A DNA stretch of 64,000 nucleotides from a virus, in the IMG/VR virus record IMGVR_UViG_3300027754_005988, positions 1 to 64,000 of that record, one strand, 5' to 3'. The translations under genes and the position numbers were made by a program. The notes beneath the pieces were generated by a model that did no database searches, had not been told where the DNA came from, and saw nothing but the letters and a program-made list of their open reading frames with translations. Positions 1 through 64,000 of this stretch are shown here, in pieces (position 1 is the first letter of the stretch; every line of letters begins with the position of its first letter).

Positions 1-1653
1 ATGGCAACTAGATTTGCAATTGGTAGTGGTATTTGGAGTTCAGGTGGGACTTGGGATAATGGTGTTGGGCCAGTAGCTGGTGATGATATATATGCTAATG
101 GTTATACAGTTACAATTAACCAAAATATAAATTTTGCGACATTAAGTAATTCGACTACACCAGTTTATCTTCCTGATAAATCAACACCTAAAATGATAAC
201 TAATAGTTCACCAAGTGGTAGAGCTATAGCATCAATCGATACTAACAATGCTTATAAAGCTTTTGACGAAACTAGTGGTACAATTTGGTCTACAACATCA
301 AACCCTAATTGGTTAGGTTATGTATTTCCAACACCAAAAACTATTAAGAGGTATTATCTTAATTTTGGCGGTAGACCGTCAACTTCATGGACATTTGATG
401 GTAGTAATGATGGTACAATTTGGTCAACGATACATAGTGTTACAGGAAATTCTAGTGGTACTTATTTAAGTAGTGGATTAACTAATACAACAGGATTTAC
501 TTATTATAGAATTAATAGTTTGGTATCACAAACACCTGGAATAAATTATATTGATACGTTTGAAATGACTGAAAACACTACAGGAACCACTTATGGCGTT
601 ACTGGTGGTGGTTCGTATATAGTACCTGCAACATTATCAGGCACAACAACTATAAACTCAAGTGGTGCTGGTCTTATTTGCAATGCATCTATTAATGTTA
701 TTACAATAAATGCAACATCAGGTAATACTGTTAATTTCACTAAAGATGTTGGTAATGGTATCTATATCATTGGACCAGCTATGGTTGGTGGTAACACAAC
801 AGCTTCAGGTATTAGAGTCGCTGGTACTGCAACTGTTAATTATATTGGTGATTTATATGGTGATGATACTGGTACTTGGTATAGTAACGCTGGTGATATT
901 AATATAGCGGCAGCTGCAACTTTTAATTTATATGGTAATATATTTACACCAAGAGGTAACCCATCTACCGCTCATTATGTTTTAAACTCAAGTGTTAATG
1001 GTGCAACAATTAATATAGTTGGTAGTGTGTATGGTACTTCAACAAATCCAACACTTTGTCAAGGTGTTTATAATTCAACTAATTCAACTGTAAATATAAT
1101 AGGTAATGTGGTTGGTAATCTTGGTTATGCTGTTAACAACGTAGGTACAGGTGCATTAAATGTTCAAGGTGTTGTACAATCAACATCATTATCAACATTA
1201 GCTGCTATTATTTCAACAAGTACTGGTTTAGTTACCTTATCAGGTCCAGTTATAAACACAAATAACACAATGGCTGTATATGCGTCTAGATTAAGATTTT
1301 ATTCTGGTACAACACAACAATGGAGATTTCAAGATACTGCAAATGCGACAAGGGTATTATATCAATCAGGATATACTGGAACAACAATTGGTTTACCTGT
1401 ATCAACAGATGTTAGAAATAATACAGTATATGGTCAATATAATGAATTAAGAGGTACATTAATAGTACCATCACCTTCAGATGTTAGAATAAATGTATTA
1501 ACTGATAATACTGTAGGTACAGGACAATTAACTGCTGAAGATTTCTTAAACGCAATAACTGCATCGACAAACTCAATAGCTGTAAGATTAAAAAATATAT
1601 CTACAACACAAACAATGGGTGACCAATTAGCAGCTTTAAGTGGTAGAACTTAA
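1..1653 (+). CDS. Tail fibre/adhesin with F5/8 type C (discoidin-like) domain
   Basis: A 550-residue secreted-type beta-rich protein, low in charge and rich in Thr, Ser, Gly and Asn like the other fibres here. Residues about 60-190 look like an F5/8 type C (discoidin) carbohydrate-binding domain: a KAFDETSGTIWST segment followed by a WTFDGSNDGTIWSTI strand pair and YYRINS. The remainder is a run of short strands (NIxGNVxG patterns) suggesting a beta-helix or beta-solenoid shaft. The ATG is the first base of the window, so an upstream extension cannot be excluded, although MATRFAIGSG looks like a natural fibre N-terminus. Probable role: host-surface glycan binding at the virion tail. The family is inferred from motif appearance only. 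Confidence 0.68.
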   Translation: MATRFAIGSGIWSSGGTWDNGVGPVAGDDIYANGYTVTINQNINFATLSNSTTPVYLPDKSTPKMITNSSPSGRAIASIDTNNAYKAFDETSGTIWSTTSNPNWLGYVFPTPKTIKRYYLNFGGRPSTSWTFDGSNDGTIWSTIHSVTGNSSGTYLSSGLTNTTGFTYYRINSLVSQTPGINYIDTFEMTENTTGTTYGVTGGGSYIVPATLSGTTTINSSGAGLICNASINVITINATSGNTVNFTKDVGNGIYIIGPAMVGGNTTASGIRVAGTATVNYIGDLYGDDTGTWYSNAGDINIAAAATFNLYGNIFTPRGNPSTAHYVLNSSVNGATINIVGSVYGTSTNPTLCQGVYNSTNSTVNIIGNVVGNLGYAVNNVGTGALNVQGVVQSTSLSTLAAIISTSTGLVTLSGPVINTNNTMAVYASRLRFYSGTTQQWRFQDTANATRVLYQSGYTGTTIGLPVSTDVRNNTVYGQYNELRGTLIVPSPSDVRINVLTDNTVGTGQLTAEDFLNAITASTNSIAVRLKNISTTQTMGDQLAALSGRT

Positions 1654-1678
1654 AAATAATTATTTAAGATATAATAGA

Positions 1679-1711
1679 ATCACATTAAAATTAATTAATG
1701 TGATTTTTTTA
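1679..1711 (+). terminator. Rho-independent terminator after first fibre gene
   Basis: A perfect 10-bp stem (ATCACATTAA / TTAATGTGAT, loop AATTAA) is followed directly by seven T residues, 25 bases after the stop codon of the fibre gene. Confidence 0.85.
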
Positions 1712-1713
1712 TT

Positions 1714-1722
1714 ATATTTATA
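1714..1722 (+). promoter_or_regulatory. Putative late promoter ATATTTATA
   Basis: A copy of the recurrent ATATTTATA motif lies between the terminator and the glycosyltransferase gene, ending 28 bases before its ATG. The role is inferred from its recurrence upstream of structural genes in this window. Confidence 0.45.
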
Positions 1723-1749
1723 TTTTATAAATTTTAAGTATATTTTATT

Positions 1750-2790
1750 ATGAACACTTTTAAATATAACTATAAAACAACATTACCAAAACAAGCTAAT
1801 GCACCTTCAGTAACTATTGATGGTGCATTATTTTTGGAATATACTGTATCTTTTTACGTAAAGAGAGAAGATGGTCATTTATTAATAAAAAAAACAATAT
1901 GTAGAACTGGTGAAACAGTTTATGCTAATTCGCATCAATGGTATGATGATTGGTACATAACAATACATTTAGGTGAAACTTTAATATCACATGATATATT
2001 TAATCCAACAGGTAAAGTTGTTTTTATTAAAATGGATGCTTACGCTTTAGGAGATAACATTGCTTGGATACCATATGTTGAAGAATTTAGGAAAAAACAT
2101 AATTGCACCGTAATTTGTTCAACATTTTTTAATGATTTATTTGTTAAGGTATATCCAGATATATTATTTGTTAATCCTAATACCAACATAGATAATGTAT
2201 ATGCTCAATATTATATTGGTGCAACAAATGAAGAAAATTCATTGATATCACCAATAAAAGTTAATGAACACCCTCTACAGTTTGTTGCTTCAAATACATT
2301 GGGTTTAACCAATACAGAATTAAGACCAAAATTAGAATCTCAATTTAAAAAATTAAATAATAACAAAAAATATATTTGTATTTCTGAATACGCTAGTGGA
2401 ATAAAGAAACAATGGAACTTTGAAAATGGGTGGCAAATAATTGTTGATTATTTGGTTTCTTATGGTTATGATGTTATTGTGATTTCTAAAGAGCCAACAA
2501 ATTTAAATAATGTAATTGATTTAACTGGTGATAAATCAATATCTGAAAGGGCCAATATGTTATTAAATGCTGATTTTTTTATTGGTGTTAGTTCTGGGTT
2601 ATCTTGGTTAGCTTGGGCTGTTGGTACGCATGTTATAATGATAAGCGATGTTACACCATTAAGTCATGAGTTTAAGACAAATATATCTAGATTATCAGCA
2701 AATAAGTATTTAGATAGAGTTGATTTTAATCCAGTTTTAATAACAACAGCAGAAGACGTAATAATTAAAATAAATAATATCATTTATTAA
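1750..2790 (+). CDS. Glycosyltransferase, autotransporter heptosyltransferase (TibC/Aah)-like
   Basis: A 346-residue protein resembling the TibC/Aah family (GT9-like) of O-heptosyltransferases, which glycosylate autotransporter adhesins in the bacterial cytoplasm. The central segment MDAYALGDNIAWIPYVEEF at about residues 95-113 matches the family's nucleotide-sugar fold entry (D-LGD-IAWIPY), followed by an ICSTFFNDLF strand-helix. A second Rossmann half holds YICISEYASGIKKQWNFENGW and FIGVSSGLSWLAWAVGTHVIMIS, typical of GT9/GT-B acceptor and donor sites. The C-terminal Cys4 iron-finger known from TibC is not visible. It sits alone between two fibre genes, with its own late-type promoter and an upstream terminator, and directly precedes the SHAEG-repeat fibre. 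The inferred substrate is therefore that fibre or a neighbour; a host-surface target is the alternative. Confidence 0.68.
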   Translation: MNTFKYNYKTTLPKQANAPSVTIDGALFLEYTVSFYVKREDGHLLIKKTICRTGETVYANSHQWYDDWYITIHLGETLISHDIFNPTGKVVFIKMDAYALGDNIAWIPYVEEFRKKHNCTVICSTFFNDLFVKVYPDILFVNPNTNIDNVYAQYYIGATNEENSLISPIKVNEHPLQFVASNTLGLTNTELRPKLESQFKKLNNNKKYICISEYASGIKKQWNFENGWQIIVDYLVSYGYDVIVISKEPTNLNNVIDLTGDKSISERANMLLNADFFIGVSSGLSWLAWAVGTHVIMISDVTPLSHEFKTNISRLSANKYLDRVDFNPVLITTAEDVIIKINNIIY

Positions 2791-2846
2791 ATATTATTCA
2801 TTTTAAATATATTTATCGTTAACACAATTTACTAATAATTACCATT

Positions 2847-2855
2847 GTATTTATA
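2847..2855 (+). promoter_or_regulatory. Putative late promoter GTATTTATA
   Basis: GTATTTATA followed by TAAAAACA ends 15 bases before the ATG of the SHAEG fibre gene. The same spacing and downstream TAAAAACA are found before the fibre at 20707. A weaker copy, ATATTTATC, lies at 2809-2817. Confidence 0.55.
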
Positions 2856-2869
2856 TAAAAACACAAACT

Positions 2870-5095
2870 ATGAATAACAACCTAATACTAAGAATCCTTA
2901 ACAGTCCATATAATGATATCACCAAAAGTAGTGTGTTAAGTCAAGCTGATGTAGATAACAACTTTATATATTTAAAGGGTGATTTAATCTATGCAGCCAC
3001 CACATCTGGGAGCACAACTTACTTACATAAATATAATGGGGAAACCATATCATTTTTAGGTGGTAGTGGTGGTGGTTCTATATTTACTGGCGGTACAGTA
3101 ACAGGACCTACTAATTTTACTAATGGAGTAACAACTAATACAATATCTGCAACAACATATTATAATTTACCTTTAGACGTTTTTGTAACTGGTGGAACAT
3201 ATTCAGGTGGTGGTATTACATTTAAAAATAATAGTGGAGGTACTTTTAATGTTTCAGGATTTACAACATCCTTTTCAGGAGGGTCAGGTAATTGTATTAC
3301 TGATTTGTATGTAACAAATATACACGGATGTTCCCCAATAACAATACATGATAGTGTTAAATCGGTTGGGTCGTCAGCAACTGGAACAACATCATTTGCT
3401 TTTGGTCTTAATGTTAGTGCCGAGGGAAATTATTCACATGCTGAAGGTGAAGAAACAATCGCTAGTGGTGATACTTCACACGCTGAAGGTAATAATACAT
3501 TATCTATCGGATATGGTTCACATGCTGAAGGTGGTGGAACAACAACAATAGGTTACAGGTCACATTCTGAAGGTTATTTGACAACCGCTATTGGTGATAA
3601 TTCTCATTCTGAAGGTGGTATTACAACAACCATTCGTATATATTCACATGCTGAAGGTGTTAAGACACAAGCTAGAGGTGAAGCGTCACACTCTGAAGGT
3701 GTTCAAACAGCTGCTATTGGTAATGGTTCGCATGCAGAAGGTGGTTATTGTGATGTTGGTAGTAATATATATTATTCTGGTGGAACTGCAATTGGTGATG
3801 GTTCTCATGCAGAAGGTAGAGAAACAACTTCTTTTGGTAATTTTTCACATGCTGAAGGGTATTTATCAAAATCTGGATGGAGAGGATTTACAGTTGATAA
3901 TTATTCATCAGGTATTATCACATTAACTGGTTATGGTGATTTAAGTAGTGCGTTTTACGCTGGTGGTGGTTTTATAAAAGATTCTAATGCCACACCAAAG
4001 TATTATTCAGCATCAACATGGAATGACCCTAATTTTGAGATATATTTATCAGGTAATCCAATTAATTATTTTCCTAGTTTTATTGCCGATACTGATAATT
4101 TATATAATCCGTTAGCTGACTATTTTAACGGTGATAATTCACACGCTGAAGGTGGTAATACAAGCGCAATAGATAGAGCTTCTCATTCTGAAGGTTCTGC
4201 AACAACAGCTTTTGGTCAAGCATCTCATAGTGAAGGAAATGGTACTTTGGCTTATGGTGATAGTTCACATGCTGAAGGTTTAAGTACAACAACTATTGGT
4301 TATAATTCTCACGCTGAAGGTGGTGGCTCAATATCAATTGGTGATTATTCACATTCTGAAGGTGGTGCTACCAATGCTATTGGTATATATTCGCACTCTG
4401 AAGGTCAAAATACAACTGCCGTTGGTAATTACAGCCATTCTGAAGGTGATAATACAAAAGCTATCGGTATACATTCGCACTCTGAAGGTATTGAAACAAC
4501 TTCTATTGGTATTGGTTCTCATTCAGAGGGTTATAAATCAACATCATTAGGTAATTACTCATTTGTGCATGGTACAGGTAGTACGGCTTCTGCATCTACG
4601 TCAATAGTATTAGGTAATAATATTACAGGTACATCTGCAAATACTGTTTATGTTTCCAATTTCAATATTAAAACATTAGGTAGTGGTACTTCAGTTAATA
4701 ACTTAGGTATTGATGTTAATGGTAATGTAGTTACTGGAACATCAGGTGGTGGTGTATCTATAACACCTTATAATAATGTTGGTAGTGCGACTACGATTTC
4801 ATGGAATGTTAGTGGTGTTAGTACTAATTACGAAGTAACATTAACAGGTACATCAACACTTAATTTAACTAATGTTAGAAATGGTGAATATGGTACCATT
4901 ATAGTTAAACAAGATGGTGTTGGAAGTAGAACACTTTCATTCGGTACTGTAAATGGTGGTTCTGTAACACATAAAGTGGTTAATGGTGGTGCTGGTGTTC
5001 CTACATTAACATCAAACGCTAGTGCTATAGATTTATTGTCGTTTACATATAATGGAACATTTATGTTCTGGACAGTTGGTAATGATTATAATTAA
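2870..5095 (+). CDS. Tail fibre with trimeric-autotransporter-like SHAEG beta-roll repeats
   Basis: A 741-residue fibre. Residues 1-180 form a fibre shaft (GGTVTGPTNFTNGVTTNTISATTYYNLP) of a kind shared with the fibres at 22372 and 28855. It then carries two blocks of ten repeats of about 14 residues, each with SHAEG or SHSEG, at residues 189-330 and 424-554. This is the head-repeat pattern (Hep_Hag / YadA-like head) of trimeric autotransporter adhesins, which build left-handed beta-rolls. The blocks are separated by a non-repeat insert of about 90 residues. The C-terminal region (SITPYNNVGSATTISWNV... to the end) is a beta-rich cap. Likely a trimeric receptor-binding fibre. The heptosyltransferase-like gene lies directly upstream. 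No S74 chaperone domain is visible. Confidence 0.75.
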   Translation: MNNNLILRILNSPYNDITKSSVLSQADVDNNFIYLKGDLIYAATTSGSTTYLHKYNGETISFLGGSGGGSIFTGGTVTGPTNFTNGVTTNTISATTYYNLPLDVFVTGGTYSGGGITFKNNSGGTFNVSGFTTSFSGGSGNCITDLYVTNIHGCSPITIHDSVKSVGSSATGTTSFAFGLNVSAEGNYSHAEGEETIASGDTSHAEGNNTLSIGYGSHAEGGGTTTIGYRSHSEGYLTTAIGDNSHSEGGITTTIRIYSHAEGVKTQARGEASHSEGVQTAAIGNGSHAEGGYCDVGSNIYYSGGTAIGDGSHAEGRETTSFGNFSHAEGYLSKSGWRGFTVDNYSSGIITLTGYGDLSSAFYAGGGFIKDSNATPKYYSASTWNDPNFEIYLSGNPINYFPSFIADTDNLYNPLADYFNGDNSHAEGGNTSAIDRASHSEGSATTAFGQASHSEGNGTLAYGDSSHAEGLSTTTIGYNSHAEGGGSISIGDYSHSEGGATNAIGIYSHSEGQNTTAVGNYSHSEGDNTKAIGIHSHSEGIETTSIGIGSHSEGYKSTSLGNYSFVHGTGSTASASTSIVLGNNITGTSANTVYVSNFNIKTLGSGTSVNNLGIDVNGNVVTGTSGGGVSITPYNNVGSATTISWNVSGVSTNYEVTLTGTSTLNLTNVRNGEYGTIIVKQDGVGSRTLSFGTVNGGSVTHKVVNGGAGVPTLTSNASAIDLLSFTYNGTFMFWTVGNDYN
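3434..3859 (+). repeat. SHAEG repeat block 1 (ten coding repeats)
   Basis: Ten in-frame copies of a unit of roughly 42 bases encoding SHAEG or SHSEG followed by variable residues and an AIG-like turn. The nucleotide copies have diverged, so this is an old protein repeat rather than a recent tandem duplication. Confidence 0.9.
4139..4531 (+). repeat. SHAEG repeat block 2 (ten coding repeats)
   Basis: A second set of ten SHAEG/SHSEG units of about 42 bases in the same reading frame, following the insert that interrupts the beta-roll. Seven of the ten use the SHSEG form. Confidence 0.9.
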
Positions 5096-5097
5096 TT

Positions 5098-6060
5098 ATG
5101 AGTAGAGCCATATTTAGTGCAAATAATAAAGTAGGTCAAATATTTTCATTTCAAACTAATGTCACTAGTGGAAGTACTTTTGACCCAACTATTACATTTG
5201 TTAGTGGAAGCGATAGAGTTAGTTGGGATTTAGGTAATGGTAAGTTGGTTGCTGGAAATAGTTTAAGTTATATATTTACAGGTGATACTGGTACAACTAA
5301 GACTATAAAGTTAAAAACCAATAGACTTAGTAAATTGAAAGAATTTCAAGCCGATACTGATAGTATAATTGGTAGATTAGATATGTCTAAATGGTCTAAT
5401 TTAGGTAATATAGTATCGCTATACTCTAACCCTAATTTAACAGGTGTGACACATACTTATTCAGAACAAACATTTTCATTTCCAATGGGTTATTCAGTAT
5501 ATAGTTGTAATTTAACTGGAAATCATGATATGTCAATGTTCCCTAATTTAGGAAATGCGCTTTATATTTATAGCAATATTAATTTAACTGGCATAACACA
5601 TACAGCATCAACTCAAATATTTAGAAGATATTACGCATATAGTTGTAATTTATCTGGAAATCATGATATGTCAATGTTAACTAATTTGGGCGGTGCTTTT
5701 CAGATTAATAGTAATAGTGGTTTAACTGGGATAATACATACAGCATCAACTCAAACATTTACACAATATTATGCATCCAATTGTAATTTAGATTACGTTA
5801 ATTTTAAACCATTATCTGGCGCAACTTTTAAAAACTGTATTATAAATTTAAACGGTAATAATATGATATCATCCGATGTTAATCATATATTAGACGATTT
5901 TAAAACAATAACAGTGGCAAATTCAACTAGATGGTCTGGTGTTACGTTAAATATTGGTGGTACAAATCAAGACCCTGATACATCAAGCGGAGGTTACAAT
6001 GGGTTAGCCGCAATAACAACACTAACAGGTTCACCTTACAGTTGGTCAATAACTTATTAA
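5098..6060 (+). CDS. Fibre-associated protein with leucine-rich-like repeats
   Basis: A 320-residue protein starting two bases after the preceding stop codon. After an N-terminal beta domain (about 1-75), it holds imperfect repeats of about 44 residues that include LGN-Y-SN--LTGITHTAS and SCNLTGNHDMSM, in the spirit of leucine-rich or other solenoid repeats (about residues 95-260). The repeats end with a GNNMISSDVNHILDDF helix. Tight coupling to the fibre gene suggests a distal adhesin or fibre cap. I do not recognise a named family. Confidence 0.55.
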   Translation: MSRAIFSANNKVGQIFSFQTNVTSGSTFDPTITFVSGSDRVSWDLGNGKLVAGNSLSYIFTGDTGTTKTIKLKTNRLSKLKEFQADTDSIIGRLDMSKWSNLGNIVSLYSNPNLTGVTHTYSEQTFSFPMGYSVYSCNLTGNHDMSMFPNLGNALYIYSNINLTGITHTASTQIFRRYYAYSCNLSGNHDMSMLTNLGGAFQINSNSGLTGIIHTASTQTFTQYYASNCNLDYVNFKPLSGATFKNCIINLNGNNMISSDVNHILDDFKTITVANSTRWSGVTLNIGGTNQDPDTSSGGYNGLAAITTLTGSPYSWSITY

Positions 6061-6072
6061 TAATATATAATT

Positions 6073-6297
6073 ATGGTTTGGAGATTTATATACGATACTG
6101 AAAAAGTATACGACTTATTTGAAACAAGTGATATAACACTTACAACTAAAAATGTATTTGATGGTAACACCATTGATGAGTGCTTTAATAAAATAGATGA
6201 GTTAAAAATTTATTGTGTTTACCCATTAAATGATACACAAGATATTATTTTTAGTGGTGGAGCTAGAACAATAGTTAATACTAAACTATTTATATAA
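6073..6297 (+). CDS. Small unknown protein in fibre operon
   Basis: A 74-residue acidic protein, MVWRFIYDTEKVYDLFETSD to NTKLFI, without recognisable motif, signal or membrane segment. It follows the repeat protein by 12 bases and precedes the next gene by 25, so it is probably co-transcribed with the fibre genes. Function unknown. Confidence 0.55.
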   Translation: MVWRFIYDTEKVYDLFETSDITLTTKNVFDGNTIDECFNKIDELKIYCVYPLNDTQDIIFSGGARTIVNTKLFI

Positions 6298-6322
6298 TAA
6301 TAACATTAAATAATTTAACTAT

Positions 6323-6697
6323 ATGGAATTCTTTATAAATAAGAACGCTACTTTAAATAAGCTAAAACTTGAACTAATTAAAGACGGAAGAAACGATTTT
6401 AATAAGTTTCATGAAAAAATACAAAATGCTAATGTAACTTTTACTATGACAGATACAGTTACTGGTGTTAAAAAGATTGCATGTAAACAAGCTAGTGTTG
6501 AAGAAGTATTACCTAACAACAATTGTTTATGTGAAGAATTTTATTTAACATATCAGTTTACAACAAAAGATACCTCTGTAGCTGGTAGATATGTTGGTAA
6601 ATTTGAAATAGATTTTTTAGATGGTTCTGGAACACTTATCGTTCCAATAAGAGAAGAGCTGTTCATTAATGTCCTAGAAGGTTCAATAAAGAAATAA
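6323..6697 (+). CDS. Probable phage structural protein (baseplate/fibre-attachment type)
   Basis: A 124-residue protein, MEFFINKNATLNKLKLELIKDGR... with a beta-sandwich-like pattern (VTFTMTDTVTGVKKI, EFYLTYQFTTKDTSVAGRYVGKFEIDFL, LIVPIREELFINVLEG). The strand pattern recalls the small N-terminal domain of phage baseplate or fibre-attachment proteins, but I cannot name the family. It is the last gene of the fibre operon. Confidence 0.55.
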   Translation: MEFFINKNATLNKLKLELIKDGRNDFNKFHEKIQNANVTFTMTDTVTGVKKIACKQASVEEVLPNNNCLCEEFYLTYQFTTKDTSVAGRYVGKFEIDFLDGSGTLIVPIREELFINVLEGSIKK

Positions 6698-6725
6698 TTC
6701 ATTTGACTTTATAAAAATAAAAAAG

Positions 6726-6748
6726 TAAGTTTGTACGTTACAAACTTA
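6726..6748. repeat. 10-bp perfect inverted repeat upstream of DNA polymerase promoter
   Basis: TAAGTTTGTA-CGT-TACAAACTTA is a perfect 10-bp inverted repeat flanked by A-rich sequence on both sides. It lies 23 bases upstream of the -33 element of the polymerase promoter. On the plus strand no T-run follows, so an operator is as likely as a terminator for the fibre operon. Confidence 0.5.
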
Positions 6749-6770
6749 AAAATAAATTTTGCCTTATCTA

Positions 6771-6801
6771 TTGTTTAATTAATATTTGTTTTGTACATTT
6801 G
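6771..6801 (+). promoter_or_regulatory. Bacteroidota-type promoter before DNA polymerase
   Basis: TTG at 6771-6773, a 20-base spacer, then TACATTTG at 6794-6801 matches the Bacteroidota consensus TTG-N19/21-TAnnTTTG. The polymerase ATG follows 17 bases after the -7 box. Confidence 0.7.
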
Positions 6802-6817
6802 TGAAAAATAGTACATT

Positions 6818-9800
6818 ATGAGCCAAGAAAAAACATCAGTAAGTAGTAAAAGAATAGAGGAATTTTTAGAGGGTTCGGACCCTCAAAAATATATCGTAGC
6901 AGTTGAAGCTTCATTCAATGAACCTACCGTAACTCTTGTTATTAACGACCCAGAATCTGGCAAATACCAAGAAGACCATAAATTTAAACCTTTCTTATGG
7001 TTTAAAGAAGATATTACAAGCGTAATATATAATGGTAATAGAAAAAAAATACTAGAAGCTGGTACTAAATATGGTGTTAGACTTAAAAAACTAAGAACAG
7101 CTGATAGTAATGGCTTTTCACCATCCCGTATGGAAAATGGTTATAAATATATCGCCATTTGTACCAAATCTTATAATAGCCTCATAAATTATTTCAAAGA
7201 AGGCGGTATTGATGTATTCAAAGAAGAATATAGAACCAATTTCGTAATGTTTAGTCCAGTTGAACAATTTATGATTCAAACTGGTAAACGACTATTTAAA
7301 GGTATTGATGATTATGATGGGCTGCACAGATTTCAATTTGACTTAGAAACAGAAGGATTATTCGCCAGTAAAAATGGTATCTTTCAAATAGGTGTTCGTG
7401 ACAATAGAGGTATGGATTATCTATTGGAAAATGATGGAGAGAATTATCAAGAAAAACGCGATTCTGAAAGAATCATGATTGAAAAATTCTTTAAGATAAT
7501 AGATATCGTTAAACCAGATATAATTGCTGGATATAACTCTGAAAACTTTGACTGGCCTTTCATATTTGAGCGTGCTGAGCGTTTATCCATACCAATCACA
7601 GAATTAGCCGTAACATTAAATAGACTGCATAAAATCAAACGAAAACAAGCTACAGTTAAGTTTGGTGGAGAAACAGAAACATACTTACAAACAAGTATGT
7701 ATGGTTATACCATTATTGATATTTCACATGCTGTTCGTAGAGCAATGGCGATAAACTCTGAGATTAAAGCTTGGGGATTAAAATATATAACACAATACTC
7801 TGAAATAGCTAAACCTAATAGGGTTTATGTTCCTGGTGATAAGATAAACTCTACATGGGCTGATAAGATTAATAAATACGCTTTTAATGATACAAATGGT
7901 GATTGGTATATGATTACTGATAATAAACCATTAAAAGAAGGTTATGAAATAAAAGGTGGTGATTATATTGTTCAAAGATACTTGTCAGACGATTTATGGG
8001 AAACAGAGCAAATTGATAATATATTTAATCAAGCAAGTTTCCTTATTGGTAAAATGTTACCAACAACATATCAACGCTCATCAACAATGGGTACCGCTGG
8101 TCAATGGAAACTAATAATGGCTGCATGGTCATATGAAAATGGTTTAGCAATTCCAGAAACTCAAAAGAAGCGTGATTTTACTGGTGGTTTATCTCGTTTG
8201 TTAGAAGTAGGTTATGCTAGAAATGTTGTTAAACTAGATTTTGCCGCACTTTATCCTAAAATTCAATTAACACATAAAATATTCCCAGATTTAGATATTA
8301 CTGGAATGATGGAAGGTACTCTTACTTATATAGTGGATACTCGTGACCATTATAAGTTCTTAACTGGTAAAGAGAAAAAAACATATAAAGATTTAGAAAA
8401 GAAATTAAAAGCAGAAAAAGATAATTTATCTAAAGAAGAAATTTCTCAATTAAAAAAAGAGATTGATGAACATAAAGCTTTAGCTAACTTATATGATAAA
8501 AAACAATTACCACTTAAGATTCTTGCTAACTCATGGTTTGGTTCGTACGGTGCACCTTATATCTTTAACTGGGGTGATACAGATTCAGCTGAAGAAACAA
8601 CTTGTAGAGGTAGACAATATTTAAGACTTATGGTTAGCCATTTCACCGAAAAACATGGATTTAGAGCATTGGTTGGAGATTCAGTTACTTATGACACACC
8701 AGTTTATATTAGATATTCTGATGGTACTTTGGACATTAAACCTATTTGTGATTTATTTAATGATGATTCGGAATTTATTGATTTAGATGGATTAAGAGAT
8801 TATGAAGCTAAACCATTTGAAGTTTTGACTGTAAATGGTTGGAAAAATATAAACTATGTTTATAGACATGGTACAGATAAAAAAATACATAGAATAACAA
8901 CTAAAGACAGATTAGTTAATGTAACTGAAGACCATTCTTTATTTCAAAATGGTATTAAAATAAAACCATCAACACTAAATAGAGGTAATTCTATAGATGT
9001 TTATAATAAATTAGATAAGTTTGATTCTTTATCTAGTTTATCTGAAGACCAAGCTTGGTTATACGGTTTCTTTTTAGGTGACGGTTCAGCTAATTGTTCC
9101 GATAGGAAATGTAAATACGTATCTAAAAAAACTGGCGAAACAAATATAAATAAAGGTAAAAGAAGTGATTGGAAGATTTCTAATTCTAGATTAGACGTTT
9201 TAGAAAAATTAAAACTAATACTAGAAAAAGAATTTGGGTTGGTTGGTATTATTAAGGACCATATGAAATCATCTGGTGTTTATAATTTAGTTGTCCATAA
9301 AACAGAATTTACTAATAGTTTTTGTAATGATTTCTATACATCATATAGAGAAAAGAAAGTACCTAGTTTTATACTAAATTCAAATGATACTATTAAAAAA
9401 GTTTTTTTAAATGGTGTTTGCGCTTCAGATGGTTATGGAGATGATTTAGACAATTGTTCTAGTATTGGAATGAAATCGCAAGTTGCAATGGCTGGTTTAT
9501 CTATATTATTTAACGAATTAAATATAGAATATAAGATAATCACTAGAAAAGATAAACAAAATTTTATAACGTTTAGTTTAAAAAATGACAATAGAAATAA
9601 TTCTAGTTTTACAAATAAAACAAAAAAGAAAACAAATGAAGTTTGGAAAAATGAAGTAATCATTAATAATGATAAAAACAATTTTGTTTATGATATATCA
9701 ACAGAGGACGGTACATTCATTGGTGGTATTGGATTGATTAACTTAAAGAATACTGATGGATTCAACTTTGCATTTCCAGATAATATTGATAATATAAAAT

Positions 9801-11593
9801 ACCTTGCCAAAGGTTCTCATTGGAAAACTAGTGGTGATGGTGGAAAAGAATTAGTTGGATTGGATGCAGTATTAGCCGAATTCAATGAAAACTATATGGA
9901 AGGTCGTATGGGGTTAGATATTGATGATATTTGTAATTCAACAATCAACTTTGCTCGTAAAAATTACGCTAATGATATTGGCGGTAAAATTAAACTTGTT
10001 GGTAACTCTGTTAAATCTAAAAAAATGTCAGTTTATATTGAAGAATTTTTAGGTAAAGCTATTCGTATGTTATTAGATGGTGATGGTTATTCATTTGTTA
10101 AGTATTATCATGAATATGTTGATAAGATTTATAATTATCAAATACCATTAGTTAAAATTGCATCTAAAGCTAAGGTTAAACTATCAATTTCTGATTATAA
10201 AAAGAAAGCAACACAAAAAAATAAAGCTGGTAACCCTATGCCTAAACAAGCACATATGGAATTGGCAATGAAAGATAACATAGATGTTACATTAGGAGAT
10301 GTTTTATATTATATCAATACAGGTAACGCTAAATCACATGGTGATTTAAAAACTATCGATAAGAATAAAATGTCAAAGAAAGAAAGAGATGCTTATTTTG
10401 CGTTAAATGGTTCTTATCCTCAGCCAATGAAAATTGTTGAACTTAATTGTAAACTAATTGAGCAAGATACCGTAGAACGTGATTTTGATTTATTGAAAGA
10501 ATTAAACATGTTAAGAGAAGCCATTTCAAAATTAGAAGAAGGTGAAAATGGTCGTGATGAAATGATAACAAGGATAAATGATATTAATAATCAACTATAC
10601 ACTGATGAATATAACGTTTCAAGATATTTGGATGCTTTTAATAAAAAAGTAAAACCATTGCTAGTTTGTTTTAATCCAGATATTCGTAGCAAAATATTAT
10701 TAGATATTGTTAAAACTAAAGATAAAGTAACAAAAAAAGTTACCGAGAAACTTAAAGATAGAAGCGTTTTTACACATTCAGAATGTGTGTTGGTATCTGG
10801 AATGCCTAATAAAGAAGCAGACCAAGATTTGTATGAAGATTTAATGAGAATGGAAGATAAAGAAATTAGATTCTGGGATAGCGTTAATATGGTTCCAAAT
10901 AATATGGAAGAAATAAAATGGGAAGAAATTAGACAAGATTGGAAACATAGAATTGAATTGGCTAAGATAGAAGGTATACAACAACAAAAAGATGCTTTAG
11001 ATGATATCTTTAAACATTTAGAACTTACTGATTTAAATTTAGTGTTATCAACTGGTAAATTACCTGTTGATGCATTTATTATCGCTGATGTTTCAGATGA
11101 TAATACTAGTTTAGTATCTAGAAAATGGGGTGAGATATTATGTCCTATTGGTGATATTTTTAAATATGAAAAACAGTCAATAGACAGAGATAATTATTAT
11201 AAATTAGTAGGTATAGAAAATACAGATAACCGATATGAAGAATACTTAAACTATTTAACAGAACAACAAGTATTAACTGGAGATACCATAACAATCGATT
11301 TTGAAGAACTATCTATAGATAAAAATACTTCTTTTGTTGAGCTGATTAAAGAAAATGCAAATCAAGCAATATCAATTAAATCTGGTGAACCAAAAAAGAA
11401 GAAAAAATTATCAGAAGGTGATGATGAAGATGATGAAATGGTAGAAGAAGAAGAAGATGAAAACGGAGATATGGTAAGGTCTGATGATGTTATTCAGTTA
11501 GATGATGATTTTGACGATACCTTTGGAGAAATACCAGATGATTATTCACCAATAGTAGAAATTAAAATAGAAGAAGATGAATGGGGATTCTAA
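6818..11593 (+). CDS. Family B DNA polymerase (T4 gp43-like), intein-containing precursor
   Basis: A 1591-residue replicative polymerase precursor. The 3'-5' exonuclease is marked by FDLETEGL at about 173-180 (Exo I) and GYNSENFDWPF at about 237-247 (Exo II). Polymerase motif A is VKLDFAALYP (about 469-478) and motif B is KILANSWFGSYG (about 566-577). Motif C is split: VGD ends at residue 621 and TDG starts at 979, separated by a 357-residue intein. After splicing the protein would be 1234 residues, well above T4 gp43 (898). The C-terminus is a long acidic tail (GDDEDDEMVEEEEDENGD... ending DEWGF) that might contact clamp or accessory proteins. It has its own Bacteroidota-type promoter and a strong terminator. 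Confident family assignment. Confidence 0.95.
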   Translation: MSQEKTSVSSKRIEEFLEGSDPQKYIVAVEASFNEPTVTLVINDPESGKYQEDHKFKPFLWFKEDITSVIYNGNRKKILEAGTKYGVRLKKLRTADSNGFSPSRMENGYKYIAICTKSYNSLINYFKEGGIDVFKEEYRTNFVMFSPVEQFMIQTGKRLFKGIDDYDGLHRFQFDLETEGLFASKNGIFQIGVRDNRGMDYLLENDGENYQEKRDSERIMIEKFFKIIDIVKPDIIAGYNSENFDWPFIFERAERLSIPITELAVTLNRLHKIKRKQATVKFGGETETYLQTSMYGYTIIDISHAVRRAMAINSEIKAWGLKYITQYSEIAKPNRVYVPGDKINSTWADKINKYAFNDTNGDWYMITDNKPLKEGYEIKGGDYIVQRYLSDDLWETEQIDNIFNQASFLIGKMLPTTYQRSSTMGTAGQWKLIMAAWSYENGLAIPETQKKRDFTGGLSRLLEVGYARNVVKLDFAALYPKIQLTHKIFPDLDITGMMEGTLTYIVDTRDHYKFLTGKEKKTYKDLEKKLKAEKDNLSKEEISQLKKEIDEHKALANLYDKKQLPLKILANSWFGSYGAPYIFNWGDTDSAEETTCRGRQYLRLMVSHFTEKHGFRALVGDSVTYDTPVYIRYSDGTLDIKPICDLFNDDSEFIDLDGLRDYEAKPFEVLTVNGWKNINYVYRHGTDKKIHRITTKDRLVNVTEDHSLFQNGIKIKPSTLNRGNSIDVYNKLDKFDSLSSLSEDQAWLYGFFLGDGSANCSDRKCKYVSKKTGETNINKGKRSDWKISNSRLDVLEKLKLILEKEFGLVGIIKDHMKSSGVYNLVVHKTEFTNSFCNDFYTSYREKKVPSFILNSNDTIKKVFLNGVCASDGYGDDLDNCSSIGMKSQVAMAGLSILFNELNIEYKIITRKDKQNFITFSLKNDNRNNSSFTNKTKKKTNEVWKNEVIINNDKNNFVYDISTEDGTFIGGIGLINLKNTDGFNFAFPDNIDNIKYLAKGSHWKTSGDGGKELVGLDAVLAEFNENYMEGRMGLDIDDICNSTINFARKNYANDIGGKIKLVGNSVKSKKMSVYIEEFLGKAIRMLLDGDGYSFVKYYHEYVDKIYNYQIPLVKIASKAKVKLSISDYKKKATQKNKAGNPMPKQAHMELAMKDNIDVTLGDVLYYINTGNAKSHGDLKTIDKNKMSKKERDAYFALNGSYPQPMKIVELNCKLIEQDTVERDFDLLKELNMLREAISKLEEGENGRDEMITRINDINNQLYTDEYNVSRYLDAFNKKVKPLLVCFNPDIRSKILLDIVKTKDKVTKKVTEKLKDRSVFTHSECVLVSGMPNKEADQDLYEDLMRMEDKEIRFWDSVNMVPNNMEEIKWEEIRQDWKHRIELAKIEGIQQQKDALDDIFKHLELTDLNLVLSTGKLPVDAFIIADVSDDNTSLVSRKWGEILCPIGDIFKYEKQSIDRDNYYKLVGIENTDNRYEEYLNYLTEQQVLTGDTITIDFEELSIDKNTSFVELIKENANQAISIKSGEPKKKKKLSEGDDEDDEMVEEEEDENGDMVRSDDVIQLDDDFDDTFGEIPDDYSPIVEIKIEEDEWGF
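8681..9751 (+). other. Intein with LAGLIDADG homing endonuclease in DNA polymerase motif C
   Basis: Residues 622-978 of the polymerase precursor, inserted between GD and TDG of motif C, the classic pol-c site. It begins with Ser in SVTYDTPVYI. Block B is VTEDHSLF with the expected Thr and His. Blocks C and E of a LAGLIDADG endonuclease are WLYGFFLGDGSA and LNGVCASDGYG. It ends FVYDISTEDGTFIGGIG...LKN, followed by Thr as the +1 nucleophile. The penultimate residue is Lys, not the usual His. Active splicing is likely because the catalytic aspartate motif is interrupted otherwise. Confidence 0.92.
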
Positions 11594-11599
11594 TAAATA

Positions 11600-11628
11600 A
11601 AAAAGGAGCTATATAGCTCCTTTTTTTA
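11600..11628. terminator. Bidirectional terminator between polymerase and gp13-like gene
   Basis: AAAAAGGAGCTATATAGCTCC followed by seven T residues is a perfect palindrome with an A-run on one side and a T-run on the other. It sits between two convergent genes and can serve both. Confidence 0.88.
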
Positions 11629-11633
11629 TTGTT

Positions 11634-12776
11634 TTAATATACCCAGAATCCCATAGGTCTGTAAGTTAGTGATTTATTTAAGAATTCGGCCTCATTTGCA
11701 CCTCTTTCTAATTGTTTTGTCGAAGATAATCTTTCAAGTCTAGTATCAAGTCTTTCTAATACAGCTTTCTTTTCTTCATTACCTTCTTGTATTAACGTTT
11801 CATAATCCATAGTTCTTTCAGCTTCTGGAGGGCCAACAACACCACCAAATTTACCCCTTGTTCTACCAAGTGTTTTCTTAGCTTCAGCTATAAATAATTG
11901 TCTTATAAGTGTTTTTGTTGGTTCATTGAAATCAGCATAATCTAATTTAGATAATGGAACCTGATTTGGCATTTTTATAATATCTGGATTATCTTTTCTA
12001 CAAGCATCAACATCTGAATTTGTTGTATCATAATAAAAATACCATACTTGACAACCAGTCATATTTATAGAACTACCTACACCGCCAATACCTTGTCCAA
12101 ATGATAATTTAGACCCAGGAACACTCAATAAATGTAATAATTTAGTACCATTAGGACCAGCAGTTATCTTATATACTAATTCACTTCTAACAATTCTATT
12201 TTTAAGATTCATATCGGCAGCAGTTAATAAAATATCAAACGCTGGTGCAATATAATAACCCATTCTAGAAAATCCAGCACCACCAGTACCAGTACCACCA
12301 CCAGTTTGTGCAAATCCACCACCAAATCCGTAATCAATACCACCATAATTAGCCAATAAAGCTTGACTAGTAGCTGGTGGTGTTATCCATAAGACTTCAT
12401 TAACTTCACGACCAGCTGGTATTTGATAAACTTGTCTACCTGCTTCTAATTCAACGTAATCTTTTTTAAGTTCCCATGGTCCATTTGTTTGTAACCCTAC
12501 TTGTTTGGAATATGCATAAGTGTATTGTGTCATGAAATCAAAACTTCTAACACTCAATGCAAAAGCCATGTCTATATTATCAACATTATTACCTAATAAT
12601 GATTGCCATTGATGTTCAATCAACCATTCTTGTACATACTGTGCGTAGTCTTCTATACAAATTTCTAAAAGAGTACATAGCATTTCGTCCAATACTTCAA
12701 TTTGACGTATTGGTGCACCAACTGAATGTCTAAATTGGCGAAATAATTTTTCTTTTTCTTCATTACTAACAGCCAT
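11634..12776 (-). CDS. Neck protein, T4 gp13-like
   Basis: A 380-residue protein. The N-terminus FRQFRHSVGAPIRQIEVLDE with a following helix (LCTLLEICIEDYAQYVQEWLIEHQW) resembles the start of T4 gp13 (LGAPLVNVEIT...), a head-completion/neck protein that joins the head portal to the tail. A Gly-rich loop lies at about 145-170. The C-terminal half contains FIAEAKKTLGRTRGKFGG and a charged helix (MDYETLIQEGNEEKKAVLERLD), recalling the gp13 C-terminal helices. gp14-like and gp15-like genes lie a few kilobases away on the other strand, supporting the assignment. A late-type promoter motif lies upstream on the minus strand. It ends at the bidirectional terminator. Confidence 0.62.
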   Translation of the reverse strand: MAVSNEEKEKLFRQFRHSVGAPIRQIEVLDEMLCTLLEICIEDYAQYVQEWLIEHQWQSLLGNNVDNIDMAFALSVRSFDFMTQYTYAYSKQVGLQTNGPWELKKDYVELEAGRQVYQIPAGREVNEVLWITPPATSQALLANYGGIDYGFGGGFAQTGGGTGTGGAGFSRMGYYIAPAFDILLTAADMNLKNRIVRSELVYKITAGPNGTKLLHLLSVPGSKLSFGQGIGGVGSSINMTGCQVWYFYYDTTNSDVDACRKDNPDIIKMPNQVPLSKLDYADFNEPTKTLIRQLFIAEAKKTLGRTRGKFGGVVGPPEAERTMDYETLIQEGNEEKKAVLERLDTRLERLSSTKQLERGANEAEFLNKSLTYRPMGFWVY

Positions 12777-12793
12777 AAGTCTATTTATTTTAT

Positions 12794-12802
12794 TATAAAT
12801 AT
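12794..12802 (-). promoter_or_regulatory. Putative late promoter ATATTTATA (minus strand)
   Basis: On the minus strand ATATTTATAATAAAA ends 18 bases before the start of the gp13-like gene. The motif appears in the correct orientation for a minus-strand gene, which supports its being a directional promoter. Confidence 0.6.
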
Positions 12803-12836
12803 TTGTATAATTAGGTTTATATTAGTATTTTTACAA

Positions 12837-12845
12837 ATATTTATA
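12837..12845 (+). promoter_or_regulatory. Putative late promoter ATATTTATA before homing endonuclease
   Basis: ATATTTATA ends 13 bases before the ATG of the Vsr-like endonuclease. It is divergent from the minus-strand copy 35 bases away. Confidence 0.5.
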
Positions 12846-12857
12846 AAAACGGTTAAA

Positions 12858-14315
12858 ATGATTAAGAAAACAACAAATGAGTTTATTGCATTATGTTCAT
12901 TAAAACATAATAACAAATATGATTACTCACTTGTTGAATACAAAGGTGTTAGCCATAAAGTTAAAATAATTTGTGGTGAGCATGGTGAGTTTGAAAAAAC
13001 AGCAAGAGACCATACTAATGGACAAGGTTGTCCTAAATGCTCTAAAAAAGAAAAGTATTTAAATTATAAATTATCAAAAGAAGATTTAATTTATTCTTTT
13101 AATAAAAAACATGATAATAAATATGATTATTCTTTTGTTGATTATGTTAACCTAAAAACAAATATTAAAATTATATGTCCAATACATGGAGTTTTTGAAC
13201 AAAGACCAGATGTTCATTTAAACGGTGAAGGTTGTAATAAATGTTATTTAATAGCTAGAGGATTAAATGATAGGTTAACAACAAAACAATTTATTGAAAA
13301 AGCTATCGAATTACATGGTGATGTATATGATTACACACAAACGATATATACAAAAAACACAAATTACATAGATATTATATGTAAAAAACATGGTGTTTTC
13401 TCACAAATGGCTCAAGCACATTTACATGGTTCTAGTTGTCAAAAATGTTCATTAATAACGACTAAACCAGAAATTGATTTAGCAAATTGGCTTAATGATT
13501 TAAATATTTCTATTAAAACAAGTAATAGAACAATCTTAAATGGTAAAGAATTAGACATATACATACCATCTCATAATTTAGCTATTGAATACGATGGGCT
13601 ATACTGGCATTCTGAAAAACATATAGATAAAGATTATCATATAAATAAAACTATTGAATGTGAAAAACAAGGTATACATTTAATACATATATTTGAGGAT
13701 GAATGGTTAAACAAAAAAGATATTGTTAAATCTAGATTACAAAACATACTTGGACTAACACCTAATAAATTATATGCTAGAAAAACAGTAATAAAAGAAA
13801 TATCAAGCGAAAAATCTAAAGAATTTTTAGATAATAACCACATACAAGGTAATGTTAACTCTAAAATAAAATTAGGGTTATATTACAATGATGAATTGGT
13901 ATCATTAATGACATTAGGTCTATTGAGAAAATCAATGGGTGCAACTAATGTAGATGGTTCTTATGAACTACTTAGATTCTGTAATAAATTAAACACAAAT
14001 GTTATTGGTGGTGCTGGTAAGTTACTTAAACACTTCATTAAAACATATAAACCTATTGAAATTATTAGTTACGCTGATAAACGATGGAGTAAAGGTGATT
14101 TGTATGAGAAATTAGGTTTTAAGTTTATCCATGATTCAAAACCAAACTATTGGTATCTAATTGGTAACAATAGGGAATATAGATTCAAATACAGAAAAGA
14201 TATTCTAGTTAAAGAAGGATATGACCCTTCTAAAACCGAACATCAGATTATGTTAGGTAGAGGTATATATAGGATATATGATTGTGGTAACAAAAAATAT
14301 ACCCTATCTATTTAA
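12858..14315 (+). CDS. Vsr-like (EDxHD-type) homing endonuclease with zinc-finger repeats
   Basis: A 485-residue free-standing endonuclease. The N-terminal 200 residues hold three repeats of about 65 residues (NKYDYS...IICGEHGEFE...GCPKCS; NKYDYS...IICPIHGVFE...GCNKCY; DVYDYT...IICKKHGVFS...SCQKCS), each with Cys-His-Cys-Cys zinc-ligand spacing like DUF723 modules. The nuclease core follows at about 210-290 (GKELDIYIPSHNLAIEYDGLYWHSE and HIFEDEW), of the Vsr-like EDxHD homing endonuclease type (I-Bth0305I relatives). A C-terminal domain (about 300-485) is nearly identical in layout to the endonuclease at 38693-40243. It lies between gp13-like and the other neck genes and overlaps the glutaredoxin stop by four bases. 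Confidence 0.85.
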   Translation: MIKKTTNEFIALCSLKHNNKYDYSLVEYKGVSHKVKIICGEHGEFEKTARDHTNGQGCPKCSKKEKYLNYKLSKEDLIYSFNKKHDNKYDYSFVDYVNLKTNIKIICPIHGVFEQRPDVHLNGEGCNKCYLIARGLNDRLTTKQFIEKAIELHGDVYDYTQTIYTKNTNYIDIICKKHGVFSQMAQAHLHGSSCQKCSLITTKPEIDLANWLNDLNISIKTSNRTILNGKELDIYIPSHNLAIEYDGLYWHSEKHIDKDYHINKTIECEKQGIHLIHIFEDEWLNKKDIVKSRLQNILGLTPNKLYARKTVIKEISSEKSKEFLDNNHIQGNVNSKIKLGLYYNDELVSLMTLGLLRKSMGATNVDGSYELLRFCNKLNTNVIGGAGKLLKHFIKTYKPIEIISYADKRWSKGDLYEKLGFKFIHDSKPNYWYLIGNNREYRFKYRKDILVKEGYDPSKTEHQIMLGRGIYRIYDCGNKKYTLSI

Positions 14316-14575
14316 CCTAAAAATTTCTTTGTTAAATCAGCAGCTTCACGAATGGATTGAAAACTTATGTTAGGTACGAGTAATTGTTTACCAACTTTAA
14401 CAATAGGAACAGAATCTGATTCAGTTATTTTTTGTATTTTATCAAATTCTTTTTCATTTTCTTCTAAATTGACATTCACATCAATAAATTCAATTCCTTC
14501 ATTAGTTAGAATTTCTTTTAATTCTGAACAATAAGGACAATCAGGTATACTATATATCTTAACCATTTTAATCAT
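14312..14575 (-). CDS. nrdC: Glutaredoxin
   Basis: An 87-residue protein with the CPYC redox site at residues 13-16 (IYSIPDCPYCSELKEIL), cis-Pro in SVPIVKVG at about 56-57, and a terminal helix. T4 encodes a comparable small glutaredoxin/thioredoxin (NrdC) that reduces ribonucleotide reductase, and that role is inferred here. The start ATG overlaps the helicase stop region (ATGATTAA), indicating translational coupling in one minus-strand operon; an alternative ATG lies three codons downstream. The symbol is by analogy. Confidence 0.85.
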   Translation of the reverse strand: MIKMVKIYSIPDCPYCSELKEILTNEGIEFIDVNVNLEENEKEFDKIQKITESDSVPIVKVGKQLLVPNISFQSIREAADLTKKFLG

Positions 14576-17519
14576 TATTTATATTATCTATCATTTTGAT
14601 AGTTATTTCTTCTTCTGTTAATTTATTATCACCCATAATGGTGTTAATTATATCTTTTTTGTTATTTAACATATTCCACATTCTTGTTGATATAGTATCT
14701 ACAAATAATTGATAATATACGTTTACATCATTCTTCTGCCCAATCCTAAACGACCTATCTTCTGCCTGCTCATTTGAGCCAGGAACCCAATCAAATGAAT
14801 TAAAAATAACAACCGTAGCTTCAGTTAATGTTATACCAACACCTGCCGATTTTATGTTACCAATAAATACTTTAATCTTTGGATTATTTTGAAACGAATC
14901 CACAGATTTCTGCTTAGCATTCATAGTCATTGGGCCATTATGTTTTACAGCCAATTTACCAAAATGCTCACTTAAAGCCTCTAATTCTTCAGTAAACGAT
15001 GTGAAAACAATTACTTTCCTACCCATTTCAATAGCATTCTCAACCATTTCTATAGTATTAGGAATAGCCGCCATAGCTATGAACTTTCTTAATAATATCA
15101 ATTCAACCAAATCCTTTTGAGATTCAAGCGATTTCTTACCCTCAGCCTTTCTTTTCTCCATGTAATCATCCCAAAGTTGGTCATACATCTTCCAACCCTT
15201 AAGGTCTAACCTATGATACATTGGCGTAACTACTTTATCTGGCATATCTAATACATCTGTCTTAAGCCTCCTTAAAATAATGTTTTTTGTTTTTGCTGCT
15301 AACTCCTCTAAATTACTAGCACCATCAGTTAACCATATCTGCTTTCTTTGCCCGTTTTTAAGCGTTCTCATGAACTGTTTACCATCACAATACCTAACAG
15401 CATAATGCTTCCAATTATCTGCAATAGGTGACTTAATAATCTTTAATAAATTAAAGAAATCCATAGGCCTATTTGCAACTGGTGTTCCAGTAAGTAACCA
15501 TACTTTAGGTATGTTATGTTTAACACTTAATTCAACCATAATCTTACCACGAATACTTTCATGATTTTTAAGATAATGAGCCTCATCAACAATTGCTAAA
15601 TCAAAATTACAATTAGCCAAATCCCTAAATAAAACCTGTTGCACTTCACCCTCTTTTCTCTTCTTATTATCTGGTAATGTATGAAAGTTTTTAAGAATGT
15701 CAAAATTTATTATCGTAAACTTAGCCTTTTTAAAATTCTTACCATCAATTATTGCAGTATCATCACAAAAAACATTTATCTCACGTTCCCAATTTATCTT
15801 TGTTGATGAAGGACATACAACCAATATGTTTTTAGCATCACTTTCTAATGCAGCTATTATTGATTGTGTCGTATTATGTGTTACTATTGCATGTTCAGTC
15901 ACATATAACTTATCTGGTGCATCAACAGCAATACAAACAGAATCACCTTGACCACAAGGTTCAATATTTTTAATATATCTACCTATTTTATATTTTGCTG
16001 GTATGTTGTATGAATCAGCTTTACGTTTAAGTCTAAACGGATTAAATTGTTCTGGCATTTTAATATTTAACCTATAAGCTTTTTTACAGATAACTTTAGT
16101 ACCATCTTCTTTTTTATAAGAACCTATCTTACTTTTCTTTCTAACGATACCACCCAAAGAATGTACAATCTCTGCAACATCATCAGCCAATTTTTCAGAT
16201 ACAGTACAATACTCAGTACCATTAAACTCACCATTACTTGATTTCATACAATGACCATCAGTATCCATAAGACCTTGTAATATCGCAAGTCTGTTTTCAA
16301 TACTAGAATATTTGTATATATCTGGAATAAATTTTGTATCTGAACGTGTGTGTTCTAATTTTAAATCTTTTATATCAGAACTATGATTATTGATATAAGC
16401 TTTTCTTTTATTACCATCAGTTTTATGTTCAGTTAATAAAATACCTTCAAATAATTCATCAAAATCATCTTTATGTAATTGGATGGTAATTGCTGAAGAC
16501 TTTGTAAAATGACCATCACCTAGAGATAAACCTAATAAATAAGGTTCAATAGGTAAAGTATCATTATTTTCAAACTCAATTGGTTTAACAATTGGTATTT
16601 GCCATTTAGAATCACCATTTTTTTGTTTATAATATGTTTTAAACTTGTAAGGTCTTTTTTCATTCCAACAAGTACCAATTTGTTCTAAAACCAAGTTTTC
16701 ATCTAACATTTGCTCAACACTAAGTGTTATATATCTATTTTCCCTATTTTTAGAATTTTCACCAGAATTATTTGACGATACACTCCATAAATGTTCTTTC
16801 CCAACCAAAATACTATACCCATCATTAAATGTGACTTCATATAAGTCTTTAACACCTTGTGGATATACACCTATAATATTACACGCTTTACCATTTGAAC
16901 CAATAATTTGGTCACCAACTTTTAAATTACCAATTTTACGTCTACCATTTGGTGTAAATACTTGATTACTAGTTACCTCTAATTTACCCAAACCCATGTC
17001 GTCAGCTAATATACAACCATTTCTAGACAGTAGGAATTTAACACCTTCTTCTTGGTGGTTATAAAGTTTTTTATTTTGTTTAGCTAGGGTATTGTTATAT
17101 GGTGTAAAATCTACATCTATATTTATTTCTTCGAAGTATGGGTCATCGGTTACTTGTGTTTTTGGTAACCAGTACATTTTAGATTCTTTTTGGTTTCTAT
17201 TTAGTTTACCGTATATGTGATATGTTTTATCAGTTTCCGCTAGGATAAATTCGATAAGAATTCTTTGTGGTACGAATGATAATCCGTCTTGTTTTTGTAG
17301 TTCTAGGCCTAGGTATTCGGTTATACCGATAACACGATTGATATGTTGTGGTTCTCTATCGTGGTTATCTATTATATATTTGGACTGATTTTCGGTCAGT
17401 ATTAATTTTTTAGTTTTTAGATATTCATTCTTAAGTTTTATTAGATATGGGTTAATACCGTTATATTTTTCTAATAATGAAAGAGCTGAATGGCCTTTTA
17501 AATCGTCAAGGTTTATCAA
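14568..17519 (-). CDS. SNF2-family DNA helicase/translocase, intein-containing precursor
   Basis: A 983-residue precursor. The extein has YNHQEEGVKFLL and ILADDMGLGK (motif I, to residue 179), continued after the intein by TTQSIIAAL. Then follow VVCPSSTKINW (Ia), IVDEAHYLKN (II), LLTGTPVAN (III), VIFTSFTEELEAL (IV) and a terminal QAEDRSFRIGQ (motif VI). This is the SNF2 pattern, close to SMARCAL1-type annealing helicases, and it probably fills the role of T4 UvsW in branch migration and recombination-dependent replication. The spliced protein would be 613 residues. The first codon is TTG (TTG ATA AAC CTT): an in-frame stop lies just upstream and no ATG occurs near it. It is followed by glutaredoxin with an overlap. 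Confidence 0.9.
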   Translation of the reverse strand: MINLDDLKGHSALSLLEKYNGINPYLIKLKNEYLKTKKLILTENQSKYIIDNHDREPQHINRVIGITEYLGLELQKQDGLSFVPQRILIEFILAETDKTYHIYGKLNRNQKESKMYWLPKTQVTDDPYFEEINIDVDFTPYNNTLAKQNKKLYNHQEEGVKFLLSRNGCILADDMGLGKLEVTSNQVFTPNGRRKIGNLKVGDQIIGSNGKACNIIGVYPQGVKDLYEVTFNDGYSILVGKEHLWSVSSNNSGENSKNRENRYITLSVEQMLDENLVLEQIGTCWNEKRPYKFKTYYKQKNGDSKWQIPIVKPIEFENNDTLPIEPYLLGLSLGDGHFTKSSAITIQLHKDDFDELFEGILLTEHKTDGNKRKAYINNHSSDIKDLKLEHTRSDTKFIPDIYKYSSIENRLAILQGLMDTDGHCMKSSNGEFNGTEYCTVSEKLADDVAEIVHSLGGIVRKKSKIGSYKKEDGTKVICKKAYRLNIKMPEQFNPFRLKRKADSYNIPAKYKIGRYIKNIEPCGQGDSVCIAVDAPDKLYVTEHAIVTHNTTQSIIAALESDAKNILVVCPSSTKINWEREINVFCDDTAIIDGKNFKKAKFTIINFDILKNFHTLPDNKKRKEGEVQQVLFRDLANCNFDLAIVDEAHYLKNHESIRGKIMVELSVKHNIPKVWLLTGTPVANRPMDFFNLLKIIKSPIADNWKHYAVRYCDGKQFMRTLKNGQRKQIWLTDGASNLEELAAKTKNIILRRLKTDVLDMPDKVVTPMYHRLDLKGWKMYDQLWDDYMEKRKAEGKKSLESQKDLVELILLRKFIAMAAIPNTIEMVENAIEMGRKVIVFTSFTEELEALSEHFGKLAVKHNGPMTMNAKQKSVDSFQNNPKIKVFIGNIKSAGVGITLTEATVVIFNSFDWVPGSNEQAEDRSFRIGQKNDVNVYYQLFVDTISTRMWNMLNNKKDIINTIMGDNKLTEEEITIKMIDNINND
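15873..16982 (-). other. Class 3-type intein (Trp-Cys-Thr) with LAGLIDADG endonuclease in helicase Walker A
   Basis: Residues 180-549 of the helicase precursor, inserted between GLGK and TTQ of the nucleotide-binding loop. The first residue is Leu (LEVTSNQVFTPNGRR), so the usual Cys/Ser nucleophile is absent. Block B is GKEHLW, placing His at 243 and Trp at 245. Block F is SVCIAV with Cys 529 where class 1 inteins have Asp. The residue after the terminal HN is Thr 550. These are the three signature positions of class 3 inteins. LGLSLGDGHF and LQGLMDTDGHC are the two LAGLIDADG endonuclease motifs. Confidence 0.85.
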
Positions 17520-17540
17520 AATAATTTATTTTTATATATC

Positions 17541-17560
17541 TATTATATTTAAATATAATA
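17541..17560. repeat. 20-bp perfect AT-only palindrome between divergent genes
   Basis: TATTATATTTAAATATAATA is self-complementary over all 20 bases. It lies 21 bases upstream of the helicase start and about 67 bases upstream of the GIY-YIG gene, which are divergent. It could be an operator, or it could be a chance palindrome in very AT-rich DNA. Confidence 0.45.
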
Positions 17561-17609
17561 AATTTTTTCAATAAAATCAATAGTTTATTGGTTATTATTC
17601 AAAAGATAA

Positions 17610-17618
17610 ATATTTATA
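17610..17618 (+). promoter_or_regulatory. Putative late promoter ATATTTATA before GIY-YIG gene
   Basis: AATATTTATAATAAAAG ends just upstream of the endonuclease ATG, with the motif 10 bases from the start codon. It may be the original late promoter of the neck operon, now separated from it by the endonuclease. Confidence 0.55.
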
Positions 17619-17627
17619 ATAAAAGTC

Positions 17628-18659
17628 ATGGAAAATAATAAAATAACACCTATCACTAGAATCAATAAAGAATTCCAACTGTACGGTCTTTATTGTCCAT
17701 GTAGTGGTGAATTGAGATATATTGGCATAACAACTGGATTATTATCAACAAGATTGTCTGGTCATTTAAGTAATCCAACAAATGGTAAAATAGCTTTATG
17801 GTTTAAAGAATTAAAAAAAAATAATAAAAAACCATTGATTAAATTAATTAATAGATATAATTCATACGAAGAATTATTAACAAGCGAAATTAATGAAATA
17901 AAAAGAGGTAGAGAATCTTCAACAGATTTATTAAACGTTGCTGATGGTGGCGATATAAACCCTATGTTTGGTAAAACACATACTGAAGAATCTAGATTAA
18001 AAATTTCATTAAACAATAAGGGGTTGAAAAGGTCTAAAGAACAAAACGAACAAAGAAAAGAGTTATTAACTAAATTATGGGGTAGTGAAGAATGGTCTAA
18101 TAATTTAAAAACTAAAATGAGTGAAAATATGTTAGGTAATAAAAGAGCGTTAGGTTTTAAACACTCTGAAGAAACTAAATTATTAATTAGTGATTTACAT
18201 AAAGGTAATAAATACAGTCTAGGTTACAAACATGGATTAGAAACACTAAAAAAAATGAGTGAAAATAATTCTGGTGAAAATAACCCTATGTACGGTAAAA
18301 CTTTATCAAAAGAAGTGTTATTAAAAAGAAGTGAAAAAGTGAAAAGAGAAGGAACATTTAAAGGTGAAAACAATCCAAATTTTAAATTTAAAATAGGTAA
18401 AGAAGAATTATATTATTTATACATAACAAAAAATTTAAATATTGATGATATTTCTAAAGTGTATGGTTGCCATAGGACAGTTATTTCTGATAACATTAAA
18501 AAACATAACATAAAAAAAGAGGTGTCAAATAAATACAATATTAACTTAGACGATATTAAAAATTATTTATTAAATGGGTTATCACAAGTTGATATTGCAA
18601 GTATTTATGGTTGTAGTAATAAATACATCAATAAAATAATAATAAATAAAATAAATTAA
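17628..18659 (+). CDS. GIY-YIG homing endonuclease with NUMOD3 repeats
   Basis: A 343-residue free-standing endonuclease of the Seg/I-TevI type. The GIY-YIG core is LYGLYCPCSGELRYIGIT at about 19-36, with the catalytic region continuing to LLNVADGGD (about 105). Four NUMOD3-type DNA-binding modules follow (NPMFGKTHTEESRLKIS, GFKHSEETKLLIS, GYKHGLETLKKMS, NPMYGKTLSKEVLLKRS). Two helix-turn-helix segments close the protein (IDDISKVYGCHRTVISDNI and VDIASIYGCSNKYINKI). Its first 14 codons (MENNKITPITRIN) closely match those of the fragment beginning one base after its stop, so the 5' end of the next gene appears duplicated onto the endonuclease. Confidence 0.9.
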   Translation: MENNKITPITRINKEFQLYGLYCPCSGELRYIGITTGLLSTRLSGHLSNPTNGKIALWFKELKKNNKKPLIKLINRYNSYEELLTSEINEIKRGRESSTDLLNVADGGDINPMFGKTHTEESRLKISLNNKGLKRSKEQNEQRKELLTKLWGSEEWSNNLKTKMSENMLGNKRALGFKHSEETKLLISDLHKGNKYSLGYKHGLETLKKMSENNSGENNPMYGKTLSKEVLLKRSEKVKREGTFKGENNPNFKFKIGKEELYYLYITKNLNIDDISKVYGCHRTVISDNIKKHNIKKEVSNKYNINLDDIKNYLLNGLSQVDIASIYGCSNKYINKIIINKIN

Positions 18660-18660
18660 T

Positions 18661-18735
18661 ATGGATAAAAATAATAAAATAACACCTATTACACGTATAA
18701 ATCGCTTTTTCTCTGAAGAAGATTTTTTTTTTTAG
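18661..18735 (+). pseudogene. Original 5' end of the gp14-like gene, out of frame by one base
   Basis: ATG opens a 24-codon frame, MDKNNKITPITRINRFFSEE followed by DFFF and TAG. It ends within an 11-T run (18723-18733). With one extra T, or a -1 ribosomal slip on the run, the frame continues as FFFLEIN into the ATG at 18744 and gives a 175-residue protein. It is therefore most likely the true N-terminus of the neck gene, disrupted by a real indel, by programmed slippage or by a homopolymer sequencing error. Confidence 0.65.
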
Positions 18736-18743
18736 AGATAAAT

Positions 18744-19187
18744 ATGGGCAGAGAGGCTATTGAGGGCGATGGTAACTTTACTGTTATATTATATAGGGTT
18801 GATAGGGAGATGAGTGAGAGTGATTCTCTTTATGGTGAGGCATCGAAGGATGGTATTAGATTTTTCCCTCCAGTTGAGTTGAAGGTTATTCCTATGTTGG
18901 AGGAGGCTGAGAACAAGACATATAATACTAATGGTAGTTTAAGGTATTTGCAAGATGGTCCTTTAACTTTTGGTATTTATGATGCTCAATTAACTGAGTT
19001 AAAGACATCATTATCTTATGGTGATTACATTGGTTATCCGATAAATGAGACTGAGATAAGATATTTTTCAGTTGTTAATGATGGTATTAAGAACTTTGAC
19101 AATAAGCATACTATAATGGGTTATAAGGGTGCTTTTAGAACGATTAAATGTGCTCCAGTGGATAGTTCTGAATTTGGTGGTCGTTAA
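18744..19187 (+). CDS. Neck protein, probably T4 gp14-like
   Basis: A 147-residue frame (175 if joined to 18661-18735). It contains ILYRVDREMSESDSLYGEA, FFPPVELKVIP, a helix-strand core and SYGDYIGYPINETEIRYFSVVNDG, followed by GYKGAFRTIKCAP. The order of a LYGE-type loop followed by a GD-IGY-P beta hairpin recalls T4 gp14 (FGED..., GDLIYFP...), a neck protein. A gp15-like gene directly follows, supporting the neck assignment. Codon use is striking: 12 of 13 Glu codons are GAG and 7 of 8 Lys codons are AAG, the opposite of neighbouring genes. The start could be the ATG here or the upstream one through frameshift. Family call moderate. Confidence 0.55.
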   Translation: MGREAIEGDGNFTVILYRVDREMSESDSLYGEASKDGIRFFPPVELKVIPMLEEAENKTYNTNGSLRYLQDGPLTFGIYDAQLTELKTSLSYGDYIGYPINETEIRYFSVVNDGIKNFDNKHTIMGYKGAFRTIKCAPVDSSEFGGR

Positions 19188-19213
19188 AATAAAAAATAGT
19201 AAATTAAAGAAAT

Positions 19214-20272
19214 ATGTCACCTAAAGGGTTTAAAACAGATATCAATATAAAAAATGGTAAAATTGGTCCAGAGAGAAGACAAGAAATTCTAGATGGTATT
19301 GCCGATAATGGCACTTTTTTACCTAAAGGTGTATTGGAAGAGGACATGGACCAAGCGGTTGTTGAGTTTACAAAATCTGATAAGGGTTTTGCGATTTCGA
19401 TTGATGGTAAGAAAGTACCTGTTATATTTTTAACAATTCAAAGATGGACAGAATTCAGCAAAACATGGCAATTTTCAGATAAATACAAAAACATTGAACT
19501 TCCTTTCATTACAATAATAAGGAAACCAGATATTCAACAAGGTCAAAATCAAGCTGGATTATGGAATATACCTGGAAATAGAACATATACATATATGAAA
19601 GTTCCAACTTGGGATGGTGTAAGAAAGGGTATTGATTTATATAAGATTCCACAACCAACACCAGTTGATATGACCTATGAAATTAGGTTATTCACCAATA
19701 GGATGAAGGATTTAAATAAATTTAATAGAATATTTCAGAGAGCATTTCAATCTAGACAATGTTATATAAATGCAAATGGTCATCCAATGCCTTTACATTT
19801 AGAAACGATTGGTGATGAAAGCAATATCGATGATTTTGAGAACAGAAGATTTTATGTTCAATTATTTGAAGTTAAGCTGTTGGGTTATATACTTGATGAA
19901 GAAGATTTTGAAGTAATACCAACAATTAATAGGACAATGATTGTTACTGAAGTTAGAGAAGAAGTATTATTAAATAATAATATTGTTTTTGAACCGCATG
20001 TTAATGTTAACACTGTTAACTTTACATTTAACTTTAAACCAAAATCAGAACCACAATTTACATTTACTAATCAATATAGTGTTAGTTTTTCTCAATTAAC
20101 AGGTATTGTAAACTTAACAAGAATAGTTATTCTTGTTAATGGTATTGGCGTGTTTGATGGTACTATTTTAACATCGCCATTGGTTTTTAACGCTAATGAT
20201 GTTATTACCATAAAAGTTAGCAAAGGATATTACAATGATGGTGTATTTAAATTAATAGGTAACACAATATAA
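19214..20272 (+). CDS. Tail completion / sheath stabiliser, T4 gp15-like
   Basis: A 352-residue protein. VPVIFLTIQRWTEFSKTW, followed by PVDMTYEIRLFTNRMKDLNKFNRIFQRAFQ and FENRRFYVQLFEVKLLGYILDEEDFEV, matches the layout of T4 gp15 (MIYELSIFTRYEDDMFQIVEQI..., SRRRIEWSLTFEVNGW), the hexamer that caps the completed tail and docks it to the neck. T4 gp15 is 272 residues; here residues about 255-352 form an extra beta-rich C-terminal domain. The gene lies 26 bases after the gp14-like gene. Confidence 0.68.
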   Translation: MSPKGFKTDINIKNGKIGPERRQEILDGIADNGTFLPKGVLEEDMDQAVVEFTKSDKGFAISIDGKKVPVIFLTIQRWTEFSKTWQFSDKYKNIELPFITIIRKPDIQQGQNQAGLWNIPGNRTYTYMKVPTWDGVRKGIDLYKIPQPTPVDMTYEIRLFTNRMKDLNKFNRIFQRAFQSRQCYINANGHPMPLHLETIGDESNIDDFENRRFYVQLFEVKLLGYILDEEDFEVIPTINRTMIVTEVREEVLLNNNIVFEPHVNVNTVNFTFNFKPKSEPQFTFTNQYSVSFSQLTGIVNLTRIVILVNGIGVFDGTILTSPLVFNANDVITIKVSKGYYNDGVFKLIGNTI

Positions 20273-20273
20273 T

Positions 20274-20672
20274 ATGAGCTGTATAAGTAATTCATCTGAT
20301 ATAAATCAAACATTCATAATTGAACCTTTAGTTATGACTGCTGATACACCTACGATATCTGCATGTACGGCTGTTTATACTGATTTAGTTATTTCTTGTA
20401 GTGGTGATTCTGAAATACATTTATCTAGCGGTGAAACTATATTTAACACAAGTATAAACCCAATAATTGATGCAACAATTGATGTTGGTATACCTGCTAG
20501 AAGATTTAGGGATATAAATACTGTTAGTGGAACATCTAGTGTTTGGACATCAACAATAAAGGTAAATACCCCTATGTTAGATTTAGGGTTAGATTCACAA
20601 AGTAATTTAAGACAAATAACTGCTAATAATTCAATTATAGAAGACGATTTTTTGAATGGAGGTAATTTTTGA
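20274..20672 (+). CDS. Small virion-associated protein of unknown function
   Basis: A 132-residue protein (MSCISNSSDINQTFIIEPLV...) with a beta-strand pattern, a GIPARRFRDINTVSGTSS segment and LDLGLDSQSNLRQITANNSII, sequence typical of phage fibre collars or intramolecular beta structures. It starts one base after the gp15-like stop and ends just before the fibre promoter. No family recognised. Confidence 0.5.
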   Translation: MSCISNSSDINQTFIIEPLVMTADTPTISACTAVYTDLVISCSGDSEIHLSSGETIFNTSINPIIDATIDVGIPARRFRDINTVSGTSSVWTSTIKVNTPMLDLGLDSQSNLRQITANNSIIEDDFLNGGNF

Positions 20673-20683
20673 TAAATAACAAT

Positions 20684-20692
20684 ATATTTATA
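20684..20692 (+). promoter_or_regulatory. Putative late promoter ATATTTATA before fibre gene
   Basis: ATATTTATA followed by TAAAAACA ends 15 bases before the fibre ATG, the same arrangement as at 2847-2855. Confidence 0.58.
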
Positions 20693-20706
20693 TAAAAACA
20701 AAAAAA

Positions 20707-22227
20707 ATGGCGATTAGAAACACTAGATTAATAATTAAGAATAACACGGTACCAAGTGCACCATTTTCTGGGGCAACTTTATACAAAGGTGAGGCAATAG
20801 TAAATACTGCCGATGGTATAATGATGTTTTCTGGTATTACATCATCAACATCAAATTGGACACCAGCTGGCGTTGGTGGTAACGCTAACTTCTTTGAAGT
20901 AGGTTCTAATCTTTATAATTTAAAAATTAGAAATCAAATTACATCATATAGTGGCCTTACAAATTTAAGTGGTTTATTCCTTTCTGGTACATCTAATGGA
21001 TTTGTTTTAGCACCAGTTTCATCAATAAGCGGTTCTGATACTTATGTAACTGGATTTACATATAATAATAGTAACGTATTTACTATAGGTCAAAATAATG
21101 GTCAACCTAGTTTAACAGCATCAATTAATACGATGACTGGTTTGACTATTAGTGGTACGTTGTCTGCTACGACAGCAAATATTGGAACTGAAAATTTAAA
21201 CACGCTTAACGCAACTGGCGCTACTATTACAACGTTGAATTCTACAACCATTAATGGTGGTAACGTAAATGTTAATAATTTAACAGTAACTGGAAGTGCT
21301 ACTTATAATCAAACAGCAACTGCTGCAAATGATATTGTTAATTATTCTACATTAACTGCATATTCACAAACAAATGATGTTTATGTTACTGGTGGTACTA
21401 TTTCATATACTGGACCTAATGGTTCAATTGTTTTAGGTAGAAAAAATGCATCAAATGTAACTTTAACTGGTTTAACAGATGTTTATACGACTGGTGGTAC
21501 TTATAATGCTGGCACACTTACATTAAATAATAATAATAACGCTTCATTTAATGTTACTGGTTTAACATCAACTGATACATTCGTAACTGGTTTCACATAT
21601 TCACCAACAACAAACACGTTTACAATTAAACAAAACCAAGGTCAATCTGATTTACCAGTTCAATTTGCAACAGTTTCTGGTTTAACATTTAGTAATTTAA
21701 CAGCTGGTAGAGTTGTTTATGTTGGTACAGGTGGTTTATTAACAGATAAATCTGGATTTACTTATGATGCTGCTACAAATACATTTAGTGTTCCTACTGA
21801 TGGTACTGTTAATGTTGGTACAGGTGGTTTAAATGTTGCAGGAAGTGCTGTTATTCAAGGTTCTCTTACCGTATTTGGCCCATCCGTTTCAGCGTTTACT
21901 AGTCAATTATATGTAGAAGATAATAACGTTATACTTAATTATAATCCTACTGGAAGTACAACTGTAACATCTATTGGTGCAGGTTTTACTATTCAAGATG
22001 GTTCAGGTATAGCAAATACCGCAACTACTTTAAATATTGGTTTATCTTACTTAAACGGTAATTTATCTCCAAATACTGAATATACAGCTTCAACTGGTAA
22101 CGCTAATAGAAATATATACACACAAGTTGGTGATATTATAATTAGAAACACTAATTATAATGATAGCGCACCAAATGGTGTAAGAGTACTTACGGAAAAT
22201 GATATTTTAGATGGGGGTAGCTATTGA
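20707..22227 (+). CDS. Tail fibre protein, beta-strand repeat type
   Basis: A 506-residue fibre. The N-terminus (MAIRNTRLIIKNNTVPSAPF... GEAIVNTADGIMMFSG) is of the attachment type also seen in the fibre at 22372 (GELALNTSDVILYASG). The shaft has repeats of TGLTISGTLSATTANIG and VTGLTSTDTFVTGFTYSPTTNTFTIKQNQGQ character, and the C-terminus is beta-rich (YTQVGDIIIRNTNYNDSAPNGVRVLTENDILDGGSY). No chaperone, lectin or enzyme domain is visible. Probably part of the long or short tail-fibre network. Confidence 0.72.
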   Translation: MAIRNTRLIIKNNTVPSAPFSGATLYKGEAIVNTADGIMMFSGITSSTSNWTPAGVGGNANFFEVGSNLYNLKIRNQITSYSGLTNLSGLFLSGTSNGFVLAPVSSISGSDTYVTGFTYNNSNVFTIGQNNGQPSLTASINTMTGLTISGTLSATTANIGTENLNTLNATGATITTLNSTTINGGNVNVNNLTVTGSATYNQTATAANDIVNYSTLTAYSQTNDVYVTGGTISYTGPNGSIVLGRKNASNVTLTGLTDVYTTGGTYNAGTLTLNNNNNASFNVTGLTSTDTFVTGFTYSPTTNTFTIKQNQGQSDLPVQFATVSGLTFSNLTAGRVVYVGTGGLLTDKSGFTYDAATNTFSVPTDGTVNVGTGGLNVAGSAVIQGSLTVFGPSVSAFTSQLYVEDNNVILNYNPTGSTTVTSIGAGFTIQDGSGIANTATTLNIGLSYLNGNLSPNTEYTASTGNANRNIYTQVGDIIIRNTNYNDSAPNGVRVLTENDILDGGSY

Positions 22228-22269
22228 TGGTTCATAGTAACTATTGATTTTAAAAATATCATAATTATA

Positions 22270-22305
22270 ATATGCACAATTTAACGATTGTGCATATTTA
22301 TTTTA
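22270..22305 (+). terminator. Terminator after fibre gene
   Basis: An 11-bp perfect stem, ATATGCACAAT / ATTGTGCATAT with loop TTAACG, is followed by a T-rich TTATTTTA tract, 43 bases after the stop codon. An ATATTTATT late-motif variant overlaps its 3' side (22294-22302) and may serve the next fibre gene. Confidence 0.72.
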
Positions 22306-22308
22306 TAT

Positions 22309-22322
22309 AGGTTATATAACCT
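22309..22322. repeat. 14-bp perfect palindrome in fibre leader
   Basis: AGGTTATATAACCT is a perfect 14-bp palindrome between the terminator and the 22372 fibre gene. It could be a regulatory hairpin or protein site. The function is unknown. Confidence 0.4.
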
Positions 22323-22371
22323 TAAAAAACACAATAACTCTTTATAGGGATTTTAAAAATAGACCATATAT

Positions 22372-25300
22372 ATGGCGGATAAGATTAGAAATAACACGTT
22401 TTTAATTAAACGTTCAAACGTACCAGGAAAAGTACCAACCGCTGGTAGTTTACTACTAGGTGAATTAGCATTAAATACTAGTGACGTAATATTATACGCT
22501 TCTGGTACTACAGCAAACTCAATACTACCAATAGGGTGGGATAGAGTTTCTAGAACTGGTGATACTATGACTGGTAGTTTATACGCACCTTCTATTTCTG
22601 CCACAACAATATCTGCTACTACATATCTTAACTTACCTTCATCAACGTTTACTGGTGGTACAGTAACTGGACCAACTAATTTTACAAACGGATTAACAGC
22701 CAATACTATGAGTGCTACAACTTATTATGGTGATGGTTCTAATCTAACTGGTATATCGGCAGTAGCGACTGAATTCGTGGTTAATTGTCGTAACCAAAGT
22801 GGTTCAGATATGTATAGAGGTCAAGTAGTGTATATGAATGGGTCAACGGGGAATAAACCTACAATACTATTAGCACAAGCGAACTCTGAGATGACATCAG
22901 CCAGAACATTTGGTGTGTTAAAAAATGATATTGCAAACAATGATTATGGTGATGTAGTAACAATTGGTTCAATAACTAATTTAGATACAAGAACTTCTGC
23001 AACACATCCATTCACAATAGATACTTTATCTGATGGACAAACAATTTATTTATCCCCAACTAATGCTGGTTATATTACAAATGTTAAACCATACGCACCA
23101 AATCATTTAGTTTATATTGGTAAGGTAGTTAGAACTTCTCCAACTAATGGATATATAGAATATCAAATTCAAAATGGGTATGAATTAGATGAATTACACG
23201 ATGTTAAAATAACTGGGGTAACATATGGTGATTTGTTAACATATTCAGCATATAATGGTAGTAATGTTTGGGTTAATAGTAAAACTCTTAATGGTTCTTA
23301 TACTGTAACTGGTGATACAAGTGTTGGTGGTCAGATGAAAGCTACAACAGTTTCAGCTACAACATATTATAACTTACCAATAACAACAGATATAACAATT
23401 ACTGGTGCAACTTATAGTAATAATACATTTACATATAGAAATAATACAGGTGGTACATTTAGTACATTATTTAATACTGTAACAGGATTAACTGTTACTG
23501 GTAATCTTACTGTAACAGGTGGAACTCAATCTATATTTTCAGGTAATAGTTCATCTGACTTAGTTAGGATAACTCAAACTGGAACTGGTAATGCATTTGT
23601 TGTTGAGGATAGCACTACACCAGATAGTTCAAAATTTGTAATTAATTCTTCAGGTAATGTAGGTGTTGGGATTGATTCTCAACCAACAACAAAATTATAT
23701 GTTAATAATAACGCCTTAGATGGTGTAACTAATGTTATAATTGGTTATAATGGAATTTCTTCAGGTGGAACTGGTGTATATGGTATATCAAGTTTACCAG
23801 CTGTTAATGGTACATCATATGGTGTTAGAGGTGAGTCTAATGAAAACTCTGTATCAAATATTGGTGTATATGGATATGCTTGGAATTCTGATTGGTCTGG
23901 TGGTATAAATAAAGGTGGATTATTTATTGGTGAAGGTAGTAATACTAATATAGGTGTTGATGCCACTGGTCAAGCAGCGAATAGTAATCCTTCACCATTA
24001 TCAATAGGTGGTAAATTTACTGCACAATTTTCAGATAGTAATTATTCAGTTCAATTAATTGATGGTACACAAGGAATAAATAAAGTTTTAGTATCACAAA
24101 CAACAGATGGTAAGGCTAATTGGAGTGATGTATTAAGTGGTCTAACAAGAGTTAATACTACTACAATATCTGCAACAACTTATCAAAATTTACCATTAGA
24201 TATTCGAGTAACTGGAGGTACTTATTCTACTGGTACAGCTACTTTTACAAATAATACTGGTGGTACATTTAGTGTTACTGGATTTAGTACAGCTACAGCA
24301 TTTACAGGAGGTACAGTTACTGGAGCTACAAACTTCACAGGAGGTCTTACAGCGAATACTATATCTGCAACAACATATTTAAATTTACCTGTAACAACAG
24401 ATATAACAATTACTGGTGCTAGTTATAGTAATAATACATTTACATATACTAATAATACTGGCGGAACATTTAATGTATTATTTAATACGGTTACTGGGTT
24501 AACATCTACTGGTACGATATCTTCTAGTATTTTATCTGCAACAACATACTTAAACTTACCTTTAGATATAAGAGTAACTGGTGGTACTTATACTAATGGA
24601 AATGCTACATTTACAAATAATACTGGAGGTACGTTTAACGTAACTGGATTTAGTACTAGTACTGCTACTGCATTTACAGGAGGTACAGTAACTGGTGCAA
24701 CTAATTTCACTGGAGGTGTTACAGCGAATACAATATCAGCTACTACTTATCAGAATTTACCTACTGATATAAGAGTAACTGGAGCAACATATTCAAATAA
24801 TACATTTACCTTTACAAATAATACTGGTGGTACATTTAGTACATTATTTAACACAGTAACAGGACTAACTGTTAATGGTAACTTAACCGTAACTGGAAAC
24901 ACATCAGTACAAGGTTTAAGCGGAACAACAGCTACATTATCTGGTTCAGGTCAAAATATACTTACTATAATAGGTTCTGGGACCACTTCACCTATATTTA
25001 CAGTTCAAGGTTCAAGTGGTGAATTATTTAGCATTACAGACAGTCTTACAGGGTCATTATTTAGTGTTAATGATATATCTGGATTACCAATACTTGAAGT
25101 GTTTAGCGATAACACTACACTTATGGGTAGTTATTTAGCTCCATCATTAAATACCACAACAAAAGTAACACTTACAGCTGGTACGAATACAGTATATTCA
25201 ATACCAACAAGTGCTTATACAGGTGCATTCTTTGATTACACTGTAATAAGTAGTGGTTCAACTGGTGCTAGAGCAGGTAATATAATGGCTATATGGAGTG

Positions 25301-25455
25301 GAACAAGTGCTCAATATAGTGAGACATCAACCAATGATATTGGTAATACTGCTGGTATTACATTTTCAGTTGCTGTATCAGGTAATAATGCGGTATTAAG
25401 TTCATCAGCAACAACTGGTGGATGGACACTTAAAACAATAATAAGAAGTATATAA
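22372..25455 (+). CDS. Large tail fibre protein
   Basis: A 1027-residue fibre. The N-terminal attachment region (1-75) is like that of the previous fibre. Then come repeated shaft modules built from ISATTYxNLP, ITGATYSNNTFTYTNNTGGTFNVLFNTVTGL and GGTVTGATNFTGGxTANT, present at least five times. A central region about residues 385-580 (SIFSGNSSSDLVRITQTGTGNAFVVED...GVYGISSLPAVNG...SVQLIDGTQGINKVL) is shared with the 28855 fibre. The C-terminal 140 residues form a distinct beta domain (TLTAGTNTVYSIPTSAYTGAFFDYTVISSG...). No S74 endosialidase chaperone is present. The shaft repeats make homologous recombination with the 28855 gene plausible. Confidence 0.75.
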   Translation: MADKIRNNTFLIKRSNVPGKVPTAGSLLLGELALNTSDVILYASGTTANSILPIGWDRVSRTGDTMTGSLYAPSISATTISATTYLNLPSSTFTGGTVTGPTNFTNGLTANTMSATTYYGDGSNLTGISAVATEFVVNCRNQSGSDMYRGQVVYMNGSTGNKPTILLAQANSEMTSARTFGVLKNDIANNDYGDVVTIGSITNLDTRTSATHPFTIDTLSDGQTIYLSPTNAGYITNVKPYAPNHLVYIGKVVRTSPTNGYIEYQIQNGYELDELHDVKITGVTYGDLLTYSAYNGSNVWVNSKTLNGSYTVTGDTSVGGQMKATTVSATTYYNLPITTDITITGATYSNNTFTYRNNTGGTFSTLFNTVTGLTVTGNLTVTGGTQSIFSGNSSSDLVRITQTGTGNAFVVEDSTTPDSSKFVINSSGNVGVGIDSQPTTKLYVNNNALDGVTNVIIGYNGISSGGTGVYGISSLPAVNGTSYGVRGESNENSVSNIGVYGYAWNSDWSGGINKGGLFIGEGSNTNIGVDATGQAANSNPSPLSIGGKFTAQFSDSNYSVQLIDGTQGINKVLVSQTTDGKANWSDVLSGLTRVNTTTISATTYQNLPLDIRVTGGTYSTGTATFTNNTGGTFSVTGFSTATAFTGGTVTGATNFTGGLTANTISATTYLNLPVTTDITITGASYSNNTFTYTNNTGGTFNVLFNTVTGLTSTGTISSSILSATTYLNLPLDIRVTGGTYTNGNATFTNNTGGTFNVTGFSTSTATAFTGGTVTGATNFTGGVTANTISATTYQNLPTDIRVTGATYSNNTFTFTNNTGGTFSTLFNTVTGLTVNGNLTVTGNTSVQGLSGTTATLSGSGQNILTIIGSGTTSPIFTVQGSSGELFSITDSLTGSLFSVNDISGLPILEVFSDNTTLMGSYLAPSLNTTTKVTLTAGTNTVYSIPTSAYTGAFFDYTVISSGSTGARAGNIMAIWSGTSAQYSETSTNDIGNTAGITFSVAVSGNNAVLSSSATTGGWTLKTIIRSI

Positions 25456-25456
25456 T

Positions 25457-26152
25457 ATGGCATTCAATTATTCACCAAAACCCGTTATAGATAGCAGTCT
25501 AGTATTGTATTTAGACGCAGCTAACCCTAAAAGTTATGTGAGCGGAAGTACAGTATGGACGGATGTTAGTAGAGGTGGGAATAATGGAACACTTACAAAT
25601 GGGCCTGCGTATAATAGTAGTAATGGTGGTACTATTCAATTTGATGGTATTGATGATTTTGTAGTAATGCCTTCAAGAGTGGTTGATTCTACTTTTACTG
25701 CATTATCGGCAGAGTGTTGGGTAAAACCAACAAATGCAAGTACATGTTTAATAATGGAAAATGGCACAGCGTATACTACTAATGGGTTTTTATTAGCTCA
25801 AGAAACTTCAACTCAATTTTCTTTTGAAGTATTTGGTTCGGGATATGATTCCGTGATTGCTAGTACTACGTATTCAATAAATAATTGGTATCATTTAGTA
25901 GGTGTATGGACTGCTGGTTCTATCGTGAACATATATATGAATGGTGTATTATCAAATGGTACTAGAACATCTCAAGGAGCACAAACTACATTATTAAATG
26001 GAAACACTAATCTATATGTTGGAATTAGACCACCTAATTCAATACCCTTCAAAGGAAATATAAGTACGGCAAAAATATACAACCGTGCCTTATCAGCCAC
26101 AGAAGTATTACAAAATTACAATGCCCTTAAAGGCCGATACGGATTAAAATAA
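25457..26152 (+). CDS. Concanavalin/LamG-like lectin adhesin 1
   Basis: A 231-residue protein with the LamG/concanavalin A-like jelly-roll pattern: SLVLYLDAANPKSY, WTDVSRGGNNGTLTNGPAY, IQFDGIDDFVVM, SAECWVKP, NNWYHLVGVWTAGSIVNIYMNG and KIYNRALSATEVLQNYNALKGRY. This is the LamG_3-type fold that binds sugars in many phage and bacterial adhesins. It starts one base after the large fibre and is paralogous to the next gene. Probably a distal receptor-binding protein. Confidence 0.82.
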   Translation: MAFNYSPKPVIDSSLVLYLDAANPKSYVSGSTVWTDVSRGGNNGTLTNGPAYNSSNGGTIQFDGIDDFVVMPSRVVDSTFTALSAECWVKPTNASTCLIMENGTAYTTNGFLLAQETSTQFSFEVFGSGYDSVIASTTYSINNWYHLVGVWTAGSIVNIYMNGVLSNGTRTSQGAQTTLLNGNTNLYVGIRPPNSIPFKGNISTAKIYNRALSATEVLQNYNALKGRYGLK

Positions 26153-26153
26153 T

Positions 26154-26897
26154 ATGGCAGGAAGAGTATCATATACAGGAGGAATAGTTCGTAACGGATT
26201 GGTGTTGCATCTTGATGCAGCCAAAAGAGATTCATATCCAAAGACAGGAACAGTGTGGAGCGATATATCTGGCAATGGAAATCATTTTTCATTATACGGA
26301 ACACCAACTTTTAATTCAAATAATGGTGGTAGTATACAATTAAATGGTACAAGTCAATATTGTAGAAGTATAAACACTATTAATTTATCATCATTAAATG
26401 GGTTTTCTATACAAATAATAGCAAAAACCAATAGTGTTGCTGGGGCAGCCGTATACGAACACGGTCCTAATACAAATACTACTGTAGGTGGTTTTGGTTT
26501 TTTTTCTAATAGTAATGGGCTTATTACTGACTCCACAACAATGCATTCATTTTTAAATACTAATTTGGGTGCAAATGGCGGTGCTAGAAATATATCATCA
26601 AATTCACAATCTAGTTACTTTATTGAAACAAAAACAATAGTAAAAAATTCTTCTATAGGATTTCAAGATTACTATAACGGTCAATTGACTCCATATATAA
26701 CATCCACATGGGGTACAAGTACTAGTACAGTTGGAATAACTACAACATTTTTAAATGATTATTTATATTTGGGTAGTAGAGGTGGAACAACAAGTTTTTT
26801 AAGTGGTAATATTGCTTCAATAATTATTTACAACAGACCATTATCCGCATCAGAAGTCCTACAAAATTATAACGCATTAAAAGGAAGATATATTTAA
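26154..26897 (+). CDS. Concanavalin/LamG-like lectin adhesin 2
   Basis: A 247-residue paralogue of the preceding gene with the same frame elements: GLVLHLDAAKRDSYPKTGTVW, DISGNGNHFSLYGTPTF, IQLNGTSQYCRS and the near-identical ending IYNRPLSASEVLQNYNALKGRY. The middle part differs strongly, as expected if the two lectins recognise different glycans. It begins one base after the first. Confidence 0.8.
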   Translation: MAGRVSYTGGIVRNGLVLHLDAAKRDSYPKTGTVWSDISGNGNHFSLYGTPTFNSNNGGSIQLNGTSQYCRSINTINLSSLNGFSIQIIAKTNSVAGAAVYEHGPNTNTTVGGFGFFSNSNGLITDSTTMHSFLNTNLGANGGARNISSNSQSSYFIETKTIVKNSSIGFQDYYNGQLTPYITSTWGTSTSTVGITTTFLNDYLYLGSRGGTTSFLSGNIASIIIYNRPLSASEVLQNYNALKGRYI

Positions 26898-26901
26898 AAT
26901 T

Positions 26902-27171
26902 ATGGAACAATTACAAGATTACGGAAACAGAAAATTTATGATATTTGCGGTAACAGAATTACCACAGATTGATTTCACACAAGTATGTGAAACATCAATG
27001 GACACAGTTAGATGTTCAGTGGATGCCGCGAAAACATTTGTTAAATGGGATAGTGAAACGGTACCTTCAAGTGTTGATGCATTAACAACCAAAGAAGGTC
27101 CATACGCATATGAAGAAATACTTGCAATATTGGCAACACCAGAATGGACTGGCCAAAATCCAATCATATGA
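26902..27171 (+). CDS. Small protein of adhesin operon, unknown
   Basis: An 89-residue acidic protein (MEQLQDYGNRKFMIFAVTEL...). A DFTQVCETSMDTVRCSVDAAKTFVKWD segment is followed by PYAYEEILAILATPEWTGQNPII. It lies four bases after the lectin gene, and its TGA overlaps the next gene's ATG, so translation is coupled. Function unknown; a chaperone or connector for the neighbouring adhesins is a guess. Confidence 0.55.
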   Translation: MEQLQDYGNRKFMIFAVTELPQIDFTQVCETSMDTVRCSVDAAKTFVKWDSETVPSSVDALTTKEGPYAYEEILAILATPEWTGQNPII

Positions 27172-27920
27172 GTACTGTAAACGGAGGTCCTAGATTTGAT
27201 GCAGATGTTTTAGCATTCATTACTGCTGCTGGTATTACAGATACCACACAGAAAAAAGCAATAAATAGACTTGTATTAGATTTAAAAGGTTACGGCATAT
27301 GGACCAAAATGAAAGCTATCTATCCAATGGTAGGTGGAACTGCGGCATCTCATAAATGGAACTTAAAAGACCCAAGAGATTTAGATGCAGCATTCAGATT
27401 AACATTTACTGCTGGTTGGGTGCATAGTTCAACTGGTGCTAAGGCCAATGGAACAAGTGATTATGCTAATACATTTTTCAATCCATCTGTAAGTAGCAAT
27501 ATAAATTCATCACATATATCTTATTATGCTAGAACAGGTAGTAATAACAACACTGTTTGGGTTGGTTCGGGTTATGCTGGATTTTTACAGAGTTTTGGTG
27601 GTACTATGTATGGTTCATTATCTACCGGTTTACCAAATTATATGTCTGTTGCGTCAACAAACTACCAATTTGCTATGGTTAACAGGACATCTTCCAATTA
27701 TATGGAATTAAGAAAATTAGGTGTTATGGTTGCTTCAAGTTCTGTAATTGCATATGGTTATGATGCATCACCATATAGATTGAATTCTTTTGGTAATGGT
27801 TATTATTCACCAAGTGAATGTGCCTTTGCAACAATAGGAGATGGCTTAACAAACACAGAAGCATCTAACTTATATACTGCCGTACAAAATTATGAAACAA
27901 CTTTAAATCGTCAAGTTTAA
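27168..27920 (+). CDS. Probable adhesin/tail-tip protein
   Basis: A 250-residue protein starting MSTVNGGPRFDADVLAFITAAG. The ATG chosen here forms an ATGA overlap with the preceding stop; an earlier in-frame ATG at 27144 would overlap more. After a helical N-terminus (TQKKAINRLVLDLKGYGIWTKMKAIYPMVGG) and KWNLKDPRDLDAAFRLTFTAGW, the rest has the strand pattern of a jelly-roll lectin (ISYYARTGSNNNTVWVGSGY, YQFAMVNRTSSNYMELRK). Probably another distal receptor-binding protein. Confidence 0.6.
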   Translation: MSTVNGGPRFDADVLAFITAAGITDTTQKKAINRLVLDLKGYGIWTKMKAIYPMVGGTAASHKWNLKDPRDLDAAFRLTFTAGWVHSSTGAKANGTSDYANTFFNPSVSSNINSSHISYYARTGSNNNTVWVGSGYAGFLQSFGGTMYGSLSTGLPNYMSVASTNYQFAMVNRTSSNYMELRKLGVMVASSSVIAYGYDASPYRLNSFGNGYYSPSECAFATIGDGLTNTEASNLYTAVQNYETTLNRQV

Positions 27921-27932
27921 TAGAAAATCAAT

Positions 27933-28154
27933 ATGCAAGGAAGAAAATTAACAACGCAACAAGCAAATGAAATACATGGTGTATTCATATCACCAGAAAC
28001 ATTTATCAATGTAGTTTATGATACGAATGATAATCCATTCCTATTTCTATCTGAACAATGGGAAGAAGCATTGGTGTCGACTGAGTTTGCTTACCTATTA
28101 GCAATACCAAAAGAACAATATACACCTAAGATTGAAATTAATAATAAAATTTAA
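27933..28154 (+). CDS. Small unknown protein
   Basis: A 73-residue protein (MQGRKLTTQQANEIHGVFIS... EQWEEALVSTEFAYLLAIPKEQY) with no motif I recognise. It lies 12 bases after the adhesin stop and 12 bases before the membrane protein, in one operon. Confidence 0.5.
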   Translation: MQGRKLTTQQANEIHGVFISPETFINVVYDTNDNPFLFLSEQWEEALVSTEFAYLLAIPKEQYTPKIEINNKI

Positions 28155-28166
28155 TATAATAATACT

Positions 28167-28394
28167 ATGGAAACTAAAAAACAAACATACCTTGAATGGT
28201 TCAAAGAAAAATACCAATTTGGTTGGGTAATAGCAGTAGCGATACTTTTTACAATTGCTTCTATATCTGAATTTAATTCAGATTATCCAAACAATGGATG
28301 GGTACCAGTAATTTGTGGTACAATAATATATTGTGTAATATTTTTAATAACTTTTTATCAATATAAAAAAGGTGGAAACACTAAATTTCAATAA
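28167..28394 (+). CDS. Two-transmembrane small protein (holin-like size)
   Basis: A 75-residue protein with two predicted membrane helices, FGWVIAVAILFTIASIS (about 18-34) and VPVICGTIIYCVIFLITFYQ (about 46-65), a charged N-terminus and a Lys-rich C-terminus (KKGGNTKF). Size and topology fit a class II holin, but nothing specific proves lysis function. It lies within the adhesin operon and is followed three bases later by another membrane protein. Confidence 0.5.
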   Translation: METKKQTYLEWFKEKYQFGWVIAVAILFTIASISEFNSDYPNNGWVPVICGTIIYCVIFLITFYQYKKGGNTKFQ

Positions 28395-28397
28395 TTT

Positions 28398-28778
28398 ATG
28401 ATTTATTTTACTATTGGTATATTGTTGATTATAATATCAGCAATATCAGAATCAATAATGGATAAAATTCAATTCCATTTTGAAAAATCCATATTTAATG
28501 ATAATACTTATAATAAATTATTTTGGAATCCATTATACTCATGGGAGAATAAGTGGAATAAAGATTTAACAAAACCAAAATTCTTTTTATCAACAACTCT
28601 TTTGGTATTTCTAACTGATGCTTGGCATTTTTTTAAGTTTTTAAGAAATACAACATTATTTATAGGTTTACCATTAATGGTTTTAAGTCCAATTAATATT
28701 ATTATTTCTATTATTATAGCTAGAATAGTTTATGGACTTGTATTTACGCTATTTTTTGATAAATTATTGGATAAATAA
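28398..28778 (+). CDS. Small integral membrane protein
   Basis: A 126-residue protein with three hydrophobic stretches: IYFTIGILLIIISAIS (2-17), FFLSTTLLVFLTDAWHFFKF (about 62-81) and LFIGLPLMVLSPINIIISIIIARIVYGLVF (about 87-116). A charged loop (WNPLYSWENKWNKDLTKPK) lies between the first two. No family recognised. The adjacent two-helix protein suggests that the pair acts at the host membrane, possibly in lysis or superinfection exclusion. Confidence 0.5.
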   Translation: MIYFTIGILLIIISAISESIMDKIQFHFEKSIFNDNTYNKLFWNPLYSWENKWNKDLTKPKFFLSTTLLVFLTDAWHFFKFLRNTTLFIGLPLMVLSPINIIISIIIARIVYGLVFTLFFDKLLDK

Positions 28779-28797
28779 ATTATTTATTAGTTATCAC

Positions 28798-28806
28798 ATA
28801 TTTATA
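28798..28806 (+). promoter_or_regulatory. Putative late promoter ATATTTATA before large fibre
   Basis: CATATTTATATATTA lies 49 bases before the ATG of the 28855 fibre. The leader contains an unusually strong purine-rich ribosome-binding stretch (GGGAAAGGAAG) just upstream of the start. Confidence 0.5.
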
Positions 28807-28854
28807 TATTAAATAATAAGTTATTAATCCTGGATAGGGAAAGGAAGATAATAA

Positions 28855-31764
28855 ATGCCTAGTGAATTTAATATAAAGAATGGATTTATATCCAATTCTA
28901 ACTCATCAATTATAGGTAACTTAACAGTTACTGGTGGAACACAATCACTTTTCTCAGGTTCTAGTTCAGTTGAAATGGTCAAAATAATACAAGATGGCTC
29001 TGGAGATGCCTTTGTAGTTGAGGACCAATCTAATACTGACCCTTCACATTTTGTTATCAATGCAAGCGGTGATACTGCAATTGGTTTAACACAACCATTG
29101 GGTAACGATAAGTTAACGGTATCTGGTAATACCAGTGTATATGGTAATTTTGTCGCAAATACAATATCAGCCACAACATATTTTAACTTACCAATAACAA
29201 CTGATGTAAGGGTTACTGGTGCAACATATTCAAACAATACATTTACATATACGAATAATACTGGTGGTACATTTAATGTATTATTTAATACATTAACTGG
29301 GTTAACTGTTAATGGTAATCTAAGTGTTACTGGTAGTACAACATCTAATTCATTATCAGCCACAACTATAACAGGCACTACATTATACGGTAATGGAAGT
29401 AATTTAACTGGTGTTGTAAAAGGTAGTGGGACTTTTAATTATATCACAAAATGGACTGGTACTACTGGTATATCTAATAGTATTATACAAGATGATGGAA
29501 CAAATGTTGGTGTTGGGACATCGCCACAATCATATACTAAATTAAGTGTTGCAACAACAGCAGGTAATTCTGAATCAGCAATAACCGCACTTAATAGTAA
29601 TATGGGTGCTTCAGGTGTAAAAGCATTATCAAGTGGTAATGGTTCTGCTGGAACAATATACGGTCTTTTTGGTGAATCTACTGATGCTGGTACAACAAAT
29701 ATAGGTGTTTATGGTCTTGCATATGTTAATGCTTTTTCATCAACAAATTCAATAGGTGGTAAATTTCAAGCTGAATTTGCAACTAATAATTATTCAGTAC
29801 AATTAATAGATGGTACTGAAGGTATTAATAAAGTATTAATTTCTAATACCAGTGATGGTAAAGCTAACTGGAGTAGTGTATTAAGTGGTTTAACTAATAT
29901 ATACACAAATACAATATCCGCTACAACATATTTTAACTTACCTACAGATATAAGAGTAACTGGTGCTAGTTATAATAATAATAACACATTTACATATACT
30001 AATAATACTGGTGGAACATTTAATGTATTATTTAATACTGTATCAGGATTAACAGTTAATGGTTCAATATCAGCAACAACAATATCTGGTGGTACATTTT
30101 ATGGTAATGGTTCTAGTTTAACTAATATTCCTATTGCAGGTGTTACCAATTTACAATCTAGTTTAGATGATAAGTTTGATAAGTCTGGTGGAACTGTTAC
30201 TGGTAGTGTTTTAGTTACAGGTGACGTTACAATACTTGGAACAGCAACTACTATCAATACTCAAACACTTACTGTTAAAGATAATATAATCACAATTAAT
30301 AATAATTATACTGGTAATACTGTTCCTTATCCTGGAACTTCTGGTATTGAAGTATTAAGGGGTTCAGCCACAACTGCAACAGTCCTATGGGATGAAACAT
30401 CTCAAAAATGGGTTGCTGGTATAACTGGCAATACAAAACAAATATTGTTATCTGGTGACAGTTTATCGTTATTAAGTAGCGGTCACACTCATCCTATAAG
30501 TGAAATAACTAACTTACAATCATCATTAGATAACAAATATGATAAATCAGGTGGAACTGTTAGTGGTAATGTTTTAGTTACTAATGATGTAACAATAAGT
30601 GGTACTAGTTTAACAAATAAATTAGGTATAAATAAAACACCTTCTTATACTTTAGATATATTAAGTAGTGGTGGAACTACTAATTTATATTATAATGATA
30701 CAACCACAACTAGTCAAGGTATTAATTTAAGTGGGAAAACTGATGGTTTATATTATATAGGTGTTGAGGGTACTGATGTTGGTACTATTAGATTTGGTGT
30801 TGTTGGTAAATCTCAAACAGCTTCAAGTGTTTATGGTAAAACTGGTGATTCATATGTATATTCATCAGTTGTTTCAAATGGGTTAAATATAATCAGTTCA
30901 CCAGGCACTGGTACTGATGATTATATAAGATTTTACGCTGGTACTAATGCATCAGCTACTGTACCAGACATGTATATACAAGGTAGTGGTTCAACTAGAG
31001 GATATATAGGAATTGGTACATCAAACCCTACTGAAAGATTAGACGTTAGTGGTTCAACTATATTACGCGGTTTGGTTAGTGTTGGTGATTTAAGTGGTTC
31101 AGATGCACAAATTAAAGTTGGTGCTGGTAGAACTGTAGATGGTAATGCTTATATCGATTTAATTGGTGATACTACATATACTAATTATGGTACTAGATTA
31201 ATAAGGTATAGTGGCGTTAATGCTAGCACTGCATTAGCACATAGAGGTAGTGGTCTTTTATCAATAGGTACACAAGATTCAGGTTCATTACAATTAGTTA
31301 CTAGTAATTCTGTTAGAATGTATATATCATCATCAGGTAATTCTGGTAATATTGGTATTGGGACTACATCACCTATAGAAAAATTACATGTAGTAGGTAA
31401 TACATTAATTAATGGTGATTTAATAGTATCAGGTAACTCTCAATCTTTATTCTCTGGAAATAGCTCAATAGAATTAGTTAAGATAATTCAAACAGGTACT
31501 GGAGATGCCTTTGTAGTTGAAGACCAAGCTAATACTGACCCTTCCCATTTCGTTATCAATGCAAGCGGTAATACAGCAATTGGTTTAACACAACCAATAG
31601 GTAATGATAAGTTAACAGTTAGTGGAAACACAACAGTTTATGGCGCATTAAGTGCAACAACTGTTTCTGGCGATGGTTCAGGATTATATAATATACCATT
31701 TAGTGGTGTAGGTTTTAACTATGGTTTAGCAAATGCAATTTCAAATTTTAATTTTTTAACATAA
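28855..31764 (+). CDS. Large tail fibre protein with internally duplicated module
   Basis: A 969-residue fibre. A module of about 80 residues (LFSGSSSVEMVKIIQDGSGD...NDKLTVSGNTSVYG) occurs near the N-terminus (about 20-100) and again near the C-terminus (about 855-935). Between them are shaft repeats of the 22372 type and two ITNLQSSLDDKFDKSGGTVTG / ITNLQSSLDNKYDKSGGTVSG coiled segments. HTHPISEI at about 542-549 could be a His-lined metal-binding fibre motif as in T4 gp12-like fibres. A short tail, FNYGLANAISNFNF, ends the protein. No chaperone domain is visible. Confidence 0.75.
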   Translation: MPSEFNIKNGFISNSNSSIIGNLTVTGGTQSLFSGSSSVEMVKIIQDGSGDAFVVEDQSNTDPSHFVINASGDTAIGLTQPLGNDKLTVSGNTSVYGNFVANTISATTYFNLPITTDVRVTGATYSNNTFTYTNNTGGTFNVLFNTLTGLTVNGNLSVTGSTTSNSLSATTITGTTLYGNGSNLTGVVKGSGTFNYITKWTGTTGISNSIIQDDGTNVGVGTSPQSYTKLSVATTAGNSESAITALNSNMGASGVKALSSGNGSAGTIYGLFGESTDAGTTNIGVYGLAYVNAFSSTNSIGGKFQAEFATNNYSVQLIDGTEGINKVLISNTSDGKANWSSVLSGLTNIYTNTISATTYFNLPTDIRVTGASYNNNNTFTYTNNTGGTFNVLFNTVSGLTVNGSISATTISGGTFYGNGSSLTNIPIAGVTNLQSSLDDKFDKSGGTVTGSVLVTGDVTILGTATTINTQTLTVKDNIITINNNYTGNTVPYPGTSGIEVLRGSATTATVLWDETSQKWVAGITGNTKQILLSGDSLSLLSSGHTHPISEITNLQSSLDNKYDKSGGTVSGNVLVTNDVTISGTSLTNKLGINKTPSYTLDILSSGGTTNLYYNDTTTTSQGINLSGKTDGLYYIGVEGTDVGTIRFGVVGKSQTASSVYGKTGDSYVYSSVVSNGLNIISSPGTGTDDYIRFYAGTNASATVPDMYIQGSGSTRGYIGIGTSNPTERLDVSGSTILRGLVSVGDLSGSDAQIKVGAGRTVDGNAYIDLIGDTTYTNYGTRLIRYSGVNASTALAHRGSGLLSIGTQDSGSLQLVTSNSVRMYISSSGNSGNIGIGTTSPIEKLHVVGNTLINGDLIVSGNSQSLFSGNSSIELVKIIQTGTGDAFVVEDQANTDPSHFVINASGNTAIGLTQPIGNDKLTVSGNTTVYGALSATTVSGDGSGLYNIPFSGVGFNYGLANAISNFNFLT

Positions 31765-31791
31765 TAACAATATAAATAAAAATCAATTTTT

Positions 31792-32211
31792 ATGGCAGGT
31801 AATAATGCACCTATATACTCAAGAGTGGCTGATGTTCAATGGAATTCAACACCAGTACAATCAGCAAATACAACAACAGATTTAACATCTGGTACAATAT
31901 ATCCAGTATTCACAGCAGATACCACTAATGGTGGGTATGTTCAAAGAATGCGTTTTAAACCATTAGGAACAAACGTAGCTACAGTAGCTAGAATTTGGAT
32001 AAATAATGGTTCAGCAACAACTACAACTACTAATAATAGTTTATGGGATGAATTAACTATTGTTGCATCAACCGCATCTCAAACATCTGCATTACCAGTA
32101 TATGAAATACCCCTTAACTTTGCTTTACCTCCAAGTTATAGACTTTATGTTACACTTGGTACTAGTGGGGCTACTGGTTATGATGTTGTTACAATTGGTG
32201 GTAAATATTAA
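31792..32211 (+). CDS. Probable virion structural protein
   Basis: A 139-residue beta-rich protein (MAGNNAPIYSRVADVQWNSTPVQSAN...; ARIWINNGSATTTTTNN; PLNFALPPSYRLYVTLGTSG). The pattern is of a small jelly-roll found near phage fibre genes. It links the large fibre to the three glycine-rich adhesins. Function unknown. Confidence 0.55.
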   Translation: MAGNNAPIYSRVADVQWNSTPVQSANTTTDLTSGTIYPVFTADTTNGGYVQRMRFKPLGTNVATVARIWINNGSATTTTTNNSLWDELTIVASTASQTSALPVYEIPLNFALPPSYRLYVTLGTSGATGYDVVTIGGKY

Positions 32212-32219
32212 TATTATTT

Positions 32220-33149
32220 ATGATAGATACGTTTCACATATTAGATAGTAATTTATATAACCAAACGTTTTATTATAACGGTATAACTAATTGGCAAGTA
32301 TGGCAAAAACCACCTAATTGTAGTTTTGTTAACATATTTTTATTAGGTGGTGGTGCTGGTGGTCAAGGTGGTGAAATAGGTGCTGGTGGGGCTGGTGGTG
32401 TTACTAGAGATGGTGGTAGAGGTGGTGGTTCATCATCTGTTACATATGCAACTTTCCCAGCTTTTGCAATTCCTGATACCTTATATATAGAAGTCGGTAA
32501 GGGTGGTTTAGGTGGTGCACCAGCATTAAGTTCTGGTGTTAATGGTGAAGCTGGTGCATTATCTTATGTATCTGTATTACCAGATTCAAATTATACACCA
32601 CAAAATATATTAATACCTAGTGGTAATGCAGCTGCGACATCATTAGGTGTTGGTGGCACAGCTATAGTACTTGCTCAAGTAATATTATCTCAAGTAACAT
32701 TACTTTCATCATATCCTGGTCAAGATGGTGGTTCTGGTGGTGCTAGTTCAACACCTGCTACTAATTTAACACCTACAGTTATACCCCTTACAGGTGGTGC
32801 TGGTGGTAGTGGTTGTAGTAGTGTTGGTACTTTGGGTGCAGCTGCTAGCATAAATGGATTTTTATCTTTCCCAACAATTCCAGCTGGTGTTAGTCGTGCA
32901 ACACTTGGTGGTACTGATGGTGGTAGTGGGTACTCCACAAGAGAAAATTTTAATAATTTAAACTATAGATTACCATTATTCTTTACAGGTGGAGCTGGTG
33001 GTGGAGCTGGTGATACATCAACTGGTGGTAGAGGTGGAAATGGTGCATTTGGTTGTGGTGGCGGTGGTGGTGGTGCTGGTGTAACAAATAGCACTGGTGG
33101 TAATGGTGGTAATGGTGGTAATGGTTTAGTAATAATAACAGTTTCATAA
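32220..33149 (+). CDS. Glycine-rich adhesin 1 (of three)
   Basis: A 309-residue protein beginning MIDTFHILDSNLYNQTFYYN, with WQVWQKPPNCSFVNIFLLGGGAGGQGG, then alternating short strands and polyglycine loops, ending GGGGGAGVTNSTGGNGGNGGNGLVIITVS. This is the phage glycine-rich domain pattern, which may form a polyglycine-II bundle as in the T-even adhesin gp38 receptor-binding tip. It is paralogous to the next two genes, which suggests alternative or complementary receptor specificities. Confidence 0.78.
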   Translation: MIDTFHILDSNLYNQTFYYNGITNWQVWQKPPNCSFVNIFLLGGGAGGQGGEIGAGGAGGVTRDGGRGGGSSSVTYATFPAFAIPDTLYIEVGKGGLGGAPALSSGVNGEAGALSYVSVLPDSNYTPQNILIPSGNAAATSLGVGGTAIVLAQVILSQVTLLSSYPGQDGGSGGASSTPATNLTPTVIPLTGGAGGSGCSSVGTLGAAASINGFLSFPTIPAGVSRATLGGTDGGSGYSTRENFNNLNYRLPLFFTGGAGGGAGDTSTGGRGGNGAFGCGGGGGGAGVTNSTGGNGGNGGNGLVIITVS

Positions 33150-33161
33150 TAATAATAATAT

Positions 33162-34070
33162 ATGTTAGATTTATTTAATTTATCAGATAATACATGTAGT
33201 TTAAAAAGACAAGTATTTAACTGTAACGCTTCGACTGGTTCTACTTGGCAAACATGGGTTAAACCTAGAAATACTAAATTTGTTCACATATTTGCTATTG
33301 GTAGTGGTGGTGGTGGTGGTGGTGGTCAAACAAATCCTGCTGGTAACACTAGAAGAGGTGGTGGTAGTGGTGGTTCATCATCTGTTGCTACTGGGTTATT
33401 TATAGCTAGTTTAATTCCAGATATATTATATATACAAGTAGGGCCTGGTGGTGCTGGTGGTAGTGCTAATAATGCTGGTGGAACAGGTGATTTATCATAT
33501 GTTTCATTATATCCAGATACAACAATTAATCCAGGAAATATTATCTTACAAAGTGGTGATTCACCAGCTGGTGGTGCTGCCAGTATCGCTGCTGGTGGTA
33601 CTGCTGGTGCTGCTGGCGCAGCTTGGACTGGTACATTATTCGATAAAAATGGATTAGTTAGTGTATTTGATGGTCAGATAGGTGTTACTGGACCAACAGG
33701 TGCCGCAACTAGTAAAAGTATTAGTGGTCTTACATCAGCTGGGGCTTCTGGTGGTGGTGTTGCAACATCTACACCTTCTGCTGGTGGTAATATAACTGGT
33801 ATAGGTTTTATACCAACTATAAGTGGTGGTGTTGTAAGTGGTGGTACTGGTGGTCACGGTTATGCTAGTACTATACCATCTAATAATATGACATCTAGGT
33901 TACCAATGATTTTTACAGGTGGTGCTGGTGGTGGTGCATCAAATGCAACTGCTGGTGCTAACGGTGGAAATGGTAGTTATGGTTCTGGTGGTGGTGGTGG
34001 AGGTGGTGGAACCACTGGTGGTAATGGTGGTAATGGTGGTAATGGTGTTATTATAATAACTTCTTGGTAA
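33162..34070 (+). CDS. Glycine-rich adhesin 2 (of three)
   Basis: A 302-residue paralogue with the same frame (MLDLFNLSDNTCSLKRQVFN, WQTWVKPRNTKFVHIFAIGSGGG... ending GGNGGNGGNGVIIITSW). Conserved N- and C-terminal edges flank a variable middle, as expected for specificity loops. It lies 12 bases after the first copy. Confidence 0.78.
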   Translation: MLDLFNLSDNTCSLKRQVFNCNASTGSTWQTWVKPRNTKFVHIFAIGSGGGGGGGQTNPAGNTRRGGGSGGSSSVATGLFIASLIPDILYIQVGPGGAGGSANNAGGTGDLSYVSLYPDTTINPGNIILQSGDSPAGGAASIAAGGTAGAAGAAWTGTLFDKNGLVSVFDGQIGVTGPTGAATSKSISGLTSAGASGGGVATSTPSAGGNITGIGFIPTISGGVVSGGTGGHGYASTIPSNNMTSRLPMIFTGGAGGGASNATAGANGGNGSYGSGGGGGGGGTTGGNGGNGGNGVIIITSW

Positions 34071-34085
34071 AATATATAATATAAT

Positions 34086-35036
34086 ATGATAGATACTTTT
34101 AATATCCCAGATAATAGTTTAAATAATCAAATATTTTACTGCACATCTGGTACAACTTCATGGCAAACTTGGCAAAAACCTAATGGTGTTAGATTTATAT
34201 ACTTCTACTTAATTAGTGGTGGTGGTGGTGGTGGTGGTGGTCGTTATGGTGCTGGTTCAGGTGCTGGTGCTGGTGGAGGCGGTGGTGGTTCAACAATAAC
34301 AATAGGATTATTCCCAGCATGTTTATTACCAGATACATTATATATACAAGTAGGTAATGGTGGTTTAGGTGGTGCTGGTGGTAGTAATGGTGCTGCTACA
34401 TCTGGTGGTAATGGTGGTAATGGTGGATTATCATATGTTTCAATTAGTTCTACAACAACTACTAACGCTATTGTTATGCAAAGCGGTGATTCAGCACCAA
34501 CAGGTGGTGGTGGTAGTAGTGGTACTGGTGGTGGTGGTGCTGGTGGTGGTAGTAATTCTTGGTCATATACTAACAATATCTTCCCACAATTAGGTAATAT
34601 ATTTTCAGTAAACGGTGATTCTGGTAGTGGTGGTGGTCAGTCTTTAGTCTCAGTTGTAGACGTTGATATATCTATACCATTAACTGGTGGTGGTGGTGGT
34701 GGTGGGTCTGGTATTAATGGTAGAGGTGCCCATATTACCGATACATCTTTTTTATTAGATTTTGTACCAACAGTATCAGGAGGGACAAATGCTACTACAG
34801 TAGCTAGTAGTGGGTTTATTTCTAATATACCATCTACTAATTCATCAGCAAAACAAATGTTCTTAACTACAGGTGGTGGTGGTGGTTATGGTAGTAGTAC
34901 TTCTGATGGTGGTAATGGTGGTAATGGTGGTTATGGTTCTGGTGGTGGTGGTGGTGGTGGAGCATCAACTATTGGTCGTTCTGCTGGTAATGGTGGAAAA
35001 GGTGGAGATGGTTTAATAATGATTACATGTTGGTAA
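34086..35036 (+). CDS. Glycine-rich adhesin 3 (of three)
   Basis: A 316-residue third paralogue (MIDTFNIPDNSLNNQIFYCT, WQTWQKPNGVRFIYFYLISGGGG... ending GGDGLIMITCW). It has the densest polyglycine runs. It is the last plus-strand gene before the tail module, and its stop touches the end of the minus-strand ribbon-helix-helix gene. Confidence 0.78.
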   Translation: MIDTFNIPDNSLNNQIFYCTSGTTSWQTWQKPNGVRFIYFYLISGGGGGGGGRYGAGSGAGAGGGGGGSTITIGLFPACLLPDTLYIQVGNGGLGGAGGSNGAATSGGNGGNGGLSYVSISSTTTTNAIVMQSGDSAPTGGGGSSGTGGGGAGGGSNSWSYTNNIFPQLGNIFSVNGDSGSGGGQSLVSVVDVDISIPLTGGGGGGGSGINGRGAHITDTSFLLDFVPTVSGGTNATTVASSGFISNIPSTNSSAKQMFLTTGGGGGYGSSTSDGGNGGNGGYGSGGGGGGGASTIGRSAGNGGKGGDGLIMITCW

Positions 35037-35189
35037 TTAATCCTCATCATATAACCCTTTTTTAGGTATACATTTTTCTTTTATTAATGTTTCTACGAAT
35101 TGAAACATTTTCAATCCTTTTTCTTCACAATACTTTTTAAGTATTTCGTGTGTTTTTGCTGTTATTTTTAAGTTTTTATCTCTTTTCAT
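35037..35189 (-). CDS. Ribbon-helix-helix-like small DNA-binding protein
   Basis: A 50-residue minus-strand frame, MKRDKNLKITAKTHEILKKY followed by CEEKGLKMFQFVETLIKEKC and a short tail ending LYDED. The short strand NLKITAKT, then a helix, a GLKM turn and a second helix FQFVETLIKEKC are the Arc/CopG-type ribbon-helix-helix pattern. It fills most of a 309-base stretch that otherwise has no gene. An inverted repeat lies just upstream. Probably a transcriptional regulator acting between the adhesin and tail operons, perhaps autoregulatory. Confidence 0.62.
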   Translation of the reverse strand: MKRDKNLKITAKTHEILKKYCEEKGLKMFQFVETLIKEKCIPKKGLYDED

Positions 35190-35205
35190 GGCGTTTCATC
35201 TAATA

Positions 35206-35236
35206 AGTATGATAAAAGTATGTCAAAAATCATACT
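35206..35236. promoter_or_regulatory. Candidate operator for the ribbon-helix-helix protein
   Basis: AGTATGAT (35206-35213) and ATCATACT (35229-35236) form an 8-bp inverted repeat, with a further AGTATGT copy between them (35217-35223). Such clustered half-sites are typical of ribbon-helix-helix operators. They lie 17-47 bases upstream of the small gene's start, and a minus-strand ATATTTATT motif lies beyond at 35239-35247. Confidence 0.45.
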
Positions 35237-35283
35237 AAAATAAATATATCTTTTTTTTAAACATTACTTTTGAAAAAAACCTA

Positions 35284-35292
35284 ATATTTATA
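35284..35292 (+). promoter_or_regulatory. Putative late promoter ATATTTATA before tail sheath
   Basis: TAATATTTATAATAAACA lies 54 bases before the sheath ATG. The leader in between is A-rich and pyrimidine-poor (AACAAAAACAAAACAAAAAA), as expected for an unstructured, highly translated mRNA. Confidence 0.58.
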
Positions 35293-35345
35293 ATAAACAA
35301 TCGAATAAAGTAAATAATAACAAAAACAAAACAAAAAAATTATCT

Positions 35346-38225
35346 ATGGACAACAATTTTATTAGAAAAAGCCCTGGTGTATACAGTACGGTGAAAGATA
35401 ACACTTTTACAACTGCTGGTGCTGGAGTATCATCAGTTGGTTTGGTTGGTGAAACCAAAATCGGACCAGCTTTTCAACCAATATTTATAAAAAGTTGGGA
35501 TGAGTTCACAAATTATTTTGGAGGAACCGACACAACTTTAGTGAAAGAAACTGGTTATCCACAATATGAATTACCTTATATTGCATTAAAATATTTTAAT
35601 ACTAACGTAGCTAGCGCATTATTCGTTACTAGAGTATTAGGTTTGTCTGGTTATGATGCTGGTTTAGCTTGGGGTTTAACTTTGGATTCAGCTTTGGATG
35701 ATTCAACAGTTGTAACAACAAATACTGGAACAACTCGTTCACCTTTAATAACCTATACCGCAACATCTGCTGGTACAATCGTAACTTTAGTTTCTACTGA
35801 TGCGGTAATACAAACACTTATTAATAATTCAGATAGTGACTTATTAGGTCAATTAGGCTTTTTAGGTTTAGCTAACACAGGTGATACAGCAAGTATTGAC
35901 CCAATATATTATAAGTCAGGTACCGTATTTAGTGGTGTTTCATTTAATTTAACTGTAACTACTAAAGGAACTGCTAATGCTGGTACTCTTGTAACTGGTG
36001 TAACAACTGGTGTTACTGTACAATACTCTGGAACAGTTTATTCTGAAATTGAAAATCAGTTGGTAGCGTTATTACGTTCTAGAGCTACTGTTAATTTAAC
36101 AACACAAGCACCAGTATTTGAATTATCAGCATCTACAAATCTTGGATTTAGTTCAACTGGTTCTACATCAGTAACTGACCCTAAAGGTACTTTTTATTTA
36201 ACTGGTACATCAACATCTCAAGGTGCTTTTAGTTACGCATTATCATTAAATTCAGCTTCACCAAACAATGATTATTTACCTTTAGCTTTAGGTAGAAATA
36301 ATGACGATAAAAGTACTGCAATATTTGTTGAAGAGTTTTTCCCTACTATGTTAAATTCTGCAATAGTTGCTAATAAAGTAAGAGGTATTAAACAATCATT
36401 GGTTAGTTATAGTGATTCATTTAAAGATTACTTACAACAATTCCAACCAGCAATAACTCCATGGGTTGTATCTGAATTACGTGGTAATAAAGTATTAAGA
36501 CTTTTTAGATTTGTAACCATTTCTGATGGTAATGCAGCTAACGAACAATTTAAAATATCTATTACCAATATTAAACCTGATGAAAAAACATTTAATGTAT
36601 TGGTTAGAAGATTTAATGATGCAGACGATAGTAAAGAAATAGAATCATACGGAAATTGTACAATGGATAAAACTTCCATTAATTATATTGGTAGAAAAAT
36701 TGGTACTATTGATGGTAATTTCCCTGCTGTTAGTAAATATATGCTTGTTGAACCTGATGAAACTTCTAATACTAATGACGCATTTCCAGCTGGTTTTGTT
36801 GGGTATCCTATTAGAGATTACCAATCTAATTCAAATACAACAGTTGCTAATCCAGATTTGATGTATAAACAAACATACAGCGCTACTGAAACCAAATCAA
36901 AAGTAACTTTAGGTATTTCTAAATCTGTTGGTGTTGATTCTGATTTCTTTGATTACAAAGGTGTTCCTCAAACTACATCACCAGATGTTTGGACAGGTAT
37001 GACAAATGGTTTCCACATGGATGTTAATGCTTCAGCGGTAACTATTGATAAAGTATATATTGTTATAAATGCTAGTGGTGGTACTTACAGTCCAATTTTC
37101 AAATTTGACACTGGTAATTGGCAGTTTAGAACAGATTCTGGTTTAATTGGTGGACCTTATGATAAACTAGACGCTAGAAAATTCACATTTGCACCTTACG
37201 GTGGATTTGATGGTTGGGATGAGCATAGAGATGGTAGAAGTAATACAGATAAATACACAGTAAATGGTACTTATGGTGTTGCTGGATTTAATAACGGAGA
37301 AACATTTAAAAAGATTACCTTATCTGATGGTAGTATTGGTTTAAATTCTGATTATTATGCATTTTTAGAAGCTATTTGGACATTTAAAAACCCAGAAGCA
37401 ACAAATATCAATGTATTTGCTACCCCAGGTATTGATTGTTTTAACCACACAAATTTAGTTGAAGCTACAATTGATATGGTTGAAAACGATAGAGCAGATT
37501 CATTATATGTAATGACAACACCAGATAATGTTGATGGTACTAACTTAACAGCTACAGAAGTTGTAAATCAAATTGACGGTTTATATGATAGTAGCTTTAC
37601 ATGTACTTACTGGCCATGGATTCAAATGGTTGATGAAGAGGCAAACAAACAAATTTGGCTTCCATCTACTTGTTATGTTATTGCTGATTTAGCTATAAAT
37701 GACTCTAATGGATATCCTTGGTATGCTGCTGCTGGTGTTAATCGCGGTAATATTGGTAACGCAGATGGACTTGTTATTCAAGCTAGAAAAGTTCTTACAC
37801 AAGGTGATAGAGATACATTATATGAAGGAAGAATTAATCCAATTGCAACATTTGAAGGTAATAGATACATTTGGGGTAATAAAACACTTCAAATAGCTGA
37901 TTCAGCTCTTAATAGAGTAAATGTTAGAAGACTTTTACTATACGCAATAAAAATGGTTACTGCTGTTGGTAGAAACCTATTGTTTGAGCAAAATGATGCA
38001 ATTGTTAGAAATCAATTCTTAAGTCAAGTTAATCCAATATTGGACAATATTAGAGCCAATAGAGGTCTATACGATTTCAAAGTTGTTCTTTCAAATAGTC
38101 CAGAAGATTTCGATAGAAATCAATTAACTGGTAAAATTTATTTGAAACCTACAAAAGTGTTAGAATTCATCGAAATGGAATTTAACGTAATGGGTTACGG
38201 TGCAAATTTGAATAGTAATCAATAA
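35346..38225 (+). CDS. Contractile tail sheath protein (T4 gp18-like)
   Basis: A 959-residue protein. The N-terminus RKSPGVYSTVKDNTFTTAG...VSSVGLVGETKIGPAFQPIFIKSWDEFTNYFGG is the phage tail-sheath signature. The C-terminal domain includes WPWIQMVDEEANKQIWLPSTCYVIADLA, GNRYIWGNKTLQIADSALNRVNVRRLLLYAIK and a terminal strand (TKVLEFIEMEFNVMGYGANLN) that in sheaths interlocks subunits. T4 gp18 is 659 residues; the excess lies in the central surface domains (about 120-470). It forms the contractile outer tail cylinder. A strong leader promoter and terminator isolate it as a single-gene unit. Confidence 0.92.
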   Translation: MDNNFIRKSPGVYSTVKDNTFTTAGAGVSSVGLVGETKIGPAFQPIFIKSWDEFTNYFGGTDTTLVKETGYPQYELPYIALKYFNTNVASALFVTRVLGLSGYDAGLAWGLTLDSALDDSTVVTTNTGTTRSPLITYTATSAGTIVTLVSTDAVIQTLINNSDSDLLGQLGFLGLANTGDTASIDPIYYKSGTVFSGVSFNLTVTTKGTANAGTLVTGVTTGVTVQYSGTVYSEIENQLVALLRSRATVNLTTQAPVFELSASTNLGFSSTGSTSVTDPKGTFYLTGTSTSQGAFSYALSLNSASPNNDYLPLALGRNNDDKSTAIFVEEFFPTMLNSAIVANKVRGIKQSLVSYSDSFKDYLQQFQPAITPWVVSELRGNKVLRLFRFVTISDGNAANEQFKISITNIKPDEKTFNVLVRRFNDADDSKEIESYGNCTMDKTSINYIGRKIGTIDGNFPAVSKYMLVEPDETSNTNDAFPAGFVGYPIRDYQSNSNTTVANPDLMYKQTYSATETKSKVTLGISKSVGVDSDFFDYKGVPQTTSPDVWTGMTNGFHMDVNASAVTIDKVYIVINASGGTYSPIFKFDTGNWQFRTDSGLIGGPYDKLDARKFTFAPYGGFDGWDEHRDGRSNTDKYTVNGTYGVAGFNNGETFKKITLSDGSIGLNSDYYAFLEAIWTFKNPEATNINVFATPGIDCFNHTNLVEATIDMVENDRADSLYVMTTPDNVDGTNLTATEVVNQIDGLYDSSFTCTYWPWIQMVDEEANKQIWLPSTCYVIADLAINDSNGYPWYAAAGVNRGNIGNADGLVIQARKVLTQGDRDTLYEGRINPIATFEGNRYIWGNKTLQIADSALNRVNVRRLLLYAIKMVTAVGRNLLFEQNDAIVRNQFLSQVNPILDNIRANRGLYDFKVVLSNSPEDFDRNQLTGKIYLKPTKVLEFIEMEFNVMGYGANLNSNQ

Positions 38226-38244
38226 TAAATTACAAAATTAACTT

Positions 38245-38270
38245 AAAACCCCCAACATTGGGGGTTTTTT
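38245..38270 (+). terminator. Terminator after tail sheath
   Basis: AAAACCCCCAA-CA-TTGGGGGTTTTTT is a GC-rich stem with a T-run, 20 bases after the sheath stop. Confidence 0.92.
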
Positions 38271-38280
38271 GTTTTTTGTA

Positions 38281-38289
38281 ATATTTATA
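38281..38289 (+). promoter_or_regulatory. Putative late promoter ATATTTATA
   Basis: TAATATTTATATATAAAC follows the sheath terminator and ends 16 bases before the ATG chosen for the next gene. Confidence 0.52.
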
Positions 38290-38304
38290 TATAAACAAAT
38301 GATT

Positions 38305-38709
38305 ATGAAAAAAATTATAATAACATCATCTCAATATAATAAAATATTATTACATGAACAACATGCTCGTTTATCAAATAATATATTAAATGAAAATGTT
38401 AATGAAATACTTATGGGGTTTTCTAAATTAATAAAAATACCACTTACTGGTTTAAATAAAATAAAAAGTGAGTCTGATTTAAAAAATAAAGATGTAATAT
38501 TAAAAATAAAAAATACACTAGAAGATAAAAATAAATTAAAAGATTTAGTTAAATTATTATCTGATAAAAGTGGAAATGAAGAAATTAAAATTAAGTTAGC
38601 AAATAATGCTCAAACTATAATTGATGATTATAATTATTTAGCAACAAAAAATGGTTTAAAAGATATGTTAGGGTTAGATGCTTTAACTAATCTTAAGGAA
38701 TTAGTTTAA
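38305..38709 (+). CDS. Unknown helical protein with MKKIIxTxxQY N-terminus
   Basis: A 134-residue mostly helical, lysine-rich protein. I chose the ATG of MKKIIITSSQYNKILLHEQ because it lies 16 bases after a promoter motif; an earlier in-frame ATG at 38299 is possible. The start matches that of the 43388 gene (MKKIILTEKQYKALEQYIEE), so the N-terminus may be a shared targeting or assembly tag. It overlaps the convergent endonuclease by 17 bases. Function unknown; its position between sheath and tube suggests a virion role. Confidence 0.55.
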   Translation: MKKIIITSSQYNKILLHEQHARLSNNILNENVNEILMGFSKLIKIPLTGLNKIKSESDLKNKDVILKIKNTLEDKNKLKDLVKLLSDKSGNEEIKIKLANNAQTIIDDYNYLATKNGLKDMLGLDALTNLKELV

Positions 38710-40243
38710 TATATTTTATAGTACCGCAATCATATATTCTATATATACCCCTATCTAACATAATCTGATGTTCAGTTTTAGAATGGTCATATCCTTCTTT
38801 AACTAAAACATCTTTTCTATACTTATACCTATTTTCTCTTTTTATGTTATTTATATAAAAGTAATTAGGTTTGGTATTGTTATGTTTTTTAAATCCTAAT
38901 TTTTCATATAAATTACCTAGACTCCATCGTCTATCAGCATAACTAATTATTTCTTTAGGTTTATAGTCTTTAATAAAATTTTTTAATAATTTATCAGCAC
39001 CACCAATAACAGTAGTATTTAGTTTATTACAAAATCTAATTAACTCATACGAATCTTCTTTATGGTTTAACCCTAATGATTTCCTTAGACCACCAAACGT
39101 CATTAAACTAACCAATTCAGAACCATAATATAATCCTAATCTAATTGTTGAATTAACATTTCCTTGAATATGATTATTATCTAAAAATAATTTTGAATTT
39201 TTAGAAGATACTTCTTTAATTACACACTTTCTACCAAATATTTTATTTGAAGTTACACCTAAAATATTGCTTAATCTTGATTTAACAATATCTTTTTTAG
39301 TTAACCATTCATCTTCAAAAATGTGTATTAGTTGTATTCCTAATTTTTCACATTCATTTGTTTTATTTAAATGATATTTATCATCTTTATAAATTTCAGA
39401 ATGCCAATATAATCCATTATACTCAATAGCTAAATTATGTGATGGTAGGTATATATCTAATTCTTTACCATTAAGTATTTTTCTATTACTTTTAATAGTT
39501 ATAGTATTTAATGAATTAATAAACTCAATTATTTCATTTTCTGGATAACTTATATTGTTTTTTATATCAACACAGGTTTTACAAATTGGTATTTCATTTT
39601 TAAACCTATAGTTTAATTCATTATTGTTAAATTCACTTAATTCATTACATGTATTACATTTAACAGTATAAAATCCATTCTCATTATTTAATATATTTAT
39701 TTTAACATATTTTTCTTTATTTTCAATTCTAATTTTGCTAGATTTAGATTGTGCTGGATATTCGGTATTATATTTTTTAATTGAACCTTCTTTAAAGATA
39801 GCTTTAACTCTATCCAATTTCATAACATTATCAACACCATACCTAGCTATATTGGTTTTTATAGTCTTTAATTTAACTTCTTCCGAAAAAAATGGTGTAG
39901 CACCACCATATATGGTTTTATTTGTTTCTTTTACTTTTTCAATATGGTTATTATTTTTATTGGTACATTTTAATGAACAATATTTACCATAACCATTATT
40001 TAATGATTTACCAAATTTCAATAACTTATCACATTCTAAACATTTAGGTTGTATTGTTTCATTATTTATAAAAAACCATATTTTTTCTTTAAATGAATAG
40101 TTAGATAATGAATATTTTTCAGAATATTTAATAACTTCATTGAATATATCTATAAATTTATTTTTTAATTTATCTTCACAGGTTTTCCAACCAGATTTAT
40201 TATTATTTAAAAAAAAATCTTTATATTTTATATTATTTTCCAT
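38693..40243 (-). CDS. Vsr-like (EDxHD-type) homing endonuclease, second copy
   Basis: A 516-residue protein. The C-terminal half (from about residue 235) repeats the nuclease and C-terminal domains of the 12858 gene: GKELDIYLPSHNLAIEYNGLYWHSE, HIFEDEW, NHIQGNVNS, EIISYADRRWSLGNLYEKLGF and GYDHSKTEHQIMLDRGIYRIYDCG. The N-terminal half is unrelated: a C4 zinc finger (CLECDKLLKF...YCSLKC at about 72-96), an IYGGATPFFSEEVKLKTIKTN module and a second Cys pair region. This suggests exchange of DNA-binding modules. It is inserted on the minus strand between sheath and tube genes, a typical homing position. Confidence 0.85.
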   Translation of the reverse strand: MENNIKYKDFFLNNNKSGWKTCEDKLKNKFIDIFNEVIKYSEKYSLSNYSFKEKIWFFINNETIQPKCLECDKLLKFGKSLNNGYGKYCSLKCTNKNNNHIEKVKETNKTIYGGATPFFSEEVKLKTIKTNIARYGVDNVMKLDRVKAIFKEGSIKKYNTEYPAQSKSSKIRIENKEKYVKINILNNENGFYTVKCNTCNELSEFNNNELNYRFKNEIPICKTCVDIKNNISYPENEIIEFINSLNTITIKSNRKILNGKELDIYLPSHNLAIEYNGLYWHSEIYKDDKYHLNKTNECEKLGIQLIHIFEDEWLTKKDIVKSRLSNILGVTSNKIFGRKCVIKEVSSKNSKLFLDNNHIQGNVNSTIRLGLYYGSELVSLMTFGGLRKSLGLNHKEDSYELIRFCNKLNTTVIGGADKLLKNFIKDYKPKEIISYADRRWSLGNLYEKLGFKKHNNTKPNYFYINNIKRENRYKYRKDVLVKEGYDHSKTEHQIMLDRGIYRIYDCGTIKYIKLIP

Positions 40244-40271
40244 TTATAGATATTTATTAACAAAGATACTA

Positions 40272-40280
40272 ATATTTATC
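40272..40280 (+). promoter_or_regulatory. Putative late promoter ATATTTATC before tail tube
   Basis: TAATATTTATCTGTAAA lies 44 bases before the tube ATG with an A-rich leader. On the opposite strand TATCTTTG (40261-40268) matches the Bacteroidota -7 box for the divergent endonuclease, but no -33 TTG is present at the proper distance. Confidence 0.5.
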
Positions 40281-40323
40281 TGTAAATAAAATAAAAATAA
40301 CACAAAATTAAAAAAATATCACA

Positions 40324-40812
40324 ATGGCTGACTTATTAATGAAAATGCCCTTACCATACGAACCTAAGAAAAAGAATCGTTGGTTACTTACATTCCCAGC
40401 TGACCTTGGTATCCAACAGTGGTGGTTATCATCAGCATCAAGACCTTCAATTTCACAACAAGAGGTTGAGATTCCGTTCTTAAATACATCTACATGGGTT
40501 ATTGGTAGATTTACATGGGAATCAATTGATGTAACATTCCGTGACCCAATTGGTCCTTCTGCTGCACAAGCAATTATGGAATGGGTACGTTTACATTCAG
40601 AATCAATTACAGGTCGTCAAGGATACGCAGCTGGTTACAAAAGACCTGTTGACCTTGAAATGCTTGACCCGACTGGTGTTGTTATTGAGAAATGGTTATT
40701 AGATGGAACTATGTTAACAAACGTATCATTTGGTGATTTATCAATGGATGATGATGGTATTGCTGAGATTACCGCAACATTAAGATTTGACAGAGCTATA
40801 TTGCTGTTTTAA
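40324..40812 (+). CDS. Tail tube protein (T4 gp19-like)
   Basis: A 162-residue protein, almost exactly the length of T4 gp19 (163). The core IPFLNTSTWVIGRFTWESIDVTFRDPIGPSAAQAIMEWVRLH, followed by a GYKRPVDLEMLDPTGVVIEKWLLDG hairpin and ITATLRFDRAILLF, is the phage tail-tube beta-barrel pattern. It forms the inner tail tube through which DNA passes. It uses more C-ending codons (TTC, GAC, CGT) than neighbours, consistent with high expression. Separated from the sheath by the endonuclease insertion. Confidence 0.9.
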   Translation: MADLLMKMPLPYEPKKKNRWLLTFPADLGIQQWWLSSASRPSISQQEVEIPFLNTSTWVIGRFTWESIDVTFRDPIGPSAAQAIMEWVRLHSESITGRQGYAAGYKRPVDLEMLDPTGVVIEKWLLDGTMLTNVSFGDLSMDDDGIAEITATLRFDRAILLF

Positions 40813-40861
40813 TAACTATCTGATAATTAAACACTTATAAAGTTTAATAAAAAAAATAATT

Positions 40862-41620
40862 ATGAGAAGATTTGATAAAAAACACAATTTAGAAAAAGCT
40901 AATTTATTGGCTGAAGCAAGATATCTAGAATCTAAAGGATTGCTTAACGAATATGATAGGGGTCAATTTGATTCTAAGTATTATAATTTAGATAAAGAAA
41001 GAAAAGAAAAAATAATTGATTATTCTAAAGAAAGACAAATAAGAGATGGTTTAAAATTTAAAGGTTTAAATCAAAAACATGAATATTTTTTTTTAAAGGA
41101 TGATATTAACATATATTATTTTAAAGATAATGAAATAGAACCTCTAATAACAACAATGAAAAATTTAGGTGATTTTTTTAAAGAGTTTAACCCAAATCAT
41201 GGTGGCTCTAATTTATCATATCTTATTCAGAAATATAAAATAAGACATGAATTTGTTGATTTTGATAAAAAAAACTTAAAAGATTCTATAAAATTAACTG
41301 TTAGAGGTAGTATAAACAATGTATTAGCACCGTCTTTGTTCAATGATGGTGAATTAAGCTTTGATATTGATATGGTTGGTAATTTAAAAAAACAAAGTGA
41401 TAAATATACACCACCGTTTATTCTTGATATACCTACAATTCAAGTAAGGAGTATGTCTGGTGGTGACAGAGGTGTTATCATCCCTATCGATGCAAAGAAT
41501 GCTATTATGTTTAATAATATTATTAAAGACAAAATACTTGAAAGATACGGTAAATTTGATTTTAATAATCCTATTTTTATTAAAGATGTTAAAATCGATA
41601 GAAACGCAACAGTAAAATAG
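40862..41620 (+). CDS. Unknown protein downstream of tail tube
   Basis: A 252-residue Lys/Asp-rich protein. The helical N-terminus (RFDKKHNLEKANLLAEARYLESKGLLNE) is followed by a mixed region and a C-terminal beta part (IKLTVRGSINNVLAPSLFNDGELSFDIDMVG, PFILDIPTIQVRSMSGGDRGVIIPID). No family recognised. It follows the tube gene by 49 bases and ends at a terminator, so it shares the tube's late transcript. Confidence 0.5.
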   Translation: MRRFDKKHNLEKANLLAEARYLESKGLLNEYDRGQFDSKYYNLDKERKEKIIDYSKERQIRDGLKFKGLNQKHEYFFLKDDINIYYFKDNEIEPLITTMKNLGDFFKEFNPNHGGSNLSYLIQKYKIRHEFVDFDKKNLKDSIKLTVRGSINNVLAPSLFNDGELSFDIDMVGNLKKQSDKYTPPFILDIPTIQVRSMSGGDRGVIIPIDAKNAIMFNNIIKDKILERYGKFDFNNPIFIKDVKIDRNATVK

Positions 41621-41641
41621 TATAATAATATTTAAAATATT

Positions 41642-41676
41642 AACCATCCATAATTAATACTTATGGGTGGTTTTTT
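41642..41676 (+). terminator. Terminator after tube operon
   Basis: AACCATCCATAA / TTATGGGTGGTT forms a 12-bp stem with one G-T pair, followed by TTTTTT. Confidence 0.85.
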
Positions 41677-41716
41677 ATTTTATATGCTTTCTATTTACAA
41701 AAAAACGTATTAATAT

Positions 41717-41725
41717 ATATTTATC
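41717..41725 (+). promoter_or_regulatory. Putative late promoter ATATTTATC
   Basis: TATATATTTATCTATAG lies 38 bases before the ATG of the gp26-like gene, directly after the preceding terminator. Confidence 0.48.
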
Positions 41726-41762
41726 TATAGTGTTATAATAAAAATAATTAATAAGTTTTAAT

Positions 41763-43070
41763 ATGGATAAAAAACCACAGGTATTCCCTACCCAAGAACA
41801 AATGAATGCACGTAAGTCTGAAGAAGCTAAAATAGCTGCTTTTGAAGCTGAAAAAGCACAAGCAACTAACGAGATATATCATTCAGCAGCCACACAACAA
41901 GATACACCAAAAGTACATTATGATGCTGTAGAAGCAATGAGGCTTAGAACAGAAAAACAATTATCTGATTTAAAAAATAATGGTACTGTAACTAACCCTT
42001 ATTTATTTGATAATAATGATATTAACTCAATAAATAATGAACAAATGAGACTTCGTGATGAACAGTTACGAAAGAATCAAGAAAACACTATTAAGTATCA
42101 ACAAATGGCTAACGAATCAGCGGCTAGAAACAATAATAATCAGAATACCAATTCTGGGTTTTATCAACCTAATACACAACAAAATATGAATCAAAATACA
42201 CAAAGTGTATCTAATAATTATAATGATAATTATATACCACCAACACCTCCATCAGTTCCTCCAACTAATAATTTTGAGAACTATGGTCAAAACCCTTCAA
42301 ATATAAACCCTTATATTGCTGAAATTAGTCAACCTAACTATAACGCACCATTTGATGTTATTCCATTACCATCACAAGGTAAATTATATCCTAGTAAAAA
42401 AGCTAACATCAAAATTGCTTATATGACAACAGCTGATGAAAATATTCTTAGTAGCCCTAATTTATTAGCAAGTGGTGAATTTTTAGAGATATTGATAAAT
42501 AGAAAGATACTAGAACCAAGTTTAAGATATAAAGATTTAACAGTTGGTGATAGAAATGCTATTATGATTTGGTTAAGAGCTACTGGTTATGGTGAAATGT
42601 ATCCAGTTACCATTTATGATGAAAATAGTAACCCTTTTGATACTGATATTAATTTACAAGACCTTAAAACAAAAAATCTTGGCGCTGAACCAGATGCTGA
42701 AGGATTGTTTGATTTTACACTTCCTTTATCCAAATCTAAAATTAAATTTAAATTTTTAACATGTGGTGATGTGGATAATATTGAAAGAATGGTTGAGGCT
42801 GATAAAGCAAATAACATTCCAGTTGATAGTTCTAGTACTTATACTTTAGAAAGAATGATTGTTGAAGTTAACGGTGATAGAAATAGACAAGTTATTAAAG
42901 ACTTTGCTAACTCAATTAGAGTTGGTGATGGAAAAGCAATAAGTGATTACTCATCACAAATAGAAAGTGGTGTTGATTTAAATATAACCGTTAAGACTCC
43001 TGGAGGTGGGTCTATTGCCACCTTTCTTCCGCTTAACATGCGATTTTTTTGGCCTAACATCAAATTATAA
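41763..43070 (+). CDS. Baseplate protein, T4 gp26-like (T4_baseplate family)
   Basis: A 435-residue protein. Residues 1-195 are a disordered Gln/Asn-rich region. From about 200 the T4_baseplate (gp26-like) domain follows: IPLPSQGKLYPSKKANIKIAYMTTADENILSSPNLLASGEFLEILI, DLTVGDRNAIMIWLRATGYGEMYPV and a terminal ...FLPLNMRFFWPNIKL. T4 gp26 acts in baseplate-hub assembly and, by position upstream of the tape measure, the pair formed with the next frame looks like a tail-assembly chaperone arrangement. Its last codons overlap the next frame at a T7 run, so a minority of ribosomes may continue into that frame. Confidence 0.68.
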   Translation: MDKKPQVFPTQEQMNARKSEEAKIAAFEAEKAQATNEIYHSAATQQDTPKVHYDAVEAMRLRTEKQLSDLKNNGTVTNPYLFDNNDINSINNEQMRLRDEQLRKNQENTIKYQQMANESAARNNNNQNTNSGFYQPNTQQNMNQNTQSVSNNYNDNYIPPTPPSVPPTNNFENYGQNPSNINPYIAEISQPNYNAPFDVIPLPSQGKLYPSKKANIKIAYMTTADENILSSPNLLASGEFLEILINRKILEPSLRYKDLTVGDRNAIMIWLRATGYGEMYPVTIYDENSNPFDTDINLQDLKTKNLGAEPDAEGLFDFTLPLSKSKIKFKFLTCGDVDNIERMVEADKANNIPVDSSSTYTLERMIVEVNGDRNRQVIKDFANSIRVGDGKAISDYSSQIESGVDLNITVKTPGGGSIATFLPLNMRFFWPNIKL

Positions 43071-43329
43071 AATACCATTGTTGGAAGAAATCTGGATTTG
43101 TACTCAACATATGAAAAATATTAGTTATTCAGATGTTTTAGCAATGCCTACTTATGAACGAAGATATTTTTTAGGTTTATTAACTAAAGATTATAAACAA
43201 AAAGAAGAACAATTAGAAGAGATGAAAACAAAACAAACTACTTCTAATTCAAAAGGTAAACGAACAACAAGTGTTTCTGGTGACCAATTAAAAAATAAAA
43301 TGAAATCTGGTGAGATACCATTAAAATAA
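43006..43329 (+). CDS. Overlapping tail-assembly frame, probably made by frameshift
   Basis: A 107-codon frame if started at the GTG at 43006. No ATG occurs before 43111, yet protein-like sequence begins earlier: FFGLTSNYKIPLLEEIWICTQHMKNISYSDVLAMPTYERRYFLGLLTKD, a pattern seen in small phage tail proteins, then a Lys-rich tail. The frame lies +1 (or -2) to the gp26-like gene and overlaps its last 65 bases. Because the conserved part begins right after a T7 run (43044-43050), the product may be a C-terminal extension of the gp26-like protein rather than an independent protein. The annotated start is uncertain. Confidence 0.55.
   Translation: MGLLPPFFRLTCDFFGLTSNYKIPLLEEIWICTQHMKNISYSDVLAMPTYERRYFLGLLTKDYKQKEEQLEEMKTKQTTSNSKGKRTTSVSGDQLKNKMKSGEIPLK
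43044..43050 (+). promoter_or_regulatory. Candidate +1/-2 frameshift site (T7 run)
   Basis: In the gp26-like frame the codons read CGA TTT TTT TGG. A +1 slip (or -2) on the T run gives TTT GGC CTA ACA and enters the downstream overlapping frame. The position, a few codons before the upstream stop, is usual for recoding in tail-assembly chaperones. Confidence 0.45.
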
Positions 43330-43330
43330 T

Positions 43331-43356
43331 AAAATCCCCAATTATTGGGGATTTTT
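43331..43356 (+). terminator. Terminator after gp26-like/overlapping frame
   Basis: AATCCCCAA-TTA-TTGGGGATT with T-run, two bases after the stop of the overlapping frame. Confidence 0.9.
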
Positions 43357-43366
43357 AGTTTAACAG

Positions 43367-43375
43367 ATATTTATA
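43367..43375 (+). promoter_or_regulatory. Putative late promoter ATATTTATA
   Basis: GATATTTATAAATAAAA ends 13 bases before the ATG of the 43388 gene. Confidence 0.55.
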
Positions 43376-43387
43376 AATAAAATTAAT

Positions 43388-44857
43388 ATGAAAAAAATAA
43401 TTTTAACAGAAAAACAATATAAAGCTTTAGAACAATATATTGAAGAGGCTAGACAAGAAAAGGCCCCTATATCTTTAAAACCGCTTTTTGATAAGAACCC
43501 TACAGCCAAATTTTTTAGTGTTGTACAAAGGTTAAAAACTGGTGGTGATGCTGATTACTATTTTGAACTTGTTGAACAAAATGGGTTTAAAATGGTTAAA
43601 GATATAAATAAAATGGGTAAAACAAAAAATTGTTTAGGTGATTTACATTTAGATACAATGTTATATGGTAACCAAGTTAAAATAGTTTTTAATCAATGTG
43701 GTGAAAGAACAATCAATAATGTTATCGCTGTTAATTTATATGCCACTATTGAAGACCTTAAAAGTGATAAAATATTAGATAAAAAAGAATTAGAACATGA
43801 ATTTGATACCACAGTTGGTGGATTAGCAAATATATATTATGACCGTTTAAAAGCAACACCTATTGATAAACACATTTATATTGATAGTAAAAACAAATGG
43901 GATGGTATTGTTACTAGAAAAACAGCAAATGAGATAGAAATAGAGCTGTTTAAGCATGGTATACCAATTAATGAGGCTGATGATTCAGAAATGTCTTGGA
44001 ACGTTAAACCAACGCAAGATAAAGAGGTAGAGAATAAACCAAAACCTAAACAAAAATCTATTATATTAACAATAGATTTATCAAGCAATCCATTTTATGA
44101 AGAAGATGGTCAATTAATGTTTAAAGGTGTTAGTTATGATAGAGCTACAGATAAAAAAACTGATTTTGTAATACCAGTTAAAAAATTTGATACCAATGTT
44201 GAACCACCAAAACAAAAAGAAGAACCAAAAGCTGATGGTGAAGAATTACCAGTTGGTGAAGAACCAGAAGAAGAAGAAAAAAAATCTGAGGAAGAAATAG
44301 CTGCTGATTTAAAAAGAACTTATGATTTAATTTTAAAAGACCCATTATTACAAAAAGCTTTTTATGATAAAAAGAGCCAAGGTGTTTTGAATTATTTTAT
44401 GGCTGCTCTTAAGGGTAAAAAAGCATATGGTAAAGGAATAATTCATACTTTAGATTTAATAAATGATTACAGTAGAAATAAAGTACAAAAAGATTTAAAC
44501 GCTGAATTTATAATGGGTAAAAAAGTATTTTTTGAACCTTATCAAAAACCTATTAGCATTACATATGATTCAAAATCATTTCAATTAGACACAGGTAAAA
44601 AATATTATGGTGTTGTTAGAAGATTTAAAACTGGTGATGAGCATTACATTATAGATAATAAAGCTGAAAAGTTTAAAGTAATTGTTAAATCTAAAACAAA
44701 TATTGAAGATGTTTATAAATGCAATGTAATAAAATATACTACAAAATCTGATGGTAAATTATCGAAAGAATATCCTAAAGAAGATGTGTTTATTAAATTA
44801 TATAAAGGAAATGAAAGTGATGGTTATAAACCAATAGAAAATAAAACAAAAAAATAA
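43388..44857 (+). CDS. Unknown large protein upstream of tape measure
   Basis: A 489-residue protein. The N-terminus MKKIILTEKQYKALEQYIEE resembles that of the 38305 gene. Two halves appear to repeat a motif (FFSVVQRLKTGGDADYYFELVEQNGFKMV near residue 40 and YYGVVRRFKTGDEHYIIDNKAEKFKVI near 415), suggesting paired related domains of an OB- or SH3-like fold. An acidic linker (GEELPVGEEPEEEEKKSEEE) lies at about 280-300. Between gp26-like and tape-measure genes, so a tail or baseplate component is likely, but no family is recognised. Confidence 0.5.
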   Translation: MKKIILTEKQYKALEQYIEEARQEKAPISLKPLFDKNPTAKFFSVVQRLKTGGDADYYFELVEQNGFKMVKDINKMGKTKNCLGDLHLDTMLYGNQVKIVFNQCGERTINNVIAVNLYATIEDLKSDKILDKKELEHEFDTTVGGLANIYYDRLKATPIDKHIYIDSKNKWDGIVTRKTANEIEIELFKHGIPINEADDSEMSWNVKPTQDKEVENKPKPKQKSIILTIDLSSNPFYEEDGQLMFKGVSYDRATDKKTDFVIPVKKFDTNVEPPKQKEEPKADGEELPVGEEPEEEEKKSEEEIAADLKRTYDLILKDPLLQKAFYDKKSQGVLNYFMAALKGKKAYGKGIIHTLDLINDYSRNKVQKDLNAEFIMGKKVFFEPYQKPISITYDSKSFQLDTGKKYYGVVRRFKTGDEHYIIDNKAEKFKVIVKSKTNIEDVYKCNVIKYTTKSDGKLSKEYPKEDVFIKLYKGNESDGYKPIENKTKK

Positions 44858-44866
44858 TTTAACTAT

Positions 44867-47305
44867 ATGGCATTGACACCAGATGAAATAGAAAAAGTCC
44901 TTAATTTATTAAAAAAGCAAGCTGAACAACAACAGGAAATCAACAGTGGGTTAGATGGTTATATAAAAGCATTAAAAACTGCTAATGATATAAATGAAAC
45001 CATTGCTCGTAATAGAAAGATTCAGGCAGAGTTACAACAAAATATCAATAAACTTCATGGCCAAGCTAAAATTGATGAACAAGATAAGTTAAATGCACTT
45101 AGGGAACAAACTCTTGAACTAGTTAGGCAAGGAAAAGTATTAAGAGATAATCTTAAAGACGCTAACAAATATAAGATGACATTTGGCGCTATGGGCGCTA
45201 GTATTGCTAAGGGATTTGGTTCATTACCTGGTCTTTTTCAAAATTCTTTTGGTAAATTAAAAGGTTATGGATTGTTTGAAATGGATAAAGCCATTAAACA
45301 ATCTGCCTTGGATATGGGATTGGTTGGTGCAAGAGCGAAGGGTTTATCCACATCTATTCGTGAATCAGCATTAACGACTACTAAATGGGGTATGGGTGTT
45401 AAAGAACTATCTAAATTACAATCATCATATAGTGAAGAATTAGGTAGAACAGTAATGATGGGTAATTCTGGTTTAGAAGCAATATCCGCAATGGGTGTTG
45501 CAACTGGATTAGGCGCTGAAGGTGCTGGTAAGTTAACAGCTGAAATGAATAATCAGGGCTTATCTGCTGAGCGTACAGCTAACTTCATGAAGCAAACCAT
45601 GAATGACTCCACTAAGATGGGTCTTAACACGTCTAAGGTCGTTAAAAACATTCAGAACAACATGAAGTTGTTGAATAAGTATGGTTTTAAGGGTGGTATT
45701 AAAGGATTAGCTAAAATGGCTCAAACAACATCTAAATTAGGTGTTGATATGAACTTTGTTGCTGGAATGGCTGAAAAGTTGTTTGATATTGAAGGTGCTG
45801 TTGATATGTCTGCACAATTGCAAGTTATGGGTGGCGAATGGGCTAAATTAGCTGACCCATTTAAGCTGATGTACATGGCTCGTAATGACATGGAAGGGTT
45901 AACTGAAGCAATGGGTCATGCAGCTGCTTCATCGGCTCATTTTAACTCTGAAACTAAAGAATTTGAAATATCAGCTTTAGAGATGCATAAGTTACGTAAA
46001 ATAGCTGAACAAACAGGTGTTTCATATGATGACTTGGCAAAAGCTGGTAAAAACGCTGCTAAATTTAGTAAAATAGAACAACAAATTGGTTTTAGTTTTG
46101 GTGGTGGTAAAGAAGGTAAAGAAATTAAAGACTTCTTAACTAGTACCGCTGAAATGGATGAAAAAGGAAAAGCATTTATCATTGATATGAAAGGTGATAA
46201 ACAATATCTTGATAAGGTTAGTAAAGATTTGATTAAAAATCAAATGATTGCAAAACAAGAATTGGCAGATAGAGCAAAAGCTTCTATTACTTTCGATGAA
46301 AAAGTAACCAATTTGATTAACATGATTAAGGTTACTATGATGCCTATTGTTGATGGTATTGATTCAGTGCTTGGACCATTGGTTGAACAATTTCATGATG
46401 AAAAATTCACTGGTGAATTAAAAGAGTTAGGTGTATCCATTGGCGAATTTGTTAAATTTGGTGCAGAGATGGTTAAGGGTGTTGGTGAGTTTGTATTAGC
46501 TATAGGTCCTAAGAGCGCATTAGCTTTATTTTTAACAGGTAAAGCTATTGGTTGGTTATTTGAAAAAGCTAGTTGGATTGCTAATGGATTGTTATTGTCT
46601 CAAGGATTTTTAGCTGGAACAAAATTAGGAGGGTTCATGCAAGGAGGTATGGGGGCTATGGCTAGTACTGCTGGAAAAACACTTGGCGCTGCTGGTGGAG
46701 CAATAACTGGTTTGGGAGTTGGTACGGCAATTGGTGGTGGTGGTAAAGGTGCTATGATTGGTTCTGCTATAGGTACTGGTGTTGGTGCTTTTGGTCAACT
46801 TATAGGTATACCTATGCCGATAGGAATGGCTTTAGGTGGTATGGCTGGTGGTTACCTTGGTGGTATGGCTGATGATTATAATAAACCTGCTAATGATGCT
46901 ATATTTAATTCACCTGTAAATGATGCTAAATTTAGTTTAAAACCTAATTTAGGTGGTGCTTTTTCAAAAGATAGAGCTTTAATGCAAGGTGGTAAGATAA
47001 CACCAATTGATAATAAAGATGATTTATTGGCAATGAAACCAGGTGGAGGTATTATGGACTTTTTAAGTAACATAGTTAGTACCAAAGATAATAATAAAGA
47101 AAACACAAATAAAACTAAAAACATTAAAATTGAATTTAGTCCGTTGATATTTAAATTTGAAGACCTGGTTGTTAAAACAAGTGATGGTCAAAGTACTATA
47201 ATTGCAAAAGAATTGTTAAATAATGAACATTTTAAGAGAGATATTGCAAGAACTGTCCATGTTCAAACACAAAAAGCAATTAATCAAGGAATTTTAAAAG
47301 GTTGA
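44867..47305 (+). CDS. Tail tape measure protein
   Basis: An 812-residue protein. Long N-terminal coiled coil (residues 1-110, EIEKVLNLLKKQAEQQQEINSGLDGY...), then a helical middle with hydrophobic patches (TFGAMGASIAKGFGSLPGLF; NGLLLSQGFLAGTKLGGFMQGGMGAMAST) and a very Gly/Ala-rich membrane-like stretch (about 595-665, AAGGAITGLGVGTAIGGGG... MALGGMAGGYLGGMADD). Length, coiled coil and hydrophobic segments are those of tape measure proteins, which set tail length and are ejected into the host membrane. The tape measure is usually expressed at low level; its start is 9 bases after the preceding gene. Confidence 0.8.
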   Translation: MALTPDEIEKVLNLLKKQAEQQQEINSGLDGYIKALKTANDINETIARNRKIQAELQQNINKLHGQAKIDEQDKLNALREQTLELVRQGKVLRDNLKDANKYKMTFGAMGASIAKGFGSLPGLFQNSFGKLKGYGLFEMDKAIKQSALDMGLVGARAKGLSTSIRESALTTTKWGMGVKELSKLQSSYSEELGRTVMMGNSGLEAISAMGVATGLGAEGAGKLTAEMNNQGLSAERTANFMKQTMNDSTKMGLNTSKVVKNIQNNMKLLNKYGFKGGIKGLAKMAQTTSKLGVDMNFVAGMAEKLFDIEGAVDMSAQLQVMGGEWAKLADPFKLMYMARNDMEGLTEAMGHAAASSAHFNSETKEFEISALEMHKLRKIAEQTGVSYDDLAKAGKNAAKFSKIEQQIGFSFGGGKEGKEIKDFLTSTAEMDEKGKAFIIDMKGDKQYLDKVSKDLIKNQMIAKQELADRAKASITFDEKVTNLINMIKVTMMPIVDGIDSVLGPLVEQFHDEKFTGELKELGVSIGEFVKFGAEMVKGVGEFVLAIGPKSALALFLTGKAIGWLFEKASWIANGLLLSQGFLAGTKLGGFMQGGMGAMASTAGKTLGAAGGAITGLGVGTAIGGGGKGAMIGSAIGTGVGAFGQLIGIPMPIGMALGGMAGGYLGGMADDYNKPANDAIFNSPVNDAKFSLKPNLGGAFSKDRALMQGGKITPIDNKDDLLAMKPGGGIMDFLSNIVSTKDNNKENTNKTKNIKIEFSPLIFKFEDLVVKTSDGQSTIIAKELLNNEHFKRDIARTVHVQTQKAINQGILKG

Positions 47306-47362
47306 TAATTAATAACTTATTAAATAATTTAAATAATATTATTAAAAATATCATCATACTAC

Positions 47363-47393
47363 TTGACAATGTGGTTTAAAAACGGTTAATTTG
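47363..47393 (+). promoter_or_regulatory. Bacteroidota-type promoter before UVR-motif gene
   Basis: TTG at 47363-47365, a 20-base spacer and TTAATTTG at 47386-47393 (one mismatch to TAnnTTTG). The gene start lies 83 bases downstream, after a very AT-rich leader. Confidence 0.45.
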
Positions 47394-47476
47394 CATTAAA
47401 TAAAAATAAAATATATATATAATATATAAATAATATTAATATATAAATAATAATTTAAAAGTATAAAGGGAAAATT

Positions 47477-48034
47477 ATGTTTACAAGAAAAAATCAAACA
47501 ATTTCAAATTTTATTGAATCAATTATTACAGAAGCACAAAGATTAGAGTCTGTATATTCACCACTAACAAATTACACACCTTCAAACTATGTTGGTGAAA
47601 CAAAGACAGAAAGTGGAGTTAATGAAGATGGTACTAAATGGTATAGAACAACATATTCAACAAAAGATGGTTCTTATACACAATCATCATATTTAACAAC
47701 AACAGGGTCTGATACCAATAATTGGTATACAACACCTTCTTTTGAAAAAACAAATACACCAACACAAAATACAACAAATACACCAACTTCTGAAACAACA
47801 TATAAAAAAGTTGATTCAACAATATATCAACTTAGAGAATCTCTAACCAAAGCTGTTGAAAATCAAAATTATGAAGAAGCTGTTAGATTAAGAGATGAAA
47901 TTACAACATACGAAAAAAATAGAGAAGAAATTACTAGTTTAAAACTTCAATTAGAAAAAGCTGTTTCAACACATAATTTTGAAGATGCTATCAAATTTAG
48001 AGATAAAATTAAAAAATTTGAATTTGTAAAATAA
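47477..48034 (+). CDS. Protein with two UVR (UvrB/UvrC-type) motifs
   Basis: A 185-residue protein. Residues 1-110 are Thr/Ser/Asn-rich and probably disordered (NEDGTKWYRTTYSTKDGSYTQ...). The C-terminal 75 residues hold two UVR motifs: IYQLRESLTKAVENQNYEEAVRLRDEITTYE and LKLQLEKAVSTHNFEDAIKFRDKIKKFE. UVR motifs mediate protein contacts in UvrB/UvrC repair, McsA and Clp adaptors. A phage protein with such a pair could act as a decoy or adaptor for host repair or proteolysis; that is inference. It has its own Bacteroidota-type promoter and a terminator, so is probably expressed apart from the tail genes. Confidence 0.62.
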   Translation: MFTRKNQTISNFIESIITEAQRLESVYSPLTNYTPSNYVGETKTESGVNEDGTKWYRTTYSTKDGSYTQSSYLTTTGSDTNNWYTTPSFEKTNTPTQNTTNTPTSETTYKKVDSTIYQLRESLTKAVENQNYEEAVRLRDEITTYEKNREEITSLKLQLEKAVSTHNFEDAIKFRDKIKKFEFVK

Positions 48035-48063
48035 TTAATATATTTTTATTTTAGAATTAATTT

Positions 48064-48089
48064 AAGACACCAATTGGTGTCTTTTTTAT
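48064..48089 (+). terminator. Terminator after UVR-motif gene
   Basis: AAGACACC-AATT-GGTGTCTT, a perfect 8-bp stem with an AATT loop, followed by TTTTT. Confidence 0.88.
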
Positions 48090-48144
48090 TATATACCAAT
48101 TTGTTTTAATAAGTATTTATTTTGTTAAAAATTACATTACACTA

Positions 48145-48153
48145 GTATTTATA
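48145..48153 (+). promoter_or_regulatory. Putative late promoter GTATTTATA before baseplate operon
   Basis: TAGTATTTATATATAAATA ends 17 bases before the ATG of the 48170 gene. Confidence 0.55.
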
Positions 48154-48169
48154 TATAAATAAATTAATT

Positions 48170-51100
48170 ATGCCAAAAAATTTTCCTTTTTATGACACTA
48201 ATTCACCAACACCTAGTACTAAAAATACTATTACAAGTGTTGCTGCTGGTCCAACAGTAGGTCCAATAACAATTAATGGTATAAGCCCAGGTGGTATCAG
48301 AGATTATTTATTATATAGAAACATATTCCCTATAGATAGGAGTGAAATATATCAACAATTTTTTGATATTAATTCAAATGTTAATGGTAGTGCTTCAATT
48401 GGTGAGCCAGTACTTGATACAATAGTTAATGAAGGTGTTAATAGACTACCTACAAATAGTGATATTTTATTTTTTGGTAAATCATATAGAGATTTAAATA
48501 ATATAAAAAACAATCAATTTAGAAATGTTACTGATGATGATTTAAAGTCTATATCTTTTATTAGAAAAGATAATACCACTTCTATTAATAATAGTAATTT
48601 TACATTTAGTTTTGGTAATTCATATTTTCCTTTAAACTATACAATAACATATCCAAATAAACCAAATGAAACAATAGATGAATATGGTTTATTATCTAAA
48701 ACAACATCTGCTGGTTTTAAAGAAAAAGTAACAATTCAAAACTTATATAATGTTACTTCTGAACAAGTAGATATATCTAAATTCATTGATAACAAATATA
48801 CATCTGATAGTTTTTTAAAATCACATAGTAATGTTGTTAAAAATGAAGGATATCTAAATCAATTTGGTGGTTTAAATCAAGGTGGTGGTGCTGGAATACA
48901 AGCTGCTGATATTATTGGTAGTTTAGCTAATGGTCAAGGAATAGGTCTTGGAAGTCTTAATAATCCAAATCCAATACCAAATTTTGATATTAGAAGTTCA
49001 TTAGCTGGTAGAGTTCTTGGAGCAACTGGTGCTATTGCAGATACAAATCTAGGTATAATTGGTGGAAAACAATTAGCATTACTACTTGTAAATAACGCTG
49101 CGTTTAACGTACAGCAATCAATTCTAGGTAAGCTTAATATAAAAGAAAATATATTAAGTCTTGTAAAAGGAAATGGTTTAGCTGGGTTTAGACCTAATTA
49201 CTCAATTACAGTACCTGAAACTACTTTAGGTAAAACCCTTCAAAGTGTTGTTAACGTTTTAGGATTTACAATACCTAGAAGTTATTTACAACCTGAAGGT
49301 TCAATATTTTCAAGTGAAAGTGGTGACGTTGAAAATGTATCTAGAGCAAATTCAATGATTAAAAACACTGGTAAGGGTCAATTTGTATCATTAATAAAAC
49401 AAGCAACTACAAATCTAGGTGGAACTGGTGAATATGACAAACCAAATGTTACTTCATTTAGAAGTGGATATGCACCTGCTTATGCAAACGGAGATGATGC
49501 AACTGAAGTAGCTTATAATATATATGCATTTTCAAATGGGCAAGGTCATTTGATTGATTTATTAAAATCTGATGATAAAACAATACCAAATATGTCAATT
49601 GACAGGGATGGTAAACTTGCAGATTCTGGATTTGATAGTCAACCTAATGGATTTAAATGGAAAGGAAAAGCTGGCACAGTTAATGGCTATAATGGATATT
49701 TCAGACTCCTTGATGATTTTTTTGATGATGATGATAATAAAAAATCATTATTGGTAAAAACACAAAAACTATTTAATAGTGTTGGTATGAAGAATATAAT
49801 ATCAGCAAAGGGAGATGTTGTAGTAACTGATAGTCAAATACAAACAAGAAATGCTGGTGCTATTTCAAGAGGTAGTGCTGTTCTTGGTGGTTCAAATTTT
49901 AATATTGATAACGGAACTTATGTTGGAACAACAAACCCTAATCAATTTGGTAGAAGTTGGACACATTATGATAGATACGATACAGTAAAAAAATTAGTAA
50001 GAAATAAAGCTTTAGATTCCAAAATAGCATATAGAAATCATATTGAAGGTAGTATATTAGATGATAATGGTTATCCTAAAATAGCGCCATATGCAGATGA
50101 TATGCAAAAAGATGACCCTAAAAAATATATGTTTTCTATTGAGAATCTTGCATGGAATGATGAATATTTTAATTTATTACCTTGTGAAAGAGGACCTGGT
50201 GATTTGTTGACTGGTAAAAAAGGTAGGATAATGTGGTTTCCTCCATATGACATTCAATTTAGTGAATCTAATAGTGTTGAATGGGAATCAAATAAATTCA
50301 TAGGTAGAGGTGAATCAGTATACACATATAGTAATACTGAAAGAAGTGGTACGTTATCTTTTAAAGTTGTTGTCGACCATCCAAGTTATGCTAATTCATT
50401 TAGTAGTGCTTTAGGTGGAAATGGTTCATCACCAATAGATAATTATGTTGCTTCATTTTTTGCTGGTGAGTTAGACCCAACTACTGCATATAGTAATAAA
50501 TTAACAACTGTAGAGCTTACTGATGTAATTACTCAATATAAACCAACAGATAAAAGAAAATTAGCTGTAAATTCACAAACAAAACCTGCAAATACTGAGT
50601 TAAAAATTTATTTTCCTAATGATGTTTATACATATGTTCCAAAGTATGAAAATGGATTAGAAAACCCAGGAACCAAAAAAATAGAAAGTGGTAACGGATA
50701 TACTTTTGGTATTGGATATATGGCTGGTCAAGTTACTAGTAAGAAAACATATAATGATAAATATAATTTTGGGCTTAATAAAGAATTAACAATATATGGT
50801 AATTCATATAGTGGGATTACAGACCCTTCTTTTATTGAAAAATTAAAAACAGAATTAGGACCAGATGGTCAATGTCCAAATTGTACGATAACAATTAAAG
50901 GATATTCTAGTTCACAAGGAACAAATTCGGCTAATGAAGTTTTAGCTAAAAAGAGAGCAGAAACGGTTAAAGAATTACTTAATGGTGTTTTTACTACCGA
51001 TGATGATAGGAAAAAAAGACTTAAATCTGAAATAGGTGGCACTGAAAGTGTTCCTCAATGTGATGAAGATACTGATAACCAAGATGGTGATGAATGTAAA

Positions 51101-52312
51101 AAAGCTAGATTTGTATCTATTATTTTTGGTGTTGATTATAGTTTAAATAATGGTCCTCTTGATTCAGTAATCGTTAAAAAAACATTCACAACAACAACAA
51201 AAATAAATCCATTTTATGATGAGTGCACATATTTTCAAAAATTAACTGAAAATGATTATTTTGTTTTTGATTCATTTAGAGATAGGATAAAATATTTTCA
51301 TCCAGCATTCCATTCAACAACACCTGAAGGATTAAACTCTAGATTAACATTCTTATTACAATGTACAAGACAAGGTCCTACACTTGAAGACCAAGGAGCT
51401 AATAACTTAGCATTTGGTAGACCACCTGTTTGTATACTTAGGATTGGTGATTTTTATAATACTAAAATTGTTATTGATAATATAGGTATTGACTATGAAC
51501 CGTTGGTATGGGACCTTAATCCAGAAGGTATAGGTGTACAACCAATGATTGCAAATGTTAATATGTCATTTAAAATGATTGGTGGTTCAACATTAATGGG
51601 TCCAATAAATAAATTACAAAACGCATTATCGTTTAATTATTTTGCAAATACTCAAGTTTACGATGTTAGAGCTGATTATTTAACTAAGAAAGCAGTAACT
51701 AGTGATAAATTGGGTGGATATCAAATTGCTAATGATGCGACTAGTCAATACGGTGGTAATTTAAATAAAGGTGTTAAAACAACTATAGGTACACCATCTG
51801 TTTATGATTTCAACCAAATAAAGACTAGTTTAGATACAACATTTAAAATAGCTAAGTTTCCAAGTTCGACAGGAGCGGCAATAACTGGAATTACTGGTAT
51901 TAATAAAGTTGATATTAACACAATAAAGGTTAGTGATTCTGAAACTTCATACATAATAGGTGTTAAATTAGACCAAAAAAACATATTTGATACTAATGGA
52001 ACTATGTTGATGACAGAAGAACAATATAAAGAATTTATTAATAAGAATATAATAATAACAATAAAAGGTGTTGAAGATTCTACATATTACTTTGAATCAG
52101 CTATTGAATATGATAGCAAGTTTCAAAATAGTATAAACTTATTTTTTAACAACTATTATTTAGGTGAGCTTAAAACTAGTACTGGATTTCCATACATAAA
52201 ATATTGTAAAAGTGGCTCTTATTGTCTTAAACCAGGTAATTATACATTAACAGTAAGATATGCAGGTCTTGATATTTTTAGTAAACCTATAAATTTACCT
52301 GAAATCCAATAA
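48170..52312 (+). CDS. Giant baseplate/virion protein with OmpA-like domain
   Basis: A 1380-residue protein. A segment at about 685-735 (IMWFPPYDIQFSESNSVEWESNKFIGRGESVYTYSNTERSGTLSFKVVVDHPSY) is of a type I associate with phage baseplate proteins. Residues about 868-985 resemble an OmpA-like domain: ELTIYGNSYSG, ITIKGYSSSQGTNSANEVLAKKRAETVKELL and FVSIIFGVDY. OmpA-like domains bind peptidoglycan, so it may hold the tail tip to the cell wall. The C-terminal part (about 1200-1380) is a separate beta domain ending LPEIQ. First gene of an operon with gp53-like and hub genes. Overall family not named. Confidence 0.65.
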   Translation: MPKNFPFYDTNSPTPSTKNTITSVAAGPTVGPITINGISPGGIRDYLLYRNIFPIDRSEIYQQFFDINSNVNGSASIGEPVLDTIVNEGVNRLPTNSDILFFGKSYRDLNNIKNNQFRNVTDDDLKSISFIRKDNTTSINNSNFTFSFGNSYFPLNYTITYPNKPNETIDEYGLLSKTTSAGFKEKVTIQNLYNVTSEQVDISKFIDNKYTSDSFLKSHSNVVKNEGYLNQFGGLNQGGGAGIQAADIIGSLANGQGIGLGSLNNPNPIPNFDIRSSLAGRVLGATGAIADTNLGIIGGKQLALLLVNNAAFNVQQSILGKLNIKENILSLVKGNGLAGFRPNYSITVPETTLGKTLQSVVNVLGFTIPRSYLQPEGSIFSSESGDVENVSRANSMIKNTGKGQFVSLIKQATTNLGGTGEYDKPNVTSFRSGYAPAYANGDDATEVAYNIYAFSNGQGHLIDLLKSDDKTIPNMSIDRDGKLADSGFDSQPNGFKWKGKAGTVNGYNGYFRLLDDFFDDDDNKKSLLVKTQKLFNSVGMKNIISAKGDVVVTDSQIQTRNAGAISRGSAVLGGSNFNIDNGTYVGTTNPNQFGRSWTHYDRYDTVKKLVRNKALDSKIAYRNHIEGSILDDNGYPKIAPYADDMQKDDPKKYMFSIENLAWNDEYFNLLPCERGPGDLLTGKKGRIMWFPPYDIQFSESNSVEWESNKFIGRGESVYTYSNTERSGTLSFKVVVDHPSYANSFSSALGGNGSSPIDNYVASFFAGELDPTTAYSNKLTTVELTDVITQYKPTDKRKLAVNSQTKPANTELKIYFPNDVYTYVPKYENGLENPGTKKIESGNGYTFGIGYMAGQVTSKKTYNDKYNFGLNKELTIYGNSYSGITDPSFIEKLKTELGPDGQCPNCTITIKGYSSSQGTNSANEVLAKKRAETVKELLNGVFTTDDDRKKRLKSEIGGTESVPQCDEDTDNQDGDECKKARFVSIIFGVDYSLNNGPLDSVIVKKTFTTTTKINPFYDECTYFQKLTENDYFVFDSFRDRIKYFHPAFHSTTPEGLNSRLTFLLQCTRQGPTLEDQGANNLAFGRPPVCILRIGDFYNTKIVIDNIGIDYEPLVWDLNPEGIGVQPMIANVNMSFKMIGGSTLMGPINKLQNALSFNYFANTQVYDVRADYLTKKAVTSDKLGGYQIANDATSQYGGNLNKGVKTTIGTPSVYDFNQIKTSLDTTFKIAKFPSSTGAAITGITGINKVDINTIKVSDSETSYIIGVKLDQKNIFDTNGTMLMTEEQYKEFINKNIIITIKGVEDSTYYFESAIEYDSKFQNSINLFFNNYYLGELKTSTGFPYIKYCKSGSYCLKPGNYTLTVRYAGLDIFSKPINLPEIQ

Positions 52313-52338
52313 CATTAACTTAAATATATTAAAAAAAC

Positions 52339-52659
52339 ATGGCTAACTATTATGACCGTTACGGTAAATTTAGATATGACGCTAATATGAAACCAGTTAT
52401 TGGTATAACAATACCAGTATCCACATCAGATAAACAAGTAGTTTATAAACAAGGGTCAAGTAGACTTGACAAAATGAGTAATATGTATTATCTTAATCCG
52501 TATAGCGGATGGTTAATTATGTTAGCTAATCCACAATTTGGTGGTTTAGAATTTAATATACCAGATTTATCATTGATAAGAATACCTTATCCTTATGATA
52601 GTGCTATACAAAGATATATAATAGAATTAGATAATCATATAAAGCTTTATGGCGAATAG
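52339..52659 (+). CDS. Baseplate wedge protein, gp53-like (LysM-like)
   Basis: A 106-residue protein. VVYKQGSSRLDKMSNMYYLNPYSGWLIMLANPQFGG matches the core of T4 gp53 (TYYIKGSPRPEELANAIYGNPQLYWVLLMCN), a LysM-like wedge component needed for baseplate assembly. T4 gp53 is 196 residues; this is close to the core domain only. Its last 11 bases overlap the start of the hub-like gene, so the two are translationally coupled. Confidence 0.72.
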   Translation: MANYYDRYGKFRYDANMKPVIGITIPVSTSDKQVVYKQGSSRLDKMSNMYYLNPYSGWLIMLANPQFGGLEFNIPDLSLIRIPYPYDSAIQRYIIELDNHIKLYGE

Positions 52660-55600
52660 AATAGGATGTAGTGCTGGTAAAACAAGTTTAATAGACCCAA
52701 ATAATTTTTCTGGACAAGGTTCTTTTGATAATATATCAGTTCCTTTAGAAGATTTGAACATATCAGTACAATTAAAAACTTTTAAAAAAGGAAGAACAAT
52801 ATTAGCAGCTGAAGGGGAATCAAAAAATGTTGATAGTTCTAAAACAGTATCTGTTACTTTTATTGAAGGAAGTAATGTTGGTGGTAAAAAAGTATTAACA
52901 ACAAAATATACTGATTTAACCACTGTATTAGATAAAGGGGTTGGTGATAGTGAAAATTTAGGTATTACAAATATTGAAGTTGATTTTAACTCATCATTTG
53001 CACCGCTAATAACAATACAATTCATAGATGTTAGAGGTAGCAGTATTTTCCAAAATGAAACAGAATTAAATAATAAAGAAAATAAATATTCAGTATTTTT
53101 TCAATTACCTTATCCGTTATATGAATTAACAATAAAAGGTTATTATGGTCAACCTGTTAAGTATTGTTTACACATGACCAAATTCAATTCAAAATTTAAC
53201 TCGAAAACTGGTAATTTTGAGATTACAGCAAACTTTATTGGGTATACATATGCTATGTTATCTGATATGTTATTAGGTATACTTAAAGTTATTCCATACA
53301 CTGCTAGAGGAGCTGCAAAATACGATGAACTTATAAAACAAAATCCAAAATTATTAAACTTAAATGATTTAATGATTGAAATAAGTCAATTAGATAGTAA
53401 ATTAAAAAAAATAGGTGGTAATGACCCAAATGCAGCTAAGGTTAATACATTAAAACAAATACTTGGTGATTTGGATTCAATTAAAGGCCAAATAGAGAGA
53501 TTTGGTAGTGATATTGATGCGATTCCTGATAGAAATGGTTATGAACCATATAGATATATTGTATCAACTGATTATGAAGGTGAAAAAACTAGTAAAGATA
53601 CGTATATTGGAGGTGTTACATCTATAATAGATAGTTATAATAAAAAAGCTACTCCTCTCGGATTTGCATTAAACTTAACTGATTTTACTACCTTAGATAG
53701 AAACGCATATTTATTTAAATCGCTAAATGACACAACAACACCTAAACTTAGTGATGTTAGTGATAGAGTAGGTATTATAGGTGATACCATAACATTTTTT
53801 GTTTATAATATGAATAAGCAATATAATACTATTAATACAGTTGGTCAATCAATAACATTAGAAATAGGTAAAGCAGAAAACGAATTAGCAATATCAATTG
53901 GTAAAGTACTTAAAGAGGGGCTTGGATTTGAATCAACAGTAAGGAATATAGTTGAATGTTTTACAGTTGCTGTTGAAGTTTTATTATCAGTTATTTATGA
54001 TGTGTCAGTAGAAGCAGAAGAAAACAAAACAAGAAAAGAAGAATTAAAAACCGCTTTTAATAACCCAAAAAATTCTGATAAAAAAGCAAAAGTAAGTGAA
54101 AAATTTTACCCATGGCCAGATTATAGAGAAAAGGTTCAAAATGAAGGTTATAAAGAAAAATACTTAGGTTCTTATGGTGTATTAAAAACACCAAGTAACG
54201 TAACTGAATTGGCATTTATTGATGATTTATTAAACGCTTTTGTAAAGGCTAAAAAAGCTGAAAATGATGCGGCTTTAAATTTAAATGTTGAAAACAGTGT
54301 GTGGTTGCCAGTTAATGCATTTGATACTATTTTATTTGACAAAGTATCTCCATATTCTAGATTACCATCAAACGCAACTAATATTGATGTTATAAGATTG
54401 ATAGTTATAAGAGCTATGACTTTCTTAGGTTATACAAATGATAAAACTGTTTTGTCTAATAATGATTCTGCTGCAATAATAGCTATGGCAACAGCTGAGG
54501 CTAATGCTATAATAAATGATAAAAATTTAAAACAAGATGTAAAAAAAGCTGTTATAGAGTCATTTAAAAATCAGGCTGATAATGTATTTGCTGGAGTGGT
54601 TAGTGTTGAGGGAATTGCTAAAGATATTAGCAAAACCCCTACAACCCCTGAAACTATGAAGGTTCTTAGTGGTGAATATACATATGATTATATATTTAAT
54701 GATACAGTTGTAACAACACCTATTTTAGATAAGGCAGGTTTTATTATAGGTTATACATATACAGATAATCAAAGAAGGATAATACCAATAACAGAAAGTT
54801 TTCAGTTAGGTAATTGGAGTAGAAATATAACTGATTTAAAAAAAATTAGTGCTGGTGGTAATGTTTTTTTAACAAATTATGGAAGTGGGTATAAAGGTAA
54901 TCTATCTGGTGAAATAATCAAACCAGATGATGGTGGGTCATATGTTAAAATTTTAACTATGTCTAAATATAATGAATATAAAGATAGAAAATTATCAGAA
55001 AATAATATAGCAATTGAAAATATATTTAAAATTACTGACCTTACAAAAGGTACAGGGTATAATGTTTTTGGTGGTATATATGGTATTCAGGAATTTGTTA
55101 ATATGGATTATGAAGATACATCATTGGTTAATTTACCACTTAGGTTTGTGTTTTATTCTAATACAAATTTAAATAAAGATGAAAAAAATCAGAATTCAAA
55201 TTCATTAAGTTATAATAGAGCATATAGCAAATTAGATTTATTACCTATTGATATTGATTATCCTAATTTAACCGCAAGTCTAGCAGATTCAGATACTGAA
55301 TTAAAAAAAGTAAAAATTAATGGTGCTGATGTAAACATACATGATGGATATGGCTTCAATAGAAAATTTTTTAATTCAACATCAAATGGTGATACGAATA
55401 TAACATACCCATACATTGAAAACAGATTCAGATTAAAACAAGCTAGTGTTTTGGGTATTATAAACCCAAAAGAAACAAACATTAGTTTATTTGGTAGCAA
55501 ATTTTATTATAATAACGGAAATCCAGCAAAAGCTCTTTTATTTTTAAACACATTACCATTTAATGGTGAAACATTTGAAAAACCAGAAATAATCAATATG

Positions 55601-58135
55601 TTTAATAAAGTTGGTGGTTTTATTCATGCCCCAACACTTTGGTGCGCATATATTGGAGGATTATTATGGAGGGCTGATAATATAGACCCAACAACAAAAA
55701 AATGGAAAGATGTGATAAGATGGGATTTATCTTATACTAATGATAAAGGTGAAATAGAAACAATATATTATGAAGCAGCTACTGATGAGGCAGAAAGGGT
55801 TGAAACTTTTAAACTTATAGGTGCTAAATATGATGGTTACCCTAATGGGCCAGGTTCATTTAGTGATTGTTTATTGTATATGCCAGAACAGGCTAGAAAT
55901 GAATTTAAAATAATTTTTTTTGAGTTTTGTAATGGAAATATTTGGGCAAATATTAAAAATGGGTTAGAGATTTTTAAAGATGGTGTTGAATGTAGGAAAT
56001 TTATAGATGAATTTTATGAATCTTCTTTTAAAAAAAATGATAATAAAACTGTTTCAGCAAATATAATTAATAAAAATTTGTATAATAATTTATTAAATAC
56101 TGAAAAGTACAATTCAATATTGCCAGTGCAATATTTTTACCGCAAAAATTTCCTAAATCTTACTAGCTATAATGATGCTTTATTTTTAGAATTAAAAGGC
56201 GATTATGAATCAAATACAGCTATAAGAGCAATAATTAATGCCATGAAAGAGGAATCAATAATTGTTAATTCTGGTCCTAATATATGGAAAGAAAAACCAA
56301 CAAAATCTGGTGAAGATATTTATGTTGATACAACTACAACAAAAGAAACTTTAAATACTTATTTAAAAGCAATTAAAGATGTTTTTAAAAATAAACCTTT
56401 AGAGGAAGATATAAAAAGCAAAACTAAACAAGAAGTATTTGGAACTGATAGTGATGAGTTTATTAAATTTCAATTATATAGAAATTGTAAAAACATATAT
56501 GATAAATGGATTGGTGGTGCAAAAGATGGTAAAAATATAATGTTTCAATGTGGTTCTTTTGATGAAAAACCAGAACCAACAAGAAATGGTAAAGATATAA
56601 AATTAGCTAAAGAATATAGAAATACTATAACACCTAAACTTATTGATAGTTTTAGATTTGTAACTAGGTCATTTAAAGATATAGGTAGCGATTTCTATGT
56701 TGACCCTACACCAATAGGTACGTATTTAAAAGAAAACCCAAATTCAAGTTTTTATGATTGTGTTACAAACTTATTAGCATCAAATAATTTTGATTTTATA
56801 GCATTACCATCATTTATAAACTATAATGATAGAGAAGTTATGGAATCCTTATTCGAACCATATTCTTATAAAGATAGTATTGAAAATGGTATCTGTGGAC
56901 CTAGTTTTGTGTGTGTTTATGTTGGGCAAAAATCTAAACATTTAGATTTTAATGGTTCAGACTATGAAAACGATGGTTTCGATGTTCAATGTGGTAAAGA
57001 TGGTAACTTGTTAGGCTTACCAGGTGATTTTGCAGAAGAAAGCAAAGATTATGAAAATAATGTGGCGGTATTTAAAGTAGCGTATAGTCAACAAAATCAA
57101 AATATTTTTAAAGACATTATATTAGACCAAAGCGAATTCACGGAAACTGAAGAATCATTAAAAATAATTGATGATATATCTAAAACAGGCTCTGAAAATC
57201 AAAGACATTTTGGTGGTCAAAACTTATATAGTGTATACGGTGTTAGAAGTTACAAAGCACAAGTTGAAATGATGGGTAATGCCATGATTCAACCTATGAT
57301 GTATTTTCAGTTAGATAATATACCAATGTTTCATGGTGCTTATATGATAACACATGTAACACATAGTATAAAACCTAATAGTATGTCTACCAATTTCACT
57401 GGTGTTAGAATAAGAAACCCAGAAACACCAATATCAAAAGCTAGTGATTTATATATATCTTTATTAAGAACTATTGAAATTACCGCAACAGATACAACAC
57501 CTTTAGGTTGCCCACCTAATGGTGGTAGAGAACCAGATAAAACAAGTGGGTTTGGTTATAAAACAACGATAGAAAAACTATTAAATGGTACTGAAACAGA
57601 TGCTAATAAAATAGCTTCATTTGAAGGTTTTAAAACCGTAACATCTTTTTATGATTTTAAAACTAACAAATTAACAGAAACAGGTGTGCTAGCATTATCA
57701 CAAGGAATAGCTGAAGGGCTTGGGGTAAACACTTATAGTTGTTTTAACCCTGGTAATTTAGTTGGTGGCACTTGCGGTTCAAAAAAGAATTTCCAAAAAT
57801 TTGAAACATGGTCAGGTGGTTGGGAAAAATATGAAACATTATTGAAAGAAAAAACAGCATCATTAGGTGATTCACCATCAATTAATTACGCTAACTGTCA
57901 TACACTTGAAACCAATGCTGTATTAAAAGCTGCTGGTGTTAAATATAATGTTAGTGGACCATATAATTATGCTGGTGGTTCACCAACATTAAGACAATAT
58001 ATAAATGTTTATGCTCCATGGGGTGATGTTCCAAATAACCCAGCAAATTATATTGCAGATATAGCGGTTACTATGAAGATTAATGGATATGATATTAATG
58101 TTGATGAACCGATGAGTAACTATATTAAATTTTGA
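52649..58135 (+). CDS. Giant baseplate hub-like protein with C-terminal lysin-like domain
   Basis: An 1828-residue protein. An N-terminal beta domain includes YPLYELTIKGYYGQPVKYCLHMTKFNSKFNSKTGNFEI (about 150-190). Near residue 1540, YSVYGVRSYKAQVEMMGNAMIQPMMYFQLDNIPMFHGAYMITHVTHSI is the hub-barrel pattern of phage late control/gp27-type proteins. The last 130 residues begin NPGNLVGGTCGSKKNFQKFE and continue with SPTLRQYINVYAPWGDVPNNPANYIADIAV, matching the NPGN...yAP...NP-Y layout of phage peptidoglycan-hydrolase domains. It may thus combine the T4 gp27 and gp5 roles of hub and tail lysozyme. Catalytic residues cannot be assigned by eye. Confidence 0.65.
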   Translation: MANRIGCSAGKTSLIDPNNFSGQGSFDNISVPLEDLNISVQLKTFKKGRTILAAEGESKNVDSSKTVSVTFIEGSNVGGKKVLTTKYTDLTTVLDKGVGDSENLGITNIEVDFNSSFAPLITIQFIDVRGSSIFQNETELNNKENKYSVFFQLPYPLYELTIKGYYGQPVKYCLHMTKFNSKFNSKTGNFEITANFIGYTYAMLSDMLLGILKVIPYTARGAAKYDELIKQNPKLLNLNDLMIEISQLDSKLKKIGGNDPNAAKVNTLKQILGDLDSIKGQIERFGSDIDAIPDRNGYEPYRYIVSTDYEGEKTSKDTYIGGVTSIIDSYNKKATPLGFALNLTDFTTLDRNAYLFKSLNDTTTPKLSDVSDRVGIIGDTITFFVYNMNKQYNTINTVGQSITLEIGKAENELAISIGKVLKEGLGFESTVRNIVECFTVAVEVLLSVIYDVSVEAEENKTRKEELKTAFNNPKNSDKKAKVSEKFYPWPDYREKVQNEGYKEKYLGSYGVLKTPSNVTELAFIDDLLNAFVKAKKAENDAALNLNVENSVWLPVNAFDTILFDKVSPYSRLPSNATNIDVIRLIVIRAMTFLGYTNDKTVLSNNDSAAIIAMATAEANAIINDKNLKQDVKKAVIESFKNQADNVFAGVVSVEGIAKDISKTPTTPETMKVLSGEYTYDYIFNDTVVTTPILDKAGFIIGYTYTDNQRRIIPITESFQLGNWSRNITDLKKISAGGNVFLTNYGSGYKGNLSGEIIKPDDGGSYVKILTMSKYNEYKDRKLSENNIAIENIFKITDLTKGTGYNVFGGIYGIQEFVNMDYEDTSLVNLPLRFVFYSNTNLNKDEKNQNSNSLSYNRAYSKLDLLPIDIDYPNLTASLADSDTELKKVKINGADVNIHDGYGFNRKFFNSTSNGDTNITYPYIENRFRLKQASVLGIINPKETNISLFGSKFYYNNGNPAKALLFLNTLPFNGETFEKPEIINMFNKVGGFIHAPTLWCAYIGGLLWRADNIDPTTKKWKDVIRWDLSYTNDKGEIETIYYEAATDEAERVETFKLIGAKYDGYPNGPGSFSDCLLYMPEQARNEFKIIFFEFCNGNIWANIKNGLEIFKDGVECRKFIDEFYESSFKKNDNKTVSANIINKNLYNNLLNTEKYNSILPVQYFYRKNFLNLTSYNDALFLELKGDYESNTAIRAIINAMKEESIIVNSGPNIWKEKPTKSGEDIYVDTTTTKETLNTYLKAIKDVFKNKPLEEDIKSKTKQEVFGTDSDEFIKFQLYRNCKNIYDKWIGGAKDGKNIMFQCGSFDEKPEPTRNGKDIKLAKEYRNTITPKLIDSFRFVTRSFKDIGSDFYVDPTPIGTYLKENPNSSFYDCVTNLLASNNFDFIALPSFINYNDREVMESLFEPYSYKDSIENGICGPSFVCVYVGQKSKHLDFNGSDYENDGFDVQCGKDGNLLGLPGDFAEESKDYENNVAVFKVAYSQQNQNIFKDIILDQSEFTETEESLKIIDDISKTGSENQRHFGGQNLYSVYGVRSYKAQVEMMGNAMIQPMMYFQLDNIPMFHGAYMITHVTHSIKPNSMSTNFTGVRIRNPETPISKASDLYISLLRTIEITATDTTPLGCPPNGGREPDKTSGFGYKTTIEKLLNGTETDANKIASFEGFKTVTSFYDFKTNKLTETGVLALSQGIAEGLGVNTYSCFNPGNLVGGTCGSKKNFQKFETWSGGWEKYETLLKEKTASLGDSPSINYANCHTLETNAVLKAAGVKYNVSGPYNYAGGSPTLRQYINVYAPWGDVPNNPANYIADIAVTMKINGYDINVDEPMSNYIKF

Positions 58136-58161
58136 TATTATAAATTAATTTAGTAGATTTG
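58132..58161 (+). promoter_or_regulatory. Bacteroidota-type promoter after hub gene
   Basis: TTG at 58132-58134 (within the hub stop region), a 19-base spacer and TAGATTTG at 58154-58161, an exact TTG-N19-TAnnTTTG match. The next ATG follows eight bases after the -7 box, so its mRNA would be nearly leaderless. Confidence 0.65.
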
Positions 58162-58168
58162 CATAATT

Positions 58169-58795
58169 ATGGTAGCAAATATAGTTTCATTAAATAGTAT
58201 AGATGTTTCACAAGACTTTAATGTAGTGGATTCCATGGATAAAATAATTCATGGTCTCCCTACGCTAATAGTTGGATATAATTTAGTCGATAAAGCATAT
58301 CCAGATTTTGATATATTGGATATATGTGTTACTGAAAACATATATTGGACATTTAAGAAAACTGAAAAAAGAGATAAATTTACTGAAGATTTAGATTGGT
58401 TTATTACCAAAGTATATAATGATTTGGTTAAAGATATAAATTATGTATTTGTAGACCCAATACAATTTAGACCACATACAATCATAAAAATAATAAGAAA
58501 AATATATAATATTAAAAATATTATTACTTATATTAATGATGATATGGTATACATATATGGCGAAAAATTGATATTTGGGGTTGATTTAAGATTATTAAGG
58601 TTTATAGGTGTTGATACAGATAAACTAATAAACAAATTAAAACAAAAAAGTGCTGACTTTTTGATGGGTAAAGAGATACTTATAGAATATAAAAAAACTG
58701 TTGAAACGCTTGGTAACAAGGCGAGATACATACCTTATTTATTTTCTATAAGAAATGGAGAAAACAATACTACTAGCCTCGTTTATATTCCCTGA
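58169..58795 (+). CDS. Conserved-looking protein of unknown function
   Basis: A 208-residue protein (MVANIVSLNSIDVSQDFNVV; HGLPTLIVGYNLVDKAYPDF; FVDPIQFRPHTIIKIIRKIY; VDLRLLRFIGVDTDKLINKLKQKS). Alpha/beta composition, no recognised catalytic motif. It is expressed from its own near-leaderless Bacteroidota-type promoter and overlaps the next gene by 41 bases. It may be an early or middle gene rather than a virion protein. Confidence 0.6.
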   Translation: MVANIVSLNSIDVSQDFNVVDSMDKIIHGLPTLIVGYNLVDKAYPDFDILDICVTENIYWTFKKTEKRDKFTEDLDWFITKVYNDLVKDINYVFVDPIQFRPHTIIKIIRKIYNIKNIITYINDDMVYIYGEKLIFGVDLRLLRFIGVDTDKLINKLKQKSADFLMGKEILIEYKKTVETLGNKARYIPYLFSIRNGENNTTSLVYIP

Positions 58796-59156
58796 AAGGG
58801 TTGAATGGTTCTTAAATTATCTTGAGAACAAATTTAGTATAACAAAAGATAAGGTATTTTGTTATAAGAATTTAGACGATGAATCTAAACATATCCTCAC
58901 TTTTAAATTAATAATTCCAGAAAACAAAAATTTAAACCTTAAAGATTTATTTCCAAGTGCGATACCAATACATAAAAAAGGTGATGCGTTATACACAATA
59001 AATGCTTTAAATATGATAATAGATTTAAAACATGGTGATAGTATAGGTAATGTTGAATATCGTTCTATTAAAATAGATTGGTCAGATTATCAAAACAAAT
59101 TAATCATCACAAAAGGAAAAGAACTGGTGTTTTTAAACATTAGTAGAGTTTTTTAA
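58755..59156 (+). CDS. Unknown protein overlapping upstream gene
   Basis: A 133-residue protein (MEKTILLASFIFPERVEWFLNYLENKFSITKDKVFCYKNLD...) that begins inside the previous gene's last 41 bases in another frame. The sequence continues as ordinary alpha/beta protein (LTFKLIIPENKNLNLKDLFPSAIPIHKKGDALYTINALNMI) well beyond the overlap, supporting a real gene. Function unknown. Confidence 0.6.
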   Translation: MEKTILLASFIFPERVEWFLNYLENKFSITKDKVFCYKNLDDESKHILTFKLIIPENKNLNLKDLFPSAIPIHKKGDALYTINALNMIIDLKHGDSIGNVEYRSIKIDWSDYQNKLIITKGKELVFLNISRVF

Positions 59157-59165
59157 TGTTTTATG

Positions 59166-59174
59166 ATATTTATT
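59166..59174 (+). promoter_or_regulatory. Late-motif variant ATATTTATT
   Basis: GATATTTATTATAAAATAAC lies 32 bases before the next ATG and carries the last-base variant T of the late-promoter motif. Confidence 0.38.
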
Positions 59175-59205
59175 ATAAAATAACATTCAATTTAAACTAA
59201 TTGGT

Positions 59206-59406
59206 ATGAATAATTATAACGATAAACAAAACAAACCTAAAGATAAAAATCTAAACACTGCTTTAGAGGGTTATTTAGGTTCTGAAAACCAAGACCCTAA
59301 TATGGATTGTACTAGTGGTGTTTGTGTAATAAAAGGCGATAAAAGTCTAGTAGAAAGAATAAACAAAAAAATAATTACCGAAGACGGTAGACAATTATTA
59401 TTTTAA
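59206..59406 (+). CDS. Small Cys-pair protein, unknown
   Basis: A 66-residue hydrophilic protein whose C-terminal half, DCTSGVCVIKGDKSLVERIN followed by KKIITEDGRQLLF, contains a C-x4-C pair. It lies seven bases upstream of the next gene and shares its transcript. Function unknown. Confidence 0.5.
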   Translation: MNNYNDKQNKPKDKNLNTALEGYLGSENQDPNMDCTSGVCVIKGDKSLVERINKKIITEDGRQLLF

Positions 59407-59413
59407 GATATAA

Positions 59414-60145
59414 ATGAGAAAGAAAAATAAATTTAATCCAGAACTACTTAAAGAAGAACTTAATAGATTTAAACTATTAGAAAACTATAACTTCTATACT
59501 GGTAAACAAGAGGTTCCAGAATATCATGTACCAAATCCAGATGATAATGTTATCTTAGGTAATTTGGAAGAATTAGATGAAGCTGATGAAGAACCAACAG
59601 ATGATGAACTTGGAAATTTAGCTTCTGATTTAGGTGTTGATGCACCAGAAGATGAACAAGCACCAGAAGAACCTGCTGATGAAGAGCCAGCAATTGAAGA
59701 GCCAGCTATTGAAGAACCTGCTGGTGATGAAGTAGAAGTTGACGTTACTTCTTTAGTTAAGGGCTCTGAAGAGGCTAAAATGGCTGCTGATAAAGCAAGT
59801 CAAAATTCAGAAATGCTTTTACAAAAATTAACAGATTTAGAATCTAGGCTTTCTAGTATGGATGCCGTTACTAATAAAATTGCTGAATTAGAAAAAGAGA
59901 TAATTAAAAGAAATCCAACTCCAGTTGAAAAATTAGAAATGCGTTCTTTAAGTTCTTATCCTTATTCTCAAAAATTAACTGATTATTGGGCTGATAAAGA
60001 AGGTGCTTATGATGTTATGGATAAAGAGAAAGAAAAGAAAGAATATACTCTAACACAAAAAGATGTTGACACTAGTTATTCTGAACCTGATATTAAACAA
60101 AGTTTCAGCGTTAAAGAGGATGATTATACAGAAGAGGATATTTAA
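59414..60145 (+). CDS. Acidic, partly coiled-coil protein, unknown
   Basis: A 243-residue protein. A basic start (MRKKNKFNPELLKEELNRF) and KLLENYNFYTG are followed by a very acidic Pro/Glu-rich linker (about 55-110, with EEPAIEEP repeats), a coiled coil (about 115-165, MAADKASQNSEMLLQKLTDLESRLSSMDAV) and a Lys/Tyr-rich end. The design resembles phage scaffold or assembly proteins, but that is only a guess. It ends at a strong terminator. Confidence 0.55.
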   Translation: MRKKNKFNPELLKEELNRFKLLENYNFYTGKQEVPEYHVPNPDDNVILGNLEELDEADEEPTDDELGNLASDLGVDAPEDEQAPEEPADEEPAIEEPAIEEPAGDEVEVDVTSLVKGSEEAKMAADKASQNSEMLLQKLTDLESRLSSMDAVTNKIAELEKEIIKRNPTPVEKLEMRSLSSYPYSQKLTDYWADKEGAYDVMDKEKEKKEYTLTQKDVDTSYSEPDIKQSFSVKEDDYTEEDI

Positions 60146-60167
60146 TAAAAAATAAAAATGATTAATT

Positions 60168-60189
60168 AAAGGCCCTAGGGCCTTTTTTA
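60168..60189 (+). terminator. Terminator before gp32-like gene
   Basis: AAGGCCCTAGGGCCTT palindrome (GGCCC / GGGCC core) followed by a T-run. The 240 bases between here and the ssDNA-binding protein hold only this terminator and the promoter. Confidence 0.9.
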
Positions 60190-60301
60190 TTTTAATTACA
60201 TTTATTTTATTATTTATTTGCTTCATAAATAAATTAAAAGTATATTTGTAAAAATATCTGTTAAATGCTATAAAAATACACAAAATAAATGCTGATATAG
60301 C

Positions 60302-60331
60302 TTGACTTTTGAGCAAAATTTAGTATATTTG
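60302..60331 (+). promoter_or_regulatory. Bacteroidota-type promoter before gp32-like gene
   Basis: TTG at 60302-60304, a 19-base spacer and TATATTTG at 60324-60331 exactly match the Bacteroidota consensus. The ssDNA-binding protein ATG follows 56 bases downstream after an A-rich leader. Confidence 0.72.
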
Positions 60332-60386
60332 TGTAACTAAAAAAGTAAATAAATAACATATATATAAACCTAAAAACAAAAACAAG

Positions 60387-61280
60387 ATGAGTGAATCAAA
60401 AAACCCACTAGCAGCAATGTTAGCGCAGTACGAGGCAAACAACAAACCTAAGTACACTAAATCAACTGAAGCCAAATCATATGATTTGAAAAACTATTTT
60501 AATACTTACATTAAAGAAGGTATTAAATCAGCAACAAAACAAATTCGTATATTACCTTCACAAGATGGAACTAGTCCATTTGTTGAAATGTATGCTCATA
60601 AAGTACAAATTGATGGTGATTGGAAAACATTACCATGTTTAAAACATGAAAAAGATGAGGCTTGTCCTTTTTGTGAGGCAAATGATGCTTTACGTGCAAC
60701 AGGTAAAGAGTCAGACAAAGAATTGGCTAAAAAATACAATGCTAAATTGTTTTACATTGTAAAAGTGATTGATAGAGAACATGAAGACGAAGGTGTTAAA
60801 TTTTGGAGATTTGCACATGATTGGACAAAAAGTGGAATCCTTGATAAAATCCAAGGTGTGTTATTAGCAACTAAAAAAGATTTTACACATCCAGCTACTG
60901 GTCGTGATTTGTCAATAACAATTAACAGAAATCAGTTAGGTAAGCCAACTGTATCTTCTGTATCTCATATGGACCCAACACCATTATCTGAAGATTCTGA
61001 TACCGCTAATGAATGGTTAGGTGATACAAGAACATGGGAAGATGTTTATGCTACTAAATCATATGATTTCATGGAAATCGTTGTTAAAGGTGGTGTTCCA
61101 GTATGGAATAAAGAAGAAAAAAGATTTGTTGATAAAGAATCAGTTAAAAATGATGGTGGAGATAACATCGAAGCTGAATTAACAATGGGTGTTGAAAACG
61201 TAAAAGCTAATATAAAACCAGCTACAGTAAAAGCACCAGTAAGCAATGATGATGATGATTCGGATGAATTACCATTTTAA
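60387..61280 (+). CDS. Single-stranded DNA-binding protein (T4 gp32-like)
   Basis: A 297-residue protein. The Lys-rich N-terminus is followed by YIKEGIKSATKQIRILPSQDG and a zinc site, LPCLKHEKDEACPFC (about residues 89-103), then the OB-fold (AKLFYIVKVIDREHEDEGVKFWRFAHD; GRDLSITINRNQLGKPTVSSV). The C-terminus is the acidic tip typical of phage and bacterial SSBs (SNDDDDSDELPF), which recruits partner proteins. It coats ssDNA during replication and recombination with the polymerase, UvsX and helicase encoded in the window. Confidence 0.9.
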   Translation: MSESKNPLAAMLAQYEANNKPKYTKSTEAKSYDLKNYFNTYIKEGIKSATKQIRILPSQDGTSPFVEMYAHKVQIDGDWKTLPCLKHEKDEACPFCEANDALRATGKESDKELAKKYNAKLFYIVKVIDREHEDEGVKFWRFAHDWTKSGILDKIQGVLLATKKDFTHPATGRDLSITINRNQLGKPTVSSVSHMDPTPLSEDSDTANEWLGDTRTWEDVYATKSYDFMEIVVKGGVPVWNKEEKRFVDKESVKNDGGDNIEAELTMGVENVKANIKPATVKAPVSNDDDDSDELPF

Positions 61281-61294
61281 TAATCAAATTTATA

Positions 61295-61328
61295 AAAAGG
61301 TCTGAGCAATTAGACCTTTTTTTTTTTT
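61295..61328 (+). terminator. Terminator after gp32-like gene
   Basis: AAAAGGTCT-GAGCAATT-AGACCTTTT with a T-run of 12, 14 bases after the stop. Confidence 0.88.
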
Positions 61329-61360
61329 CTAAAATAATAAAAATTAAATAATAATTAAAT

Positions 61361-62464
61361 ATGGCCAAAAAACCAGAGAAAAAATCGAATGAAAAAAAAG
61401 AATTTGACTTAGACGCATTTTTAGAATCTGAGAATATTAGTTCAGAACCAAAAGATAAAGAGTTATCATGGGTTCCATTATCAAAAGCATGGCATGATGC
61501 ATTAAAATTGCCAGGATTTCCTAGAGGTTTTGTATCACTTGTAAGGGGTTATTCTAACACTGGTAAATCAACAGCTTTTTATGAAGCAATTGTTGGTTGT
61601 CAAAAAATTGGTGATATGGCTATTGTTATTGAAACAGAAGGTAACTGGAATACAGAACATGCTAAACAAGTTGGTGTTAAATTTATTCAAGTAACTGATA
61701 AAGAAACTGGAAAAGTAACAGAAAAACCAGATGGTTTTATTTTGATGAAAAGCAAAGATTTATATAATAGATATAAAAACTACAATCATCAAGAAAGTAA
61801 AATGATGACAAAACCAACTAGGTTAGAACCAGTTATTGAAGATGTATCATTATTTATTAGTGAAATGATTCAAAAACAAGAGGATGGTATTATAAATAAA
61901 AATATGTGTTTTTTATGGGATTCTATTGGGACGCTTAATTGTTATAAATCTGCTTGTTCTAACACTAGTAATAATATGTGGAATGCAGGGGCTATGGGAG
62001 CTTTCCAAGCAATTGTTAACTTTAAAATACCTTCTAGTCGTTCTGAAGATAGTGAGTTTACAAATACAATGATTTGTGTTCAAAAGATTTGGTTAGATAA
62101 TATGAATGGAACCGTTGTTAAACATAAAGGTGGTGAGTTCATGTTCTTTAATTCTAGAATTATTGTACATATTGGTGGTATTTTAACACATGGTACTAAA
62201 AAATTAACAGCTAAAGCTTTGAATCAAGATTTTCAATATGGAACTGAAGCTAAAATTAGGTGTGAGAAGAACCATGTTACAGGCATTGAAAGAAATGGTA
62301 CTATTGCATCAACACCACATGGATATATCAACCCAGATGAGCTAGATGCTTATAAAACACAGAAAAGAAAATTCATACATGATGCATTAAATGTTAGTTA
62401 TGATACATCAATTGAATATGGTGAAGAAGATGGAACACTTGAAGGTGATGATATTAGAGAATAG
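61361..62464 (+). CDS. uvsX: RecA-like recombinase (T4 UvsX-like)
   Basis: A 367-residue protein, similar in length to T4 UvsX (391). Walker A is RGYSNTGKSTAF at about 62-73 and Walker B is MCFLWDSIGTL at about 183-193. MAIVIETEGNWNTEHAKQVG (about 85-105) is the RecA-type strand after Walker A. The C-terminus is acidic. It drives strand invasion in recombination-dependent replication with the gp32-like protein and helicase. It follows the gp32 terminator with no clear promoter in the 33 bases before it, so some read-through probably occurs. Confidence 0.9.
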   Translation: MAKKPEKKSNEKKEFDLDAFLESENISSEPKDKELSWVPLSKAWHDALKLPGFPRGFVSLVRGYSNTGKSTAFYEAIVGCQKIGDMAIVIETEGNWNTEHAKQVGVKFIQVTDKETGKVTEKPDGFILMKSKDLYNRYKNYNHQESKMMTKPTRLEPVIEDVSLFISEMIQKQEDGIINKNMCFLWDSIGTLNCYKSACSNTSNNMWNAGAMGAFQAIVNFKIPSSRSEDSEFTNTMICVQKIWLDNMNGTVVKHKGGEFMFFNSRIIVHIGGILTHGTKKLTAKALNQDFQYGTEAKIRCEKNHVTGIERNGTIASTPHGYINPDELDAYKTQKRKFIHDALNVSYDTSIEYGEEDGTLEGDDIRE

Positions 62465-62491
62465 ATTGTTTAACCCATTAAAAATGGAACT

Positions 62492-63529
62492 GTGAATAAA
62501 AGACCATCACGCAATGGTGAAATAATAGAAAAAAAACAAAATACACTTTTGGTAGACGGAAATGCCCTGTTTAAGACAGGCTTTTTCGGTGCCAAAAGCA
62601 TGTATAATTCAGAAGGTAAGCCAATAGGTGGTATTTATCAATTCCTTACAGTTATCCGTAAATTATTAACTGAAGACCTTTATCACAGAGTATATGTATT
62701 CTGGGATGGTAACTATAGTGGTAAATTAAGATATGAAATCTATAGTCCATACAAAAGTGGTAGGGGTAAAGACTATAAAAAAGGAACACAACCCACAGAT
62801 GAATCAGAGTTACAACAACGTAATAGAGTATGGGATTATTTAGCTGAAATGCACATCAGACAATTAAAACATGAAATCATCGAAAGTGATGATTTAATTG
62901 CTTATTATTGTTTAAATAAAAAACATAATGAAAAAATAACTATCGTAACAAACGATAGAGATATGGCACAATTAATAGATGATGAGATACAAATTTATTT
63001 TTGTGACCCAGCAATTAAAAATTATGTTGATAAATCAAATTTTTCTTCGTACTTTTGTTACCATCAAGAAAACGCAGCACTAATTAAAACAATGATTGGT
63101 GATAAAAGCGACACGATAAAAGGTATTAAAGGGTTAGGAGAGAAGAAATTGGTATCACTATTCCCGATGTTAAAAGAAAGTAAATTAACCTTAAACCAAA
63201 TAATAGATGAAGCTAAAAAACAAAAATTAGAAAGAATATCGGAAAAGAAACCTAATCTATTGATATTAGATAATATCATTAATGGTGTCACTGAAGGTGT
63301 TCAAGGTAAAGATATCTATGAAATAAATCATAAATTAGTTAACCTTAAAGAACCAATGATGACAGAAGATGGGATTAAACAATTACATGATTTGATAAAT
63401 GAACCATTAGAAAGAGGCGAATTTAGAAAAATATATGTTATGATGAAAAAAGATGGGTTAAATAAAGAAATGAGTGAATATAGATACGAAGATTTCTTAA
63501 TACCTTTTAAAAGTTTAATAACGAGATAA
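62492..63529 (+). CDS. 5'-3' exonuclease/flap endonuclease (T4 RNase H-like)
   Basis: A 345-residue protein of the FEN-1/RNase H (T4 Rnh) family: LLVDGNALFKTGFFG (about 18-32), VYVFWDGNYSGKLRYEIYSPYKSGRGKDYK, HEIIESDDLIAYYC and ITIVTNDRDMAQLI with the metal-binding aspartates, then MIGDKSDTIKGIKGLGEKKL, the helix-hairpin-helix DNA-binding motif. It removes RNA primers and flaps during lagging-strand synthesis. The start codon is GTG: the nearest upstream ATG is followed after two codons by a stop, and no in-frame ATG precedes the conserved LLVDGNALF. Confidence 0.9.
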   Translation: MNKRPSRNGEIIEKKQNTLLVDGNALFKTGFFGAKSMYNSEGKPIGGIYQFLTVIRKLLTEDLYHRVYVFWDGNYSGKLRYEIYSPYKSGRGKDYKKGTQPTDESELQQRNRVWDYLAEMHIRQLKHEIIESDDLIAYYCLNKKHNEKITIVTNDRDMAQLIDDEIQIYFCDPAIKNYVDKSNFSSYFCYHQENAALIKTMIGDKSDTIKGIKGLGEKKLVSLFPMLKESKLTLNQIIDEAKKQKLERISEKKPNLLILDNIINGVTEGVQGKDIYEINHKLVNLKEPMMTEDGIKQLHDLINEPLERGEFRKIYVMMKKDGLNKEMSEYRYEDFLIPFKSLITR

Positions 63530-63553
63530 ATAATTAATTTAAAACAATAAAAA

Positions 63554-64000
63554 ATGGCAACATCAGAAACTAAAACAACAGAAGTAACAAACACAAATGA
63601 TTACGCAAAAAAAAATGAAGAAAGATTTGAATTTGTGTTATTTATAAATGACCACATTATATGTCAACGATATCTTAATATCAGAGATTACAATGAAGAT
63701 GCTATAAAATCATTAGAATTAAAAGACCTTGCAGATAGTATCGTAGGTGTTAATAATGGTTCATTTGGTGAAGTAGGTATTATACCTAAACATTTAAAGA
63801 ATAAAGCAATAGAATATTTGTGGAGTAATTATAACCCATATTATACTAAACCTGAAACAACAACTGATAAAATTGATAACTTTCAATTTGAAGTTAGAGT
63901 TGATAAAAAAGTGGTTTTAAGTTCTGGTTTTTCAGGTAATTTATTTCCTCCAAGAGTTAGATATGCTGTGGATATCAAAGAAATTATACCGTCTATTATG
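63554..64000 (+). CDS. Unknown protein, 3'-truncated by window edge
   Basis: The ATG at 63554 opens a frame of 149 codons that is still open at the right edge. The sequence (MATSETKTTEVTNTNDYAKK, then NEERFEFVLFINDHIICQRY and LNIRDYNEDAIKSLELKDLA) is followed by a HLKNKAIEYLWSNYNPYYTK helix and FEVRVDKKVVLSSGFSGNLFPPRVRYAVDIKEIIPSIM. The end is missing, so total length and function are unknown. Its place after UvsX and RNase H suggests a replication-module gene. Confidence 0.7.
   Translation, partial: MATSETKTTEVTNTNDYAKKNEERFEFVLFINDHIICQRYLNIRDYNEDAIKSLELKDLADSIVGVNNGSFGEVGIIPKHLKNKAIEYLWSNYNPYYTKPETTTDKIDNFQFEVRVDKKVVLSSGFSGNLFPPRVRYAVDIKEIIPSIM

Follow-up and report, generated by a model that had tools for sequence, protein, structure and literature searches.

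A TibC-like glycosyltransferase lacking the iron finger and thumb is encoded beside a YadA-head tail fibre in a contractile-tailed phage and recurs near such fibres in several phage lineages

Does a glycosyltransferase gene that immediately precedes a tail-fibre gene with adhesin-type repeats act on that fibre, as bacterial enzymes of the TibC type act on adhesins? The locus lies in the window analysed here, the first 64 kb (64,000 nucleotides) of the 126,969-base virus record IMGVR_UViG_3300027754_005988, in which a tail-sheath gene and a head-tail adaptor gene mark a contractile-tailed phage. The genes and elements that bear on the question are as follows.

1..1653, + strand: upstream tail protein with an F5/8-type C-like region (phrog_17517 tail protein, 5e-19); an alternative acceptor
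1675..1712, + strand: terminator-like AT-rich hairpin followed by a T-run, closing the upstream gene (z -5.4)
1750..2790, + strand: TibC/Aah-like GT-B glycosyltransferase (GT), 346 aa
2870..5095, + strand: tail-fibre protein with YadA-head SH[AS]EG repeats, 741 aa
5098..6060, + strand: repeat protein starting 2 bp past the fibre; an alternative acceptor
11634-12776, - strand: head-tail adaptor, a weak match
12858-14315 and 17628-18659: a pair of genes resembling homing endonucleases (PHROG 559, 3339, 314), close to the polymerase and head-tail adaptor genes
35346-38225: tail-sheath gene

The GT stands directly upstream of the fibre, as the preliminary description had it, with both genes on the same strand and 79 bp between them, and the hairpin at 1675-1712 separates it from ORF 1-1653. 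In the 79-bp gap between GT and fibre a pattern scan detected no terminator, so the two genes may share a transcript. The same description had given the GT a promoter of its own, a claim that we do not retain, as the region holds 39 sigma-70-like sites against 37.7 expected from shuffled sequence.

The TibC/Aah-like identity proposed for the GT is upheld by profile, sequence and structure comparisons alike. The NCBIfam model TIGR04414 (hepto_Aah_TibC) matches it with 195 bits (E 1.8e-57), just missing the equivalog cut-off of 200 bits and aligning over profile positions 46-318 of 374 only; phmmer against TibC (4rap) gives 9e-26, and Pfam Glyco_transf_9 is matched at 1.8e-8. An AlphaFold2 model built from 20 relatives (pLDDT 93) has an N-terminal beta-barrel (approximately residues 1-85; AF2 strands 3-83) followed by a GT-B core, and the Foldseek comparison with TibC that had been suggested places TibC first (E 1.4e-24, TM 0.84), the match to LPS heptosyltransferases being much weaker (E 1e-9, TM about 0.5). 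The NCBIfam LPS heptosyltransferase models score at most 25.6 bits. The GT9 enzymes WaaC, WaaF and WaaQ share with the GT the GT-B fold and a likely ADP-sugar donor, but assignment to this LPS group was rejected, since HMM, fold and donor-site residues all favour TibC.

The TibC active site comprises D110, T226, K230, R286 and W305, and its stereoselectivity is set by P300 (PMC4358343). Alignment locates the counterparts in the GT, all on the + strand:

2053..2055: D102, counterpart of the TibC catalytic base D110
2395..2409: S216 and K220, counterparts of TibC T226 and K230 (donor beta-phosphate)
2548..2550: R267, counterpart of TibC R286 (adenine contact)
2590..2607: S281, corresponding to TibC P300 and AAH S294, and W286, corresponding to TibC W305

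Residues D102, S216, K220, R267 and W286 are invariant in an eight-sequence alignment of phage GTs, so that, judged from sequence, the active site is strongly constrained; the replacement of T226 by S216 is conservative, and the position of P300 carries the Ser found in AAH, which predicts that the GT, like AAH, would tolerate both ADP-D,D-heptose and ADP-L,D-heptose. The donor is probably ADP-heptose, given that the TibC donor-site residues are kept. Synthesis of ADP-heptose by the phage itself was rejected: no HldE-type match was found in 13 phage records with a GT, and the sugar must therefore be supplied by the host.

The GT departs from TibC in its accessory modules. The TibC dodecamer is built by a four-cysteine iron finger (C339, C342, C358, C370) together with a beta-hairpin thumb, and mutation of each finger cysteine abolished heptosylation of TibA (PMC4358343). 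The iron finger is absent from the GT and from all 20 finger-less relatives in our tree, and the thumb is missing as well: the GT and its 20 closest tree relatives are nine residues shorter in this region, leaving a 9-residue gap against the E. coli, Enterobacter and Paraburkholderia copies. The finger-less phage GTs form a single clade (support 100/100). The finger is present in the bacterial copies and in a second phage group comprising L057/L058, Microcystis phage Mel-JY01, two huge phages and G027. The assignment to the TibC family is thus sound in fold, HMM match and donor residues and fails in the defining features of a BAHT (a TibC/AAH autotransporter heptosyltransferase), finger and thumb, and for this reason we do not file the GT as a BAHT; it probably represents a BAHT-related phage subfamily with a similar reaction. 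A TibC-type dodecamer is not expected of an enzyme with neither module. Recent capture from presumed Bacteroidota hosts was considered and rejected, since a BAHT exceeded the cut-off in 1 of 346 genomes only, the seed MAG. A single MAG contained the finger-less type, and the 3.7-kb contig that carries it may be of phage origin.

The fibre carries exactly 20 SH[AS]EG motifs, against none in 500 shuffles, with a 14-residue period and in two blocks:

3434..3859, + strand: repeat block 1, 10 motifs, fibre residues 189-330
4139..4531, + strand: repeat block 2, 10 motifs, fibre residues 424-554

The twenty SHAEG repeats first counted are accordingly all present, half of them (10 and 10) reading SHSEG. 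The proposed likeness to YadA/Hep_Hag heads also holds, with matches to Pfam YadA_head (PF05658) at 1.2e-13 and to the PDB Hep_Hag entry 3s6l at 1.3e-8, and both blocks form a confident beta-rich region in the AF2 model of the fibre. That model is of low confidence beyond the repeats (mean pLDDT 54), and structure search with it gave no significant match. The fibre shares its 14-residue beta-roll head repeats with YadA-head/Hep_Hag trimeric autotransporters (PDB 3s6l, 1p9h) but differs from them at the C-terminus, where Pfam matches admitted up to E = 1 include no YadA anchor; it is therefore a fibre with a repeat module, and its classification as a trimeric autotransporter adhesin was rejected.

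Two GT-seeded scans yielded 27 viral contigs, and among these the GT-fibre neighbourhood recurs. A SHAEG fibre lies 1-4 genes from the GT in the window, L004/L005/L012/L027, L006, L008, L009-L011, L018 and L019/L020. Of the finger-less GTs, 18 were placed, and 11 of these have a SHAEG fibre at such a distance; both deep branches of the clade are represented among the 11. Gene order varies, the GT preceding the fibre in the window but following it in L004, L006, L008, L018 and L212, while the neighbourhood is kept; the GT has thus moved yet stayed close to the fibre. A scan seeded with SHAEG DNA, and thus blind to the GT, recovered 16 new contigs, three of them with a GT (G026, G027, G035), in each case no more than about 3 kb from a SHAEG gene. 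Against random placement, GT-SHAEG proximity gives a modest Fisher combined p of 0.008 over 12 lineages, and YadA_head is found in 13 of 22 GT records as against 3 of 21 anchor contigs without a GT (p 0.004), both p-values being rough because the records are fragments and the lineages are not fully independent. In bacteria, the BAHT control genes sit directly before an autotransporter-type gene in the annotated copies checked.

The pairing has clear limits. The GT is away from SHAEG fibres in 7 of the 18 placements (L007, L013, L014, L016, L021, L022, L024), at distances of 20-60 kb where both genes are on one contig (G007, G015, G016), and three changes between near and far account for the 18 placements on the tree. 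With the head-tail adaptor, a gene unrelated to GT and fibre, as control anchor, 16 of 80 adaptor stretches contain a SHAEG fibre and none of the 80 a GT, while a GT is present in 2 of 23 large contigs. This control rules out an obligate linkage; SHAEG fibres are frequent without a GT, so the fibre does not need it and the GT is an accessory gene. The same pair, sought in other phages as had been proposed, is thus found in several lineages but not as a rule. The loops of the SHAEG repeats are no richer in Ser/Thr in contigs with a GT than in those without, leaving no visible acceptor signature.

Full-length enzymes with the iron finger also occur beside SHAEG fibres. In G001 and G002 a second GT of this kind (a BAHT) is divergent from a second SHAEG fibre and belongs to an operon with an FkbM methyltransferase and other GTs; G027 has a similar layout, but convergent. 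Beside a SHAEG fibre in L057 (9048-13992) is a cassette of a GT-B enzyme, a DXD-GT, FkbM methyltransferases and a full-length BAHT, and beside one in L210 (8845-13998) is a BAHT fusion with unannotated neighbours; the two cassettes suggest a larger, possibly methylated glycan. We note as well that in L055 (4972-12945), the 735-kb huge phage LR756501, a collagen-like protein adjoins a GT and a GT-BAHT fusion and may be a glycosylated collagen-like fibre.

What might the GT do? We give about an even chance to its being a soluble cytoplasmic protein O-glycosyltransferase that decorates virion fibres, probably with heptose from host ADP-heptose, the acceptor that we infer being most likely the SHAEG fibre. 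The soluble enzyme would be synthesized during infection, would draw an ADP-activated sugar, most likely heptose, from the host, and would O-glycosylate Ser/Thr residues of the fibre proteins in the cytoplasm, either ahead of virion assembly or in its course, with the YadA-head fibre encoded nearby as the usual acceptor. Without finger and thumb it would presumably form a smaller oligomer and hold its acceptor in a different mode, and the benefit could be shielding or altered receptor binding. Against fibre glycosylation counts the fact that TibC needs all four finger cysteines and the phage enzymes have none. A more specific proposal, which we advance tentatively and with rather less than even confidence, is that a phage-specific, compact TibC-like subfamily has shed finger and thumb and O-heptosylates trimeric YadA-head fibres in the cytoplasm, in several lineages, next to a separate iron-finger version encoded with sugar and methyl transferases.

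The main acceptor could instead be a virion protein other than the SHAEG fibre, such as the product of 1-1653 or 5098-6060 or a baseplate or capsid protein, a reading that we regard as unlikely. ORFs 1-1653 and 5098-6060 flank the GT-fibre pair, the GT is far from SHAEG fibres in several phages, and the TibC substrate is no trimeric head of the YadA type but a beta-helix whose acceptor Ser lies in a loop. Among L003-L011, however, no homologue of ORF 1-1653 lies beside the GT, a homologue of ORF 5098-6060 does so in L006 only (where it also adjoins the fibre), and no partner other than the SHAEG fibre was seen to recur.

It is similarly improbable, in our view, that the GT modifies a host surface glycan (LPS or capsule) and so blocks superinfection or hides receptors, like serotype-converting phage enzymes. 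The GT9-type fold and the loss of the finger, which contacts the protein substrate, would fit such a role, as would the non-structural neighbourhoods of some GT relatives and the additional glycosyltransferase-like gene that adjoins the GT in L009-L011 and possibly L018 (DUF2827); yet HMM and structure are TibC-like rather than WaaC-like, down to the N-terminal beta-barrel, the neighbours examined include no membrane enzyme or flippase, and proximity to the fibre recurs. That tail-fibre loci collect cargo, with the GT there incidentally, seems very unlikely, since its active site is under strong constraint and full-length BAHTs from another branch, which have GT/methyltransferase cassettes of their own, also lie by fibres, even though phages of this group commonly have SHAEG fibres and no GT, other cargo such as the homing endonucleases is nearby, and the proximity p is only 0.008.

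Fibre glycosylation by the GT would have close parallels in the BAHT systems (TibC of ETEC, AAH of AIDA-I; PMC4358343), which share with it the GT-B fold, the N-terminal beta-barrel, the catalytic Asp, the donor-site Lys, Arg and Trp, and a gene position beside an adhesin-like fibre. They differ in that TibC has the iron finger and thumb and in that the bacterial neighbour is an AIDA-type autotransporter, whereas the phage-borne GT has fibre and tail genes as neighbours. TibC-like phage proteins are already known, BFVD A0A6J5SVC1 being annotated as Aah/TibC in the databases; this protein and those of LR756501 and Mel-JY01 have the same catalytic domain but, unlike the GT, are multi-domain, and the LR756501 and Mel-JY01 copies keep the iron finger whereas the GT belongs to the separate finger-less clade. 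Glycosylation of phage virions is likewise known from mycobacteriophages: in Che8 and Rita, glycans on virion proteins are linked to phage glycosyltransferases (Freeman et al. 2023, cited in PMC11256854), and the citing passage places them on major capsid proteins and mentions neither a TibC-like enzyme nor a SHAEG fibre. A literature search of limited scope found no report of a phage O-heptosyltransferase and no description of a finger-less phage clade or of its recurrent association with YadA-head fibres, both of which appear to be new. If the fibre is glycosylated, phages decorate their receptor-binding machinery with an enzyme class that bacteria use on adhesins, and this would matter for host recognition, stability and shielding; a TibC-type reaction would then also be possible without the iron finger, on which TibC itself strictly depends.

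Several further observations concern the wider gene content. On L064, a 3.7-kb contig of a Rickettsiales MAG and probably binned phage DNA, a finger-less GT is 59% identical to that of the window. In one subclade an FAD/NAD-binding dehydrogenase-like gene is repeatedly found next to the finger-less GT or not far from it (L008, 12443-13804; L021, 8677-9981; L022, 8706-9995), that of L021 and L022 being PHROG 12409. The PolB-type DNA polymerase of the window (6818-11593) has 1591 aa, approximately 460 aa more than its homologues in L003/L004/L005 (1118-1135 aa), and the middle of the protein reads as intein-like with a homing-endonuclease-like stretch. Finally, a 1380-aa protein encoded at 48170-52312 contains an OmpA-like peptidoglycan-binding stretch at approximately residues 901-970, which is unusual in a large phage protein.
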